Below, piece by piece: positions 1-45,678 of a stretch of 45,678 bases of DNA. Below the pieces are notes generated by a model that was given only the letters and a program-made list of their open reading frames with translations, searched no databases and was not told where the DNA came from. The stretch comes from Afipia sp. (GTDB lineage: Bacteria; Pseudomonadota; Alphaproteobacteria; Rhizobiales; Xanthobacteraceae), in assembly GCA_017474385.1 (NCBI GenBank), contig JAFVHU010000077.1:1-45678 (forward strand). Direction: 5' to 3'. The translations under genes and the position numbers were made by a program. The stretch's first letter is position 1. Every line of letters starts with the position of its first letter.

Positions 1-170
1 ACCTTCTTGAGATGAGCGACTGGCACCTTGCCGGGACGGAAACCGTTCAGCCGAACCTTGTCCTTCATGTCGACAAGACGGGCATCCACCTTGGCATCGA
101 TATCCGACGCGGGAACGCTGACCTTGAACTCGTGCTTCAATCCCTCGGCGAGGGTTTCAGTAACCTGCAT
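1..170 (-). CDS. tig: Trigger factor, N-terminal part (gene runs off the left edge)
   Basis: The reverse strand reads [15 protein letters not shown] and continues to a motif NGFRPGKVP near residues 43-51. This is the ribosome-binding N-terminal domain of trigger factor; the F-R-x-G-K/R-x-P signature docks on ribosomal protein L23 beside the exit tunnel. Trigger factor is the cytoplasmic ribosome-bound chaperone and prolyl isomerase. Only about 56 codons lie in the window; the PPIase and C-terminal domains are beyond base 1. A GC-rich hairpin (GACCCGGC at 193-200, GCCGGGTC at 204-211, loop GCA) lies 23 bases upstream of the start codon, with no T-run, so it looks like a leader structure rather than a terminator. 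The identification is firm for the part seen. Confidence 0.93.
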
Positions 171-335
171 GGCGTCAATCTTCTTCCGGCTTGACCCGGC
201 GCAGCCGGGTCGTTGTCAATCGGTTGGATACAAACCATTCGGCAGCGGAGCCGTTCGGAATGCATCGGTGGTGAGGCGGACACGTTCCCGCGAGGGACGT
301 CTCCTCCAGAATGTCTTGCGCAAACGAAAAGCGCC

Positions 336-420
336 TGGTGCGGGCGGAGGGACTCGAACCCCCACAACTTTCGTCACTGGAACCTAAACCCAGCGCGTCT
401 ACCAGTTCCGCCACGCCCGC
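336..420 (-). tRNA. tRNA-Leu (anticodon UAG)
   Basis: On the reverse strand an 85-base cloverleaf begins GCGGGCG and closes with CGCCCGC, discriminator A and an encoded CCA (336-338). The anticodon stem CTGGG/TCCAG encloses the loop TTTAGGT, giving anticodon TAG, which reads CUN leucine codons. The T arm GGGGGTTCGAGTCCCTC is canonical, and the long variable arm (GTGACGAAAGTTGTG) fits a class II tRNA such as leucine. It lies upstream of tig on the same strand. Confidence 0.96.
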
Positions 421-597
421 GTAGCGCATGTCGTTAATGTCCCGGCACAGCCGCGAGCGGCGGGCTTATAACATGAGGCAACCGGTTCGCAGCAAAAAAA
501 TGGCTTTCGCAACGCGGCCTTAGGGCGCGCTCGGAAGTGCCATGCGGCGACCAAGCGCCCGCTGGACAGCGGGTGCGGAAAATGGTCCGCATGGGCC

Positions 598-1941
598 ATG
601 AAAAGGACCATGACAAATCAGGTTTTTTCGCCGTCCAGGCGGGTTCTGCTGGCCGGACTGGGAGGGGCCGCCCTTGCCTCCGGGCTGCGGCTGCCTGCCT
701 TTGCCCAAGGAAAAGTATTGGCGCAGACCGGGGCCGCCCTGTCCCTGCGGGCGCGACCCGCGACGGCGACGGTGGGCACCGGCCTGCCCAAGAGCCAGAT
801 CTGGGCCCTCGAAACGGGGGCCACGGGGCCCTTGCGGCTCTCCAAGGGCGATCTGGCCGTTACGCTTTCAAATGAACTCCCCGCTCCTATCGTCCTGAAC
901 TGGCTGGGAATCGACGGCGCGCAGGCGGCATCCCCGCTGACCGGACAGGCCCCCATTCCGCCGGGCGGACGGGCAGCGTTCACCGTGCCCCTGCGCCAAT
1001 CGGGAACATGTCTGGTGAATGCGCAGCTTCTTGGCGAAGCATCCGGGCAGCCGACGGCGGCCCGCGCGCTCATCGTCGAAGACAATCCGCCGGTGACCGT
1101 AGATCGCGACGAAGTTTTGCTGATCGAGGAGTGGCGCGTGAAGCCGGACGGCAGCGCCATCGTGCCGGGAAGCAATCCGGACGGCACCACCGCTGCATGG
1201 ACCGTCAACGGACAACCGAGTCTCGATATCACCGCGAAGGTCAACGAACGGCTGCGCCTGCGTTTCATCAACGGGTGCGCGCGTTCACCCATTGGTTTGC
1301 GAATCGAGAATCACGACGTGCGCGTGATGGCGATTGACGGCGCGCTCGCCGAACCGTTCGCGGCCCGCGACGGGCAACTCGTACTCGCGCCCGGTTCGCG
1401 GATCGATGTGTTCATCGACGCGACGCGTGCGCCGGGCACGATCTCGCAGATCATTCTGCATGACGGTAGCGCACCTCGGACGATTGCGCGGTTGATCACA
1501 TCGAACGACGCGCCTGTCCGCGCCGCCCCTTTGCCCCCGGCGGATGCGTTGCCGTCAGGTAACTTGCCGGCGCGGCTGAATCTTCAGGGCGCGCTCCGCA
1601 GCGATCTCTCGCTCGATCCGAAGATGCAGTGGGTGACGCCCGCAAGCTTCGCGGCTGCAACGCCACCGGCCTATGCCGTGAAGCGCGGACGCACTGTGGT
1701 GATGGCGATCAACAATCCGACCACGGCGCCTGTGGTCTTCCGCCTGCACGGCCACCACTTCCGCCTGCTCGACCGCCTCGACGACGGCTGGAAGCCGTTC
1801 TGGCTCGACACACTGATGATGGACAAGGGCCAGACCCAACGCATCGCTTTCATGGCCGAATACACCGGACGCTGGCTGATGGAGGCCACCGCGCTGAACT
1901 GGGCCGCGCCCAAACTCGTGCGCAGCTACACGGTGGAGTGA
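598..1941 (+). CDS. Tat-exported multicopper-oxidase-fold protein lacking copper ligands (SufI/FtsP-like)
   Basis: A 447-residue protein with a twin-arginine signal (SRRVLLAG, residues 13-20, then a hydrophobic stretch ending AFAQ near 37), so a folded periplasmic protein is expected. The three-cupredoxin layout of multicopper oxidases is recognisable: IPPGG plus LRQSGT in domain 1, and LHGHHFRLL with a GRWLMEA segment at the C-terminus. The copper sites are gone. The HWHG position reads NWLG (101-104), the YWYHSH position reads CLVNAQ, only one His of the HPxHxH motif remains (H384), and the terminal HCHxxxHxxxGM is absent. E. coli SufI/FtsP, a division protein, is the known copper-free member of this fold and is similarly long (about 470 aa). 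Which physiological role applies here is inference. Starts at 598 or 610 are both possible; 598 keeps a basic n-region. Nothing nearby indicates copper handling. Confidence 0.8.
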   Translation: MKRTMTNQVFSPSRRVLLAGLGGAALASGLRLPAFAQGKVLAQTGAALSLRARPATATVGTGLPKSQIWALETGATGPLRLSKGDLAVTLSNELPAPIVLNWLGIDGAQAASPLTGQAPIPPGGRAAFTVPLRQSGTCLVNAQLLGEASGQPTAARALIVEDNPPVTVDRDEVLLIEEWRVKPDGSAIVPGSNPDGTTAAWTVNGQPSLDITAKVNERLRLRFINGCARSPIGLRIENHDVRVMAIDGALAEPFAARDGQLVLAPGSRIDVFIDATRAPGTISQIILHDGSAPRTIARLITSNDAPVRAAPLPPADALPSGNLPARLNLQGALRSDLSLDPKMQWVTPASFAAATPPAYAVKRGRTVVMAINNPTTAPVVFRLHGHHFRLLDRLDDGWKPFWLDTLMMDKGQTQRIAFMAEYTGRWLMEATALNWAAPKLVRSYTVE

Positions 1942-1944
1942 GCT

Positions 1945-2083
1945 CGTCATCCTGAGGTGCGAGCACTTGCGAGCCTCGAAGGATGACATCACTGAATGCC
2001 GTCGCCCTTCGAGGCCCATAGCCGTTCGAAGAACGGCGTTCTTTCGAACGCCTATTGCTTCGCTACGGCACCTCAGGGTGACG
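1945..2083. repeat. Intergenic dyad repeat element
   Basis: The element begins CGTCATCCTGAGGTGC (1945-1960) and ends GCACCTCAGGGTGACG (2068-2083), which match as an inverted repeat at 15 of 16 bases. Internal smaller dyads include the CCTCGAAGGATGA and CCCTTCGAGG arms and TTCGAAGAACGGCGTTCTTTCGAA. It sits between convergent genes (sufI-like on + and nnr on -). I recall this type of element as widespread in Bradyrhizobiaceae intergenic space; copy number cannot be judged here. Confidence 0.7.
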
Positions 2084-2116
2084 GCTCGCCGAACATGCCA
2101 TCGAATTCGTCGATCG

Positions 2117-3616
2117 CTAATACGCAATCCCGATCTCGTCGTAGAGATTGCGCAGCACCGCGGGCAGCACCTCCGGAAGATCCTCGGCAATCAGACCCGG
2201 ACCGAACTCCTGTCCAGTTTCGCCATGCATCCACGCGCCGATGCAGGCTGCTTCGAAGGCCGGAACGCCCTGCGCCAGCATGCCGCCGATGATCCCGGCC
2301 AGCACGTCGCCCGACCCCGCCGTCGCAAGCCACGGCGGCGCGTTGGCCGTAATCGCGGCACGCCCGTCAGGCGCCGCGACAACGGTGTCCGCGCCCTTCA
2401 GCAGCACCACCGCGCCCGATTGAACGGCCGCTAGGCGCGCATGTTCAAGCTTCGACCCCTGTGGATAATCAGACCGCAACCCGCTGAACAGGCGTCCGAA
2501 TTCTCCGTCATGCGGGGTGAGGATAACCTGTGGATCGTTTTGCTTTTTGATCTCAGCAGAGAGCGTCTCGGGAACGCTGGCGAAACTGGTCAGCGCATCG
2601 GCATCGAGCACCAGGCCGCGGTGCGCGGACAGCGCCGCATGCACGATCTCGCGCGTGCGCTCGCCGACGCCTGCTCCCGGCCCGATCACGCAGGCCTTGA
2701 GCCGTTTGTCGGCAAGCAGCTCAGTGAACTGCTTCGGCGTCTCGGTCTCGCGCACCATCACCGCCGTCAGCGCCGCTGCATTGACCGCGAGCGCATCGCG
2801 CGGCGACGCCACCGTGACCAGCCCCGCGCCGGCACGCAGCGCGGCCCGCGCCGCGAGACGCGCGGCGCCCGTCGACACGAGATCGCCGGATACGACCACC
2901 GCATGCCCGCGCGCATACTTGTGGCCGTCGACCTGCGGAAACGGAAACACGTCGGCCCACAGATCCGGAACGTTCTCGAATGTCTTGGGTGCGATCTTGT
3001 CGAGCACGTCCGTATCGATGCCGATGTCGGCCACATCGGCATCGCCGCAGTGAGTGCGCCCCGGCAGCAGCAGATGTCCCGGCTTGCGGCGGAAAAACGT
3101 CACGGTGGCGGATGCCTCGACGGCGATGCCCATCACTTCGCCGGTGTCGCCATTGATGCCGCTCGGCAGATCGACGCTCAGGATCGGAACGCCGCTGGCG
3201 TTCATCGCCGCGATCATCTCATGAGGGTCGCCCTTCACCGGACGATTGAGACCCGCGCCGAACAGCGCATCGATAATGAGATTGGGTTTGCCGATCGCCT
3301 GCGGATCGCACGGCAGGACGGCGCCCGTCCATTCTTCGGCGGCGAACGCGGCATCGCCCTTCAAAGAGGCGCGGTCGCACAGCAGAATGACGGAGACGTC
3401 GCGCCCGCGCGCCGCCAGTTCAGCCGCGGCAATGAACCCGTCGCCGCCGTTGTTGCCACGGCCCGCGACGACCAGGATCCGTCCCCGCTCCGCCATCGCC
3501 TCCGCCGCCAGCGCGACCGCCTGACCGGCGCTGCGCATCAGGGAAAATCCGCTGGTGCCGCCCGCAATCGCGGCCTGGTCGGCGCTCGCCATTTCGGCGA
3601 CTGTCAGGAGCTCCAT
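2117..3616 (-). CDS. nnr: Bifunctional NAD(P)H-hydrate repair enzyme
   Basis: About 499 residues from MELLTVAEMASADQ. The N-terminal YjeF domain (residues 1 to about 215) is the NAD(P)HX epimerase, shown by GRGNNGGDG (52-60). The C-terminal ribokinase-like domain is the ADP-dependent dehydratase, shown by the late motif GSGDVLAGIIGGMLAQG. Together they convert the R and S hydrates of NAD(P)H back to NAD(P)H in the cytoplasm. Length agrees with fused bacterial Nnr proteins (about 500 aa). A start 13 codons further upstream (3655) is open, but MELLTVAEM matches the family N-terminus. It is divergent from glnB. The identification is firm; only the start is uncertain. Confidence 0.93.
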   Translation of the reverse strand: MELLTVAEMASADQAAIAGGTSGFSLMRSAGQAVALAAEAMAERGRILVVAGRGNNGGDGFIAAAELAARGRDVSVILLCDRASLKGDAAFAAEEWTGAVLPCDPQAIGKPNLIIDALFGAGLNRPVKGDPHEMIAAMNASGVPILSVDLPSGINGDTGEVMGIAVEASATVTFFRRKPGHLLLPGRTHCGDADVADIGIDTDVLDKIAPKTFENVPDLWADVFPFPQVDGHKYARGHAVVVSGDLVSTGAARLAARAALRAGAGLVTVASPRDALAVNAAALTAVMVRETETPKQFTELLADKRLKACVIGPGAGVGERTREIVHAALSAHRGLVLDADALTSFASVPETLSAEIKKQNDPQVILTPHDGEFGRLFSGLRSDYPQGSKLEHARLAAVQSGAVVLLKGADTVVAAPDGRAAITANAPPWLATAGSGDVLAGIIGGMLAQGVPAFEAACIGAWMHGETGQEFGPGLIAEDLPEVLPAVLRNLYDEIGIAY

Positions 3617-4339
<723 letters not shown>

Positions 4340-4368
4340 AGCTGGTTTTTTAGCCTGACCCGCCCTCG

Positions 4369-4400
4369 CCTCGCCGGCAGCTTCCTGCTGCCTGCCGAGG
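4369..4400 (+). other. Hairpin between glnB and glnA (possible attenuator or processing site)
   Basis: CCTCG (4369-4373) pairs with CGAGG (4396-4400), and inside GGCAGC (4376-4381) pairs with GCTGCC (4387-4392). No T-run follows, so it is not a typical terminator. It may set the glnB:glnA transcript ratio by processing or partial attenuation, but that is inference. Confidence 0.45.
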
Positions 4401-4464
4401 TTCCCGCCGTATCCAGACCATTCCACGACGAACGCCAAAGCCAAAGCAGACATAAGGGGTATTC

Positions 4465-5874
4465 ATGAAGACCGCCAAAGACGTCCTCAAGTCGATCAAG
4501 GACAACGACGTAAAATACGTCGACCTGCGTTTCACCGATCCGCGCGGCAAGTGGCAGCATGTGACGTTCGACATCTCGATGATCGACGAGGACATCTTCG
4601 CCGAAGGCACGATGTTCGACGGCTCCTCGATCGCCGGCTGGAAGGCCATCAACGAGTCCGACATGACGCTGATGCCCGACCCGGCGACGGCGACGATCGA
4701 TCCGTTCTTCGCCGAGACCACCATGGTCATCACCTGCGACATTCTCGAGCCGTCGACCGGCGAGCCCTACAACCGCGACCCGCGCGGCATCGCCAAGAAG
4801 GCCGAAGCCCAGGTCAAGGCAATGGGCGTGGGCGACAGCGTGTTCGTCGGCCCGGAAGCCGAATTCTTCGTGTTCGACGACGTGCGCTATCAGACCACGC
4901 CGTACAACACCGGCTTCAAGCTGGACTCGTCCGAACTGCCGATCAACTCGGACACCGAGTATGAGGGCGGCAACCTCGGCCACCGCATCCGCACCAAGAT
5001 GGGCTATTTCCCCGTGCCGCCGCAGGACTCGGTGCAGGACATGCGCTCGGAAATGCTCGGCTCGATGGCCAAGATGGGCGTCAAGGTCGAGAAGCATCAC
5101 CACGAAGTCGCTTCCGCCCAGCACGAGCTCGGCATGAAGTTCGACACGCTGACCCACATGGCCGACCAGATGCAGATCTACAAGTACTGCATCCATCAGG
5201 TCGCGCACATCTATGGCAAGACCGCCACCTTCATGCCGAAGCCGGTATATGGCGACAACGGCTCGGGCATGCACGTGCACCAGTCGATCTGGAAGGACGG
5301 CAAGCCGGTGTTCGCCGGCAACAAGTACGCCGATCTCTCCGAGACCTGCCTCCACTACATCGGCGGCATCATCAAGCACGCCAAGGCCATCAACGCCTTC
5401 ACCAACCCGTCGACCAACTCCTACAAGCGTCTGGTCCCGGGCTATGAAGCGCCGGTGCTGCTCGCCTACTCGGCGCGCAACCGTTCGGCATCCTGCCGCA
5501 TCCCTTACACGACGTCGCCAAAGGCGAAGCGCGTCGAGGTGCGTTTCCCCGATCCGATGGCCAACCCGTATCTCGCTTTCGCGGCGATGCTGATGGCCGG
5601 CCTCGACGGCATCAAGAACAAGATCGATCCGGGTCCGGCGATGGACAAGGATCTGTACGATCTGCCGAAGGAAGAGCTGAAGACCATCCCGACGGTCTGC
5701 GGTTCGCTGCGCGAAGCGCTCGAGAACCTCGACAAGGATCGCGCGTTCCTCAAGGCCGGCGGCGTGTTCGACGACGACTTCATCGACAGCTTCATCGAAC
5801 TGAAGATGACCGAAGTCGCTCGCTTCGAGATGACCCCGCATCCGGTCGAATTCGAAATGTACTACTCGCAGTAA
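4465..5874 (+). CDS. glnA: Glutamine synthetase type I
   Basis: 469 residues, the normal GSI-beta length, behind the ribosome-binding site AAGGGG. It forms glutamine from glutamate, ammonia and ATP as a cytoplasmic dodecamer. Visible signatures are [10 protein letters not shown] (beta-grasp and latch region), [10 protein letters not shown] (metal-binding Glu residues), [10 protein letters not shown] (ATP/metal His), [17 protein letters not shown] (Glu-flap region) and NRSASCRIP. The adenylylation site is Tyr398 in DKDLYDLP, so activity is expected to be tuned by GlnE and, through it, by the adjacent GlnB. It shares the sigma-54 promoter upstream of glnB and ends at a strong terminator. Confidence 0.98.
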
Positions 5875-5902
5875 GCCGCGGGCTTCACTGAAGATTGCAG
5901 GA

Positions 5903-5938
5903 AAAGAAGGCGCCCTTAAAGGGCGCCTTCTTTGGTTT
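5903..5938 (+). terminator. Rho-independent terminator of glnA
   Basis: A 13-bp stem, AAAGAAGGCGCCC (5903-5915) with GGGCGCCTTCTTT (5921-5933), encloses the loop TTAAA and is followed by T-rich sequence. It lies 29 bases after the glnA stop. Confidence 0.88.
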
Positions 5939-6000
5939 CGGACTTATTCGGATTTACATGCAATGATTGTTTCTCGGATGTCGGCTTAAGGTTCATGCAA

Positions 6001-6840
6001 ATGCCGTTTAAGACACAGCTAACCGAAACAACGATCAGAATTCAAAATACAACCAAATCAAATGGGAGCACGGTAGGGACAGGTTTCTTTGTGAGCCTAA
6101 AAGCCGAAGACAATCAATTGTGCCATCTCATAGCAACGAACAGACATGTGTTACATAACGCGGCAAGCATTCGACTGTTCTGTTCATTTGGTGACGACAC
6201 GGGGTTGAAAAACAACGAACCTCCGACATACATGGATGTACCCAATCCAGAACCTCTCATAATTTATCCCGAAGACCCCTCGATCGATCTCGCTATTCTT
6301 TTGTTCTCTCCAATTTTCAATTCAATAAAACGCGAATTCGGAAAACGGATTTAATTTAAATCCATCCCGGAAGATCATTTTCTGACGGATGAAAAGGCAG
6401 CAACACTCAACGCCATACAGGATGTGCTGATGATCGGCTATCCAAATGGACTATGGGATCAAAAAAATAACCTCCCCATCGCGCGCAGAGGAATAAGTGC
6501 AACACCCATCTATTCAAACCAGAATGGAAAGAACGAGTTTCTTATCGACTGCGCGTGCTTTCCTGGATCTAGCGGCTCGCCCATATATACGTATCAGCAG
6601 GGTATCTATCAAAACGGAGATGGGCTGGAGATAAAGTACGATTCGCTTCAGTTGGCCGGCGTTCTCTATGCTGGACCGACGGCTAAGAGGAACGCGGAAA
6701 TATTGGAGGATCAAGCTGAATTGTCGAAAGTCACATTCGCTCAAGTAGAGACAATGATCCATCTCGGTTACTGTATTAGATCGACTGAAATACTAAAGCT
6801 CAAACCTGCACTGGTTCGGCGCGGGATCAAACTCATTTAG
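6001..6840 (+). pseudogene. Trypsin-like serine protease gene interrupted by one in-frame stop
   Basis: One reading frame runs from ATG 6001 to 6840 and is broken only by a TAA at 6352-6354 (codon 118); the frame continues unshifted with FKSIPEDHFL. All three catalytic residues are present: His49 in ATNRHV, Asp96 in DPSIDLAIL and Ser191 in GSSGSP, giving a trypsin-2-type domain of about 280 codons. His and Asp lie before the stop and Ser after it, so neither fragment alone can be a protease. The gene is visibly AT-richer than its neighbours (22 of 60 G+C in the first 60 coding bases) and sits alone after the glnA terminator, suggesting recent acquisition. The start at 6001 (AAGG at 5988-5991) is favoured over 5995. 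No signal peptide is seen, so a cytoplasmic product would be expected. Stop readthrough or a sequencing error are alternatives. Confidence 0.8.
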
Positions 6841-6848
6841 CCACGGCT

Positions 6849-7298
6849 TCACACCTTCTTGCTTTTGCCGGCCTTCGTTCGCACAGCCGCAGCGGTTTTC
6901 TTCGCCGCCTTCTTTACCGCCACCTTTTTCTTCGCTTTCTTGCCCTGATTGAATTCAATCGCTGCACGAACAAGATTCTTCAGCGCACGCGCATCGATCT
7001 TGTCACCTTCGAAAAGATCGATCGCGCGCCACACCTTGCCTTCAAGACCTGCATTGAAGAGCTTGTCGGGATCGGGAAGACTCGCGCCGCGGGCAAAGGT
7101 CAGCTTCACCTTGTCCTTGTGAGCGTTGCCGACAACGATAACTCCATCGCGCTCCCACACCGGACTTCCCATCCACTTCCATTCCTCGACGATCTCCTTG
7201 TCGGCCGCGAGGATACTCTTGCGGACGCTGGCGAGGGTTTTGCCGCGCCAGTCCGAGAGTTTCGCGATCAGTGCGTCGATCTTTTCCGATGGAGTCAT
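6849..7298 (-). CDS. DUF1801 (YdhG-like) protein with a lysine/alanine-rich tail
   Basis: 149 residues. Residues 1 to about 112 form a DUF1801-type domain (LSDWRGKTLASVRKSIL, EEWKWMGSPVWERDG, VKLTFARGASLPDP), a family of unknown biochemical function with a SCP2/frataxin-like fold. The last 35 residues are almost only Lys, Ala and Val with KKAAKK repeats, like histone H1 or rhizobial HU/H1-type nucleoid tails. This suggests nucleic-acid binding, which is inference. The gene is convergent with the broken protease. A dyad repeat lies 43 bases upstream, so its promoter is hard to place. Confidence 0.8.
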   Translation of the reverse strand: MTPSEKIDALIAKLSDWRGKTLASVRKSILAADKEIVEEWKWMGSPVWERDGVIVVGNAHKDKVKLTFARGASLPDPDKLFNAGLEGKVWRAIDLFEGDKIDARALKNLVRAAIEFNQGKKAKKKVAVKKAAKKTAAAVRTKAGKSKKV

Positions 7299-7340
7299 TT
7301 ATGCCTCTTATTGGTCCCGCTTCATGCGACCGAAATGGAC

Positions 7341-7442
7341 GTCATTCCGGGGCGCGCCGAAGGCGCGAGCCCGGAATCCAGACGAACAGAGCTTGACGAT
7401 TCTGGATTCCGGGCCCGCCGCTCCGCGGCGTCCCGGAATGAC
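7341..7442. repeat. Intergenic dyad repeat (two-hairpin type)
   Basis: GTCATTCCGGGGCGCGCC at 7341-7358 and GGCGTCCCGGAATGAC at 7427-7442 form the outer inverted repeat. The inner arms GCCCGGAATCCAG (7370) and CTGGATTCCGGGC (7402) form a second. A half copy in opposite orientation lies at 9040-9080, so this is a repeat family. Confidence 0.75.
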
Positions 7443-7492
7443 CGCGGAATTTTTTTCGACAGCGTTTCAGCTTTGACTTGTCTGGCAAAACT

Positions 7493-7924
7493 TCAATCGG
7501 CCCGTGCCAGCACCTGCTCCAGATTTCCGAAGAACTGCTCCCAGCCGTGCCGCGCGCCGCCGAAGGCCTGCTTCTGATCCGGCCGGAAGCCCGCTTGCTC
7601 CATGCGCAGATGCGTCCCCGAAGCCGTCGGCGTGAGCGTGAAGGTCACCACGCTGGTCAGATTGAAGGCCGCATCGTCGTGCGCAAAATTCCAGGTGTAG
7701 GACAGCGTCCTGTTCGGCTCGACGGCGAGCACCTCGCAGTCCAGCACGCCGCCCCACTCGCCCTTGAGATTGAAGTTGTGGCCGACGACAGGCTTGAAGT
7801 CATTCTTCATCAGCCATTCCTCGATCAGGTGCGGTTGCGTCAGCGCGCGCCAGAGCTTTTCCGGCGGAAAAGAGAAGTCTCTTTCCACAACGACAGAACG
7901 CGTTTCGGTCATGGTGGTGCTCAT
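7493..7924 (-). CDS. SRPBCC/AHSA1-type protein (START-like fold)
   Basis: 143 residues with the AHSA1 pattern: VERDFSFPPEKLWRALTQP at the N-terminus, WGGVLDCEVLAVEPNRTLSYTW in the middle, and a late GWEQFFGNLEQVL helix. Bacterial members carry a helix-grip fold that holds hydrophobic ligands; substrates are mostly unknown. The start codon overlaps the stop of the ArsR gene by four bases (ATGA, 7921-7924), so the two are co-translated. ArsR-AHSA1 pairs are a common arrangement in proteobacteria, with the regulator controlling its own operon. No cysteines or metal motifs are visible. Confidence 0.88.
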   Translation of the reverse strand: MSTTMTETRSVVVERDFSFPPEKLWRALTQPHLIEEWLMKNDFKPVVGHNFNLKGEWGGVLDCEVLAVEPNRTLSYTWNFAHDDAAFNLTSVVTFTLTPTASGTHLRMEQAGFRPDQKQAFGGARHGWEQFFGNLEQVLARAD

Positions 7925-8244
7925 TGGTCCATCCTTCTCAGCAAATTTTCGAGGTCGTCGAACCGGCTTTCCCAGAAGCCGGCCATCTGGCTTGTCCAGT
8001 CGATCAGGGGCGCCAAGGCGCCGAGCTGCGCTCTGTAATGGGTTTGCCGTCCCTCATGCCGGTCGCTCACCAGCCCGGCCTGCTTGAGAACGCCGAGATG
8101 CTTCGAGACGGCCGGCTGCGAGACCCCGGCCTGCGCCGTCAGCGCCCCGACAGTCTGCTCTCCTCCGCGGCACAAGCGCTCGAAGATCGCCCGGCGGGTC
8201 GGATCTGCGAGTGTTTTGAAGAGCATATCGTAGGTGTTCGGCAT
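7921..8244 (-). CDS. ArsR/SmtB-family winged-helix repressor
   Basis: 107 residues starting MPNTYDMLFKTLADPTRRAI. The recognition helix SQPAVSKHLGVLKQAGLV and the wing RHEGRQTHYRA are typical of ArsR proteins. No CxC or His-rich metal-sensing motif is present, so it belongs to the metal-independent branch often paired with AHSA1 proteins. It is the first gene of a two-gene unit. The 11-10-11 inverted repeat immediately upstream (8259-8290) is the probable autoregulatory operator. Confidence 0.92.
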   Translation of the reverse strand: MPNTYDMLFKTLADPTRRAIFERLCRGGEQTVGALTAQAGVSQPAVSKHLGVLKQAGLVSDRHEGRQTHYRAQLGALAPLIDWTSQMAGFWESRFDDLENLLRRMDQ

Positions 8245-8253
8245 CTGAGATCA

Positions 8254-8299
8254 ATAACCCGCTGGCTATGGATTAACGTATAACCAGCGGACTATGGAT
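8254..8299 (-). promoter_or_regulatory. Probable operator/promoter of the arsR-AHSA1 unit
   Basis: Two overlapping symmetries are visible. CCGCTGGCTAT (8259-8269) and ATAACCAGCGG (8280-8290) form an inverted repeat matching at 10 of 11 positions around a 10-base spacer. The same stretch also contains two 20-base direct repeats (8254-8273 and 8280-8299) that agree at 17 positions and each end CTATGGAT on the plus strand. The region starts 10 bases upstream of the arsR start codon, where an autorepressor would block transcription. Confidence 0.65.
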
Positions 8300-8321
8300 C
8301 AGTCAAGCGGGAAACGGCGGT

Positions 8322-8369
8322 GTGTATTTATACACTTGATCCCAATTGATTGAGTGTGTATTTATACAT
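8322..8369 (+). promoter_or_regulatory. Twin operators of the hicAB module
   Basis: GTGTATTTATACAC (8322-8335) and GTGTATTTATACAT (8356-8369) are near-identical palindromes (GTGTAT-TT-ATACAC) whose centres are 34 bases apart, about three helical turns. The second ends one base before the hicA ATG, leaving no room for a Shine-Dalgarno. Binding by the ribbon-helix-helix domain of HicB would be the standard autoregulation. Confidence 0.7.
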
Positions 8370-8370
8370 C

Positions 8371-8559
8371 ATGAAATCTCAGGACATTATAAAGGCCCTG
8401 AAAGCAGATGGCTGGGAACAGGTCGCCCAAAGGGGCAGCCACGTTCAGTTCAAGCATCCAACAAAGCGGGGCCGCGCGACTGTCCCGCATCCAAAGAAAG
8501 ACATCCCGCTTGGGACGCTAAGAAGCATCGAGAAACAAGCGGCACTAAAACTGAACTGA
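8371..8559 (+). CDS. hicA: HicA-type mRNA interferase toxin
   Basis: 62 residues from ATG 8371. The whole HicA signature is present: KSQDIIKALKADGWE, RGSHVQFKHP with the catalytic His in GSH, and TVPHPKKDIPLGTLRSIEKQA. HicA is a dsRBD-fold ribonuclease that cleaves mRNA; it is silenced by the HicB partner encoded 60 bases downstream. The start has no ribosome-binding site because an operator half-site abuts it, so translation may be weak or from a leaderless transcript. A TTG start at 8350 would add seven residues with no better signal. Confidence 0.93.
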   Translation: MKSQDIIKALKADGWEQVAQRGSHVQFKHPTKRGRATVPHPKKDIPLGTLRSIEKQAALKLN

Positions 8560-8619
8560 ACGCCAAATATCAAATATGGCCATCGCGGCCGCCCTACTGA
8601 TTTAGAGGGAGCAAATACA

Positions 8620-9012
8620 ATGCGACAGTACATCGCCCTGATCCACAAAGACGCTGACAGCGACTACGGCGTTTCGTTTCCTGATCTTCCCGGCGTTATC
8701 AGCGCGGGTAGCACCTTGGATGAAGCGCGCGACATGGCGACCGAAGCCTTGGCCCTTCACATCGAGGGGCTGATTGAGGACGGCGAAGCCATTCCCGAAC
8801 CCTCTTCACTTGAAGACGTGATGGCGAATGCCGAAAACAGAGATGGTGTGGCAGTCCTCATTGCAGCGCCTGCGACGGTGACAAAATCGGTTCGGGTCAA
8901 CGTGACTCTTCCGTCCGATGTGCTGGAGCAAATTGACCAGTATGCAGAACGTGAAGGGTTTACGCGCTCCGGATTTCTGGCCCAGGCAGCGAAGAAAGCC
9001 ATGGTGGCATAA
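8620..9012 (+). CDS. hicB: HicB-type antitoxin with ribbon-helix-helix domain
   Basis: 130 residues. The N-terminal part (YIALIHKDADSDYGVSFPDLPG, residues 4-25, then a GSTLDEARDMATEAL helix) is the partial RNase-H fold that covers HicA. The C-terminal part (SVRVNVTLPSDVLEQID, then TRSGFLAQAAKKAM) is an Arc/MetJ ribbon-helix-helix DNA-binding segment. It follows hicA in the usual toxin-first order with a good ribosome-binding site (GAGGGAG, 8605-8611). It is expected to bind the palindromes ahead of hicA. Confidence 0.93.
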   Translation: MRQYIALIHKDADSDYGVSFPDLPGVISAGSTLDEARDMATEALALHIEGLIEDGEAIPEPSSLEDVMANAENRDGVAVLIAAPATVTKSVRVNVTLPSDVLEQIDQYAEREGFTRSGFLAQAAKKAMVA

Positions 9013-9039
9013 AGCGCGAGCATCTCAACACGGGGCCGT

Positions 9040-9080
9040 GGATTCCGGGCTCGCGCGAAAACGCGCGCCCCGGAATGAAC
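9040..9080. repeat. Half copy of the 7341-7442 repeat, inverted
   Basis: The reverse complement of GGATTCCGGGCTCGCG...CGCGCCCCGGAATGA repeats the first arm of the element at 7341-7380 with a slightly different loop. It folds as a single hairpin. Confidence 0.65.
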
Positions 9081-9083
9081 AAC

Positions 9084-9630
9084 GGAGCCCGCAACATTTC
9101 GTGATGGGGATACGAATCCCCACGCTCCAGACCTCTCTTAAGTTCGGCATGTCCTGTTCGTGAGGGGCGCTTCTCGAGGGCGCTCATGAAGCGGAGCAGG
9201 ATGCGGTGCCCGCGCGCGTGGTTCGCAGCCATGTCGTCCGGGAGGCTGGGGTCAGCGTCCGGGCCAACTACGTGGCTCTGCTCATCAAGAGCTGGACGCG
9301 GACAGGATGAAGGCAGGCGAAAGCCAGCCGGATCGAGGCGCGTGTCGCGCTTGTCCTGTCCCGGAAGCACGCTCCCCTCGCCCAAAATCCCGCAATGGAG
9401 CGCCGCAAGGCGATGCGCTTCCTTTTCGCCAAGGAAGCGAGACAACACATTTGCGCCTCGCGGCGCTCCATGCCCCTCGCTTTTGAGGGCGCGAACGAGG
9501 CAGGCCTCGCGCGCGCATCGAGGGGACAACCAAAAGCACACCTCGCGCGTGGCGCGAGAGTAATCACGCTCGTCTTTCGTTGGCGCGAATGGGGCAAGCC
9601 CCACACGCGCATGCTGTTTGAAAATTGAAT
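9084..9630. other. Highly folded gene-free element (candidate structured RNA or repeat family)
   Basis: No convincing protein is encoded on either strand; open frames here show no family resemblance and are GC-frame artefacts. Instead nested stems are visible. ATGGAGCGCCGC (9395-9406) pairs perfectly with 9460-9471; inside, GCTTCCTT (9417-9424) pairs with AAGGAAGC (9431-9438). CCCCTCG (9473-9479) pairs with CGAGGGG (9519-9525), and inside that CGAGG (9496-9500) pairs with CCTCG (9505-9509). Near its start GTGATGGGGA/TCCCCAC forms another small hairpin. I recall similar sequence as a recurring intergenic element in Bradyrhizobiaceae, sometimes mis-annotated as hypothetical proteins; this memory is not verified. 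Confidence 0.5.
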
Positions 9631-9672
9631 CTGGAAATGCCGATGATGGGCCGCTGACGGCACCGGCATAAC

Positions 9673-9766
9673 TGTGTCATGGCCGGGCCTGTCCCGGCCA
9701 TCCCGACAACGATGGCACCGTGCTCACCTAGTCGGGATCACCGGGACAAGCCCGGTGATGACACTG
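9673..9766. repeat. Intergenic dyad repeat (third family)
   Basis: Two hairpins, TGGCCGGG/CCCGGCCA (9680-9700) and TCACCGGG/CCCGGTGA (9738-9758), are bounded by TCCCGAC/GTCGGGA and by GTGTCAT/ATGACAC arms. This gives a symmetric two-hairpin repeat ahead of the AI-2E transporter gene. Confidence 0.7.
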
Positions 9767-9877
9767 TGGGAGATAATCTGGATCAGGCCATGCCGCGCGG
9801 CTGTCACGCCATCTTCTCTTGATCCGGCGCAGCCTTTCAGGAAAGACTGAACCCGCAATAACGGAAGAGGACAGCAC

Positions 9878-11044
9878 GTGTCAGCCCCCATCGAGACCCG
9901 AGTGCAGACCCGCAGCGACCTCGCGTGGTCGATCGCAGTGGGGGGCATCGGCGTCGTCGCCTTCACGGCCTTCCTACTGTTCGCCTGGACCTACGCGGCC
10001 ACGCTGTTTCTGGTGTTCGCGGGCGCCCTGCTCGGCGTCGCCCTCACCGCCATGACGCATCTGCTGCAAAAGGTCATGGGCGGGCCGCACGCGCTGCGCC
10101 TTGCGCTGGTCTGTGTCGTGCTGGCGGGCTTCTTGTCCGGCGTGGTGTTCCTCGGCGGCTCGACCATCGCGCGGCAGGCCGCCGTGCTGAGCAACACCCT
10201 CAAGTCGCAACTCGTGACCGTGAAGACGTTCCTTGAACAGCATGGCGTCGACACCAGCTATCTGGAGCTCGGCAGTCCCACAGCGGCCGCGACGACAGCC
10301 GCCACCGCCGACACACCGGCGACGGCGGCCCCCACGCCCCCGCCCGGCCTGCCGAAAAACCTGCCGAGCGCAGGCGCCCTCGCCTCCGGCGGCGGCGCCA
10401 TCGTCAGCCAGACCTTGAAGCTGTTGCTCGGCACCGTCAGCGCCGTCGGCAACTTCTTCATCGTGCTGTTTTTAGGCCTGTCGTTCGCGGCACAGCCGAG
10501 CGTGTATCGAAAAGGCCTGCTGGCGCTGGCGCCAAAGAAGTATCGCCGCGATGTAACCGTTGTGGTCGACCGCATCAGCGATACGCTGGAGCGCTGGCTG
10601 ATTGCGCAGATGATCACCATGGCCGCCGTGTTCCTGGTGACATGGATCGGTCTGTCGATCATCGGGATCGACAGCTCCTTCATCCTCGGCATTCAGGCCG
10701 GACTGCTGGCGTTCATCCCGACCGTCGGCGCGCTGATCGGCGGACTGATCATCGTGCTGGCGAGCCTTGCGTCCGGATGGGTCGCCGCGGCCAGCGCGTT
10801 CGTGCTGTTCCTCGGCGTCCACGCGCTGGAAAGCTATATCCTGACGCCGATCATCCAGCGCCAGGCGCTCGATATCCCGCCCGCGACGCTGTTCGCGTTC
10901 CAGATCCTGCTCGGCGTCGTGTTCGGGCTGTGGGGACTGGCGCTGGCGCTGCCGCTGATGGCGATCGTGAAGGTCATCATCACGTATCTGCGCGAAGACG
11001 GCGAGGAACGCCCGCCGGAATTCGTCATCGCGGGCAAGTCCTGA
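9878..11044 (+). CDS. AI-2E family transporter (PerM/TqsA type)
   Basis: 388 residues from GTG 9878 (AGAGG at 9866-9870). There are paired N-terminal membrane segments (about 17-65), a soluble middle section, and C-terminal membrane segments including AFIPTVGALIGGLIIVL and LESYILTPIIQRQALDIPP, the signature end of this family. Inner-membrane members export small solutes; some use autoinducer-2, others Na+/H+, so the substrate is open. An unusual Ala/Thr/Pro-rich insert (about residues 131-160, TAAATTAATADTPAT) sits in the soluble loop. It is monocistronic: a terminator follows within 50 bases. Confidence 0.87.
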   Translation: MSAPIETRVQTRSDLAWSIAVGGIGVVAFTAFLLFAWTYAATLFLVFAGALLGVALTAMTHLLQKVMGGPHALRLALVCVVLAGFLSGVVFLGGSTIARQAAVLSNTLKSQLVTVKTFLEQHGVDTSYLELGSPTAAATTAATADTPATAAPTPPPGLPKNLPSAGALASGGGAIVSQTLKLLLGTVSAVGNFFIVLFLGLSFAAQPSVYRKGLLALAPKKYRRDVTVVVDRISDTLERWLIAQMITMAAVFLVTWIGLSIIGIDSSFILGIQAGLLAFIPTVGALIGGLIIVLASLASGWVAAASAFVLFLGVHALESYILTPIIQRQALDIPPATLFAFQILLGVVFGLWGLALALPLMAIVKVIITYLREDGEERPPEFVIAGKS

Positions 11045-11064
11045 ACGGGCAAATCCTGAAACAG

Positions 11065-11092
11065 AAAGGCGCTGTTCTCAGCGCCTTTTCCT
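11065..11092 (+). terminator. Rho-independent terminator
   Basis: AAAGGCGCTG (11065-11074), loop TTCT, CAGCGCCTTT (11079-11088), then TTCC on the plus strand. It serves the AI-2E transporter gene and, read the other way, could also stop the convergent monooxygenase-like gene. Confidence 0.8.
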
Positions 11093-11106
11093 TTCGATAG
11101 CGGTTC

Positions 11107-11403
11107 TCAGAAATTCACCACCGTATTGGTGTGTTCGACTTCCGGCGGCGAGGCGAAATGCGGCCCGACCAGCGCGCGCCATTCCTGGAAGTTTGACGAC
11201 TCGCGGAAATCCACCGTGTGGTTTTCGAGGGTTTCCCACTTGATGTGCAGCCGGTAGCGCGACGGCTTCTCGATCGACCGATGCAACTCGAAGCTTTTCC
11301 AGCCCTTGCAGCGCTTGAAAATCGATTCCGCCTTGGCGACCGCCGCCTCGAAATCCTTCTCGCTACCCGGCTTGACTTCGATTTGTGCAATTTCGGTGAT
11401 CAT
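11107..11403 (-). CDS. Antibiotic-biosynthesis-monooxygenase (ABM) domain protein
   Basis: 98 residues from ATG 11403, preceded on the reverse strand by GGGCGGAAG. The sequence MITEIAQIEVKPGSEKDFEAAVAKAE and the segment LHIKWETLENHTVDFRESSNFQEW are typical of the dimeric ferredoxin-like ABM fold. Members include heme-degrading and quinol monooxygenases, but most small stand-alone ones are uncharacterised. The end (EVEHTNTVVNF) lacks the Asn/Trp pattern of IsdG, so heme degradation is not supported. Confidence 0.8.
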   Translation of the reverse strand: MITEIAQIEVKPGSEKDFEAAVAKAESIFKRCKGWKSFELHRSIEKPSRYRLHIKWETLENHTVDFRESSNFQEWRALVGPHFASPPEVEHTNTVVNF

Positions 11404-11514
11404 GGTCTTCCGCCCTTTCTGGTTATTTAGGGGCTCTAGCGCAAAAATAGGGGCCGGAAAAGACAAGGGCGCCCTGAGCGCCCTGTTGAAACCATACCGC
11501 TGCGCTATCAGCCT

Positions 11515-11748
11515 TCACATGAAGGTCACGAGCGCTCCCAGCAGCGCGAGCACGCAGCCTCCCAGAACCACCGGCTGCCAGTCGAACACCGATCCATAGC
11601 GCCCCTCGGCGCGGCGCGCGGTGATCAGGGCGTTCTCGTATTCATCGGATGTCGAAAACATACAGGCGAAGCCGGTCCGTGCGGAGGCAACGGTCGCTTC
11701 GAGTGCGTTGATGTCGGCTTGTGAATCGTGGCTGCTTACGATGGTCAT
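11515..11748 (-). CDS. Small hypothetical protein with one C-terminal membrane segment
   Basis: About 77 residues (MTIVSSHDSQAD from 11748; a start at 11769 is also open). It has a polar N-terminal half with an acidic/Ala stretch and a hydrophobic tail, VVLGGCVLALLGALVTFM, that would anchor it in the inner membrane with the N-terminus in the cytoplasm. No family is recognised. No strong ribosome-binding site is seen, so expression is uncertain. Confidence 0.45.
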   Translation of the reverse strand: MTIVSSHDSQADINALEATVASARTGFACMFSTSDEYENALITARRAEGRYGSVFDWQPVVLGGCVLALLGALVTFM

Positions 11749-11799
11749 ACCGCATGGTACGGCGTGCATGGTAAACAGATGGTTAGCGCGGCGATTTCG

Positions 11800-13059
11800 T
11801 CAGGCGTGAACTTCAATCGGCGCGCGGTCCACCTCTGCCTTGTCCGGCTGCGATGACCCGCTGCGGATCTGGTTGCGGCGGGCGTTCTCGAGCGACAACG
11901 GCTGCTCCACTGCGGCCTCGACGCGATTACGCCCGGTGCGCTTGGCCTGATAGAGCGCCGTGTCAGCCGATGCCATCAGCACTTCAAGCTCGGTATTCGC
12001 CGGACCGCCCGCGACACCGATGCTGACTGTGGTTTCCAGCGGCGCATCGTCGATGGCCACACCGGACGCCTCGAACGCCTCGCGCACGCGCTCCGCAGCG
12101 AGCAACGCTTCCTCGATTGAACACGGCAACAGGGCGGCGAACTCTTCGCCACCGACCCGGCCGACGAGATCGCTCATGCGCAGCGATGCGACAACGATGT
12201 TGGAAAAAACCTTCAGGACGTCGTCGCCTGCGGCGTGGCCGAAGCGATCGTTGACTGATTTGAAGTGGTCGATGTCGAAGATCATCACGGTCACGGGACG
12301 ACCGGCCTTTGCCTCGCGCTCGATCATGCGCGATGTCGCCTCACCAAAACCGCGCCGGTTCAGGAGCCCCGTCAGGGGATCGATCGACGCAGCAGTCTTG
12401 TGTGCGCTGACCGTCCGCTCGGACACCAGCATGACGATAATGAACACCGTGCCTACGGCATAGATCACAAGCTCGGCGGCGAATGCCGCGACCCAGACCT
12501 GAGCCATGATCGCTGCGTCAGCCGACCGGTACAGGTCACCGAGAAGGATCGGCAGCATCAGGACAATGCCATGCAGCAGCGGCACGAAGATCGCGGGCCA
12601 GCGCGCGCGCAGGCTCTTGCGCCGCTCCCGCCAAAGCTCGCCGGCGGTCAGCGCCGCATAGGCAGCAACGATAGCCGCGCCGACGATCATCCGCAGTTCA
12701 GGATCAATCGGATCGCGCGCGACGACCGCGGCGACCCAGAGCGCAGGCCCGGCGATCACCCCGATCCAGCTCGCAGGGCGGCCATGGAAGGCGCGCGCCG
12801 CGTCCCACACCAGACCGCAGGCGATAAAGCCCACGGCGTTAACGGCGAGCGACAGCTCCCAGCCAAGCTCGGGGCCGCCCACCGTCCACAGCGCGACCGA
12901 TGCCGCGCCGAGGATATAGGCCGCGCCCCACCAGCCGAGCGCCGCGATCTTTTCCTGGCGCCAGAAGAACAGCAACATCGCGCCGAGCAGCGCTGCTGCC
13001 AGCGTTGCGACGAGATACAGCGTCGAAATGTCCAAAGACAAATGTGTGCCAGCCGGCAT
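11800..13059 (-). CDS. Membrane-bound diguanylate cyclase (GGDEF)
   Basis: 419 residues. About six or seven membrane helices fill residues 12-213 (for example LYLVATLAAALLGAMLLFFW), followed by a GGDEF domain from about 225. The active site is GGEEF (303-307), an accepted active variant, with DIDHFKSVND (262-271) for metal/GTP binding. An intact I-site, RMSD (294-297), lies five residues before it, so product inhibition is expected. It makes cyclic di-GMP from two GTP. The lack of a PilZ or EPS gene beside it means its output is unknown; the exopolysaccharide locus lies 8 kb away. Confidence 0.92.
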   Translation of the reverse strand: MPAGTHLSLDISTLYLVATLAAALLGAMLLFFWRQEKIAALGWWGAAYILGAASVALWTVGGPELGWELSLAVNAVGFIACGLVWDAARAFHGRPASWIGVIAGPALWVAAVVARDPIDPELRMIVGAAIVAAYAALTAGELWRERRKSLRARWPAIFVPLLHGIVLMLPILLGDLYRSADAAIMAQVWVAAFAAELVIYAVGTVFIIVMLVSERTVSAHKTAASIDPLTGLLNRRGFGEATSRMIEREAKAGRPVTVMIFDIDHFKSVNDRFGHAAGDDVLKVFSNIVVASLRMSDLVGRVGGEEFAALLPCSIEEALLAAERVREAFEASGVAIDDAPLETTVSIGVAGGPANTELEVLMASADTALYQAKRTGRNRVEAAVEQPLSLENARRNQIRSGSSQPDKAEVDRAPIEVHA

Positions 13060-13205
13060 GTTCTATGCAGCGCTTTTAAAATAGATGGAGCTGGAATAGC
13101 CCCCTCAGCCATCGTTGAGGCTAGCAACGGTGTCTTGGCACTCCGTTTGCGGCGGTCACAAAATTTTCGGGAAAAATCGCTGCAATTCGGCTGTATCTGG
13201 AACAG

Positions 13206-13227
13206 AAAAAGGCGCCCGAAGGCGCCT
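13206..13227 (-). terminator. Rho-independent terminator of rplM-rpsI
   Basis: Read on the minus strand: AGGCGCC, tetraloop TTCG, GGCGCCT, then TTTTT. The stem is 13210-13216 with 13221-13227 and the U-tract is 13206-13210. It lies about 50 bases past the rpsI stop. Confidence 0.88.
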
Positions 13228-13275
13228 ATTGAATCTTGTAGATGCCGCAGATTGCGGAAAATTTGAACGAAACGA

Positions 13276-13752
13276 TTAGCGCTTCGAGAACTGGAAGGAC
13301 CGGCGGGCTTTCGCCTTGCCGTACTTCTTACGTTCAACGACACGCGAGTCGCGGGTCAGGAAGCCGCCCTTCTTGAGGACGCTGCGCAGATCCGGCTCGA
13401 AGTTGGTCAGAGCCTTCGAGATGCCGTGACGCACGGCGCCTGCCTGGCCCGACAGACCACCACCGGCGACGGTGCAGATCACGTCGTACTGGCCCTGACG
13501 GGCAGCGGCGACGATCGGCTGCTGAATCATCATGCGCAGCACCGGACGGGCGAAGTAAACCTCGACCTCGCGGGTGTTAACGACGATCTTGCCGTTGCCT
13601 GGCTTGATCCAGACGCGTGCAACGGCGTCCTTGCGCTTGCCGGTTGCATAGGCGCGGCCCTGCTTGTCGACCTTCTTCTCGTACTTCGGAGCTTCCGGTG
13701 CCGCTGTCTTCAGCGCCGACAACTGGTCAAGGGACTGCATGGTATCGGACAT
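13276..13752 (-). CDS. rpsI: 30S ribosomal protein S9
   Basis: 158 residues. The conserved S9 core is present: [33 protein letters not shown], and the C-terminal [11 protein letters not shown] tail that reaches the P-site tRNA. The N-terminal extension of about 28 residues is usual for alphaproteobacteria. Its start codon overlaps the rplM stop by one base (TAATG), giving coupled translation. Confidence 0.98.
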
Positions 13753-14216
13753 TATGCGGCCCTCATGTTCTTGCGATTCATCGATGCGATATCCACGATT
13801 TCCGGCTGCTGCGCTTCATGCGGATGTTCCGCACCTGCGTAAACACGCAGGTTGCCGAGCTGCACACGGCCCAGCGGACCGCGCGGGATCATGCGCTCAA
13901 TCGCCTTCTCGACGACGCGCTCAGGAAAGCGACCCTCGAGGATCGACTTCGCGGTGCGCTCTTTAATGCCACCGATGAAACCGGTGTGGTTGTAGTAAAC
14001 CTTGTTCTCACGCTTGCGTCCGGTGAGGACGACGTGAGCCGCGTTGATGATGATGACGTTGTCACCGCAATCGACGTGGGGGGTATAAGTCGGGAGGTGC
14101 TTGCCGCGCAGGCGCATGGCAACCAAAGTCGCGAGGCGACCAACGACCAGACCCTTGGCGTCGATCAGCACCCACTTCTTGTTGACCTCGGCTGGCTTTG
14201 CCGAAAACGTCTTCAT
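13752..14216 (-). CDS. rplM: 50S ribosomal protein L13
   Basis: 154 residues. [20 protein letters not shown], the [20 protein letters not shown] segment, and [10 protein letters not shown] identify L13, an early-assembly 50S protein. It is the first gene of the classical rplM-rpsI pair. The 148-base upstream region (14217-14364) has no clear L13-leader fold. Confidence 0.98.
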
Positions 14217-14364
14217 GTGAGTTGTCCGTGAAATGGAACGTCCGGCGCAATCGCCGGACTGGCACGTTTCTAGATAACCCGCCTGCGCCCGTCAATGCCA
14301 TTCGAGCAAAATTAACACAGCAAAATCAGCGCATTACAAATATGGTTCTATACTACCCTTCAAA

Positions 14365-14796
14365 TCATCGAATGTTCGGAATGGAGTATGTCGAGGTGAC
14401 ATGAGCGATCGGATCGGGCGAAGTCCCCGATAACAGGCTCACTTCTCCGACGGCGAGGCGCTTTCCAAGCTTCATCAGCTTCGCAGCGGCCAGCACATCC
14501 TGGCCCGGCTGGCCCTTACGCAGGAAGTTGATATTGAGGCTGGTCGTCACGGCCAGCCCGACGGGACCAATGGCCGAAAGCAGCACCACGTACATTGCGA
14601 AGTCCGCCAGCGCCATCAGTGTGGGACCGGAGACCGTGCCGCCGGGGCGCAGCATCCGCTCGCTATAGGGTTGCCGCAGCAGGCTCGTTGCACCGTCGGC
14701 GCTCTCGATCAGGATTTCACCGCTAGCGAAGGCCTGCGGAAACTCCCTGTGGAGAAACGCTTCGAGTTCTGCCACGGTCATCTTCGGCTTGTTCAT
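14365..14796 (-). CDS. PaaI-type hotdog-fold acyl-CoA thioesterase
   Basis: 143 residues. The central helix and active-site strand LRPGGTVSGPTLMALADFAMY and the following TTSLNINFLRKGQPGQDV are the hotdog PaaI/YdiI pattern. The usual nucleophile-side Asp/Glu of PaaI corresponds to ALAD in this protein. Such enzymes hydrolyse acyl- or aryl-CoA thioesters in the cytoplasm. It is divergent from the ECHDC3-like gene, and both would act on CoA esters, so a shared pathway is plausible but unproven. Confidence 0.85.
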   Translation of the reverse strand: MNKPKMTVAELEAFLHREFPQAFASGEILIESADGATSLLRQPYSERMLRPGGTVSGPTLMALADFAMYVVLLSAIGPVGLAVTTSLNINFLRKGQPGQDVLAAAKLMKLGKRLAVGEVSLLSGTSPDPIAHVTSTYSIPNIR

Positions 14797-14908
14797 GGAA
14801 CGTATGTCCTGCCCTGCTCTCGTATGTGACGGTTTTGTATCTTAGGGTGAGCACGATAGCGAGCCTGACGGAACCCAAAAGCGAACCTGGAATCTGAGCC
14901 TAAAGACT

Positions 14909-15733
14909 ATGACCGCACAAACATCACGTGCTCCATCGCTGGCACCTTCGCCGCTTCTGCGCGAGACGATCGGCAGCATCGCTGTGCTTACGCTTGATTC
15001 ACCCAAAACGCGCAACGCGTTGTCGGAAGCGATGATCGCTGCGCTCCACGGAGCGATCGATTCCGTTCGCGACGACAAGAGCGTCCGCGCGGTCGTGATC
15101 GCCGCGGAGGGACCGGCCTATTCGTCAGGTCACGATCTCAAGGAACTCACAGCTCGCCGCAGCGATGCAGACAAAGGCAGAGCCTATTTTTCGCAGATGA
15201 TGAAATCATGCAGCGACATGATGCAGGCCATCGTTCGTCTGCCCAAGCCCGTGGTCGCCGCGGTACAAGGCGTCGCGACTGCGGCGGGCTGCCAACTGGT
15301 GGCGACCTGCGACCTGGCGGTCGCGTCCGAACAGGCCACGTTCGGCACGCCGGGCATTGATATCGGACTGTTCTGTTCGACGCCGATGGTTGCCCTGTCA
15401 CGGAACGTGCCGCGCAAACACGCCATGCACATGCTTCTCACCGGCGAGCATGTTTCCGCGCAGCGCGCATATGAGCTTGGACTGGTCAACAGCGTGGTTC
15501 CTGCGGGAGCGGAGCGCGACGCCGCAATCGATCTCGCGAAGAAGATTGCGCTGAAATCAGCGTACACGTTGAAGGTGGGCAAGGAAGCGTTTTACAGGCA
15601 AGCCGAGATGAACCTCGCGGACGCCTATACGTATGCGGCGCAGGTGATGGCCGAAAACATGATGGCGCGCGACGCGCAGGAAGGCATCGGAGCCTTCATC
15701 GAAAAGCGCGATCCCAAGTGGGAAGACCGCTGA
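14909..15733 (+). CDS. ECHDC3-like crotonase-superfamily protein without the hydratase glutamates
   Basis: 274 residues with the full crotonase fold (SSGHDL oxyanion region, GVATAAGCQLVATCDLAVAS). The two catalytic glutamates of enoyl-CoA hydratase are replaced: Gln129 where GCEL would be, and Gly149 in TPGIDIGLFCST. That pattern, with PRKHAMHMLLTGE and a DAQEGIGAFIEKR tail, matches the ECHDC3 subgroup, whose human member is mitochondrial with unsettled chemistry. Hydratase activity is therefore unlikely, though oxyanion-hole chemistry (isomerisation, thioester binding) remains possible. It is followed 31 bases later by a CoA-binding protein gene. Confidence 0.88.
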   Translation: MTAQTSRAPSLAPSPLLRETIGSIAVLTLDSPKTRNALSEAMIAALHGAIDSVRDDKSVRAVVIAAEGPAYSSGHDLKELTARRSDADKGRAYFSQMMKSCSDMMQAIVRLPKPVVAAVQGVATAAGCQLVATCDLAVASEQATFGTPGIDIGLFCSTPMVALSRNVPRKHAMHMLLTGEHVSAQRAYELGLVNSVVPAGAERDAAIDLAKKIALKSAYTLKVGKEAFYRQAEMNLADAYTYAAQVMAENMMARDAQEGIGAFIEKRDPKWEDR

Positions 15734-15764
15734 CGCCGTCGATCTGAGAAGTGATCTTACCCGA

Positions 15765-16349
15765 ATGAACCACGACGCTTACGACGACAACTATATCCGC
15801 GCCATTCTTACCAGCGTGAAAACGATCGCCATGGTCGGCGCCTCGCCGGTCAATGTGCGGCCGAGCTATTTCGCCTTCAAATATCTCGTCGAGCGCGGCT
15901 ACGACATGATCCCGATCAATCCGGGTCAGGTCGGCAAGAGCCTCGTCGGAAAACCTTTCGTCGGATCGCTGAAGGATATCGGGCGCCCGGTCGATATGGT
16001 CGACATCTTCCGCAATTCGGATGCTGCCGCGGCAGTCGTCGACGATGCGCTGGCGCTGCCAGTACTGCCGAAAGTGATCTGGATGCAGCTCGGCGTTCGC
16101 AACGACGCTGCCGCCGCGAAGGCGGAAGCCGCCGGCGTCAAGGTGGTGATGAACCGCTGCCCGAAGATCGAGTACGCCCGGCTGACATCGGAAATCCAGT
16201 GGCTCGGCGTCAACTCGCGCACCATCAGTTCCAAGCGCGCGCCGATTCCGACCAGCAACATGCGGCTGTCATTGAATCGCAGCAGTGTGAGCGGCGGCGC
16301 GACCGCGGCTGCCGACCGTGCCGCCAAAGACAAGAACGACCTGCCCTAA
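15765..16349 (+). CDS. CoA-binding (YccU-like) Rossmann domain protein
   Basis: 194 residues. The CoA-binding domain fills residues 8-150: KTIAMVGASPVNVRPSY near the N-terminus, the YDMIPINPG strand, and a late MNRCPKIEYARL segment that includes the conserved MNRCP. Related proteins (YccU) bind CoA or nucleotides without known catalysis. The last 40 residues are low-complexity (Ser, Ala, Arg). Its position right behind the ECHDC3-like gene suggests an operon; metY follows after a structured leader. Confidence 0.87.
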   Translation: MNHDAYDDNYIRAILTSVKTIAMVGASPVNVRPSYFAFKYLVERGYDMIPINPGQVGKSLVGKPFVGSLKDIGRPVDMVDIFRNSDAAAAVVDDALALPVLPKVIWMQLGVRNDAAAAKAEAAGVKVVMNRCPKIEYARLTSEIQWLGVNSRTISSKRAPIPTSNMRLSLNRSSVSGGATAAADRAAKDKNDLP

Positions 16350-16423
16350 ATCCGGCGCGCCGCAGAACGATCGTTTCAGCGCGGCTGCGAAAACCGTCAG
16401 GTTCATTGCCAGTTAAGGCCGGT

Positions 16424-16491
16424 CGTCGCGAACGGCTTGACGCCGAGGGCATCCACCCGCAGCATAATCTTCTCCACGCCCGTTCGCGGCG
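16424..16491 (+). promoter_or_regulatory. Leader hairpin directly ahead of metY
   Basis: CGTCGCGAACGG (16424-16435) pairs with CCGTTCGCGGCG (16480-16491) over 12 bp with one G-T wobble. It encloses 44 bases that include GGGCATCCACCC. The 3' arm ends four bases before the metY Shine-Dalgarno (AGAAGG, 16495-16500), so folding could control access. None of the conserved SAM-II (GCTAAA) or SAH riboswitch motifs are present. Confidence 0.5.
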
Positions 16492-16507
16492 CTCAGAAGG
16501 ACACCCC

Positions 16508-17788
16508 ATGACGGAAAGATTGCCGGGCTTCTCTACGCTCTCCATTCACGCAGGTGCGCAGCCGGACCCCACCACGGGCGCACGCGCGACGCCGATCTAC
16601 CAGACCACATCGTTCGTGTTCAACGACGCGGACCACGCCGCTTCGCTGTTCGGCCTGCAGGCGTTCGGCAACATCTATACCCGCATCGGCAACCCGACCA
16701 ACGCCGTGCTCGAAGAGCGCGTGGCAGCCCTGGAAGGCGGCACGGCTGCGCTGGCGGTCGCATCGGGTCACGCGGCCCAACTGGTGACGTTTCACGCGTT
16801 GTTGCAGCCCGGCGATGAATTCATCGCGGCGCGGCGCCTCTACGGCGGCTCGATCAATCAGTTCAATCATTCATTCAAGAATTTCGGCTGGAACGTCGTC
16901 TGGGCGGACACCGACGATGTTTCGACCTTCGAGAAGGCGCTGACACCGAAGACCAAGGCCATCTTCATCGAGTCGATCGCGAACCCCGGCGGCACGGTGA
17001 CCGACATCGAAGCCATCGCCGCCATCGCCCGGAAGGCGGGCGTGCCGCTGATCGTCGACAACACGCTGGCATCGCCATACCTCGTCAAGCCGATCGATCA
17101 TGGCGCGGACATCGTCCTGCATTCGGCGACAAAATTTCTTGGCGGCCATGGCAACTCCATCGGCGGCATCATCGTGGATGCCGGCACCTTCGACTGGTCG
17201 CGCGATGGCCGCTATCCTGTTCTGAGCGAGCCGCGGCCGGAATATCACGGCATCAAGTTGCAGGAGACGTTCGGCAACTTCGCATTTGCGATTGCCGCAC
17301 GCGTGATCGGCCTGCGCGATCTCGGCCCGGCCCTGTCGCCGTTTAACGCTTTCCTGATCCTGACCGGCATCGAAACGCTTGGTCTGCGTGTCCAGCGGCA
17401 TTCCGACAACGCCAAAGCGGTCGCGGAATGGTTATCTGCGCATCCTGCTGTGGCCTGGGTGAGCTACGCGGGACTTCCCGGCGACCGCTACCACAACCTC
17501 GCGCGCAAGTACTCGCCAAAGGGCGCGGGTGCGGTGTTCACCTTCGGCCTCAAGGGCGGCTACGACGCTGGCATCAACCTCGTGTCCAACGTCAAGCTGT
17601 TCTCGCATCTGGCCAATGTCGGCGACACACGGTCGCTGATCATCCATCCGGCCTCGACCACCCACAGCCAGCTCAGCGATGCGCAAAAAGCGCAGGCAGG
17701 CGCCGGCGTCGATGTGGTGCGGTTGTCTGTCGGACTTGAGGACAAGGAAGACCTGATCGCCGATCTCGATCAGGCTCTGAAGGCGTAA
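16508..17788 (+). CDS. metY: O-acetylhomoserine sulfhydrylase / aminocarboxypropyltransferase
   Basis: 426 residues from ATG 16508 behind AGAAGGA. A fold type I PLP enzyme of the Cys/Met metabolism family: STLSIHAGAQPDPTTGAR start, YTRIGNPTNAVLEER, DNTLASPYLVKP, and the PLP lysine at 209 in HSATKFLGGHG. The length and the GGSINQFNHSFKNFGW segment place it with O-acetylhomoserine enzymes that use sulfide or methanethiol to make homocysteine or methionine in the cytoplasm. A longer in-frame start (16199) overlaps the previous gene and is rejected. The leader carries a 12-bp hairpin, and a strong terminator follows, so it is probably transcribed alone or with the two genes before it. Confidence 0.93.
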   Translation: MTERLPGFSTLSIHAGAQPDPTTGARATPIYQTTSFVFNDADHAASLFGLQAFGNIYTRIGNPTNAVLEERVAALEGGTAALAVASGHAAQLVTFHALLQPGDEFIAARRLYGGSINQFNHSFKNFGWNVVWADTDDVSTFEKALTPKTKAIFIESIANPGGTVTDIEAIAAIARKAGVPLIVDNTLASPYLVKPIDHGADIVLHSATKFLGGHGNSIGGIIVDAGTFDWSRDGRYPVLSEPRPEYHGIKLQETFGNFAFAIAARVIGLRDLGPALSPFNAFLILTGIETLGLRVQRHSDNAKAVAEWLSAHPAVAWVSYAGLPGDRYHNLARKYSPKGAGAVFTFGLKGGYDAGINLVSNVKLFSHLANVGDTRSLIIHPASTTHSQLSDAQKAQAGAGVDVVRLSVGLEDKEDLIADLDQALKA

Positions 17789-17817
17789 AGGCCTTCAGGC
17801 CAGCCTCTAAATGCAAG

Positions 17818-17848
17818 AACGCGGCGCCGAGCATGGCGCCGCGTTTTT
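17818..17848 (+). terminator. Rho-independent terminator of metY
   Basis: AACGCGGCGCC (17818-17828), loop GAGCAT, GGCGCCGCGTT (17835-17845) and TTT. The GC-rich 11-bp stem and T5 run fit a strong terminator between metY and the convergent FTR1 gene. Confidence 0.9.
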
Positions 17849-17882
17849 CAATTGCAGAGAGCAAAAAGTGGTTTCTGAAATT

Positions 17883-18704
17883 TCAGGTCTTCACCGTCCC
17901 CGCCGCAGCTTTTGCCTTGTCCTCGCGGGTCAGGCGGGCGTTGCGCTGAACCACCGAGAACGCCGCAAGCGCGAAAAGAATAACGAGAAGCTGCGCCGAC
18001 ACTGCCTCAAGCGTGGCATTCAGCCCGAGAGACTGGAGCCAGCCAAAGCTCTTCAATTCGGTGACAGATACCAGGCTCTGTTCCTGGAACTCCTGAATTG
18101 CTTCGCCGATGAACTTGATGCCCATCGCGAACAGGAACGCCGACGTAATGATGAACAGCGGACGCAGCGGGATCTTCCGCGCAATCAGGTTGATGAAGTA
18201 GAACAGCACCGCAAGGCCTGCCGTCGCGGCGGCAAGGCCTGCGAAGAGTCCGGCGCTCCAGCCGCCTTCGGTCACGGCAAGCGCGTTGATGAAAAGCACG
18301 GTTTCGGCGCCCTCACGGAACACCGCGAAGAATGCGAGCGCTCCGACTGCCCATGCCGTCTCCTGCGCGAGCGCATTGTCCGCCTTGTGCGCAAGGTAAT
18401 CCTGCCAGCCGCGCGGGTCCTGCTTCACCATCAGCCAGCCGCTGACATAGAGCATCAGCGCGGCGGCAAACAGGATAACAACGCCTTCGACGATATCGTT
18501 GTGCTCGCCTGAATTAAGAACTGCGAACAGCCATGCGGCGATGATGCTGGCTCCGATCGCTCCGAGCGCACCTGCATAAAGCGCCGTTACGCGATGACCG
18601 CCGCCGACCTTTCTGAGATAGCCAGCGAGTGCTGCGATCACGAGCATGGCCTCGAGGCCCTCACGCAACAGAATGACGGCTGCCTGGACGAATGCGTTTG
18701 ACAT
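17883..18704 (-). CDS. FTR1-family high-affinity iron permease
   Basis: 273 residues from ATG 18704. Seven hydrophobic segments are visible. The two iron-binding REGxE motifs are intact: REGLE (14-18) and REGAE (130-134). These carry ferric iron through the inner membrane in the Ftr1/EfeU family. No EfeO, EfeB or P19 partner lies beside it, so the oxidase or periplasmic partner must be elsewhere or is not needed. Upstream in-frame residues to 18803 look non-coding and lack family similarity. A partial iron-control (ICE-like) box lies 150 bases upstream. Confidence 0.92.
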   Translation of the reverse strand: MSNAFVQAAVILLREGLEAMLVIAALAGYLRKVGGGHRVTALYAGALGAIGASIIAAWLFAVLNSGEHNDIVEGVVILFAAALMLYVSGWLMVKQDPRGWQDYLAHKADNALAQETAWAVGALAFFAVFREGAETVLFINALAVTEGGWSAGLFAGLAAATAGLAVLFYFINLIARKIPLRPLFIITSAFLFAMGIKFIGEAIQEFQEQSLVSVTELKSFGWLQSLGLNATLEAVSAQLLVILFALAAFSVVQRNARLTREDKAKAAAGTVKT

Positions 18705-18856
18705 GGAAGGCCTTTGTAACAAAATCCGCGTTTGGGGATTTCGTTCTATCGCGGTGCAAATCGAAGTTAAAGCAGGTCCGAGCCGCACCAAATCGTGACC
18801 CAAGCCTGAAATGCATGAAATGCCTGAGAGTCAGCGGTTTCTGGCATTCCCGCCAC

Positions 18857-18873
18857 TTTAGAATAGTTCGATT
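18857..18873 (-). promoter_or_regulatory. Possible Irr/ICE-like box upstream of the iron permease
   Basis: TTTAGAATAGTTCGATT agrees with the rhizobial iron-control element pattern TTTAGAA-N3-TTCTAAA at 11 of 14 fixed positions, with a perfect left half. It lies just past the heme A synthase stop and 153 bases before the FTR1 start. The right half is weak. Confidence 0.3.
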
Positions 18874-19980
18874 TCAACCGCCCTCGCCCACCACGAGACG
18901 AAGCTTAGCCGGCGTTCTGTCCGGCAGTACTCGGCCCAGCCGCTCGACATGAAACAGCATCATCGTGAGAATCACGATAGCCACAGCCTGATGGGCCAGC
19001 CCGAGATCGATCGGGACCTGATTGAGCAGCGTCAGAATGCCGATGGCGACCTGAACCAGCATCGCCGCCACGATCCAGAGTGCGCCGGACACGATAGCGG
19101 GACTTGTCCGGGAGCGGACAGCGTCGATCGCGTGAACGATAGCAACGATCACAAGCGTATAGGCGATCATGCGATGACTGAACTGGACGGTCAGCGTGTT
19201 GTCGAAGAAATTCCGCCACCAGGGCTGCTCGAAGAACAGTCGCGCGGATGACGGAATGAACGCGCCATCGATCAGCGGCCAGGTGTTGAACACGCGGCCG
19301 GCACGCAAGCCTGCAACCAGCGCGCCGAAGTAGAGTTGCAGAAACACCAGTCCCAGCAGGATCCTGCCCACGACTTTCACGCGCAGCGGGGCAACCGATG
19401 GCACGCCGCCTTGGATATGACGCCGCAGGAGCCAGACGATTGCCGAGAATATAAAGAGCGCCAGCATGAAATGAATGGCGAGCCTGTACTGCGAGACGGA
19501 GACCCGTTCGGTAAGGCCCGAACTCACCATCCACCACCCAACCGCGCCCTGCAGACCGCCAAGCACGAAGATGATCCACAACCTGCGCTGAAGCCCGGAC
19601 GACAGAAATCCGCGCCACAGGAACCAGAGAAACGGCAGCAGAAATACCGCGCCGATCAGCCGTCCCAGCAGCCGATGTCCCCACTCCCACCAGAAGATGG
19701 TCTTGAATTCGTGCAGGCTCATGCCGCGATTCATCTCGCGGTACTGCGGAATGGTCTTGTAGGCTTCGAATTGCCGGCTCCATTCGGCGTCCGTCAGCGG
19801 CGGAATGGTGCCGGTCACCGGCTTCCACTCGACAATGGAGAGGCCGGATTCCGTCAGCCGCGTCGCGCCGCCGACCATGAGCGTGCAGACAACGAGTGCT
19901 GCCACAATGATGAGCCACGCGCGGACGCTGCGCATGCCAGCGGTCCCTGCCCGTCGATCGATTGGGATTGCGGTGGTCAT
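18874..19980 (-). CDS. ctaA: Heme A synthase (COX15/CtaA type 2)
   Basis: About 368 residues from ATG 19980 ([10 protein letters not shown]). Eight membrane helices in two four-helix halves are visible. The heme-ligand histidines occur in [23 protein letters not shown] and [26 protein letters not shown] is the alphaproteobacterial/mitochondrial type signature. It converts heme O to heme A in the inner membrane for aa3-type cytochrome oxidase. No ctaB or cox genes are adjacent. A start 20 codons upstream is open but less likely. Confidence 0.95.
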
Positions 19981-20078
19981 GGTCCGAAATGCAGCCTTGA
20001 ATGAATTCGCGCGGTCCTTATAGTCGCCGCACTTTTCCACGCAAGACGCGTGTTTGCAGCCACCAGCACAATTCTGTC

Positions 20079-20291
20079 ATGACAATACGCACGCGAAAAC
20101 TGATCGGAACCTTCGGCCTTTTGGGGCTCGTGATTGTCTGGTCGCTTGCCGGAATGGCGATTGCGCAGACCCCCTGGCTTGCGGCGTCGAAGCTCGCGCA
20201 GGCGATCTTCTACGTGGTGGCCGGTCTCGGCTGGGTCCTGCCCGCGATGCCGCTGATCGCATGGATGTCGCGGCCCGATCCTCAGCCGTAA
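20079..20291 (+). CDS. DUF2842 small membrane protein
   Basis: 70 residues from ATG 20079 (MTIRTRKLIGTFGLL). There are two membrane helices, GLLGLVIVWSLAGMAIA and FYVVAGLGWVLPAMPLIAWM; the ending LPAMPLIAWM is the DUF2842 hallmark. The family is confined to alphaproteobacteria and its function is unknown. It is divergent from heme A synthase, as I remember for other Rhizobiales, so a link with cytochrome oxidase assembly is possible but unproven. Its 3' end overlaps the convergent deacetylase-like gene by ten bases. Confidence 0.85.
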   Translation: MTIRTRKLIGTFGLLGLVIVWSLAGMAIAQTPWLAASKLAQAIFYVVAGLGWVLPAMPLIAWMSRPDPQP

Positions 20292-21328
20292 TTCGCGGCC
20301 GGTTCCGGCACGTGCACCTTCGCCTTCTGTATGGTTATACCCGAAAGAACCACGCGCAGCGCGCGGAGCGAATTCCGCCGTCCGTCCCACACGATCCGCG
20401 GCAGCGTCATCAGATCCGACCGACCGTCGGACCTAACTACACCCGGCCCGGCGGATACCGCAGTGATAAAACCCGCCTCCCGCGCCAGCATCATCTCCCG
20501 GGGCCCGAAACAATCCTGCCCGCCGAACGGATAGGCAAAATGCCGGCACGGGCCGCCAAGCGCGGTCTCCAAAACCGTCCGTCCCATGGACATTTCCCGC
20601 AAGGCGTTCGTGCCCTTGGTGCGGGCGAGATTCGAATAGTTGACGGTAGCACTCCCAATCGTTGCCTGCGGATCGCGCGCCAATTTGGCGAGGTCTTGCC
20701 AGTTCATCGCGATGTCGCGCGAGACGGCTTTGATGTCGACACCGTAACGGCCGCACAGGTCGCCGATCGCGATCGCAAGGTCGTCCGGCGACAGTGTCAT
20801 CATCCACGCATGCAACGCGTCGTAAAGCTGATACTTCTCCGCAAGACTGGCGGCAAAGAAATGCCTTTCAGTACGGTTCATCACGAGGCCGATCCGGGCG
20901 TGGCGCGCAATGACCTGCTCCAGCGCAAGCCACCACGCCTTGCCGATGCCGTCGACAAAGCCCGTCGGAATGTACAAGGCGAACGGCACACGGTGACGCG
21001 ACAGCACCGGATAGGCGTAAGTCATGAAATCGCGATGGCCGCCGTCGAATGTCAGGCAGACAAACCGGCGCGCGAGGGCTGCCTGCTGCGCGCGTTCAGC
21101 GACTTCGCCGATAGAAAGAAAATCAAAGTTCCACCGCTTCAGGGCGGAGATCGCCTTGTCGAGAAATTCCGGAGTGACGTCATACGATCGCAGCGGCTGG
21201 AACGGATCGCTGCGCCGGGGCCGGACATGTTCGAATTTGAGGATGGCCCCCGAGCCGCCGGTTCGCCGTTCGAAGATGCGCGCCATGCCGCTGAAATAGC
21301 CGAGCTCCAGCCCCACATCCGCCAGCAT
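20282..21328 (-). CDS. NodB-fold polysaccharide deacetylase homologue lacking its metal ligands
   Basis: 348 residues from ATG 21328, preceded by CGGAGGAGC; a GTG at 21346 is also open. The NodB homology fold of carbohydrate esterase family 4 is clear, with motif 3 RHFAYPFGG intact. The zinc-binding triad is lost. Motif 1, normally TFDDG, reads TFDGG (Gly96 for the metal Asp; catalytic Asp95 kept). Motif 2, normally HTxxH, reads ATVNY (Ala227 and Tyr231 for both His). De-N-acetylation by the usual metal mechanism is therefore not expected. It could be a sugar-binding or scaffold protein of the neighbouring exopolysaccharide genes. No signal peptide is visible. Confidence 0.85.
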   Translation of the reverse strand: MLADVGLELGYFSGMARIFERRTGGSGAILKFEHVRPRRSDPFQPLRSYDVTPEFLDKAISALKRWNFDFLSIGEVAERAQQAALARRFVCLTFDGGHRDFMTYAYPVLSRHRVPFALYIPTGFVDGIGKAWWLALEQVIARHARIGLVMNRTERHFFAASLAEKYQLYDALHAWMMTLSPDDLAIAIGDLCGRYGVDIKAVSRDIAMNWQDLAKLARDPQATIGSATVNYSNLARTKGTNALREMSMGRTVLETALGGPCRHFAYPFGGQDCFGPREMMLAREAGFITAVSAGPGVVRSDGRSDLMTLPRIVWDGRRNSLRALRVVLSGITIQKAKVHVPEPAANYG

Positions 21329-21446
21329 GCTCCTCCGAAACCGCACCTAACCACCCCTCTCGCGCACCAGCACCAGCCGCGTCCGTATTCTCATTACTCT
21401 TTGTTGACATTTCTTTGAATAAGGTCGGCCAAGCCGCAATCTCAAA

Positions 21447-22667
21447 ATGCCCAGGAATTCAGGTCCTCCGATGGCCATGGCTGCAGCACTTCACGGCTCC
21501 GGCACAAACTCGCAGACGCGCCCGGTTTCAAACCGCATCGCGCGCGTCGATGTCGTTCGCAATATGGCGGAGTCCGAGCCCCGCTGGCGGGCCTTCGAGG
21601 GTCCCGAGTATCTCTCTACACCTTATCAGCGTTTCGAGCTGCTCGACGCATGGCAGAAGAGCATCGGCAAGCATGAGGGCGCACTGCCCTTCATTGTTAT
21701 CGCCAGCGATGCGGACAATCAGCCACTGCTGTTGCTGCCGCTCGTCGTCTGCCGCGAGAACGGCGCGAAGGTCGCGCGTTTCATGGGCGGCAAGCACCCA
21801 ACGTTCAATATGGGGCTATGGCGCCGCGATTTCGCGGAGACCGTAACCCGCGCAGAACTCGACGCGCTCGTCTCTGCGATCGGTGGCGAAGGCGACGGCA
21901 TCGATGTTCTGGCCTTCGCGCAACAGCCGCAACGCTGGCAAAACATTATCAATCCGCTGGCGCTCCTCGCCGGACAACCTTCGACCAATGCCTGCCCCAT
22001 GATGACGATGACTCCGGGTTGCAAATCGGAGGACCGCATCAGCACATCGACGCGCCGGCGATTGCGCAACAAGGAGCGCAAGCTGCAATCCCTTCCCGGT
22101 TATCGCTATTCGGTTGCAACGACCGACGCTGATATCAACCGGATCCTGGATGCGTTCTTCATCATCAAGCCGCAGCGCATGGCGCTTTCGAAATTGCCGG
22201 ATATTTTCTCCGACGAAGCGACCAAGGCCTTTGTCCGGAGTACCTGTCTGGCAAAATTGCCGAATGGCGACCGCGCCATCGAACTTCACGCCCTCGAGTG
22301 CGACGGTGAACTGATCTCGGTCTTTTCCTGCGTCGCCGACGGCGAGCGATTTTCCACCATGTTCAATACTTACACGATTTCGGATAACGCGCGTTACAGC
22401 CCGGGTCTGATCCTGCTGCGGTATATGATCGATCACTTCGGCGATCGCGGTTATCGCTCGGTCGATTTCGGCGTGGGATCGGACGAGTACAAGCTGACCT
22501 TCTGCAAGGAAGATGAGCCTCTCCTCGATGCCTTCATTCCCCTGACCGCGCGGGGCAAGTTCGCTGCGCTGGGCATGTCGTCACTGACTCACGCCAAGCG
22601 GCTGGTCAAACATAACCCGGCGTTGATGCACATGGCGCAACTGCTGCGCAACGCCATCTCTCGCTAA
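21447..22667 (+). CDS. GNAT/FemAB-like acyltransferase of the BcsL/CelD type
   Basis: 406 residues (start 21447, or 21471 with MAMAAAL). The N-terminal half resembles the CelD/BcsL family (WRAFEGPEYLSTPYQRFELLDAW). The C-terminal half is an acetyltransf_6 domain (RRRLRNKERKL, then YSPGLILLRYMIDHFGDRGYRSVDFGVGSDEYKLTF). Proteins of this kind occur in bacterial exopolysaccharide and cellulose loci and probably acylate sugars or act at the membrane face; no substrate is assigned. It is divergent from the NodB-fold gene and convergent with the Wzz-like gene. Confidence 0.82.
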   Translation: MPRNSGPPMAMAAALHGSGTNSQTRPVSNRIARVDVVRNMAESEPRWRAFEGPEYLSTPYQRFELLDAWQKSIGKHEGALPFIVIASDADNQPLLLLPLVVCRENGAKVARFMGGKHPTFNMGLWRRDFAETVTRAELDALVSAIGGEGDGIDVLAFAQQPQRWQNIINPLALLAGQPSTNACPMMTMTPGCKSEDRISTSTRRRLRNKERKLQSLPGYRYSVATTDADINRILDAFFIIKPQRMALSKLPDIFSDEATKAFVRSTCLAKLPNGDRAIELHALECDGELISVFSCVADGERFSTMFNTYTISDNARYSPGLILLRYMIDHFGDRGYRSVDFGVGSDEYKLTFCKEDEPLLDAFIPLTARGKFAALGMSSLTHAKRLVKHNPALMHMAQLLRNAISR

Positions 22668-22687
22668 TCAAGATACTCGCGAACGGT

Positions 22688-24832
22688 TCAGGCTGCCGCG
22701 CCCCGCTCACTCGGAGCGCCGAGGTCCATTGCCTTCGGCGGCGTGGTCAGAATGGTTACGCCGACAAATCCAGATTCAAGCAGTTGGTTCTTCATCATCT
22801 CGCGGGCAGTCGCGGTGATCGCAGGATCGGGGATAATAACCGCGTGCGCCTGCGCGGCGATGACGTTCGCCGGCAGGTCCGACGCGGTGCCCGCATCGAG
22901 TACGACATAGTCATAGGCCCGCGACAGCGCATCGATCGCGAGATTGATCCGCGGCAGTTGCAAGAGCTGCCGCTGGGCGGCCTCTCGCCCGGCACCCACG
23001 ATATGAACGCCGGACAGACGATCCTTGGCGATGATCTCACTGAACGAAGCTGACCCCTGCATCAATTCCGTCAACCCCGGTGACGACGGGTCGGTCGACA
23101 CGGCCGCCAGTGTCGGCGACGCCATCGCGAGATCGACAAGGACAACCTTGGAATTTCGCGACAGAAGCCGGGCAAGCGTCAACGCAACCAGTGTTACGCT
23201 TTCATCCTGATGGGCGCCAATGACGGTGATCTTGCGAGCCGCGCCCCCGCGCAGCATCGCCGCGAGCCGCTCGATTTCCACGATACCGGCAGGCATTTGC
23301 GGCAGCGTGTCACGTGGGGTGGCAATTGGAGCGCGCACCGCAAGGCTCGGACGCGGGGCAGTCATACGCAGCAGCTCGCCGGTGGCAATATAACCCGCGC
23401 TCAGCATCAGCATCGCCATGGTGGCAATCAGCACCGTCGGAAGTTTCTTCGGGAAAGCCGGCGTGTTCGATACGATCGCCCGGGAAATGATCCTGCCGTC
23501 GGCCGGGGCTGTATCGATGTTCTCGCGGGTCGTCGCCTCGCGATACTTGGCGAGATAGGATTCCAGCAGGTCGCGCTGCGCCTTGGCTTCGCGCTCGAAT
23601 GCGCGCAACTGGACGTCCTGGCCATTCGTCGATGACGCCTGACGTTTCAATTGGTCGAGACTGCCATTGAGCCCGTCAGCCCGGGCGCTCGCAATGCGGG
23701 CATCGTTTTCAAGCGAGCGGGATATCTTGCTCGCCTCCTCGCGAATCTGCCGATCGATGTCCGTGATCTGCGCCTTTAATTCCTTGATACGCGGATGCCC
23801 GCCCAGCAGCGTGGAGGATTGCTCGGCAAGCTGTGCACGAAGGGTCACACGCTGCTCCGACAGGCGGCGAACCAGCTCGGAATTGAGAACTTCCGATGCC
23901 TCGATCGGCTTGCCGGTCTGAAGCATCTCGCGGATCAGGCGCGATTTCGATTCCGCATCGGACTTCAGCGCGCGCGCATTGTTGAGTTGTGTGTTCAATT
24001 CACCAAGCTGCTGGTTGGACAGCGTAGTGTTGTTGGTGCCAACGAAGAGATTGGACTTCGAGCGAAACTCCTCGACCCGCGCCTCTGCGTCCGCAACCTT
24101 CTTGCGCAGGCTCTCAATCTCAACCAGCAACCATTGCGAGGCTGACTTCGCCTGATTTTGCCGTGCGGCCTGTTGAAGCACCAGATAGCCGTCGGCGATC
24201 GAATTGGTGACACGCGCCGCCAGTTCGGGATCCTGCGACTGGAATTCGATCACCATCACGCGCGACTTGTCGACGGCATATGCCGTCAACCGCTCGTAGT
24301 AAGCTTCAAGGACTCGCTCCTCGGGGGTCATCTTGAAGGGGTCACGGACGATGCCGAACAGCGCCAGCAGCGTCCGCAATGGCGACACGCCGCGCAGAAC
24401 CGGATCAAATTCGGGCAACTCGGCAAGCTTGTTCGCCTTGATGACGTCGCGAGCCAGTTCGCGCGACAGCAACAACTGCACCTGACTTGTCACCGCTTCC
24501 GCATCGAGACTGCCTCGCTCCTCGGCGCGATCGCCATTCGGACGCAGGAAGACGTTTTCCCGACCGTCGATCAGGATGCGGGCTTCGGATTTGTACCGCG
24601 GCGTAATGATGTTGACGACGAGAAGCGAGAGCACGAATGCAAGCGCGGTTGGTCCAATGACCCACATCCGCTTGCGGACCAACGTGTCCCAGATCGCACG
24701 AAGATCGACGTCGCCAAACTCGGGAGATGAGGCAGGCGCGATTGGAGCGCGGGCGGCGATCACCGGAGCGGCATCAGCCTTGGCCCGGAACGGCACCTTG
24801 TCCATCCAGTCACGCCAGAACGAAAAACGCAT
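22688..24832 (-). CDS. Wzz/GumC-type chain-length protein fused to a degenerate BY-kinase domain
   Basis: 714 residues. A Wzz domain begins near 42; membrane helices lie at about 56-76 and 465-485 with a long coiled-coil periplasmic part between (about 230-430). The second helix is preceded by the Pro-rich SNTPAFPKKLP. The cytoplasmic C-terminal domain has the BY-kinase order, with Walker A' (VVLVDLAM, 563-570) and Walker B (YVVLDAG) partly kept. The P-loop reads GAHQDESVTL (539-548), without the GKS/T that binds ATP phosphate, and the tail has no tyrosine cluster. It should still act as a polysaccharide co-polymerase, setting chain length with the Wza-like protein encoded divergently, but autokinase regulation is doubtful. 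Confidence 0.88.
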   Translation of the reverse strand: MRFSFWRDWMDKVPFRAKADAAPVIAARAPIAPASSPEFGDVDLRAIWDTLVRKRMWVIGPTALAFVLSLLVVNIITPRYKSEARILIDGRENVFLRPNGDRAEERGSLDAEAVTSQVQLLLSRELARDVIKANKLAELPEFDPVLRGVSPLRTLLALFGIVRDPFKMTPEERVLEAYYERLTAYAVDKSRVMVIEFQSQDPELAARVTNSIADGYLVLQQAARQNQAKSASQWLLVEIESLRKKVADAEARVEEFRSKSNLFVGTNNTTLSNQQLGELNTQLNNARALKSDAESKSRLIREMLQTGKPIEASEVLNSELVRRLSEQRVTLRAQLAEQSSTLLGGHPRIKELKAQITDIDRQIREEASKISRSLENDARIASARADGLNGSLDQLKRQASSTNGQDVQLRAFEREAKAQRDLLESYLAKYREATTRENIDTAPADGRIISRAIVSNTPAFPKKLPTVLIATMAMLMLSAGYIATGELLRMTAPRPSLAVRAPIATPRDTLPQMPAGIVEIERLAAMLRGGAARKITVIGAHQDESVTLVALTLARLLSRNSKVVLVDLAMASPTLAAVSTDPSSPGLTELMQGSASFSEIIAKDRLSGVHIVGAGREAAQRQLLQLPRINLAIDALSRAYDYVVLDAGTASDLPANVIAAQAHAVIIPDPAITATAREMMKNQLLESGFVGVTILTTPPKAMDLGAPSERGAAA

Positions 24833-24990
24833 CGAACACTCTCCACCCGGACGCTACTGCACTGGCGCGAATCCAGATCTCCTACGGGCTGATTACAGTC
24901 CATTAAGGTTGCTGCCCGGTTAATCGGAGGGGGTGCGCCCTCGCTAGGCGGCAAGTCGGCAGCCCTCAGGTCACATTTTATTAACCATGA

Positions 24991-25008
24991 AAGTCCTTTA
25001 TTGGACTT
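24991..25008. promoter_or_regulatory. Palindrome between the divergent export genes
   Basis: AAGTCC (24991-24996), spacer TTTATT, GGACTT (25003-25008). A perfect 6-6-6 dyad lies 21 bases ahead of the Wza-like start, in AT-rich sequence. It could be an operator for both divergent genes or a leader hairpin. Confidence 0.4.
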
Positions 25009-25029
25009 GATACTTATTTGGATTCTCCC

Positions 25030-25680
25030 ATGCAGCGCAGCCGCGCGCGTCTCACCTGCCTCATCCTCGCGCTCGTGGTGTCGGGCTGCATGCGGACGAC
25101 CGCGCCGGTGGCTGTCATCGACAACGGCAGCCTCGACGCGATTGCCTATGGCCCGGTTCAGCCGGTACGCGCGGTGAGCGTCGCGACAACCCCTGACTCT
25201 CCCGGCGACGGCGCCCTCGATGAGCCCTATCGCCTCAATGCCGGCGACCGGCTGCGCATTGTTGTCTATGGCCAGGAAGGCCTTACCAACACCTACACGG
25301 TGGATGCGAGCGGTTCGATCACCATGCCGCTGATCGGCGTGGTACGCGCACGGGGCCTGACGCCGTCAGGGCTGGCCGCAGCCGTCACCTCGCGGCTGAA
25401 GAACGGTTATCTTCGCGAGCCCTATGTCGCGGCGGAGGTCGAAACCTACCGGCCCTTCTTCATCCTCGGCGAAGTGACCGCCCCTGGCCAATATCCTTAT
25501 GTGCCGAACATGACGGTGGAGAGCGCCGTCGCCATTGCCGGCGGCTTCACCCCTCGCGCGCAGCGAAGCAGCATCAAATTAACCCGAATGGGCGAAGCTG
25601 GCGCCGTTCAGGCTGTCGTGCCGCCTGGTACGCTTCTGAAACCCGGGGACACCGTCGTAGTCGCCGAACGCTGGTTCTGA
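25030..25680 (+). CDS. Wza/GumB-like polysaccharide export lipoprotein
   Basis: 216 residues from ATG 25030 with a lipoprotein signal (lipobox VSGC, Cys near residue 23). The poly-export domain follows (YRLNAGDRLRIVVYGQEGLTNTYTVDASG), then a SLBB-type segment (FFILGEVTAPGQYPYVPNMTVESAVAIAGG). At this length it resembles the short export lipoproteins of rhizobial loci rather than the 380-residue Wza with its outer-membrane helix, so an outer-membrane pore alone is uncertain. It probably works with the Wzz-like inner-membrane protein to span the periplasm. The next gene starts two bases after its stop. Confidence 0.9.
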   Translation: MQRSRARLTCLILALVVSGCMRTTAPVAVIDNGSLDAIAYGPVQPVRAVSVATTPDSPGDGALDEPYRLNAGDRLRIVVYGQEGLTNTYTVDASGSITMPLIGVVRARGLTPSGLAAAVTSRLKNGYLREPYVAAEVETYRPFFILGEVTAPGQYPYVPNMTVESAVAIAGGFTPRAQRSSIKLTRMGEAGAVQAVVPPGTLLKPGDTVVVAERWF

Positions 25681-25682
25681 CG

Positions 25683-26816
25683 ATGCCCGAGACTTCGACT
25701 TCTCCGCTGCGAATTCTGCACGCTGTTCGCGCGCCGGTCGGCGGGATTTTCCGTCACATTCTCGATCTTGCGGTTGGACAGGCGGAGCGCGGGCATGAGG
25801 TCGGTATTCTCGCGGACAGCCTGACCGGCGGGGAGCGCGCGGAAGCTGCGCTCAAGGAGATCGCTCCGAAGCTCAAGCTCGGGGTTTATCGCCTCGCTAT
25901 TCGCCGCGAGCCGCATCCCATCGACGGCGTCACGGCCCTGCATTTCCTCCGCCTCGCGCGCTCGCTGAAACCGGACGTTTTGCACGGACACGGCGCGAAA
26001 GCCGGCGCCTTCGTTCGCCTGAAAGGCAAATCGAAAAAGTCGATCCGGGTTTACACCCCGCATGGCGGGTCCCTGCACTATCCACCGGGGACGCTGAAGG
26101 GCGGCGCTTATGCGCGGATGGAACGCGCCCTCATGGGCCGCACCGAGTTGTTCCTGTTCGAAAGCGCCTTCGCACGCGACACCTATCTGCGCGTCATTGG
26201 CAAACCCGCCGGTCTGGTGCGCTGCGTTTTCAATGGTGTCACCGCATCCGAATTCGATCCGGTGCCCGTGGCCGAAGATGCGACCGACCTTGTTTATGTC
26301 GGTGAGTTTCGAAAGATCAAAGGCGCGGACCTGTTGATTGAGGCCGTGGCGCGCCTGCGGGCCGACGGCAAACCTATCACGCTCACGCTCGCCGGCGACG
26401 GCGAGGAAACCGAGGCGCTGAAAGCGCTCGTGAGCCGCCTGAACCTCGGTGACGCCGTGCGGTTCATCGGCCATGTGAGAGCAAGATTTGGATTCTCGAA
26501 AGGCAAGCTGCTGGTCGTCCCGTCACGCGGCGACTCGATGCCTTACGTAGTTATCGAAGCCGCTGCTGCCGGTATCCCGATGGTCGCGGCCAGCGTCGGG
26601 GGCATTCCGGAAATCCTGGGTCCGCACACCAGCGGGCTTTTTGTCGCCAACAGCATCGGTGCGATCGCGGATGCGATCGAAATGGCTCTGGGCGACATGG
26701 ATGCAACCCGCGAGCGCGCCCGGAACCTGCGCGAGCGCATCTTCGTCCACTTCTCCCAGAAGGCGATGGTCGACGGCGTCATCAGCGGCTATCGCGACGC
26801 GTTCAACGCTCGTTAA
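25683..26816 (+). CDS. GT4-family glycosyltransferase
   Basis: 377 residues with two Rossmann domains. The N-terminal acceptor side shows AVRAPVGGIFRHILDLA and PDVLHGHGAKAG. The C-terminal nucleotide-sugar side shows YVGEFRKIKGADLLIEA and the E-x7-E-type segment PYVVIEAAAAGIPMVAASVGGIPE. It is a retaining glycosyltransferase (GT-B) on the cytoplasmic face that extends the lipid-linked repeat unit; donor and acceptor cannot be told from sequence. It is translationally coupled to the export lipoprotein (two-base gap) and precedes the initiating transferase gene. Confidence 0.93.
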   Translation: MPETSTSPLRILHAVRAPVGGIFRHILDLAVGQAERGHEVGILADSLTGGERAEAALKEIAPKLKLGVYRLAIRREPHPIDGVTALHFLRLARSLKPDVLHGHGAKAGAFVRLKGKSKKSIRVYTPHGGSLHYPPGTLKGGAYARMERALMGRTELFLFESAFARDTYLRVIGKPAGLVRCVFNGVTASEFDPVPVAEDATDLVYVGEFRKIKGADLLIEAVARLRADGKPITLTLAGDGEETEALKALVSRLNLGDAVRFIGHVRARFGFSKGKLLVVPSRGDSMPYVVIEAAAAGIPMVAASVGGIPEILGPHTSGLFVANSIGAIADAIEMALGDMDATRERARNLRERIFVHFSQKAMVDGVISGYRDAFNAR

Positions 26817-26863
26817 CCTACCTTTATCGACGATAACCAATTCTTCCGATTTGTTGTCTAGGC

Positions 26864-28489
26864 ATGAGGCTGGGGGACTTTGGTTCCCCTGGCCTGTCGC
26901 CACATGACGGTACAGCAACGGAAATTTTGGCCGTGGAACCGATCGACGTCCGAACGATGATGAATGCCGCCGCGGCGGGAACAGCCACCATGAGCGCTGC
27001 CGAAGGCGCGCCGCGGCTGGAACGCCGCAAACGCCTGTCTCCGGCAGCCCTTGCAGTGGCCAACGAGAAAGTCCGGAGAGCTTACTCCACAGTCGTCATC
27101 AGCGGCGCCGTCCGGATCGTGGACTTCCTGCTTCTAACCGCGGTCGGGCTTACGCTGTATCTCTGGTACGTGCTGCCCGGCACCAGCAGTTTCGCCTGGC
27201 AATATGCCGCGGCGATTGTCGGCGTGGCCGCCTGCGCGGTCGTCAGCTTTCAGGCCGCTGAAATCTACGACGTGCAGATCTTCCGCGGTCAGCTTCGCCA
27301 GATGACGCGTATGGCGTCGTCATGGGCTTTCGTCTTTCTGCTGTTCATCGGCGCGTCGTTCTTCGCCAAGCTCGGCGATACGATCTCCCGCGTCTGGCTT
27401 TCGGCATTTTTCGTCGTCGGCCTGGCCGCGTTGTTTGCGGATCGGGTGATCCTGCGCTCGCTGGTCCGCCGCTGGGCGCGTGAAGGCCGGCTTGACCGGC
27501 GAACGATCATCGTTGGCTCCGATCAAAATGGCGAGAACCTGATCCGGGCGCTCAACGCGCAGGACGATTCAGATATCCAGATACTCGGCGTGTTCGATGA
27601 CCGCAACGACTCCCGCGCACTGGACACGTGCGCCGGTCAGCCGAAGCTTGGAAAGATTGACGACATCGTTGAGTTTGCCCGCCGCACCCGGATCGATCTC
27701 GTGCTGTTCGCGCTGCCGATCTCCGCAGAAACGCGCATTCTCGACATGCTGAAAAAGCTGTGGGTGCTGCCGGTCGACATCCGGTTGTCAGCGCACACCA
27801 ACAAGCTTCGCTTCCGCCCGCGTTCCTATTCGTACCTCGGCAAGGTTCCGACCCTCGATGTATTCGAGCAGCCGATCACCGACTGGGACATGGTGCTGAA
27901 GTCGGCGTTCGACCGCATCGTCGGCGCGATCATGCTCATCCTGCTTGCGCCGGTGATGGCGATCGTCGCACTCGCCATCAAGCTCGACAGCCCCGGCCCC
28001 GTGCTGTTCCTGCAAAAGCGCTACGGCTTCAACAACGAGCGCATCGACGTCTTCAAGTTCCGGTCGCTGTTTCACGACCAGGCCGACCCACTGGCCTCGA
28101 AAGTTGTCACCAAAGGTGACAAGCGCGTCACCCGCGTCGGCCGCTTCATTCGCAAGACCAGCCTCGACGAACTGCCGCAGCTCTTCAACGTCGTCTTCAA
28201 AGGCAATCTCTCGCTGGTCGGCCCTCGCCCCCATGCGGTGCAAGGCAAGCTGCAAAGCCGCCTGTTTGACGAAGCCGTCGACGGATATTTTGCGCGCCAT
28301 CGCGTCAAGCCCGGCATTACGGGATGGGCCCAAATCAATGGTTGGCGCGGTGAGGTCGACACCGACGAGAAGATCCAGAAGCGTGTCGAGTTCGACCTGT
28401 ACTACATCGAGAACTGGTCGGTCCTGTTCGATCTGTACATCCTCTTCAAGACACCGTTCGCTCTGATCAAGGGTGAGAACGCCTACTGA
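26864..28489 (+). CDS. Undecaprenyl-phosphate sugar-phosphate transferase (WcaJ/ExoY type)
   Basis: Up to 541 residues; the true start may be 26864, the GTG at 26933, or the Met-Met near 26957. Four N-terminal membrane helices are followed by a nucleotide-binding middle domain ([16 protein letters not shown]). The C-terminal bacterial sugar transferase domain shows [60 protein letters not shown] and [10 protein letters not shown]. It transfers sugar-1-phosphate, usually glucose or galactose, from UDP-sugar to undecaprenyl phosphate and so starts repeat-unit synthesis at the inner membrane. It lies between the GT4 and the polymerase/ligase gene. Confidence 0.93.
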
Positions 28490-28527
28490 GCTGACGCACA
28501 GAATGTGCGAAGAGGATTCCGGTTCGC

Positions 28528-29775
28528 ATGGCTTCACTCGCAGCCGCAGACTACGCCCTTCCCGCGACTGCGACGCCGCCCGGCATCGCGGCGATCCAGC
28601 GGGCGTTGATGTGGACCGTCGGCGCCGGCGGCGCGATCGTCTTCATCGAGCCGAGCCCTTATGAGCTGATGACGCTGGCGTCAGTGGTCTTCTTCTTCGC
28701 GACCGGCCTGCGCATGCGACCGGTCTTCATCCCGCTGCTGATCCTGCTCTTCCTGCTGAACATCGGCTACACCATCTGCTCGGTGTACCTCATCCACAAG
28801 TCCGAGATCCTGAACTGGATTCTGACCTCGTGGTACATGGCCATTACGTGCCTGTTTTTCGCGATGGTGTTGTCTGAAGATACCGCAACACGCCTCGAAT
28901 TTCTCAGGCGAGGCTTGATCTTTGGCGCGCTGATTGCGTCCATCGCCGGCATCGCCGGTTACTTCAATCTCGTGGGCTACGACACTTTCACGCTGTACAG
29001 CCGCGCACGCGGGACGTTCAAGGACCCGAACGTGCTGGGCGCCTATCTGATCCTGCCGGCGTTGTTTCTGCTCCAGACCGTCGTAACCCAGTCGTTCGGG
29101 AAGGCATTTCGTAGCGCGATTGCGCTGGGGATCGTCAGCCTTGCGGTGTTGCTGGCGTTCTCACGCGCATCCTGGGGCCAATTGGTGGCCTGCTCAGCGC
29201 TCATGCTGATCCTGATGTATGTCACCACGCCGTCGCAGGCCCAGCGCACGCGCATCGTGACCGTGGCGATCGCGGCGGCGATCTGCTCGGCGTTGCTTCT
29301 GGTCGCACTGCTGTCGATCGATTCCGTTGGCGACCTTTTCAAGGAACGGGCGAGCCTGAATCAAACTTACGACAGCGGACGGTTCGGGCGTTTCGGACGG
29401 CACGCGCTCGGCTTCCAGATGGCGCTTGAACTACCATGGGGTATCGGCCCACTTCAGTTCACAAAGTTCTTTCCTGAAGACACCCACAACTCATTCCTGA
29501 ATGCCTTCATGTCCGGCGGCTGGATTGCCGGAGTTTGCTTTCCGGCGCTTGTGTTCATCACCGTCATCATGGGGTTCAAGCTGATTTTCGTGCGCGTGCC
29601 CTGGCAGCGGATGTATCTGGCGGTTTTTTCCGCATTCTTTGGCACGGTCTGCGAAGCGTTCATTATCGACGTCGATCACTGGCGGCATTTCTGGATGATG
29701 CTGGGCGCGATGTGGGCGATGTTTGCAGCGGCGCATGCTTACAGCTACCGCATCCAGCCCGCAGACGTTTCGTAA
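28528..29775 (+). CDS. O-antigen ligase/polymerase-like membrane protein
   Basis: 415 residues, about 10-11 membrane helices, with a periplasmic loop containing ARGTFKDPNVLGAYL and the conserved Wzy_C/WaaL-type motif DTHNSFLNAFMSGG. These features place it in the O-antigen ligase family, which includes both repeat-unit polymerases (Wzy) and lipid A-core ligases (WaaL). Beside Wzz- and Wza-like proteins, a polymerase role is the more likely choice. No Wzx flippase is encoded in the window, so that step must come from elsewhere or just outside this cluster. Confidence 0.85.
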   Translation: MASLAAADYALPATATPPGIAAIQRALMWTVGAGGAIVFIEPSPYELMTLASVVFFFATGLRMRPVFIPLLILLFLLNIGYTICSVYLIHKSEILNWILTSWYMAITCLFFAMVLSEDTATRLEFLRRGLIFGALIASIAGIAGYFNLVGYDTFTLYSRARGTFKDPNVLGAYLILPALFLLQTVVTQSFGKAFRSAIALGIVSLAVLLAFSRASWGQLVACSALMLILMYVTTPSQAQRTRIVTVAIAAAICSALLLVALLSIDSVGDLFKERASLNQTYDSGRFGRFGRHALGFQMALELPWGIGPLQFTKFFPEDTHNSFLNAFMSGGWIAGVCFPALVFITVIMGFKLIFVRVPWQRMYLAVFSAFFGTVCEAFIIDVDHWRHFWMMLGAMWAMFAAAHAYSYRIQPADVS

Positions 29776-29907
29776 ACTGAAAATATTCCGCAGTAGTTCC
29801 GGAAGCGATGTTCCGGATGAATAGCTGTTCACGCAACATAACATTTTTACACGGAACAGAGCCGATGGCTTCTCGTTGAGGATTGGGCAGACAACGAGGA
29901 GGATACT

Positions 29908-30594
29908 ATGAAGACGAAGCTTCTGATGACCGTCGCGACGGCCGCTCTGATCGGCAGCGCCGGTTTGGTCTCGGCGCAGGCGCCGGGCAACGCACCGAAC
30001 GCACCTGCTGCATCGCAGACCGCGCCGTCCACGGGCGCACCCGCTGAGAAGGCCGCGCCGTCCGGCGAGATGAAGGGCGGTCAAGCCCAGATGCCTCGCG
30101 AAGGCGGAAATGCCCAGCGCGCTCAGGAAGGCACCAAGGATGGAATGAGGTCGAAGGGTGCAGAAACCGCCCCCGATACGAAGAGCGGCAAGGCTGCGTC
30201 CGAAACGGATATGGATAGGTCGAAGGACGGCATGAAGGCCGACCGGAAGAATGCCGCTGAAAAGGACGGCATGAAGACTGACCAGAAAAATGCCTCCGAA
30301 GGCAAGGCCGGAGCAACGACCGGTCAGGCTGGCGCCGGCGCAAAGCTCACAACCGAACAGCGCACGACGATCCGCACCACAATCACCAAGCAGAACATCA
30401 AGCCCGTGACGAACATCAATTTCTCGATCTCCGTCGGCACGCGCGTTCCGCGAACGGTGAGCTTCCACCCGCTTCCGGCGGAAGTCATCACGATCTATCC
30501 CGCCTGGCGTGGATACGAGTTCTTCCTGGTCGGCGATGAAATCGTGGTCGTGAACCCCAGCACGCTCGAGATCGTCGCTGTGCTCGAAGCGTAA
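29908..30594 (+). CDS. Secreted DUF1236 protein with charged repeat region
   Basis: 228 residues with a Sec signal peptide (MKTKLLMTVATAALIGSAG...VSAQA). Residues 25 to about 145 are low-complexity, rich in Lys, Asp, Ala, Met and Gly, with an imperfect repeat around DGMKADRKNAAEK and DGMKTDQKNASEG. The C-terminus (KLTTEQRTTIRTTI, then PRTVSFHPLPAEVITIYPAWRGYEFF and IVVVNPSTLEIVAVL) is the DUF1236 domain common in Rhizobiales periplasmic proteins of unknown role. It has a good ribosome-binding site (GAGGAGG, 29896-29902) and its own terminator, so it is a single-gene unit. Confidence 0.9.
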   Translation: MKTKLLMTVATAALIGSAGLVSAQAPGNAPNAPAASQTAPSTGAPAEKAAPSGEMKGGQAQMPREGGNAQRAQEGTKDGMRSKGAETAPDTKSGKAASETDMDRSKDGMKADRKNAAEKDGMKTDQKNASEGKAGATTGQAGAGAKLTTEQRTTIRTTITKQNIKPVTNINFSISVGTRVPRTVSFHPLPAEVITIYPAWRGYEFFLVGDEIVVVNPSTLEIVAVLEA

Positions 30595-30617
30595 GCTGAG
30601 CACCTTCTAAACGAGTA

Positions 30618-30650
30618 AAGGGCCGGTCCAATCGACCGGCCTCTTTCTCA
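30618..30650 (+). terminator. Rho-independent terminator of the DUF1236 gene
   Basis: GGCCGGTC (30621-30628) pairs with GACCGGCC (30634-30641), then TCTTTCTC. It lies 26 bases after the stop codon. Confidence 0.82.
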
Positions 30651-30671
30651 TTTTCAAAACTAGAGAACGAT

Positions 30672-31463
30672 CTAGCGCAGCCTGCCCCGCGCGACATCAT
30701 AGGTCCATGAGCGGCGGCCGCTGCTGAAGACCACCCGCCTGAACTGCAAGGCCCTGGCCTGCTCCGGAATCTTCGCCGTCTCGACCAGTTGCATGGCCAT
30801 CTGCCGCGTCATCTGCGGCGACACAAACCGGACTGTGCTGTTTCCGCGCCCTGAAGCCTCGACCTTCATTCCGTCGTCCCGCATCCGCTGTCCCATCTCG
30901 TGGGCATAGAGCTCACGGTTGGCGACGGCGGCGATCTGGACGGACGGCTGAAGAATTCCGTATTGGATCATGCGCATGGCATTGGCCATATCAAGCGCCT
31001 GCGCATTTGCCGGATCTGCCGCGGCGGCCATCTGAAGGCGCAACTCCATGCTGCGGAAGGCGGACAGCGATACCGGCGTCCTATTCCTGCCGCGCCTGAA
31101 GTTTTCATAACTCGTCTTCAACGCGGTCGCCTCGGCGAGCAGTGCGTCGAGAGCGGCTTTGTTGTCGGCGGCTTTCTGCTCGGCCGGAGACAGCGGGACT
31201 GGCGCCGGAGCGGGTGTCGCCTCCGCCGGCTGGGCCGGCGCAACGGTAACAGGCTCCGCTTGCGCCGGAATCGCGCCCGTTGCCTGGTTAGCTGCGTCCT
31301 GCGGTTTGTCGGCTTGGGTTGTTTGTGGGCTGGGCGTCGTCGCTTGTGTCGTTTGACCCAAAACGAGGCCGCCGGAGACCATAGTCAGTGAGATCAACGA
31401 TAAAGCAATGCTCTTGCGTCGCAACACGTCCGCACCCACTCGGTTGGGATCGATGCCAAACAT
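30672..31463 (-). CDS. Unrecognised exported protein with Pro/Ala-rich linker
   Basis: 263 residues. An N-terminal hydrophobic stretch (ALSLISLTMVSGGLVLG, residues 19-35) is a probable signal peptide or anchor. Residues 36-92 are a Pro/Ala/Thr/Gln linker (PAQAEPVTVAPAQPAEATPA). The remaining 170 residues are mostly helical with no motif I recognise; the end (FRRVVFSSGRRSWTYDVARGRLR) is strongly basic. No family is assigned. It is convergent with the DUF1236 gene. The start could be 31463 or a little later. Confidence 0.65.
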   Translation of the reverse strand: MFGIDPNRVGADVLRRKSIALSLISLTMVSGGLVLGQTTQATTPSPQTTQADKPQDAANQATGAIPAQAEPVTVAPAQPAEATPAPAPVPLSPAEQKAADNKAALDALLAEATALKTSYENFRRGRNRTPVSLSAFRSMELRLQMAAAADPANAQALDMANAMRMIQYGILQPSVQIAAVANRELYAHEMGQRMRDDGMKVEASGRGNSTVRFVSPQMTRQMAMQLVETAKIPEQARALQFRRVVFSSGRRSWTYDVARGRLR

Positions 31464-31539
31464 TGATCGACACCTTGCAACGCATCAAGCGGAGTTTTGT
31501 TCGAACTGAACCTAAATATTTTCCGGTTGGCGACTCTCA

Positions 31540-31574
31540 AAAAAAGGCCCGGCGACCTTTCGGAAGCCGGGCCA
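31540..31574 (-). terminator. Rho-independent terminator of the thiolase gene
   Basis: On the minus strand GGCCCGGC (31574-31567) and GCCGGGCC (31554-31547) form an 8-bp stem followed by T6-T7 (31546-31540). It lies 40 bases after the thiolase stop and ends the minus-strand catabolic transcript. Confidence 0.88.
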
Positions 31575-31614
31575 GGTTAAGACGCAAGTCAGGGAGACCA
31601 ACGCCGTAGTGCGA

Positions 31615-32799
31615 TCAATGCAGGATTTCGAAAAGTCCAGCCGCGCCCATGCCGCCACCGATACACATGGTCACCACGCCGTACTTGGCCTTGCGGCGGC
31701 GGCCTTCGATCAGAACGTGACCGGCCAGACGCGCGCCAGTCATGCCGTAGGGGTGCCCCATCGAGATCGAGCCGCCGTTGACGTTGAGCTTCTCCGGATC
31801 GATCCCCAGCTTGTCGCGGCAATAGATGACCTGGACCGCATAGGCTTCGTTCAACTCCCAGAGATCGATGTCATCGATCTTGAGGCCGTGCCGCTTCAGC
31901 AGGCGCGGAATAGCGACGACGGGACCGACGCCCATCTCATCGGGCTCGACGCCAGCGGCGACAAAGCCACGGAAGATGCCGAGCGGCTTGAGGCCCTTTT
32001 TCGCGGCGAGCTTGTCGCTCATGATGACCGAGGCCGATGCACCATCCGACAACTGGCTGGCATTGCCGGCGCTGATGGTCTTGCCCTCGAACACCGGCTT
32101 GATGCTGGCGAGACCTTCGGCGGTGGTCTCCGGGCGCGGTCCCTCGTCCTTGGTCAGCGTGATGTCCTTGAACGAGACCTGCTTGGTTTCCTTGTCCACA
32201 ACCGCCATCTTTGTGGTGATCGGAACGATCTCGTCGTTGAACCGGCCGCCCTGGATGGCGGCACCGGTGCGGCGTTGACATTCGAGGCTGTATTCGTCCT
32301 GCTTGTCGCGCGGGATGTTGTAACGCGCGGCGACCACTTCCGCAGTCTCCAGCATCGACATGTACATGTCCGGCTTCATCGCCATCAACTCGTCGTCGAC
32401 CGCATGAAACTTATTCATGTGGTCGTTCTGAACAAGACTGATCGACTCGATGCCGCCGCCAATCGCAACGTCGACGCCGTCGAGCATGACCGAACGAGCC
32501 GCGACAGCGATAGCCTGCAAGCCAGAAGCGCATTGGCGGTCGATAGTGGTGCCTGCAACCGTGATCGGCAGTCCGGCGCGGATCGCGCCCTTGCGCGCGA
32601 CATTCATCACCATGGTGCCTTGCTGCATGGCGCAGCCCATCACCACGTCCTCGACCTCGCCCGGCTCGATCCCGGCGCGCTTCACCGCCTCGGCCATGAC
32701 GTGACCCGCCATCGTCGGGCCTTCAGTGTTGTTGAGCGCACCGCGATAGGCCTTGCCGATGCCGGTACGGGCTGTGGAAACAATAACTGCATCTGCCAT
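31615..32799 (-). CDS. Acetyl-CoA C-acyltransferase (PimB-like thiolase)
   Basis: 394 residues from ATG 32799 behind GGAGG. The nucleophile Cys90 lies in DRQCASGLQAI. The late motifs NVNGGSISMGHPYGMTGAR (His) and CIGGGMGAAGLF (second Cys) are complete. It cleaves 3-oxoacyl-CoA with CoA to release acetyl-CoA, the last step of beta-oxidation. It lies 137 bases downstream of the acyl-CoA dehydrogenase pair on the same strand, like pimB in the Rhodopseudomonas pimeloyl operon, but with a possible promoter of its own. A start at 32829 is less likely because the ribosome-binding site lies after it. Confidence 0.95.
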   Translation of the reverse strand: MADAVIVSTARTGIGKAYRGALNNTEGPTMAGHVMAEAVKRAGIEPGEVEDVVMGCAMQQGTMVMNVARKGAIRAGLPITVAGTTIDRQCASGLQAIAVAARSVMLDGVDVAIGGGIESISLVQNDHMNKFHAVDDELMAMKPDMYMSMLETAEVVAARYNIPRDKQDEYSLECQRRTGAAIQGGRFNDEIVPITTKMAVVDKETKQVSFKDITLTKDEGPRPETTAEGLASIKPVFEGKTISAGNASQLSDGASASVIMSDKLAAKKGLKPLGIFRGFVAAGVEPDEMGVGPVVAIPRLLKRHGLKIDDIDLWELNEAYAVQVIYCRDKLGIDPEKLNVNGGSISMGHPYGMTGARLAGHVLIEGRRRKAKYGVVTMCIGGGMGAAGLFEILH

Positions 32800-32856
32800 C
32801 CGAAGACCTCCGAGACGTGAGTCAGTCAATGAGACAGACTCTGGTTTGAATACGAC

Positions 32857-32869
32857 GTTATATGATAAC
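32857..32869. promoter_or_regulatory. Short palindrome ahead of the thiolase gene
   Basis: GTTATATGATAAC (GTTAT-ATG-ATAAC) lies 58 bases before the thiolase start in a locally AT-rich stretch, flanked by TTGAAT and ATTCAA arms (32845-32850 and 32874-32879). It is a candidate operator for separate thiolase control and does not match the GTTC-N7-GAAC sites of this island. Confidence 0.35.
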
Positions 32870-32936
32870 CATCATTCAATAAGAAAGCGCCTCACCGTTC
32901 AGCAAAGCTGTCATGCCAGGCCCCAGAATTCCGTGG

Positions 32937-34067
32937 TCAGGCCGCGCGTGCGTAGCGCAGCAAGTGGTACGTCGGATCGCCGAACTGGATGTTAATGGCC
33001 GCGATACGCTTGAAATAGTGACCGACGTTCAGTTCGTCGCTCATACCCATGCCGCCATGAAGCTGGATCGCCTGCTCGCCCACAAAGCGGGCAGCCTCGC
33101 CGATCTTCGACTTTGCGCCCGACGCAAGCTTCGATCCTTGCGGATCACGGTCCGCCACAGTTAGGTTCAAGTGCTGGGTGAGAGACGTCGCCTCTTCGAG
33201 CGCGATGAACATGTCCACCATCCGGTGCTGCAATACCTGGAATGTCCCGAGCGCCGCGCCGAACTGTTTGCGCGTCTTGCTGTATTCCAGCGTTGCCGTA
33301 TTAAGTTCAGCCATCGCTCCGGTTGCTTCAGCGCATAGAGCTGCAATGGCGCGATCCCTGCACGCTTCGAGAGCCGTAACGCCCTTGCCTTCGACCCCAA
33401 GCAGACGGCCTGCCGGGACGCTGACGTCCTTCAGCGTGATCTCGGCGGCACGCCGCCAGTCGATTGTCTTGAAGCTTTGCAGGTGAAGCCCTGCTGACTG
33501 GCGGTCCACGATGAAAAGGCTGACACCCGCATTGTCGCGCGGGCCACCCAGCGTCCGGGCCGACACGATCAGTTTGTCAGCCCACGGCGCTCCAATTACC
33601 GCAGCCTTCGCACCATTCAGGATGTAGTTGTCTCCGCTGCGCTTGGCGGTTGTCGCGACATTGTTAAGGTCATAGCGCGACCGGCCTTCGGTCCATGCCA
33701 GCGCCCAGACAGCCTCCCCCGCCATGATCGGCGGCAGGAATTCCTCACGCTGTGTGTCGGTGCCGACATCTTCGATCAAACCACCCGCCAGCACGACGGT
33801 CTCGAAGAAGGGCTCCACGACGAGATGGCGACCGAACTCCTGCATGATGATCATGGTCGCCAGCGGACCTCCTCCGAGTCCGCCAGAGGTCTCGGCAAAT
33901 GGCGCGGCCAGCAGGCCGAGCTCAGCGAAGGCGCTCCAGTGCTTTTTGCTCCAGCCCTCTTCCGTCGCGACGATCTTGCGGCGCGTGTCGAAATCGTACT
34001 GGTCGCGCAGCAGCCGCTGAATGCTGCTGCGCAGGAGTTCCTGTTCTTCCGTAAACTGAATATCCAC
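32937..34067 (-). CDS. Acyl-CoA dehydrogenase, PimD-like small subunit
   Basis: 376 residues. MDIQFTEEQELLRSSIQRLL, PFAETSGGLGGGPL, ATLEYSKTRKQFG and QLHGGMGMSDELNVGHYFKR are typical of the acyl-CoA dehydrogenase fold. The opening and the length resemble PimD, the small subunit of Rhodopseudomonas pimeloyl-CoA dehydrogenase. The canonical catalytic Glu position near the C-terminus reads QFGDP, so it lacks the MCAD-type base. With the large-subunit-like gene 21 bases upstream it likely forms an alpha2-beta2 FAD enzyme that adds a 2,3-double bond to an acyl-CoA. Confidence 0.92.
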   Translation of the reverse strand: MDIQFTEEQELLRSSIQRLLRDQYDFDTRRKIVATEEGWSKKHWSAFAELGLLAAPFAETSGGLGGGPLATMIIMQEFGRHLVVEPFFETVVLAGGLIEDVGTDTQREEFLPPIMAGEAVWALAWTEGRSRYDLNNVATTAKRSGDNYILNGAKAAVIGAPWADKLIVSARTLGGPRDNAGVSLFIVDRQSAGLHLQSFKTIDWRRAAEITLKDVSVPAGRLLGVEGKGVTALEACRDRAIAALCAEATGAMAELNTATLEYSKTRKQFGAALGTFQVLQHRMVDMFIALEEATSLTQHLNLTVADRDPQGSKLASGAKSKIGEAARFVGEQAIQLHGGMGMSDELNVGHYFKRIAAINIQFGDPTYHLLRYARAA

Positions 34068-34088
34068 CGGATGCCTCGTGCGACGCGA

Positions 34089-35270
34089 TTAGAGACCGAG
34101 TACCGCTTTCGCGATGATGTTGCGCTGGATCTCGTTCGATCCGCCGTAAATGCTGAGCTTCCGCGCGTTCAGATACTTCTCCGGCGCGGTATGACCGTCA
34201 TCCGGCCCCGGCATGAAGATATTGGCGCTGACCGGATGCTCGCGAAGCGCTAGACCGTAGTTGCCGATAGCCCGATGCGTCAGATCGGTGATGCGCTGGA
34301 AGATTTCCGTGCCCCTGATCTTGAACAGCGAGGCCGCCGGCCCCGGATTGATGCCGCGCGCCATCTGCGCAACGACGCGAAGCTCGGTGGCTTCCAGCGC
34401 CAGCACATCGAGTTCGACGCGAGCAATATCCTTGGTGAATTCACTGAAAACCGGATCGTCCTCGGCAATCTCAGCCTTCACGATCTTCTTCAGCTTGTTC
34501 AGATAGCGCGTCGAGCGCCCGATGCCCGCCATGCTGGTCCGCTCGTTGCCGAGCAGGAATTTCGCGTAGGTCCACCCCTTGTTCTCCTCGCCGATCAGGT
34601 TCTCGGCGGGAACGCGGACGTTCTCAAGGAAGACATCGTTGACTTCATGCGATCCGTCGATGGTGATGATCGGCCGAACCGTCACGCCGGGGCTCTTCAT
34701 GTCAATCAGCAGGAAGGAAATGCCGGATTGCGCCTTGGCTGTGGGGTCCGTGCGCACCAGACAGAATATCCAGTCGGCGTGCTGGGCCAACGTGGTCCAG
34801 GTCTTGTGGCCGTTGACGATGTAATGGTCGCCCTCGCGCACCGCCTTGGTGCGAACCGACGCAAGATCCGATCCCGAGCCCGGCTCCGAGTAACCCTGGC
34901 ACCACCAGTCTTCGCCCGACAGAATTCGCGGCAGAAACTTCGTTTTCTGCGCATCGTTGCCATACGTGTAGATAACTGGCCCCACCATCGTCACGCTGAA
35001 GGCCAGCGGCGGCAGTGTTCCAGCGCGCGTGGTTTCCTGCTCCCAGATGAAGCGCTGCGTGATCGACCAGCCGGGTCCGCCGTATTCCTTCGGCCACAGC
35101 GGGGCGATCCATCCCTTCTTATGCAGTATCTTGTGCCAGAGCATCGACTGCTCCTTGGTCAAATCCGTTTCCGGATTGGGCACGCGCATTTCCTGCGGAT
35201 AGTTCTCCGCGATAAAGGCCTTCACCTCATCCCGGAACGCCGCGTCTTCACTGGAAAGCTTCAGCTCCAT
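34089..35270 (-). CDS. Acyl-CoA dehydrogenase, PimC-like large subunit
   Basis: 393 residues. CQGYSEPGSGSDLASVRTKA is the FAD/substrate strand, NGHKTWTTLAQHADW follows, and YLNARKLSIYGGSNEIQRNIIA is the closing helix. The MCAD-type Glu is Gly376 here, but Glu243 in GNERTSMAG falls at the position used by isovaleryl-CoA dehydrogenase and is the likely base. The pattern resembles PimC and actinobacterial FadE26-type subunits that pair with a second subunit. It lies 12 bases after the SDR gene and 21 bases before the small-subunit gene, in a tight minus-strand operon. Confidence 0.93.
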   Translation of the reverse strand: MELKLSSEDAAFRDEVKAFIAENYPQEMRVPNPETDLTKEQSMLWHKILHKKGWIAPLWPKEYGGPGWSITQRFIWEQETTRAGTLPPLAFSVTMVGPVIYTYGNDAQKTKFLPRILSGEDWWCQGYSEPGSGSDLASVRTKAVREGDHYIVNGHKTWTTLAQHADWIFCLVRTDPTAKAQSGISFLLIDMKSPGVTVRPIITIDGSHEVNDVFLENVRVPAENLIGEENKGWTYAKFLLGNERTSMAGIGRSTRYLNKLKKIVKAEIAEDDPVFSEFTKDIARVELDVLALEATELRVVAQMARGINPGPAASLFKIRGTEIFQRITDLTHRAIGNYGLALREHPVSANIFMPGPDDGHTAPEKYLNARKLSIYGGSNEIQRNIIAKAVLGL

Positions 35271-35282
35271 CGGAAAGCTCCG

Positions 35283-36026
35283 TTACCACTTCTCGCCGAA
35301 CGGGCGGATTTCGGTCTCGAACGTCCAGGCATCACGCGGCTGCTGATAAAGCTGCCAATAGGTCTCCGCGACCGCAGCAGGACGCATCAGGCGGTTCGGA
35401 TCAAGATTTTCGATCGCTTCCTTGCCTTCGCGATTGGCGATCAGCTGCCGCACCCACTCGGTATCAACGCTGGAATCGATGATCAGATGTGCGACATGGA
35501 TGTTCTTCGGTCCCAGCTCGCGCGCAATCGCTTGCGCGACCGCGCGAAGGCCGAACTTGGCGCTGGCGAATGCCGCAAAACCCGAACCACCGCGCAAGCT
35601 TGCGGTTGCGCCGGTGAAGAAGATGGCGCCCTTGCCGCGCGGCAGCATCACGCGAGCCGCTTCACGTCCGGCGAGGAAGCCGGAATAGCAGGCCATTTCC
35701 CAAACCTTTCGGAAGACGCGCTCGGTGGTCTCGATGATCGGAAAATTGACGTTGGCGCCGATGTTGAAGATGCAGATTTCCAGTGGAGCATGTTTGTCGG
35801 CGTCGGAAATGAAGGAAATCATCTCCTCTTCCTTGCGCGCATCGAGCGAGCGGCCAAACACCGTGCCGCCTGCATCCCTGATCTCCTTCATCAGAGGCTC
35901 GAGCTTCTCGCCCTGACGCCGTCCCACGAACACCGTGAAACCTTCGGCTGCGAATTTCTTGGCGATCTCGCCGCCGATGAAATCACCGGCGCCGATCACG
36001 GCCACGGTCGCGTTTCGCTTCTGCAA
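35283..36026 (-). CDS. Short-chain dehydrogenase-like protein with Phe at the catalytic Tyr position (copy 1)
   Basis: 247 residues with a Rossmann N-terminus (VAVIGAGDFIGGEIAKKF). The NNAG-type strand reads FNIGANVNF. The YxxxK active site reads FASAK (Phe153, Lys157), so the proton-donating tyrosine is missing. The same change occurs in the paralogue at 37886-38629, so it is a family trait and not an error. I infer that it binds NAD(P)(H) but may do chemistry other than ordinary alcohol oxidation. It lies between the CoA ligase and the dehydrogenase pair in one operon, so its substrate is probably an acyl-CoA of that pathway. Confidence 0.88.
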   Translation of the reverse strand: MQKRNATVAVIGAGDFIGGEIAKKFAAEGFTVFVGRRQGEKLEPLMKEIRDAGGTVFGRSLDARKEEEMISFISDADKHAPLEICIFNIGANVNFPIIETTERVFRKVWEMACYSGFLAGREAARVMLPRGKGAIFFTGATASLRGGSGFAAFASAKFGLRAVAQAIARELGPKNIHVAHLIIDSSVDTEWVRQLIANREGKEAIENLDPNRLMRPAAVAETYWQLYQQPRDAWTFETEIRPFGEKW

Positions 36027-36093
36027 GATCGTTCTCCTAAAAAGTCCGAGTAAGTGTTAAGTTTCGAGCTAAGCCGAATGTCGATCGGAAACG

Positions 36094-37650
36094 TCACGCT
36101 TCCCGAAGAGACTCAGCAAGCTTGTGTTTGAGTATCTTTCCGGTCGATGTCGCCGGCAGCGCATCCAGCACAATGATCTGTGATGGACGCTTGTAGGATG
36201 TGAGTTGCTTGCTCGCGAAGGCCATCAACTCGGAAGAGGTCACGTTCGACCCCTTCAGCAACTGAACGAACGCCACCACTTCTTCGTTACCGTCGGCCGG
36301 ACGCCCGACCACCGCGGACTGCACGACGGCATCGTGCGAGCTGAGCACGGCTTCCACTTCGGCGGGATAGACATTGAATCCCGAACGAATGATCATTTCC
36401 TTGGTGCGACCAACGATGAAGAAACATCCACCCTCGGAGCGAGCCAGATCGCCGGTATTGAACCAGCCCTCGCTGTCGATCGCCTTGGCCGTGATATCCG
36501 GCGCGCGATAGTAACCGAGCATGACATTACGGCCGCGGACATGCAGCTCACCGACTGATCCGTCGTTGATGATCGAACCATCACGCCCGACAATGCGCGC
36601 TTCGATACCCGGCAACAGCGTACCAACCGCCTCATCCGCGCGGGGTGAATCGAGCCGCACACCGGAAATACCCGGCGCGCACTCGGTGATGCCGTAACCG
36701 TTCAGGAGCGAGAGGCCCAATTCCTGCTCGGTCCGGCGCTTGAGGTCGAGGTCAAGCGGCGCGCCTGCAACGGTGATCATGCGCAGCGATCCCGTATTGA
36801 GCTTCTCGATGCCTTGCAGCGTCTTGTATTCGAGCAGGCGCTGGAATGTCGCCGGAACGCCGTTGAGGATAGTCACGCCCTCCTCGGCAATAGCCTTCGC
36901 CAGCACTGCCGGGTCATACTTGCTGACCAACTGAACTGTACCGCCGGCCATCAGCGTCTGGAGCAGAAGCGAGACGCCGACGATATGGGAAATCGGCAAT
37001 ACGACATAAACCCTGTCGCGATCGTCCATCTTCCGGAACAATGCGATTGCCCTGCCGCTGAACAGCATGTTCTCATGAGTCAGCATGACGCCTTTTGGCG
37101 TGCCGGTAGTTCCCGATGTATAAATCAGTACCGCCACCTGCTTTGCCGGATCGGCGTGCACCGGCTCGGCAGTCGCCGTCTCGTTCAATTGGCCGACGCC
37201 GATATTCTCCAGCGGACCGACCTTGCTCACGGTCGCACCGACCCGCGTCGCATGGCTGGCCGCTTCAGGCGAAACATCCACGGTGAAAAACATTCGCCGT
37301 GCACCGCTGTGATCGCGAATCTGATCAAGCTCTCGCGGTGACAATCGCGGGTTGGCGACGATGGCCCAGGCATCGATCCGGCTGGCCGCCAGCAGCAACA
37401 CAGCCAGCGCGATGCAATTCTCGCTGACGATCATGACCCGATCGCCGGGCCGCACGCCAAGTTCGCGCAAAACGGCCGCAACCTGCCCGACCGATTCCGA
37501 CAGCTTGCGGTACGACCAGGTGACAAAGCCTTCCACCAGCGCCGGGTGATCCGGCGTCGCGGCCACCGCGCGATCCATGGTCTGGTGCAGGCGGTCAGGT
37601 ATGTCCTTAATGATGTCAGCGACGTCAATCGCCTGAGCTGCGCTCGCCAC
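36094..37650 (-). CDS. Acyl/aryl-CoA ligase (AMP-forming), first copy
   Basis: 518 residues from GTG 37650 with GGGAGG just upstream. ANL-superfamily motifs are complete: YTSGTTGTPKGVMLTH (P-loop-like A3), NGYGITECAPG (A5), GWFNTGDLARSE (A7), IRSGFNVYPAEVE (A8) and the terminal STGKILKHKL with the catalytic lysine. It activates a carboxylic acid to its CoA thioester with ATP; the length fits long-chain or aromatic acid ligases. It is the first gene of the five-gene minus-strand unit (ligase, SDR, two dehydrogenase subunits, thiolase) and is preceded by the operator-bearing promoter at 37706-37733. Confidence 0.93.
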   Translation of the reverse strand: MASAAQAIDVADIIKDIPDRLHQTMDRAVAATPDHPALVEGFVTWSYRKLSESVGQVAAVLRELGVRPGDRVMIVSENCIALAVLLLAASRIDAWAIVANPRLSPRELDQIRDHSGARRMFFTVDVSPEAASHATRVGATVSKVGPLENIGVGQLNETATAEPVHADPAKQVAVLIYTSGTTGTPKGVMLTHENMLFSGRAIALFRKMDDRDRVYVVLPISHIVGVSLLLQTLMAGGTVQLVSKYDPAVLAKAIAEEGVTILNGVPATFQRLLEYKTLQGIEKLNTGSLRMITVAGAPLDLDLKRRTEQELGLSLLNGYGITECAPGISGVRLDSPRADEAVGTLLPGIEARIVGRDGSIINDGSVGELHVRGRNVMLGYYRAPDITAKAIDSEGWFNTGDLARSEGGCFFIVGRTKEMIIRSGFNVYPAEVEAVLSSHDAVVQSAVVGRPADGNEEVVAFVQLLKGSNVTSSELMAFASKQLTSYKRPSQIIVLDALPATSTGKILKHKLAESLREA

Positions 37651-37705
37651 TTCAACCTCCCGGTATTGTTCGGCCGCTTCCAGGGCGGCCTTAACGTGAA
37701 CGCAA

Positions 37706-37733
37706 ATTAGCGTTCTTTTTTAGAACTAGTCAA
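37706..37733 (-). promoter_or_regulatory. Promoter with embedded GTTC-N7-GAAC operator, site A
   Basis: Read on the minus strand: TTGACT (-35, 37733-37728), then 16 bases that contain GTTC-TAAAAAA-GAAC (37712-37726), then GCTAAT (-10, 37711-37706). The operator fills the spacer, an ideal place for repression. The 22-base run from the -35 through the operator is identical to site B at 45141-45162. It would drive the CoA ligase operon (start 56 bases on) and could also affect the divergent SDR-GST pair. Confidence 0.75.
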
Positions 37734-37885
37734 TCTGAATTGATGCAGCGCGAAAAACCATGGTTCCGGACGCGACCTCCCATAGGCCACAGCTTATGAT
37801 AAATTGCGACGATAATCGTTTACAAGCGTTGGCATGGCCGCTATGAATGAAAGTACCAAATAAGAACTGTACGGGAGAGAAACAC

Positions 37886-38629
37886 TTGGCTCAGGGCAAC
37901 GGCGTGGTTTTGCTGGTCGGCGCGGGTGACGCTATCGGTGCGGCGGTCGCACGGCGATTCGCCAAGGGCGGATACAAGGTATGCGTGGCGCGCCGCGAAG
38001 CCGCAAAATCTCAAGCACTTGTCGATGAGTTGAAGGCCGAAGGATGCGAAGTCCACGCCATCAGCGTAGACGCCCGTCAGGAGGCCGACGTGCAGGCCAT
38101 GTTTGCGCGCATCGAAAAGGAGATCGGGCCGATCGAGGTTTGCCTCTATAACGCCGGCTCCAACGTCAACAAGCCGCTTCTGGAGACCACCGAAAAGCTG
38201 TTCTTCAAGGCATGGGAACTCGCCTGCTATGGCGGCTTTCTAGTCGGCCGCGAGGCGGCCAAATACATGTTGCTGCGCGGCCGCGGCACCATTCTGTTCA
38301 CCGGCGCAACGGCGAGTGTGCGCGGCGGAAAGGGTTTCGCTGCCTTTTCATCAGCCAAATTTGGCCTCCGTGCCGTGGCTCAGGCGATGGCGCGCGAACT
38401 TGGACCCAAGAACATCCATGTTGTCCATCTGCTGATCGACGCTGCCGTGGACAGCGAGGCTATCCATCTGCGCATGAAAGCCGCGAAGGGCATTGAAGCA
38501 AGCGACATCCCCGCTGACAGCCTGACCAAAACAGACTCCATTGCCGACGCATACTGGTTCACACACCATCAGAAACGCGACGGCTGGACCCACGAACTCG
38601 ACCTGCGTCCCTCTGTGGAGACATGGTGA
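37886..38629 (+). CDS. Short-chain dehydrogenase-like protein with Phe at the catalytic Tyr position (copy 2)
   Basis: 247 residues from TTG 37886, which has GGGAGAG at 37873-37879; the ATG at 37847 lacks a ribosome-binding site. It is a close paralogue of copy 1 with the same ending (VETW versus GEKW). The nucleotide site VLLVGAGDAIGAAVARRF is intact, and the YxxxK site reads FSSAK (Phe154, Lys158). Shared blocks such as FTGATAS-RGG and MARELGPKNIHV show duplication inside the island. It forms a two-gene unit with the GST-like gene one base downstream, divergent from the ligase operon. Confidence 0.87.
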   Translation: MAQGNGVVLLVGAGDAIGAAVARRFAKGGYKVCVARREAAKSQALVDELKAEGCEVHAISVDARQEADVQAMFARIEKEIGPIEVCLYNAGSNVNKPLLETTEKLFFKAWELACYGGFLVGREAAKYMLLRGRGTILFTGATASVRGGKGFAAFSSAKFGLRAVAQAMARELGPKNIHVVHLLIDAAVDSEAIHLRMKAAKGIEASDIPADSLTKTDSIADAYWFTHHQKRDGWTHELDLRPSVETW

Positions 38630-38630
38630 C

Positions 38631-39308
38631 ATGGCAACCGCTCCGAACCTCACCCTGTGGGGCGTCGGAACCAGCCGTACCGTTCGGCCGCACTGGGCGC
38701 TGGCAGAACTGGGGCTGAAGTACGAGACCTACGCCATCGGCCCCCGCACCGGCGAAACCAAGACGACGGAATACACAAAACTCAATCCGCGTCAGAAAGT
38801 CCCCCTGCTCCAGGACGGCGATTTCTCGATCGGCGAAAGCGCTGCCATCGTCGCTTATCTTTCAAAAACCTATGGCAGTCCGGATAAGGCGCTGATCCCC
38901 GACGACAAGCAGGCCTACGCGAAGTGGCTGGAATGGTGCTTCTTCATCGTCACCGAACTCGATTCCACAAGCCTGTATGTGATGCGCCGCCACAGCGCTA
39001 ATGCGCTGGGGCCGATTTACGGAGTCGCACCCGATGTCGTGGCCAAGGCCGGAGAGTACTTTCGCGAACAATTGCGCCACGTCGAAGTTGCTCTCAGCGA
39101 CGGACGGACGTATTTAATGGGTGAACAATTCACCAGCGCTGACATTCTGCTGACGACCTGCCTCGAATGGGCGATCGCTTACGGCGTCGGCATCTGCGAC
39201 AATGCCCATCCCTACCTCGAGCGCATTCAGAAGCGTCCGGGCTACCAGCGCGGCATCGCCGCGAATGTTCCGCCCGCTCCAGGCGAACCGGTCCGACGGC
39301 CGGCCTGA
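38631..39308 (+). CDS. Glutathione S-transferase-like protein
   Basis: 225 residues from ATG 38631. The N-terminal thioredoxin domain (LWGVGTSRTVRPHWALAELGL) offers Ser/Thr near residue 14 as the glutathione-activating residue; NPRQKVPLLQDGDFSIGESAAIVAYL holds the cis-Pro and the glutathione-binding ES pair. The all-helical C-terminal domain ends with YLERIQKRPGYQRG. Glutathione enzymes in catabolic islands often isomerise or cleave intermediates (maleylacetoacetate isomerase, beta-etherases). Its coupling to an SDR and the DsbA-fold isomerase gene nearby suggest a glutathione-dependent step here, which is inference. Confidence 0.9.
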   Translation: MATAPNLTLWGVGTSRTVRPHWALAELGLKYETYAIGPRTGETKTTEYTKLNPRQKVPLLQDGDFSIGESAAIVAYLSKTYGSPDKALIPDDKQAYAKWLEWCFFIVTELDSTSLYVMRRHSANALGPIYGVAPDVVAKAGEYFREQLRHVEVALSDGRTYLMGEQFTSADILLTTCLEWAIAYGVGICDNAHPYLERIQKRPGYQRGIAANVPPAPGEPVRRPA

Positions 39309-39324
39309 TTTCAAGTGCAAATGC

Positions 39325-39355
39325 AAATAAGGCCGACGTTACGTCGGCCTTATTT
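39325..39355. terminator. Bidirectional terminator between GST-like and CoA-transferase genes
   Basis: AAATAAGGCCGACGT (39325-39339) and ACGTCGGCCTTATTT (39341-39355) are perfect complements around one base, folding to a 12-bp stem with a small loop. The A- and T-rich ends let it work on both strands for the two convergent units. Confidence 0.88.
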
Positions 39356-39358
39356 CGT

Positions 39359-40558
39359 TCAACCCACCGCCCTGACGGACTTGCCTGCGATCATCTTGTC
39401 GATGGCGTCATCGGCATAGCCGAGTTCGCGCAGCACAGCGCGGGAATGCTCGCCGACCCGCGGCGCAGGACCGCCGATCGCGGCCTTGTTGACCTCGAAG
39501 ATCGCCGCAGGCTTCGGCTGCCGCACCCGGCCCACCGTCGGCTGCTCGAATTCCTCGATCAGGCCACGTGCCACCACCTGGTCGTTGTTGATGATCTCGC
39601 CGCGGCGAAGAATCGGCGAACACGGCACATCGGCCGCATCCAGGCGCTCCAGCCATTCGGCGGTGGTGCGCTGGCTGATATATTCCTGCATCTTGTTGAT
39701 GCGCGCGGTGGCGTTGATGAAGCGCGCGCTCGGCGTCGCGAACCGCTCATCCTTCGCAAGCTCCGGATCGCCCGAGGCCTTGCAGAAGCCCTGCCATTCG
39801 GAATCCGAGATCGTGCCGGCGGTGATGTAGCCGTCCAGCGTCTGGAACACGAGATCGGGCCGGTCGTTCGGGTCCGCGGCCGCCGCTTCGGCACCAATCA
39901 CGGTGTACTGCATCATGCCTTCCGGCCACAGATACGAGATCATGGTGTCCAGCATCGCCACCTGGATGTGGTCGCCCTTGCCGGTCTTCTCGCGCGCGTA
40001 GAGCGCCGAGGACACTGCCTGCGCGGTGAACACCGAGGTCGTCTTGTCGCAGACGATGGTGCGGATCATCTGCGGCCGGTTGGTCACCGGCTGCGACTGG
40101 ATGTCGGCGAAGCCCGACAGGCCCTGGATGATCGGATCGTAGACCCGCTTCTTGACGTAGGGCCCAGAGTCACCCACCCCGCTGATCGAGACATAGATCA
40201 GGCGCGGATACTTCTCGCGCAATTCCTTCTGCCCGAGGCCGAGGCGCTCCATCGTGCCGGGGCGGAAGTTCTGCACCAGCACGTCGGCCTGCGATGCCAG
40301 CTTGGCCAGCACCTCGCGACCTGTGTCGCTCTTGATGTCGATCGACAGCGAGCGCTTGCCGCGGTTGCACGACACGAACAGCGCGGAGAATTCGCCGGCT
40401 GCATCGATCAGGGTGCGGCTCCGCCGCGTGCCGTCGCCGCCGATCGGCTCGATCTTCAGCACGTCCGCGCCCTGATCCGCCAGGAACATCGTCGCATACG
40501 GACCCGATACCACCGCCGTCAGATCAAGAACGCGAACACCACTCAAAGGACCAGGCAT
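39359..40558 (-). CDS. CaiB/BaiF-family (class III) CoA transferase
   Basis: 399 residues. VRVLDLTAVVSGPYATMFLADQGADVLKIEP opens the class III fold. The catalytic Asp lies in QVAMLDTMISYLW and the late RGEIINNDQVVARG is typical. The family moves CoA between carboxylates through an Asp-bound anhydride and is often used for racemic, aromatic or carnitine-type acids. It lies 84 bases behind the isomerase gene on the same strand, so both probably leave promoter C. With two ligases also present, CoA activation in this island has three independent routes. Confidence 0.93.
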   Translation of the reverse strand: MPGPLSGVRVLDLTAVVSGPYATMFLADQGADVLKIEPIGGDGTRRSRTLIDAAGEFSALFVSCNRGKRSLSIDIKSDTGREVLAKLASQADVLVQNFRPGTMERLGLGQKELREKYPRLIYVSISGVGDSGPYVKKRVYDPIIQGLSGFADIQSQPVTNRPQMIRTIVCDKTTSVFTAQAVSSALYAREKTGKGDHIQVAMLDTMISYLWPEGMMQYTVIGAEAAAADPNDRPDLVFQTLDGYITAGTISDSEWQGFCKASGDPELAKDERFATPSARFINATARINKMQEYISQRTTAEWLERLDAADVPCSPILRRGEIINNDQVVARGLIEEFEQPTVGRVRQPKPAAIFEVNKAAIGGPAPRVGEHSRAVLRELGYADDAIDKMIAGKSVRAVG

Positions 40559-40642
40559 CTGTTTCTTCCCTGATTTCGTGGGCGGGACTGCCTGACGGCC
40601 TTACCGCTGGATCCGAACAGTTCTTGAGACGTTGAGCCGCAA

Positions 40643-41281
40643 TCAGGCGGATTTGGCTTTCGCCGCGCCGAGCTGCTCGACAATGGACTCTTCGACGTCA
40701 CGAAGCTGGTCCTTGCCGAAGAACATTTCCTTGCCAACGAAGAAGGTCGGCGAGCCGAACGCGCCGCGGTTTACCGCATCGGTTGTGACCTCGATCAGCC
40801 TCTTCTTCACATCGTCCTGCTGCGCACGCGCATAGAGCCGGTCGATATCGATATCGGAAGACAGAAATGCGTTCCGGAACACTTCAGGATCGTCCATTTT
40901 CTTCGGCTCTTCCCACATATGATGGTAGGCCGCGCGGAAATACGGCTCGAACATGTTTTCGAACTGAGCTGCGGTACCGACGCGCATCAGCGTCAATGTG
41001 TTGACCGGAAAAAACGGGTTTTGCTTGAACTTCGTGATGCCGTACTTTTTGAGGAAACGTTGCGTTTCCAACGCTTGGTATTCGGGCTTGTTCTTGATGC
41101 CGCGCAACGAGTCGGACGGCGACATGTTGTTGGTCGCCTTGTAGATGCCCCCGAGAAGCACCGGGACGTACTCAAACTTGACGCCGGTGCGCTTTTCGAT
41201 GCCCGGAAGCGCATATTCCGCCAGATAGGCATTGGGGCTACCGAAATCGAACTGAAACTCGACCTTCAAGGGACTGGCCAC
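40643..41281 (-). CDS. DsbA-fold isomerase (2-hydroxychromene-2-carboxylate isomerase family)
   Basis: 212 residues. The thioredoxin-like start FQFDFGSPNAYLAEYAL holds the Ser (in FGSP) that replaces the Cys pair and activates glutathione in HCCA isomerase and kappa-class GST. The helical insert (NNMSPSDSLRGIKNKPEY) and the AFGSPTFFVGKEMFFGKDQL end fit the family. Known members isomerise a naphthalene breakdown product using glutathione; many homologues sit in acyl-CoA gene clusters with unknown substrates. It is the first gene after the operator promoter at 41362-41390. Confidence 0.9.
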   Translation of the reverse strand: MASPLKVEFQFDFGSPNAYLAEYALPGIEKRTGVKFEYVPVLLGGIYKATNNMSPSDSLRGIKNKPEYQALETQRFLKKYGITKFKQNPFFPVNTLTLMRVGTAAQFENMFEPYFRAAYHHMWEEPKKMDDPEVFRNAFLSSDIDIDRLYARAQQDDVKKRLIEVTTDAVNRGAFGSPTFFVGKEMFFGKDQLRDVEESIVEQLGAAKAKSA

Positions 41282-41361
41282 CGCGCTTCTCCTCCTGTGT
41301 CATACGTCGTCTGACGTGCGCTTATTGATTGCATCACCGCTCTTGCCCGGAGCGCGGACCA

Positions 41362-41390
41362 TTCATAGAGTTCTAAAATTGAACTGTCAA
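41362..41390 (-). promoter_or_regulatory. Promoter with embedded GTTC-N7-GAAC operator, site C
   Basis: On the minus strand: TTGACA (consensus -35, 41390-41385), a 17-base spacer beginning with GTTC-AATTTTA-GAAC (41384-41370), then TATGAA (-10, 41367-41362). The half-sites match those of A and B although the spacer bases differ, which points to protein recognition of GTTC/GAAC rather than to shared ancestry of the whole block. It drives the isomerase and CoA-transferase genes, 80 bases before the isomerase start. Confidence 0.72.
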
Positions 41391-41525
41391 TTCGATCCCG
41401 CCTGCCGTGCAGGTTTTACACCTGTGCCAGCCCAAAATAGGACTTTTGTCCAACTTAGTGCCTATTTAGAATGGTGCGTATGCAGGCTATAAATGATCCG
41501 CCTTGCGCACGAACCGGAGACGACT

Positions 41526-42050
41526 ATGAGATGGGATGAACTTGAAGAAGAGCCGTGTTCCATGGCCCGCACCATCGGCGTGATCGGCGACCGGTGGAGC
41601 CTGCTGATCCTGCGGGAATGCTTCCTGCGGACCCGCCGGTTTGAAGCTTTCCAGTCCACCCTCGGAATCACCCGGCATCTCCTGGCCGAACGTCTCAAGA
41701 AGCTGGTCCGTCTCGGCGTCCTGCGGCGGGTCGCTTATCAGGAGTCGCCGAAGCGGCACGAATACATCCTGACCCAGAAGGGCCTCGACCTCTATCCGAT
41801 CATGATGGCGATCGTTCATTGGGGCGATATCCATATGGTCGACGAACGCGGCCGCCCGCTGCTTCACGAGCATCAGAAGTGCGGCCACCAGTTCAACCCG
41901 GTCATGATCTGCTCGGAGTGCAACGAGCCGTTGCTGGCGAAGGAAGTTCACGTTCACCCCGGCCCGGGCGCACGCCCGAAGGCTATTCCGCCAAAGCCGG
42001 CGAAGGTGGCCAAGGCAAAAGCTTCACGAGCAAAAGCTCGCGCGGCCTAA
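41526..42050 (+). CDS. HxlR-family winged-helix regulator with C-terminal Cys/His cluster
   Basis: 174 residues from ATG 41526 (CGGAGA at 41515-41520). The HxlR core is clear: CSMARTIGVIGDRWSLLILRE at the N-terminus, RFEAFQSTLGITRHLLAERLKKL as the recognition region, and a wing YQESPKRHEYILTQKG. After residue 115 come CGHQFNPVMICSECNEPL, a possible zinc knuckle (Cys, His, two Cys), and a Lys/Ala-rich tail. It is the only transcription factor in the island and is divergent from the isomerase unit, making it the first candidate to bind the GTTC-N7-GAAC sites. That assignment is inference. Confidence 0.92.
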   Translation: MRWDELEEEPCSMARTIGVIGDRWSLLILRECFLRTRRFEAFQSTLGITRHLLAERLKKLVRLGVLRRVAYQESPKRHEYILTQKGLDLYPIMMAIVHWGDIHMVDERGRPLLHEHQKCGHQFNPVMICSECNEPLLAKEVHVHPGPGARPKAIPPKPAKVAKAKASRAKARAA

Positions 42051-42082
42051 ACCGCCGCTTCGCAATCTGAGACGGTCATATT

Positions 42083-42109
42083 GAAAGGCGCCAGATTTCT
42101 GGCGCCTTT
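42083..42109. terminator. Bidirectional terminator between hxlR and second ligase gene
   Basis: AAAGGCGCCAGA (42084-42095), loop TT, TCTGGCGCCTTT (42098-42109), flanked by GA and TC. Symmetric enough to serve both convergent genes. Confidence 0.85.
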
Positions 42110-42112
42110 TCA

Positions 42113-43744
42113 TTACGCGCTCTTTTGTGACGTGTAGTGGCCGGCAAAGCGGCGGCGCAATTCCATCTTCTGCACCTTGCCGGTCGCGCCATAGGTCAGC
42201 GCATCGACGAAAATCACGTCGTCCGGCATCCACCACTTGGCGATCTTCCCTTCCAGAAATGCGACGATCGACTTCGCGGTCGCAGGCTCCGAGGCAGACG
42301 GCACCACGATGAGCAGCGGACGCTCTTCCCACCGCGGGTGGGGAATGCCGATGACAGCCGCCTCGGCCACGCCGGGACATCCGATCGCCAGATTCTCGAC
42401 ATCGATCGAACTGATCCACTCGCCGCCGGATTTGATGACATCCTTGGCGCGATCGGTGAGCTGAATGTAGTTGTCGTCATCCATCACGGCGAGGTCGCCG
42501 GTATTAAACCATCCGTCTTCCAGCGATGGCTTTTCTTCGCGGTAGTAACCGCTGAGAACCCAGGGACCGCGGACCATCAGGCGGCCGCTGGACTTGCCGT
42601 CATGCGGCATCTCGTTTCCGTCTTCGTCCACGATCTTCACATCGACGCCGTAAATGGGTTGCCCTTGCGTGGTCTTGCGGCGAAGCCGTTCCTCCGGGGA
42701 GGCCTTTGCAGTCTTGCGCGACGGCTGAGTGGACGTACCGCACGGGCTGGTTTCGGTCATCCCCCACACGTGATTCACGGAGACTCCAAGTCTTTCGAAG
42801 CCCGCAATCATGCTCGGCGCGGGAGCGGAGCCTGCGACAACGAGCCGTTGCATCGTCCCAGCGCCGCGGCCCTGCTCCTCGAAGTGCTGGAGCAGCTTCG
42901 AGTAAAGCGTCGGAACACCGGCGGTGACAGTAACGCCCTCCGTCTCGATCAGCTCGGCGATACTCGCCGCATCCATTTTGGGTCCCGGCAGAACGAGCTT
43001 TGCCCCGACCATCGGGGCGGCATGAGTAAACCCCCAGGCTCCGTTGGCGTGAAACATCGGCGTCATTGGCAGGACCGTATCCACCGCCGCCAATCCCATC
43101 GAATAGGCCCCGGTAATCGACAGGCAATGCAGCACGTCCGAGCGATGGGAATAAAGGACACCCTTTGGATTGCCCGTTGTGCCCGACGTATAGAACAGCG
43201 ACGAAGCAGACAACTCGTCGAATACCGGCCAGACGAAGCCTTCATCGCCGGTGGCAATGAAATCCTCGTAGCACTGAAGATTCGGAATACGCGTGGCGGC
43301 GGGCATCGACGCGCGGTCGGCCATCAGAACGAAGAGACCCACGGTCGGGAGATCGGGCGCCAACTTCTCCACCAGCGGCAAGAAAGAACTCTCGAAGAAC
43401 AGGACTTTGTCTTCGGCATGATTTGCGATGTAGACGAGTTGTGCCGGGATCAATCGCGGGTTGATCGCGTGCCAGATGGCGCCCATGCCCGTCACGCCGT
43501 GTTCGATTTCAAAATGGCGATAGTTGTTCCAGGCCAGTGTTGCCACACGGTCACTGTGCTTGATGCCGTGGCGCTGCAAGGCACTTGCCAGTTGACGCGC
43601 CCGCCGTGCCGCATCGCGATACGTGTAGCGATGGATCGGTCCTTCGACCGTGCGCGACACGATTTCCGTGCTGGAGTGAAACCGGTCCGCATGTTGCAAC
43701 AGCGACGACAGCAGCAACGGCTGATTTTGCATTAAGCCCTTCAC
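42113..43744 (-). CDS. Fatty-acid/acyl-CoA ligase (AMP-forming), second copy
   Basis: 543 residues from GTG 43744 with AAGGAG at the right distance; the product begins MKGLMQNQPLLLSSLLQHA. Motifs are complete: FYTSGTTGNPKGVLYSH, WGMTETSPCG, GWFNTGDLAVMDDDNYIQLTDRAKDVIKSGGEWISS and the ending ATGKVQKMELRRRF with the catalytic lysine. This pattern is the medium/long-chain FadD subtype. It is only distantly similar to the ligase at 36094-37650, so the island has two non-redundant CoA ligases. It follows the binding-protein gene on the same strand, separated by a terminator-like hairpin, so its level may be lower than that of the binding protein. Confidence 0.93.
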   Translation of the reverse strand: MKGLMQNQPLLLSSLLQHADRFHSSTEIVSRTVEGPIHRYTYRDAARRARQLASALQRHGIKHSDRVATLAWNNYRHFEIEHGVTGMGAIWHAINPRLIPAQLVYIANHAEDKVLFFESSFLPLVEKLAPDLPTVGLFVLMADRASMPAATRIPNLQCYEDFIATGDEGFVWPVFDELSASSLFYTSGTTGNPKGVLYSHRSDVLHCLSITGAYSMGLAAVDTVLPMTPMFHANGAWGFTHAAPMVGAKLVLPGPKMDAASIAELIETEGVTVTAGVPTLYSKLLQHFEEQGRGAGTMQRLVVAGSAPAPSMIAGFERLGVSVNHVWGMTETSPCGTSTQPSRKTAKASPEERLRRKTTQGQPIYGVDVKIVDEDGNEMPHDGKSSGRLMVRGPWVLSGYYREEKPSLEDGWFNTGDLAVMDDDNYIQLTDRAKDVIKSGGEWISSIDVENLAIGCPGVAEAAVIGIPHPRWEERPLLIVVPSASEPATAKSIVAFLEGKIAKWWMPDDVIFVDALTYGATGKVQKMELRRRFAGHYTSQKSA

Positions 43745-43780
43745 GGCGCCTCTCCTTGAATTCCACGCAACGGGGGTCAG

Positions 43781-43816
43781 CGAAAAGGCCGGCATCTCAG
43801 AAAGAGTGCCGGCCTT
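43781..43816 (-). terminator. Terminator/attenuator between the binding-protein and ligase genes
   Basis: On the minus strand AAGGCCGGCA (43816-43807) and TGCCGGCCTT (43794-43785) form a 10-bp stem, followed by TT and CGC. The T-run is short (T4), so partial readthrough into the ligase is plausible. Confidence 0.7.
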
Positions 43817-43833
43817 GATTTCATCTTCGCAGG

Positions 43834-45033
43834 CTATTCAGACTTCGCATCGAGCACGTCGCTGAACTGATCCCAGTTCTCGCCCGTCCAGCGCTGCAGA
43901 CGCATCTGGGTGAAGTCCTGATTCACGCTCTCGCTCGTGTTGACCAGAACGCCAGGCAACACAGACGGAAGAGCAATGTCCTTCAGATTTTTGGCCTGCT
44001 TAAGAATATTTTCGCGGGAAAGATCATTACCGCACTGCTTGATGATCTGCTCAAGGATCATCCCCTGGGTGTAGCCAAAAATATAGTTCGTGTCGGAGAT
44101 GTCGACGCCGGGCATGTATTTATCAATGAACGCGCGATAGTCCTTCATGCCTTTGTCGTTGTCCCACTTCGAATCCGTTGGATCCTTGGTCATCGTTCCG
44201 GCGATCACGCCGATCGACTTGTCCAGGCCCGCTGGCTTGAGCGTGGCACCGACCGAGCTCGACGGATAGTTCAGCATCAGGACTGGCTTCCATCCGATCT
44301 CGGACGCCTTTCGGATGGCTTGGGCAGCGAACTTCGGCGTTCCCGCAACAAGCAGGGCATCCGCGCCTGAACTCTTCAGATTTACGATTTGGGAATCGAT
44401 TGTCGGATCGGCGATCTCATAGGCAGCGGTTACAACGCGTTTGTCGAATTCGTCTTTCATCAACGCCTTGAACGCGTTGACGTAGTCTTTTCCGAGATCA
44501 TCGTTCTGATAGAGGATTGCGTATTTTTTACCCGGCAGGGTTTTGTTCAAATACTTGGCGTAGATTTTTCCTTCGGTATCGAAGCTGACAAGGCTCGTCG
44601 TGGTGATCGGGAAGTCCTTGACGTTGGTGAACTTGTTCGAACCGCTGACAATACCAAGCGCCGGGACTTTCTTTCCCGTCAGATATTTTGCCGTTGCCGT
44701 ATTGCCGGGTGTGCCAAGCTGGCCAAACATGAAGGCGACTTCGTCACTCTCAACCAGCTTGCGAACATGCTCGACCGCCTTCGGAGGGCTGTAGGCGTCG
44801 TCATAGGCGATGTAATTGATTTTCCGGCCGTTGATGCCACCGCGGTCGTTGACCGACTGCACGTAGGCAAGCACACCCCTGCCGACGAGACCAATGGACG
44901 ATGCCGGTCCGCTGAACGGGAAAACGCCGCCGACCTTGATTTCGGTCGCCGTGACACCGGGCATTTCGTTGGCGGAAGCAGACGCGGATAGCGCGAGCAC
45001 CAAAGCGGACGCGAGTTTCAATCCCTTGATCAT
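43834..45033 (-). CDS. ABC transporter periplasmic binding protein (branched-chain amino acid/aromatic acid type)
   Basis: 399 residues from ATG 45033 behind GGGAGGAG. A Sec signal (MIKGLKLASALVLALSASASA) is followed by GVTATEIKVGGVFPFSGPASSIGLVGRGVLAYV and NDRGGINGRKINYIAYDDAYSPPKAVEHVRKLVE, the type I periplasmic-binding (LivK/HAAT) pattern. Homologues of this group in Bradyrhizobiaceae often bind aromatic or dicarboxylic acids, so the ligand is probably the substrate of this island, not necessarily an amino acid. No permease or ATPase is in the window. Promoter B lies 100 bases upstream. Confidence 0.93.
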   Translation of the reverse strand: MIKGLKLASALVLALSASASANEMPGVTATEIKVGGVFPFSGPASSIGLVGRGVLAYVQSVNDRGGINGRKINYIAYDDAYSPPKAVEHVRKLVESDEVAFMFGQLGTPGNTATAKYLTGKKVPALGIVSGSNKFTNVKDFPITTTSLVSFDTEGKIYAKYLNKTLPGKKYAILYQNDDLGKDYVNAFKALMKDEFDKRVVTAAYEIADPTIDSQIVNLKSSGADALLVAGTPKFAAQAIRKASEIGWKPVLMLNYPSSSVGATLKPAGLDKSIGVIAGTMTKDPTDSKWDNDKGMKDYRAFIDKYMPGVDISDTNYIFGYTQGMILEQIIKQCGNDLSRENILKQAKNLKDIALPSVLPGVLVNTSESVNQDFTQMRLQRWTGENWDQFSDVLDAKSE

Positions 45034-45134
45034 CGTTTCTCCTCCCTTGTGAAAAATCACTGCGTCCTACCGCTCAAACGGGGGCAGGCTCGTTTCAGTT
45101 GCAGCCGTTTTCGGCCAACGTTGTTGGTTTAGAC

Positions 45135-45162
45135 GTTACAGTTCTTTTTTAGAACTAGTCAA
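45135..45162 (-). promoter_or_regulatory. Promoter with embedded GTTC-N7-GAAC operator, site B
   Basis: On the minus strand: TTGACT (-35, 45162-45157), a 16-base spacer with GTTC-TAAAAAA-GAAC (45155-45141), then TGTAAC (-10, 45140-45135). The -35 plus operator is base-for-base identical to site A, 7.4 kb away, over 22 positions. It would drive the binding-protein gene with a leader of about 95 bases. Confidence 0.75.
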
Positions 45163-45569
45163 GCAATCGAGCAATCCGCGCTGCGCGCCGTACATTCTCG
45201 TCAGAAAAGCTATAAATTGAGCAAATATATTCACTTAGGCATAAGTGGACCGTTATGCCTGCGCTTCCACGATATCTAATTAATTCTATTTTTGAACTAG
45301 AATATTCTCTTGTACACGCCGGCGTGTACCCGCGAGCAAGCCCCGTCGGAGCTTGCGTAAGGCTTCTCATGTAATCCTAAACGGACAATACACGAGGCCA
45401 GCTAACCCTCCTTGCGATGCCACGATCGATCAACACTCGCGACACCCAATCGAGCAAAATTTGAGCAACCTTCCTTGATTTATCTAGGTAAAATTGGGTT
45501 CGTTCTGCCAATCCTCGCCAGATCATGTCGTGCGAAGAGTGAGCTGCTGCCGGTTTAGTGGACGGCTAG
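45163..45569. other. Gene-free, palindrome-rich region at the island edge
   Basis: No gene is supported here. Three dyads stand out. AGGCATAA (45237-45244) pairs with TTATGCCT (45253-45260). ATTC-N7-GAAC at 45283-45297 resembles the island operators, followed by TAG as at sites A and B but without a -35. GTACACGCCGGCGTGTAC (45312-45329) is a perfect 18-base palindrome. The stretch from 45210 to 45310 is AT-rich. An insertion-sequence end probably lies near 45540 (TGAGCTGCTGCC). Promoters of a gene lost to the insertion may have been here. Confidence 0.5.
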
Positions 45570-45678
45570 TTAAGCTAATCCCAGCTTCCGTTCGAACTCA
45601 ACAGGGCTGAGGTATCCGATCGTCGAATGACGTCGGGTCGCATTGTAGAACCGCTCGATGTAGTCGAACACATCTGCC
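45570..45678 (-). mobile_element. IS3-family transposase (OrfB), C-terminal end, cut by the window edge
   Basis: The reverse strand reads DVFDYIERFYNATRRHSTIGYL and then SPVEFERKLGLA before a stop at 45572-45570. RFYNxxRRHSxxGYLSPxxFE is the closing block of the DDE integrase domain of IS3-family OrfB, after the catalytic Glu. Only 35 codons are visible; the rest continues beyond base 45678. Whether the element is complete, and its exact end and target duplication, cannot be seen. Confidence 0.9.

Follow-up and report, generated by a model that had tools for sequence, protein, structure and literature searches.

A HxlR/DUF24-type protein encoded in the window (the whole 45,678-nucleotide stretch of Afipia sp. 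DNA analysed here) probably represses genes for carboxylic-acid uptake and β-oxidation through a 17-bp dyad, AGTTC-(AT-rich N7)-GAACT, a reading drawn from sequence to which we assign a probability of roughly 0.87. At three minus-strand sites, A, C and B, this word is flanked by TTGAC(A/T) on one side and a weak −10 hexamer on the other, in the following setting:

31615..36026, minus: SDR, two acyl-CoA dehydrogenases (PimC/PimD-like) and thiolase, in the same direction as the ligase
36094..37650, minus: AMP-dependent acyl-CoA ligase (PF00501), first gene behind site A
37704..37733, minus: site A, promoter-like element TTGACT.AGTTCTAAAAAAGAACGC.TAATTT, ahead of the ligase-SDR-dehydrogenase-thiolase genes (operator 37711-37727; −35 TTGACT 37728-37733; −10-like TAATTT 37704-37709)
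37852..37868, plus: site A', second dyad AGTACCAAATAAGAACT, two mismatches, just 5' of the divergent SDR-GST genes
37886..39308, plus: divergent SDR and glutathione S-transferase (GST), families by profile match; the SDR probably starts at TTG 37886, judging from the reading frame and relatives
39359..41281, minus: Family III CoA-transferase (PF02515) and DsbA-like isomerase (PF01323) behind site C
41362..41390, minus: site C, promoter-like element TTGACA.GTTCAATTTTAGAACTC.TATGAA, ahead of the DsbA-like isomerase and CoA-transferase genes and divergent from hxlR (operator 41369-41385; −35 TTGACA 41385-41390; −10-like TATGAA 41362-41367)
41457..41473, plus: degenerate dyad AGTGCCTATTTAGAATG in the conserved hxlR promoter, three arm mismatches, overlapping TAGAAT
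41526..42050, plus: HxlR/DUF24 winged-helix regulator (PF01638), 174 aa, with a C-terminal HxxC-x9-CxxC tail
42113..43732, minus: another AMP-dependent acyl-CoA ligase, following the binding-protein gene
43834..45030, minus: periplasmic solute-binding protein (Peripla_BP_6, PF13458, 174.1 bits) behind site B
45133..45162, minus: site B, promoter-like element TTGACT.AGTTCTAAAAAAGAACTG.TAACGT, ahead of the solute-binding protein and CoA-ligase genes (operator 45140-45156; −35 TTGACT 45157-45162; −10-like TAACGT 45133-45138)
45282..45298, minus: additional dyad AGTTCAAAAATAGAATT upstream of B, one mismatch

A sequence-only reading of the window had already placed A, C and B on the minus strand at nearly these positions, had assigned each to a promoter-like element of a different catabolic unit and had noted a 22-base identity between A and B; all of this is borne out, the longest stretch common to A and B being exactly 22 bp. 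The −35 and −10-like elements that it described are also present, but its spacing of 16-17 bp has to be corrected, as conservation sets 18 bp at A and B and 17 bp at C, and its list of three sites was incomplete, given the further copies at 37852-37868, 45282-45298 and, in degenerate form, 41457-41473. All three main sites are missed by a plain sigma-70 consensus scan (≥9 of 12), and because their −10 hexamers are weak the promoter reading depends on conservation. The window holds four copies of GTTC-N7-GAAC, where 0.84 would be expected, and one of 100 shuffles reaches that count; the fourth copy, at 34599, is within a coding region. Copies of A' were found at the matching place in relatives L115, L117, L153 and L154. 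In at least 62 of 81 sequences the hxlR promoter reads AGTRCC-N4-TAGAATG (one comparison of this promoter and site C covered the 62 of 80 loci with a DsbA-like opposite gene, plus the window), and the degenerate dyad there is a putative weak autoregulatory site. Among the neighbouring genes, the two acyl-CoA dehydrogenases score under the PimC and PimD NCBIfam equivalog cut-offs (476.5 vs 623.85 and 373.7 vs 652.7 bits), and the DsbA-like isomerase is one that we take to be kappa-GST-like.

Loci of relatives were fetched by HxlR similarity and 80 of 95 relatives were kept. A dyad (≤1 mismatch) lies within 400 bp upstream of HxlR in 79 of these 80 loci, the remaining one having two mismatches, and the gene opposite HxlR is DsbA in 62, SDR1 in 8, SBP in 6, a ligase in 1 and unassigned in 3. 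At the C position, the main conserved block within 97 bp across 79 distinct contexts is gaTTGACAGTTCnaTTTTAGAACTnTA; TTGACA (≤1 mismatch) overlaps the dyad by one base in 77 of them, and the flanks diverge while dyad and TTGACA stay. Dyads at the distances of A and B (spacer with ≥5 A/T, ≤1 mismatch, A/B/C grouping by distance only) number 61 and 55, respectively, in the 80 loci, with TTGACA (≤1 mismatch) abutting 42 and 39 of them; these two groups also take in A' and B' copies along with a few more sites. Another 23 sites belong to none of the three groups. Both arms and gap are specific: across the HxlR loci (1.53 Mb), AGTTC/GAACT with a 7-bp gap has 118 exact copies, whereas gaps of 3-6 and 8-11 bp give 0-5 and six alternative arm pairs 0-7; with ≤1 mismatch allowed, the count is 241, and 7-85 for controls. 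This conservation of dyad and −35 in orthologous loci upholds the earlier claim of selection on the sites.

The dyad follows the regulator across genomes as well. In the own genome AGTTC-W7-GAACT exceeds the reversed pattern at every stringency (14 vs 8 at ≤2 mismatches, 7 vs 2 at ≤1 and 3 vs 0 exact). The exact AT-spacer (W7) dyad was detected in 21 of 198 family genomes, all among the 29 that are HxlR-positive, and in 0 of the 169 without this HxlR, the reversed control appearing in one of the 198. The hypergeometric probability of this co-occurrence is 4e-22 by genome and 4e-5 by genus; co-occurrence at genome level follows in part from the adjacency of regulator and site, and the genomes are also related. 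Each of the eight HxlR-positive genomes in which no exact W7 dyad occurs had a copy with ≤2 arm mismatches upstream of HxlR (18 HxlR genes, chosen from those detected in the scan, were tested for this and for the more distant genes below). Within the genus, 19 HxlR-positive genomes hold 2-9 copies at ≤1 mismatch (reversed control 0-3), and four of the 10 members without a detected HxlR hold such copies too (G198, G154 and G208 one each, G209 three; reversed controls 0-1). G209, an assembly in 910 contigs, contains genes of the island. Upstream of more distant HxlR genes (36-50% identity), 10 of 12 had nothing better than three mismatches; the exceptions were L133 (43% identity; one mismatch) and L136 (two mismatches and a GC spacer).

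Dyads also lie far from the window, so that the proposal of a local regulon does not hold: they stand at a remote binding-protein gene, the pim transporter and an HxlR paralogue. The remote binding-protein gene has its dyad 61-77 bp before the ATG in 12 of 12 full-length orthologues (11 exact, one with one mismatch); the gene itself (E 1e-100) was found in none of nine HxlR-less genus members and only in G209. Its promoters of the C117 type show no clear TTGACA, and the architecture is thus not uniform. At the pim locus (C57 in the own genome: PimA 1064.8 bits, cut-off 705.6; PimC 717.7, cut-off 623.85; a transporter; three binding proteins) one or two dyads accompany the transporter in the own genome, G188, G197, G065 and G168, and one copy lies inside an IclR gene. 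Sites on C72 were not matched upstream of the genes examined in relatives, and two candidate targets there were set aside: the P450, with no dyad in the three relatives fetched, and the PQQ alcohol dehydrogenase, with no arm-keeping dyad in the 1.5 kb upstream in the 11 relatives read out of 13, L196 alone giving a two-mismatch match in which the letters of the arms are not kept.

The regulator scores 78.8 bits against PF01638 (curated cut-off 20.8), and its relatives of solved structure include PA1607 (6e-21), Bacillus HxlR (5e-10) and YodB (1.5e-8); its AlphaFold model (mean pLDDT 46.6) is too poor for use. Residues C11, C32, H116, C119, C129 and C132 are unchanged in 87 of 87 aligned HxlR sequences. 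The Cys11-x-Lys13 pair of the formaldehyde-sensing Bacillus type is absent, with Met or Val at position 13 in the two own paralogues. One sequence comparison used 34 sequences, many shortened to 150 residues. The own genome has 14 PF01638 matches, one of them short, including a 73%-identical paralogue elsewhere with the same dyad upstream, so the word is common to two own-genome HxlR paralogues. A perfect AT-centred 5-7-5 dyad precedes three of 11 other own-genome HxlR genes examined; as a general rule for HxlR genes this is only a hint, other gap lengths yielding equally many palindromes. In another family, HxlR proteins of 54-59% identity, with ITRPVLAQRL replacing ITRHLLAERL and unrelated neighbouring genes, have two AGTTT-N7-AAACT-type dyads upstream, with no further AGTTY-N7-RAACT in the 19-20 kb read. 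Operator half-site and presumed recognition helix differ together here, a case that counts as one event because it comes from one genus. The exact AGTTT-W7-AAACT had zero matches in G255 and G357, which is not evidence against dyads there because the copies have a different arm or a spacer containing C or G.

We infer that an HxlR dimer binds AGTTC-N7-GAACT, and that at A, B and C, where the dyad fills the −35/−10 spacer, the bound protein would block RNA polymerase, repression being the natural consequence of an operator so placed. It would act likewise at A', at the pim-side transporter, at the lone solute-binding-protein gene and at the paralogue locus, and probably moderates its own promoter via the degenerate copy. 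A substrate-linked signal would then free HxlR and switch on uptake, CoA activation and β-oxidation together. A CoA ester or free acid of the pathway, the releasing signal suggested earlier, is one option; because the six Cys/His residues are invariant, thiol, electrophile or metal chemistry at these residues is an equal candidate. A bolder reading, which we hold tentatively and consider rather doubtful, is that in this HxlR subfamily a metal- or thiol-reactive C-terminal HxxC...CxxC module is linked to catabolic control at many loci, uptake and β-oxidation of an organic acid being switched through redox or electrophile chemistry instead of ordinary ligand binding, and that AGTYY-N7-RRACT dyads form a small recognition code across paralogues. 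The trigger in that case might be a reactive pathway intermediate on which the co-regulated GST and DsbA-like isomerase act.

Activation or dual regulation by HxlR, as by Bacillus HxlR on hxlAB, is the least improbable of the alternatives and still unlikely: the Bacillus protein is an activator, its Cys11 is invariant here too and the −10 hexamers are weak, but a dimer in a 17-18 bp spacer would be expected to exclude polymerase, and residue 13 in the two own paralogues is Met or Val, not the Lys of Bacillus HxlR. Somewhat less probable again is that a different regulator of the same distribution, such as the IclR-type protein of the pim locus, binds the dyad, with HxlR as neighbour or target. 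Dyads do lie beside and inside that IclR gene, and co-occurrence alone cannot part genes of the same distribution; HxlR, however, stays by the dyad while the opposite gene changes, and the other-family HxlR has a sister dyad and a changed helix among unrelated neighbours. On the 79 of 80 loci, the co-occurrence (all 21 exact-dyad genomes HxlR-positive, 0 of 169 others, in the scan that the sequence-only reading had called for) and the joint difference of operator and helix, HxlR is by far the best candidate for the binder, and the earlier proposal of an HxlR-dyad regulon was largely right, though too narrow in scope.

Two readings without an HxlR-type regulator are rejected. Duplicated or terminator-like DNA, a very slim prospect, would account for the 22 bp common to A and B and for a plus-strand hairpin followed by T6 at A (stem 37698-37715 and T-run in a terminator scan), but C lacks a T-run and differs in its spacer letters, the scan gave no such hairpin at B, and conservation decides the matter, since across the 79 contexts dyad and TTGACA persist amid diverging flanks. 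Variant LexA (SOS) boxes, for which we see scarcely any chance, would share half-site and gap with the alphaproteobacterial LexA site GTTC-N7-GTTC, but A, B and C are inverted, not direct, repeats with catabolic neighbours, and the exact dyad follows HxlR, being absent from all 169 family genomes that lack it, whereas LexA is, as far as is known, near-universal.

For a proposed catabolic regulon of Afipia and Bradyrhizobium, where HxlR-type genes are numerous, the analysis supplies the operator, the regulator and a list of targets; the locus is present, for instance, in Bradyrhizobium BTAi1 (L067). The half-site that changes along with the helix gives an entry point for inferring HxlR operators from sequence. 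Switches of this kind are known; the dyad word and gene set were not found in the literature searched, which, including HxlR in Bradyrhizobium, held nothing on this dyad or regulon by title or abstract opening, many subscription papers lying outside its scope. The protein resembles other HxlR/DUF24 regulators (Bacillus HxlR, YodB, CatR and HypR; Staphylococcus QsrR) in its PF01638 winged helix and N-terminal Cys. Published accounts of this MarR-related family (PMC6798810, PMC10458429, PMC7835342) describe that Cys as conserved and YodB and CatR as repressors, and Bacillus HxlR is an activator of hxlAB in which formaldehyde at Cys11, using Lys13, enhances DNA binding (PMC7835342). The responses described there are to quinones, other electrophiles, oxidants and formaldehyde, whereas the predicted targets here, spread over several loci, are genes of uptake and β-oxidation. 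With 107-131 aa, the Bacillus chains of solved structure leave little or no room for the invariant HxxC...CxxC tail. The Caulobacter LexA consensus GTTCN7GTTC, as given in the available text of PMC12700426, has the same half-site and gap but is a direct repeat at SOS genes, not an inverted one at catabolic genes. In Rhodopseudomonas palustris, according to passages of PMC3223731, two of the three binding proteins beside pimFABCDE bind fatty and dicarboxylic acids; the own C57 locus likewise has PimA, PimC, a transporter and three binding proteins, but its dyads stand before the transporter, not before pimF, and HxlR control does not come up in those passages. CouR, a repressor of CoA-dependent catabolism that is described as MarR-type and is released by p-coumaroyl-CoA (PMC4737184), is a functional counterpart to which the HxlR/DUF24 protein of the window may be likened as a predicted repressor of CoA-dependent catabolic genes.

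Sites A, B and C, three minus-strand promoter-like elements that the sequence-only reading had assigned to a local regulon under an HxlR repressor, were all recovered, with exactly 22 bp common to A and B and a different spacer in C. Each runs from TTGAC(A/T) through the dyad AGTTC-N7-GAAC(T/G) to a weak TA-rich hexamer, as proposed, but the −35 to −10 distance is 17 bp in C and 18 bp in A and B rather than 16 or 17 bp, and a consensus sigma-70 scan called none of the three promoters. GTTC-N7-GAAC occurs four times in the window versus 0.84 expected, and in the whole genome the enriched form is the AT-spacer dyad (seven places at up to one mismatch versus two for the reversed control).

Elements in the window
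37704–37733, minus strand: site A, before the ligase, SDR and dehydrogenase genes
37852–37868: further dyad copy
41362–41390, minus strand: site C, before the DsbA-like isomerase and CoA-transferase genes
41457–41473: degenerate dyad copy, in the HxlR promoter
41526–42050, plus strand: HxlR regulator gene (174 amino acids)
45133–45162, minus strand: site B, before the binding protein and ligase genes
45282–45298: further dyad copy

On the plus strand, a hairpin ending in a T6 tail (37698–37721) overlaps site A and could also be a terminator. At its end (45580–45678, minus strand) the window resembles, by eye, the C-terminal part of an IS3-type transposase gene.

Conservation was assessed in the best 80 of 95 confirmed loci (1.53 Mb), ranked by similarity to the window HxlR and its 73%-identical paralogue and including, by record title, Afipia, Bradyrhizobium and one Rhodopseudomonas; the 93–97% identity of the Afipia proteins to the window HxlR suggests a genome close to Afipia. 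In these loci, AGTTC/GAACT arms separated by 7 bp gave 118 exact copies, against 0–5 for the same arms at gaps of 3–6 or 8–11 bp and 0–7 for six other arm pairs at any gap tried; with up to one mismatch, the 7-bp gap gave 241 copies and the other gaps 7–85. The copies recur at about −160 bp (C), +3.5 to +4.2 kb (B) and −3.8 kb (A) relative to the HxlR start. At the C position of these 80 loci, 79 distinct sequences share TTGACAGTTCnaTTTTAGAACTnTA and little else within 40 bp to either side, and the element is thus best described as promoter plus operator, in line with the selection previously suggested for these sites.

The gene opposite HxlR varies (DsbA-like isomerase in 62, SDR1 in eight, binding protein in six, ligase in one and unassigned in three of these best 80 loci), while a dyad with at most one arm mismatch lies within 400 bp upstream of HxlR in 79 of them, and with two mismatches in the remaining one; HxlR is therefore the constant partner and, on this comparative evidence, the probable binder, as previously proposed. 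The predicted co-occurrence was also borne out: among 198 family genomes, exact AGTTC-W7-GAACT (W7, seven A/T bases) was present in 21, all among the 29 encoding this HxlR (E at most 1e-50), and in 0 of 169 others, with the reversed control in one genome. Counted by genus, the exact dyad occurs in 5 of 47, all among the eight that are HxlR-positive, and each of the eight HxlR-positive genomes lacking an exact copy has one with up to two arm mismatches upstream of HxlR. Within the genus, the 19 of 29 genomes with HxlR contain 2–9 copies at up to one mismatch (reversed control 0–3); of the ten without it, copies are absent from six, single in three and three in number in a 910-contig assembly (reversed control 0–1).

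Twelve more distant HxlR genes (36–50% identity) had nothing better than three mismatches upstream in ten cases, the exceptions being L133 (43%), with a one-mismatch copy, and L136 (41%), with a two-mismatch copy and a GC spacer. Six proteins of 322–398 amino acids (L127, L128, L129, L134, L135 and L136; 39–44% identical to the window HxlR) carry two HxlR-like halves per chain, and no AGTTC dyad at up to one mismatch was found within 350 bp upstream of their genes. Another HxlR gene of this genome (L014, contig C160) has AGTCCAAATTATGGACT at 13632–13648, 68 bp upstream, with the same geometry and a related half-site.

Twelve of 297 genomes of the order encode an HxlR close to that of the window (E 1e-45 or better), two of them, G255 and G357, from one genus outside the family (54–59% identity). 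Between HxlR and the genes opposite (a thioesterase-like and a MATE-like one, named by eye), these two have two dyads 28 bp apart; three of the four copies read AGTTT-N7-AAACT and the fourth AGTTT-N7-GAACT, and no further AGTTY-N7-RAACT was found in the 19–20 kb read. The window stretch ITRHLLAERL, presumed by our own assignment to be the recognition helix, is ITRPVLAQRL in both. Operator and presumed helix differ together beside unrelated neighbours, the strongest single point suggesting HxlR as the binder, which counts as one event since both genomes belong to one genus. In the HxlR promoter itself, the second conserved block is TAGAAT, preceded at 17 bp by TTTTGT in the window and by TTGTTT in many copies from Bradyrhizobium. 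AGTRCC-N4-TAGAATG, which runs across the spacer, is shared by at least 62 of the 81 sequences. A dyad copy with up to three arm mismatches is present here in 69 of them, versus 17 of 81 in coding and 19 of 81 in farther upstream controls, and we infer weak autoregulation.

The predicted regulon is not local. Dyads precede the paralogous HxlR gene and the binding-protein gene divergent from it on contig C73, and a lone binding-protein gene on C117, where the dyad lies 61–77 bp before the ATG in all 12 full-length orthologues (at least 75% identity; 11 exact); G188 has a thirteenth copy of this gene, seemingly broken, that also carries the dyad. Beside the pim locus, the ABC transporter has one or two dyads in this genome, G188, G197, G065 and G168, the second here falling inside the neighbouring IclR gene. 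This pim locus passed both the PimA and PimC cut-offs; the window dehydrogenases fell below those for PimC/PimD. In R. palustris, two of three binding proteins neighbouring pim bind fatty and dicarboxylic acids (PMC3223731). In the Bradyrhizobium-like G026, a dyad precedes homologues of the CoA-transferase, SDR2 and GST (L110) on a different contig from its HxlR. On C72, sites lie before a PQQ-alcohol-dehydrogenase-like gene (by eye) and ahead of a P450 cluster together with two insertion-element-like genes; none of these sites was matched in the relatives examined, and they may be accessory. There (L002, 3120–6333), IS3-like and IS110-like genes (by eye) separate dyads at 3120 and 3195 from the P450 cluster, and the insertions may have cut a promoter from its operon. 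Single-genome sites precede other genes, e.g. a TctC-like receptor and, adjoining hemE-like DNA, a further gene (by eye). The shared theme of the putative targets is carboxylic-acid uptake, CoA activation and beta-oxidation.

Since the dyad fills the −35/−10 spacer, its occupation by an HxlR dimer should exclude polymerase, and repression is the simplest reading of its action; C117-type promoters have no clear TTGACA, so that the detail of the mechanism differs there. HxlR may be released by an acyl-CoA or free acid, as suggested earlier. Structure prediction of HxlR was too poor to help.

No paper listed in literature searches dealt, judging by title and opening of the abstract, with the AGTTC-N7-GAACT dyad or its regulon. 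The regulator belongs to HxlR/DUF24, and all 87 sequences compared have Cys11, Cys32, His116, Cys119, Cys129 and Cys132. Bacillus HxlR meets formaldehyde through Cys11 with Lys13 as partner (PMC7835342); Cys11 is common to both proteins, whereas Lys13 is Met or Val here. The tail HxxC-x9-CxxC (residues 116–132), present in all 87 orthologues and partly retained in 50–59% relatives, resembles a zinc-ribbon or thiol module and could bind zinc or serve as a thiol switch. This HxlR/DUF24 member combines an operator well supported by sequence comparison with an unusual tail.
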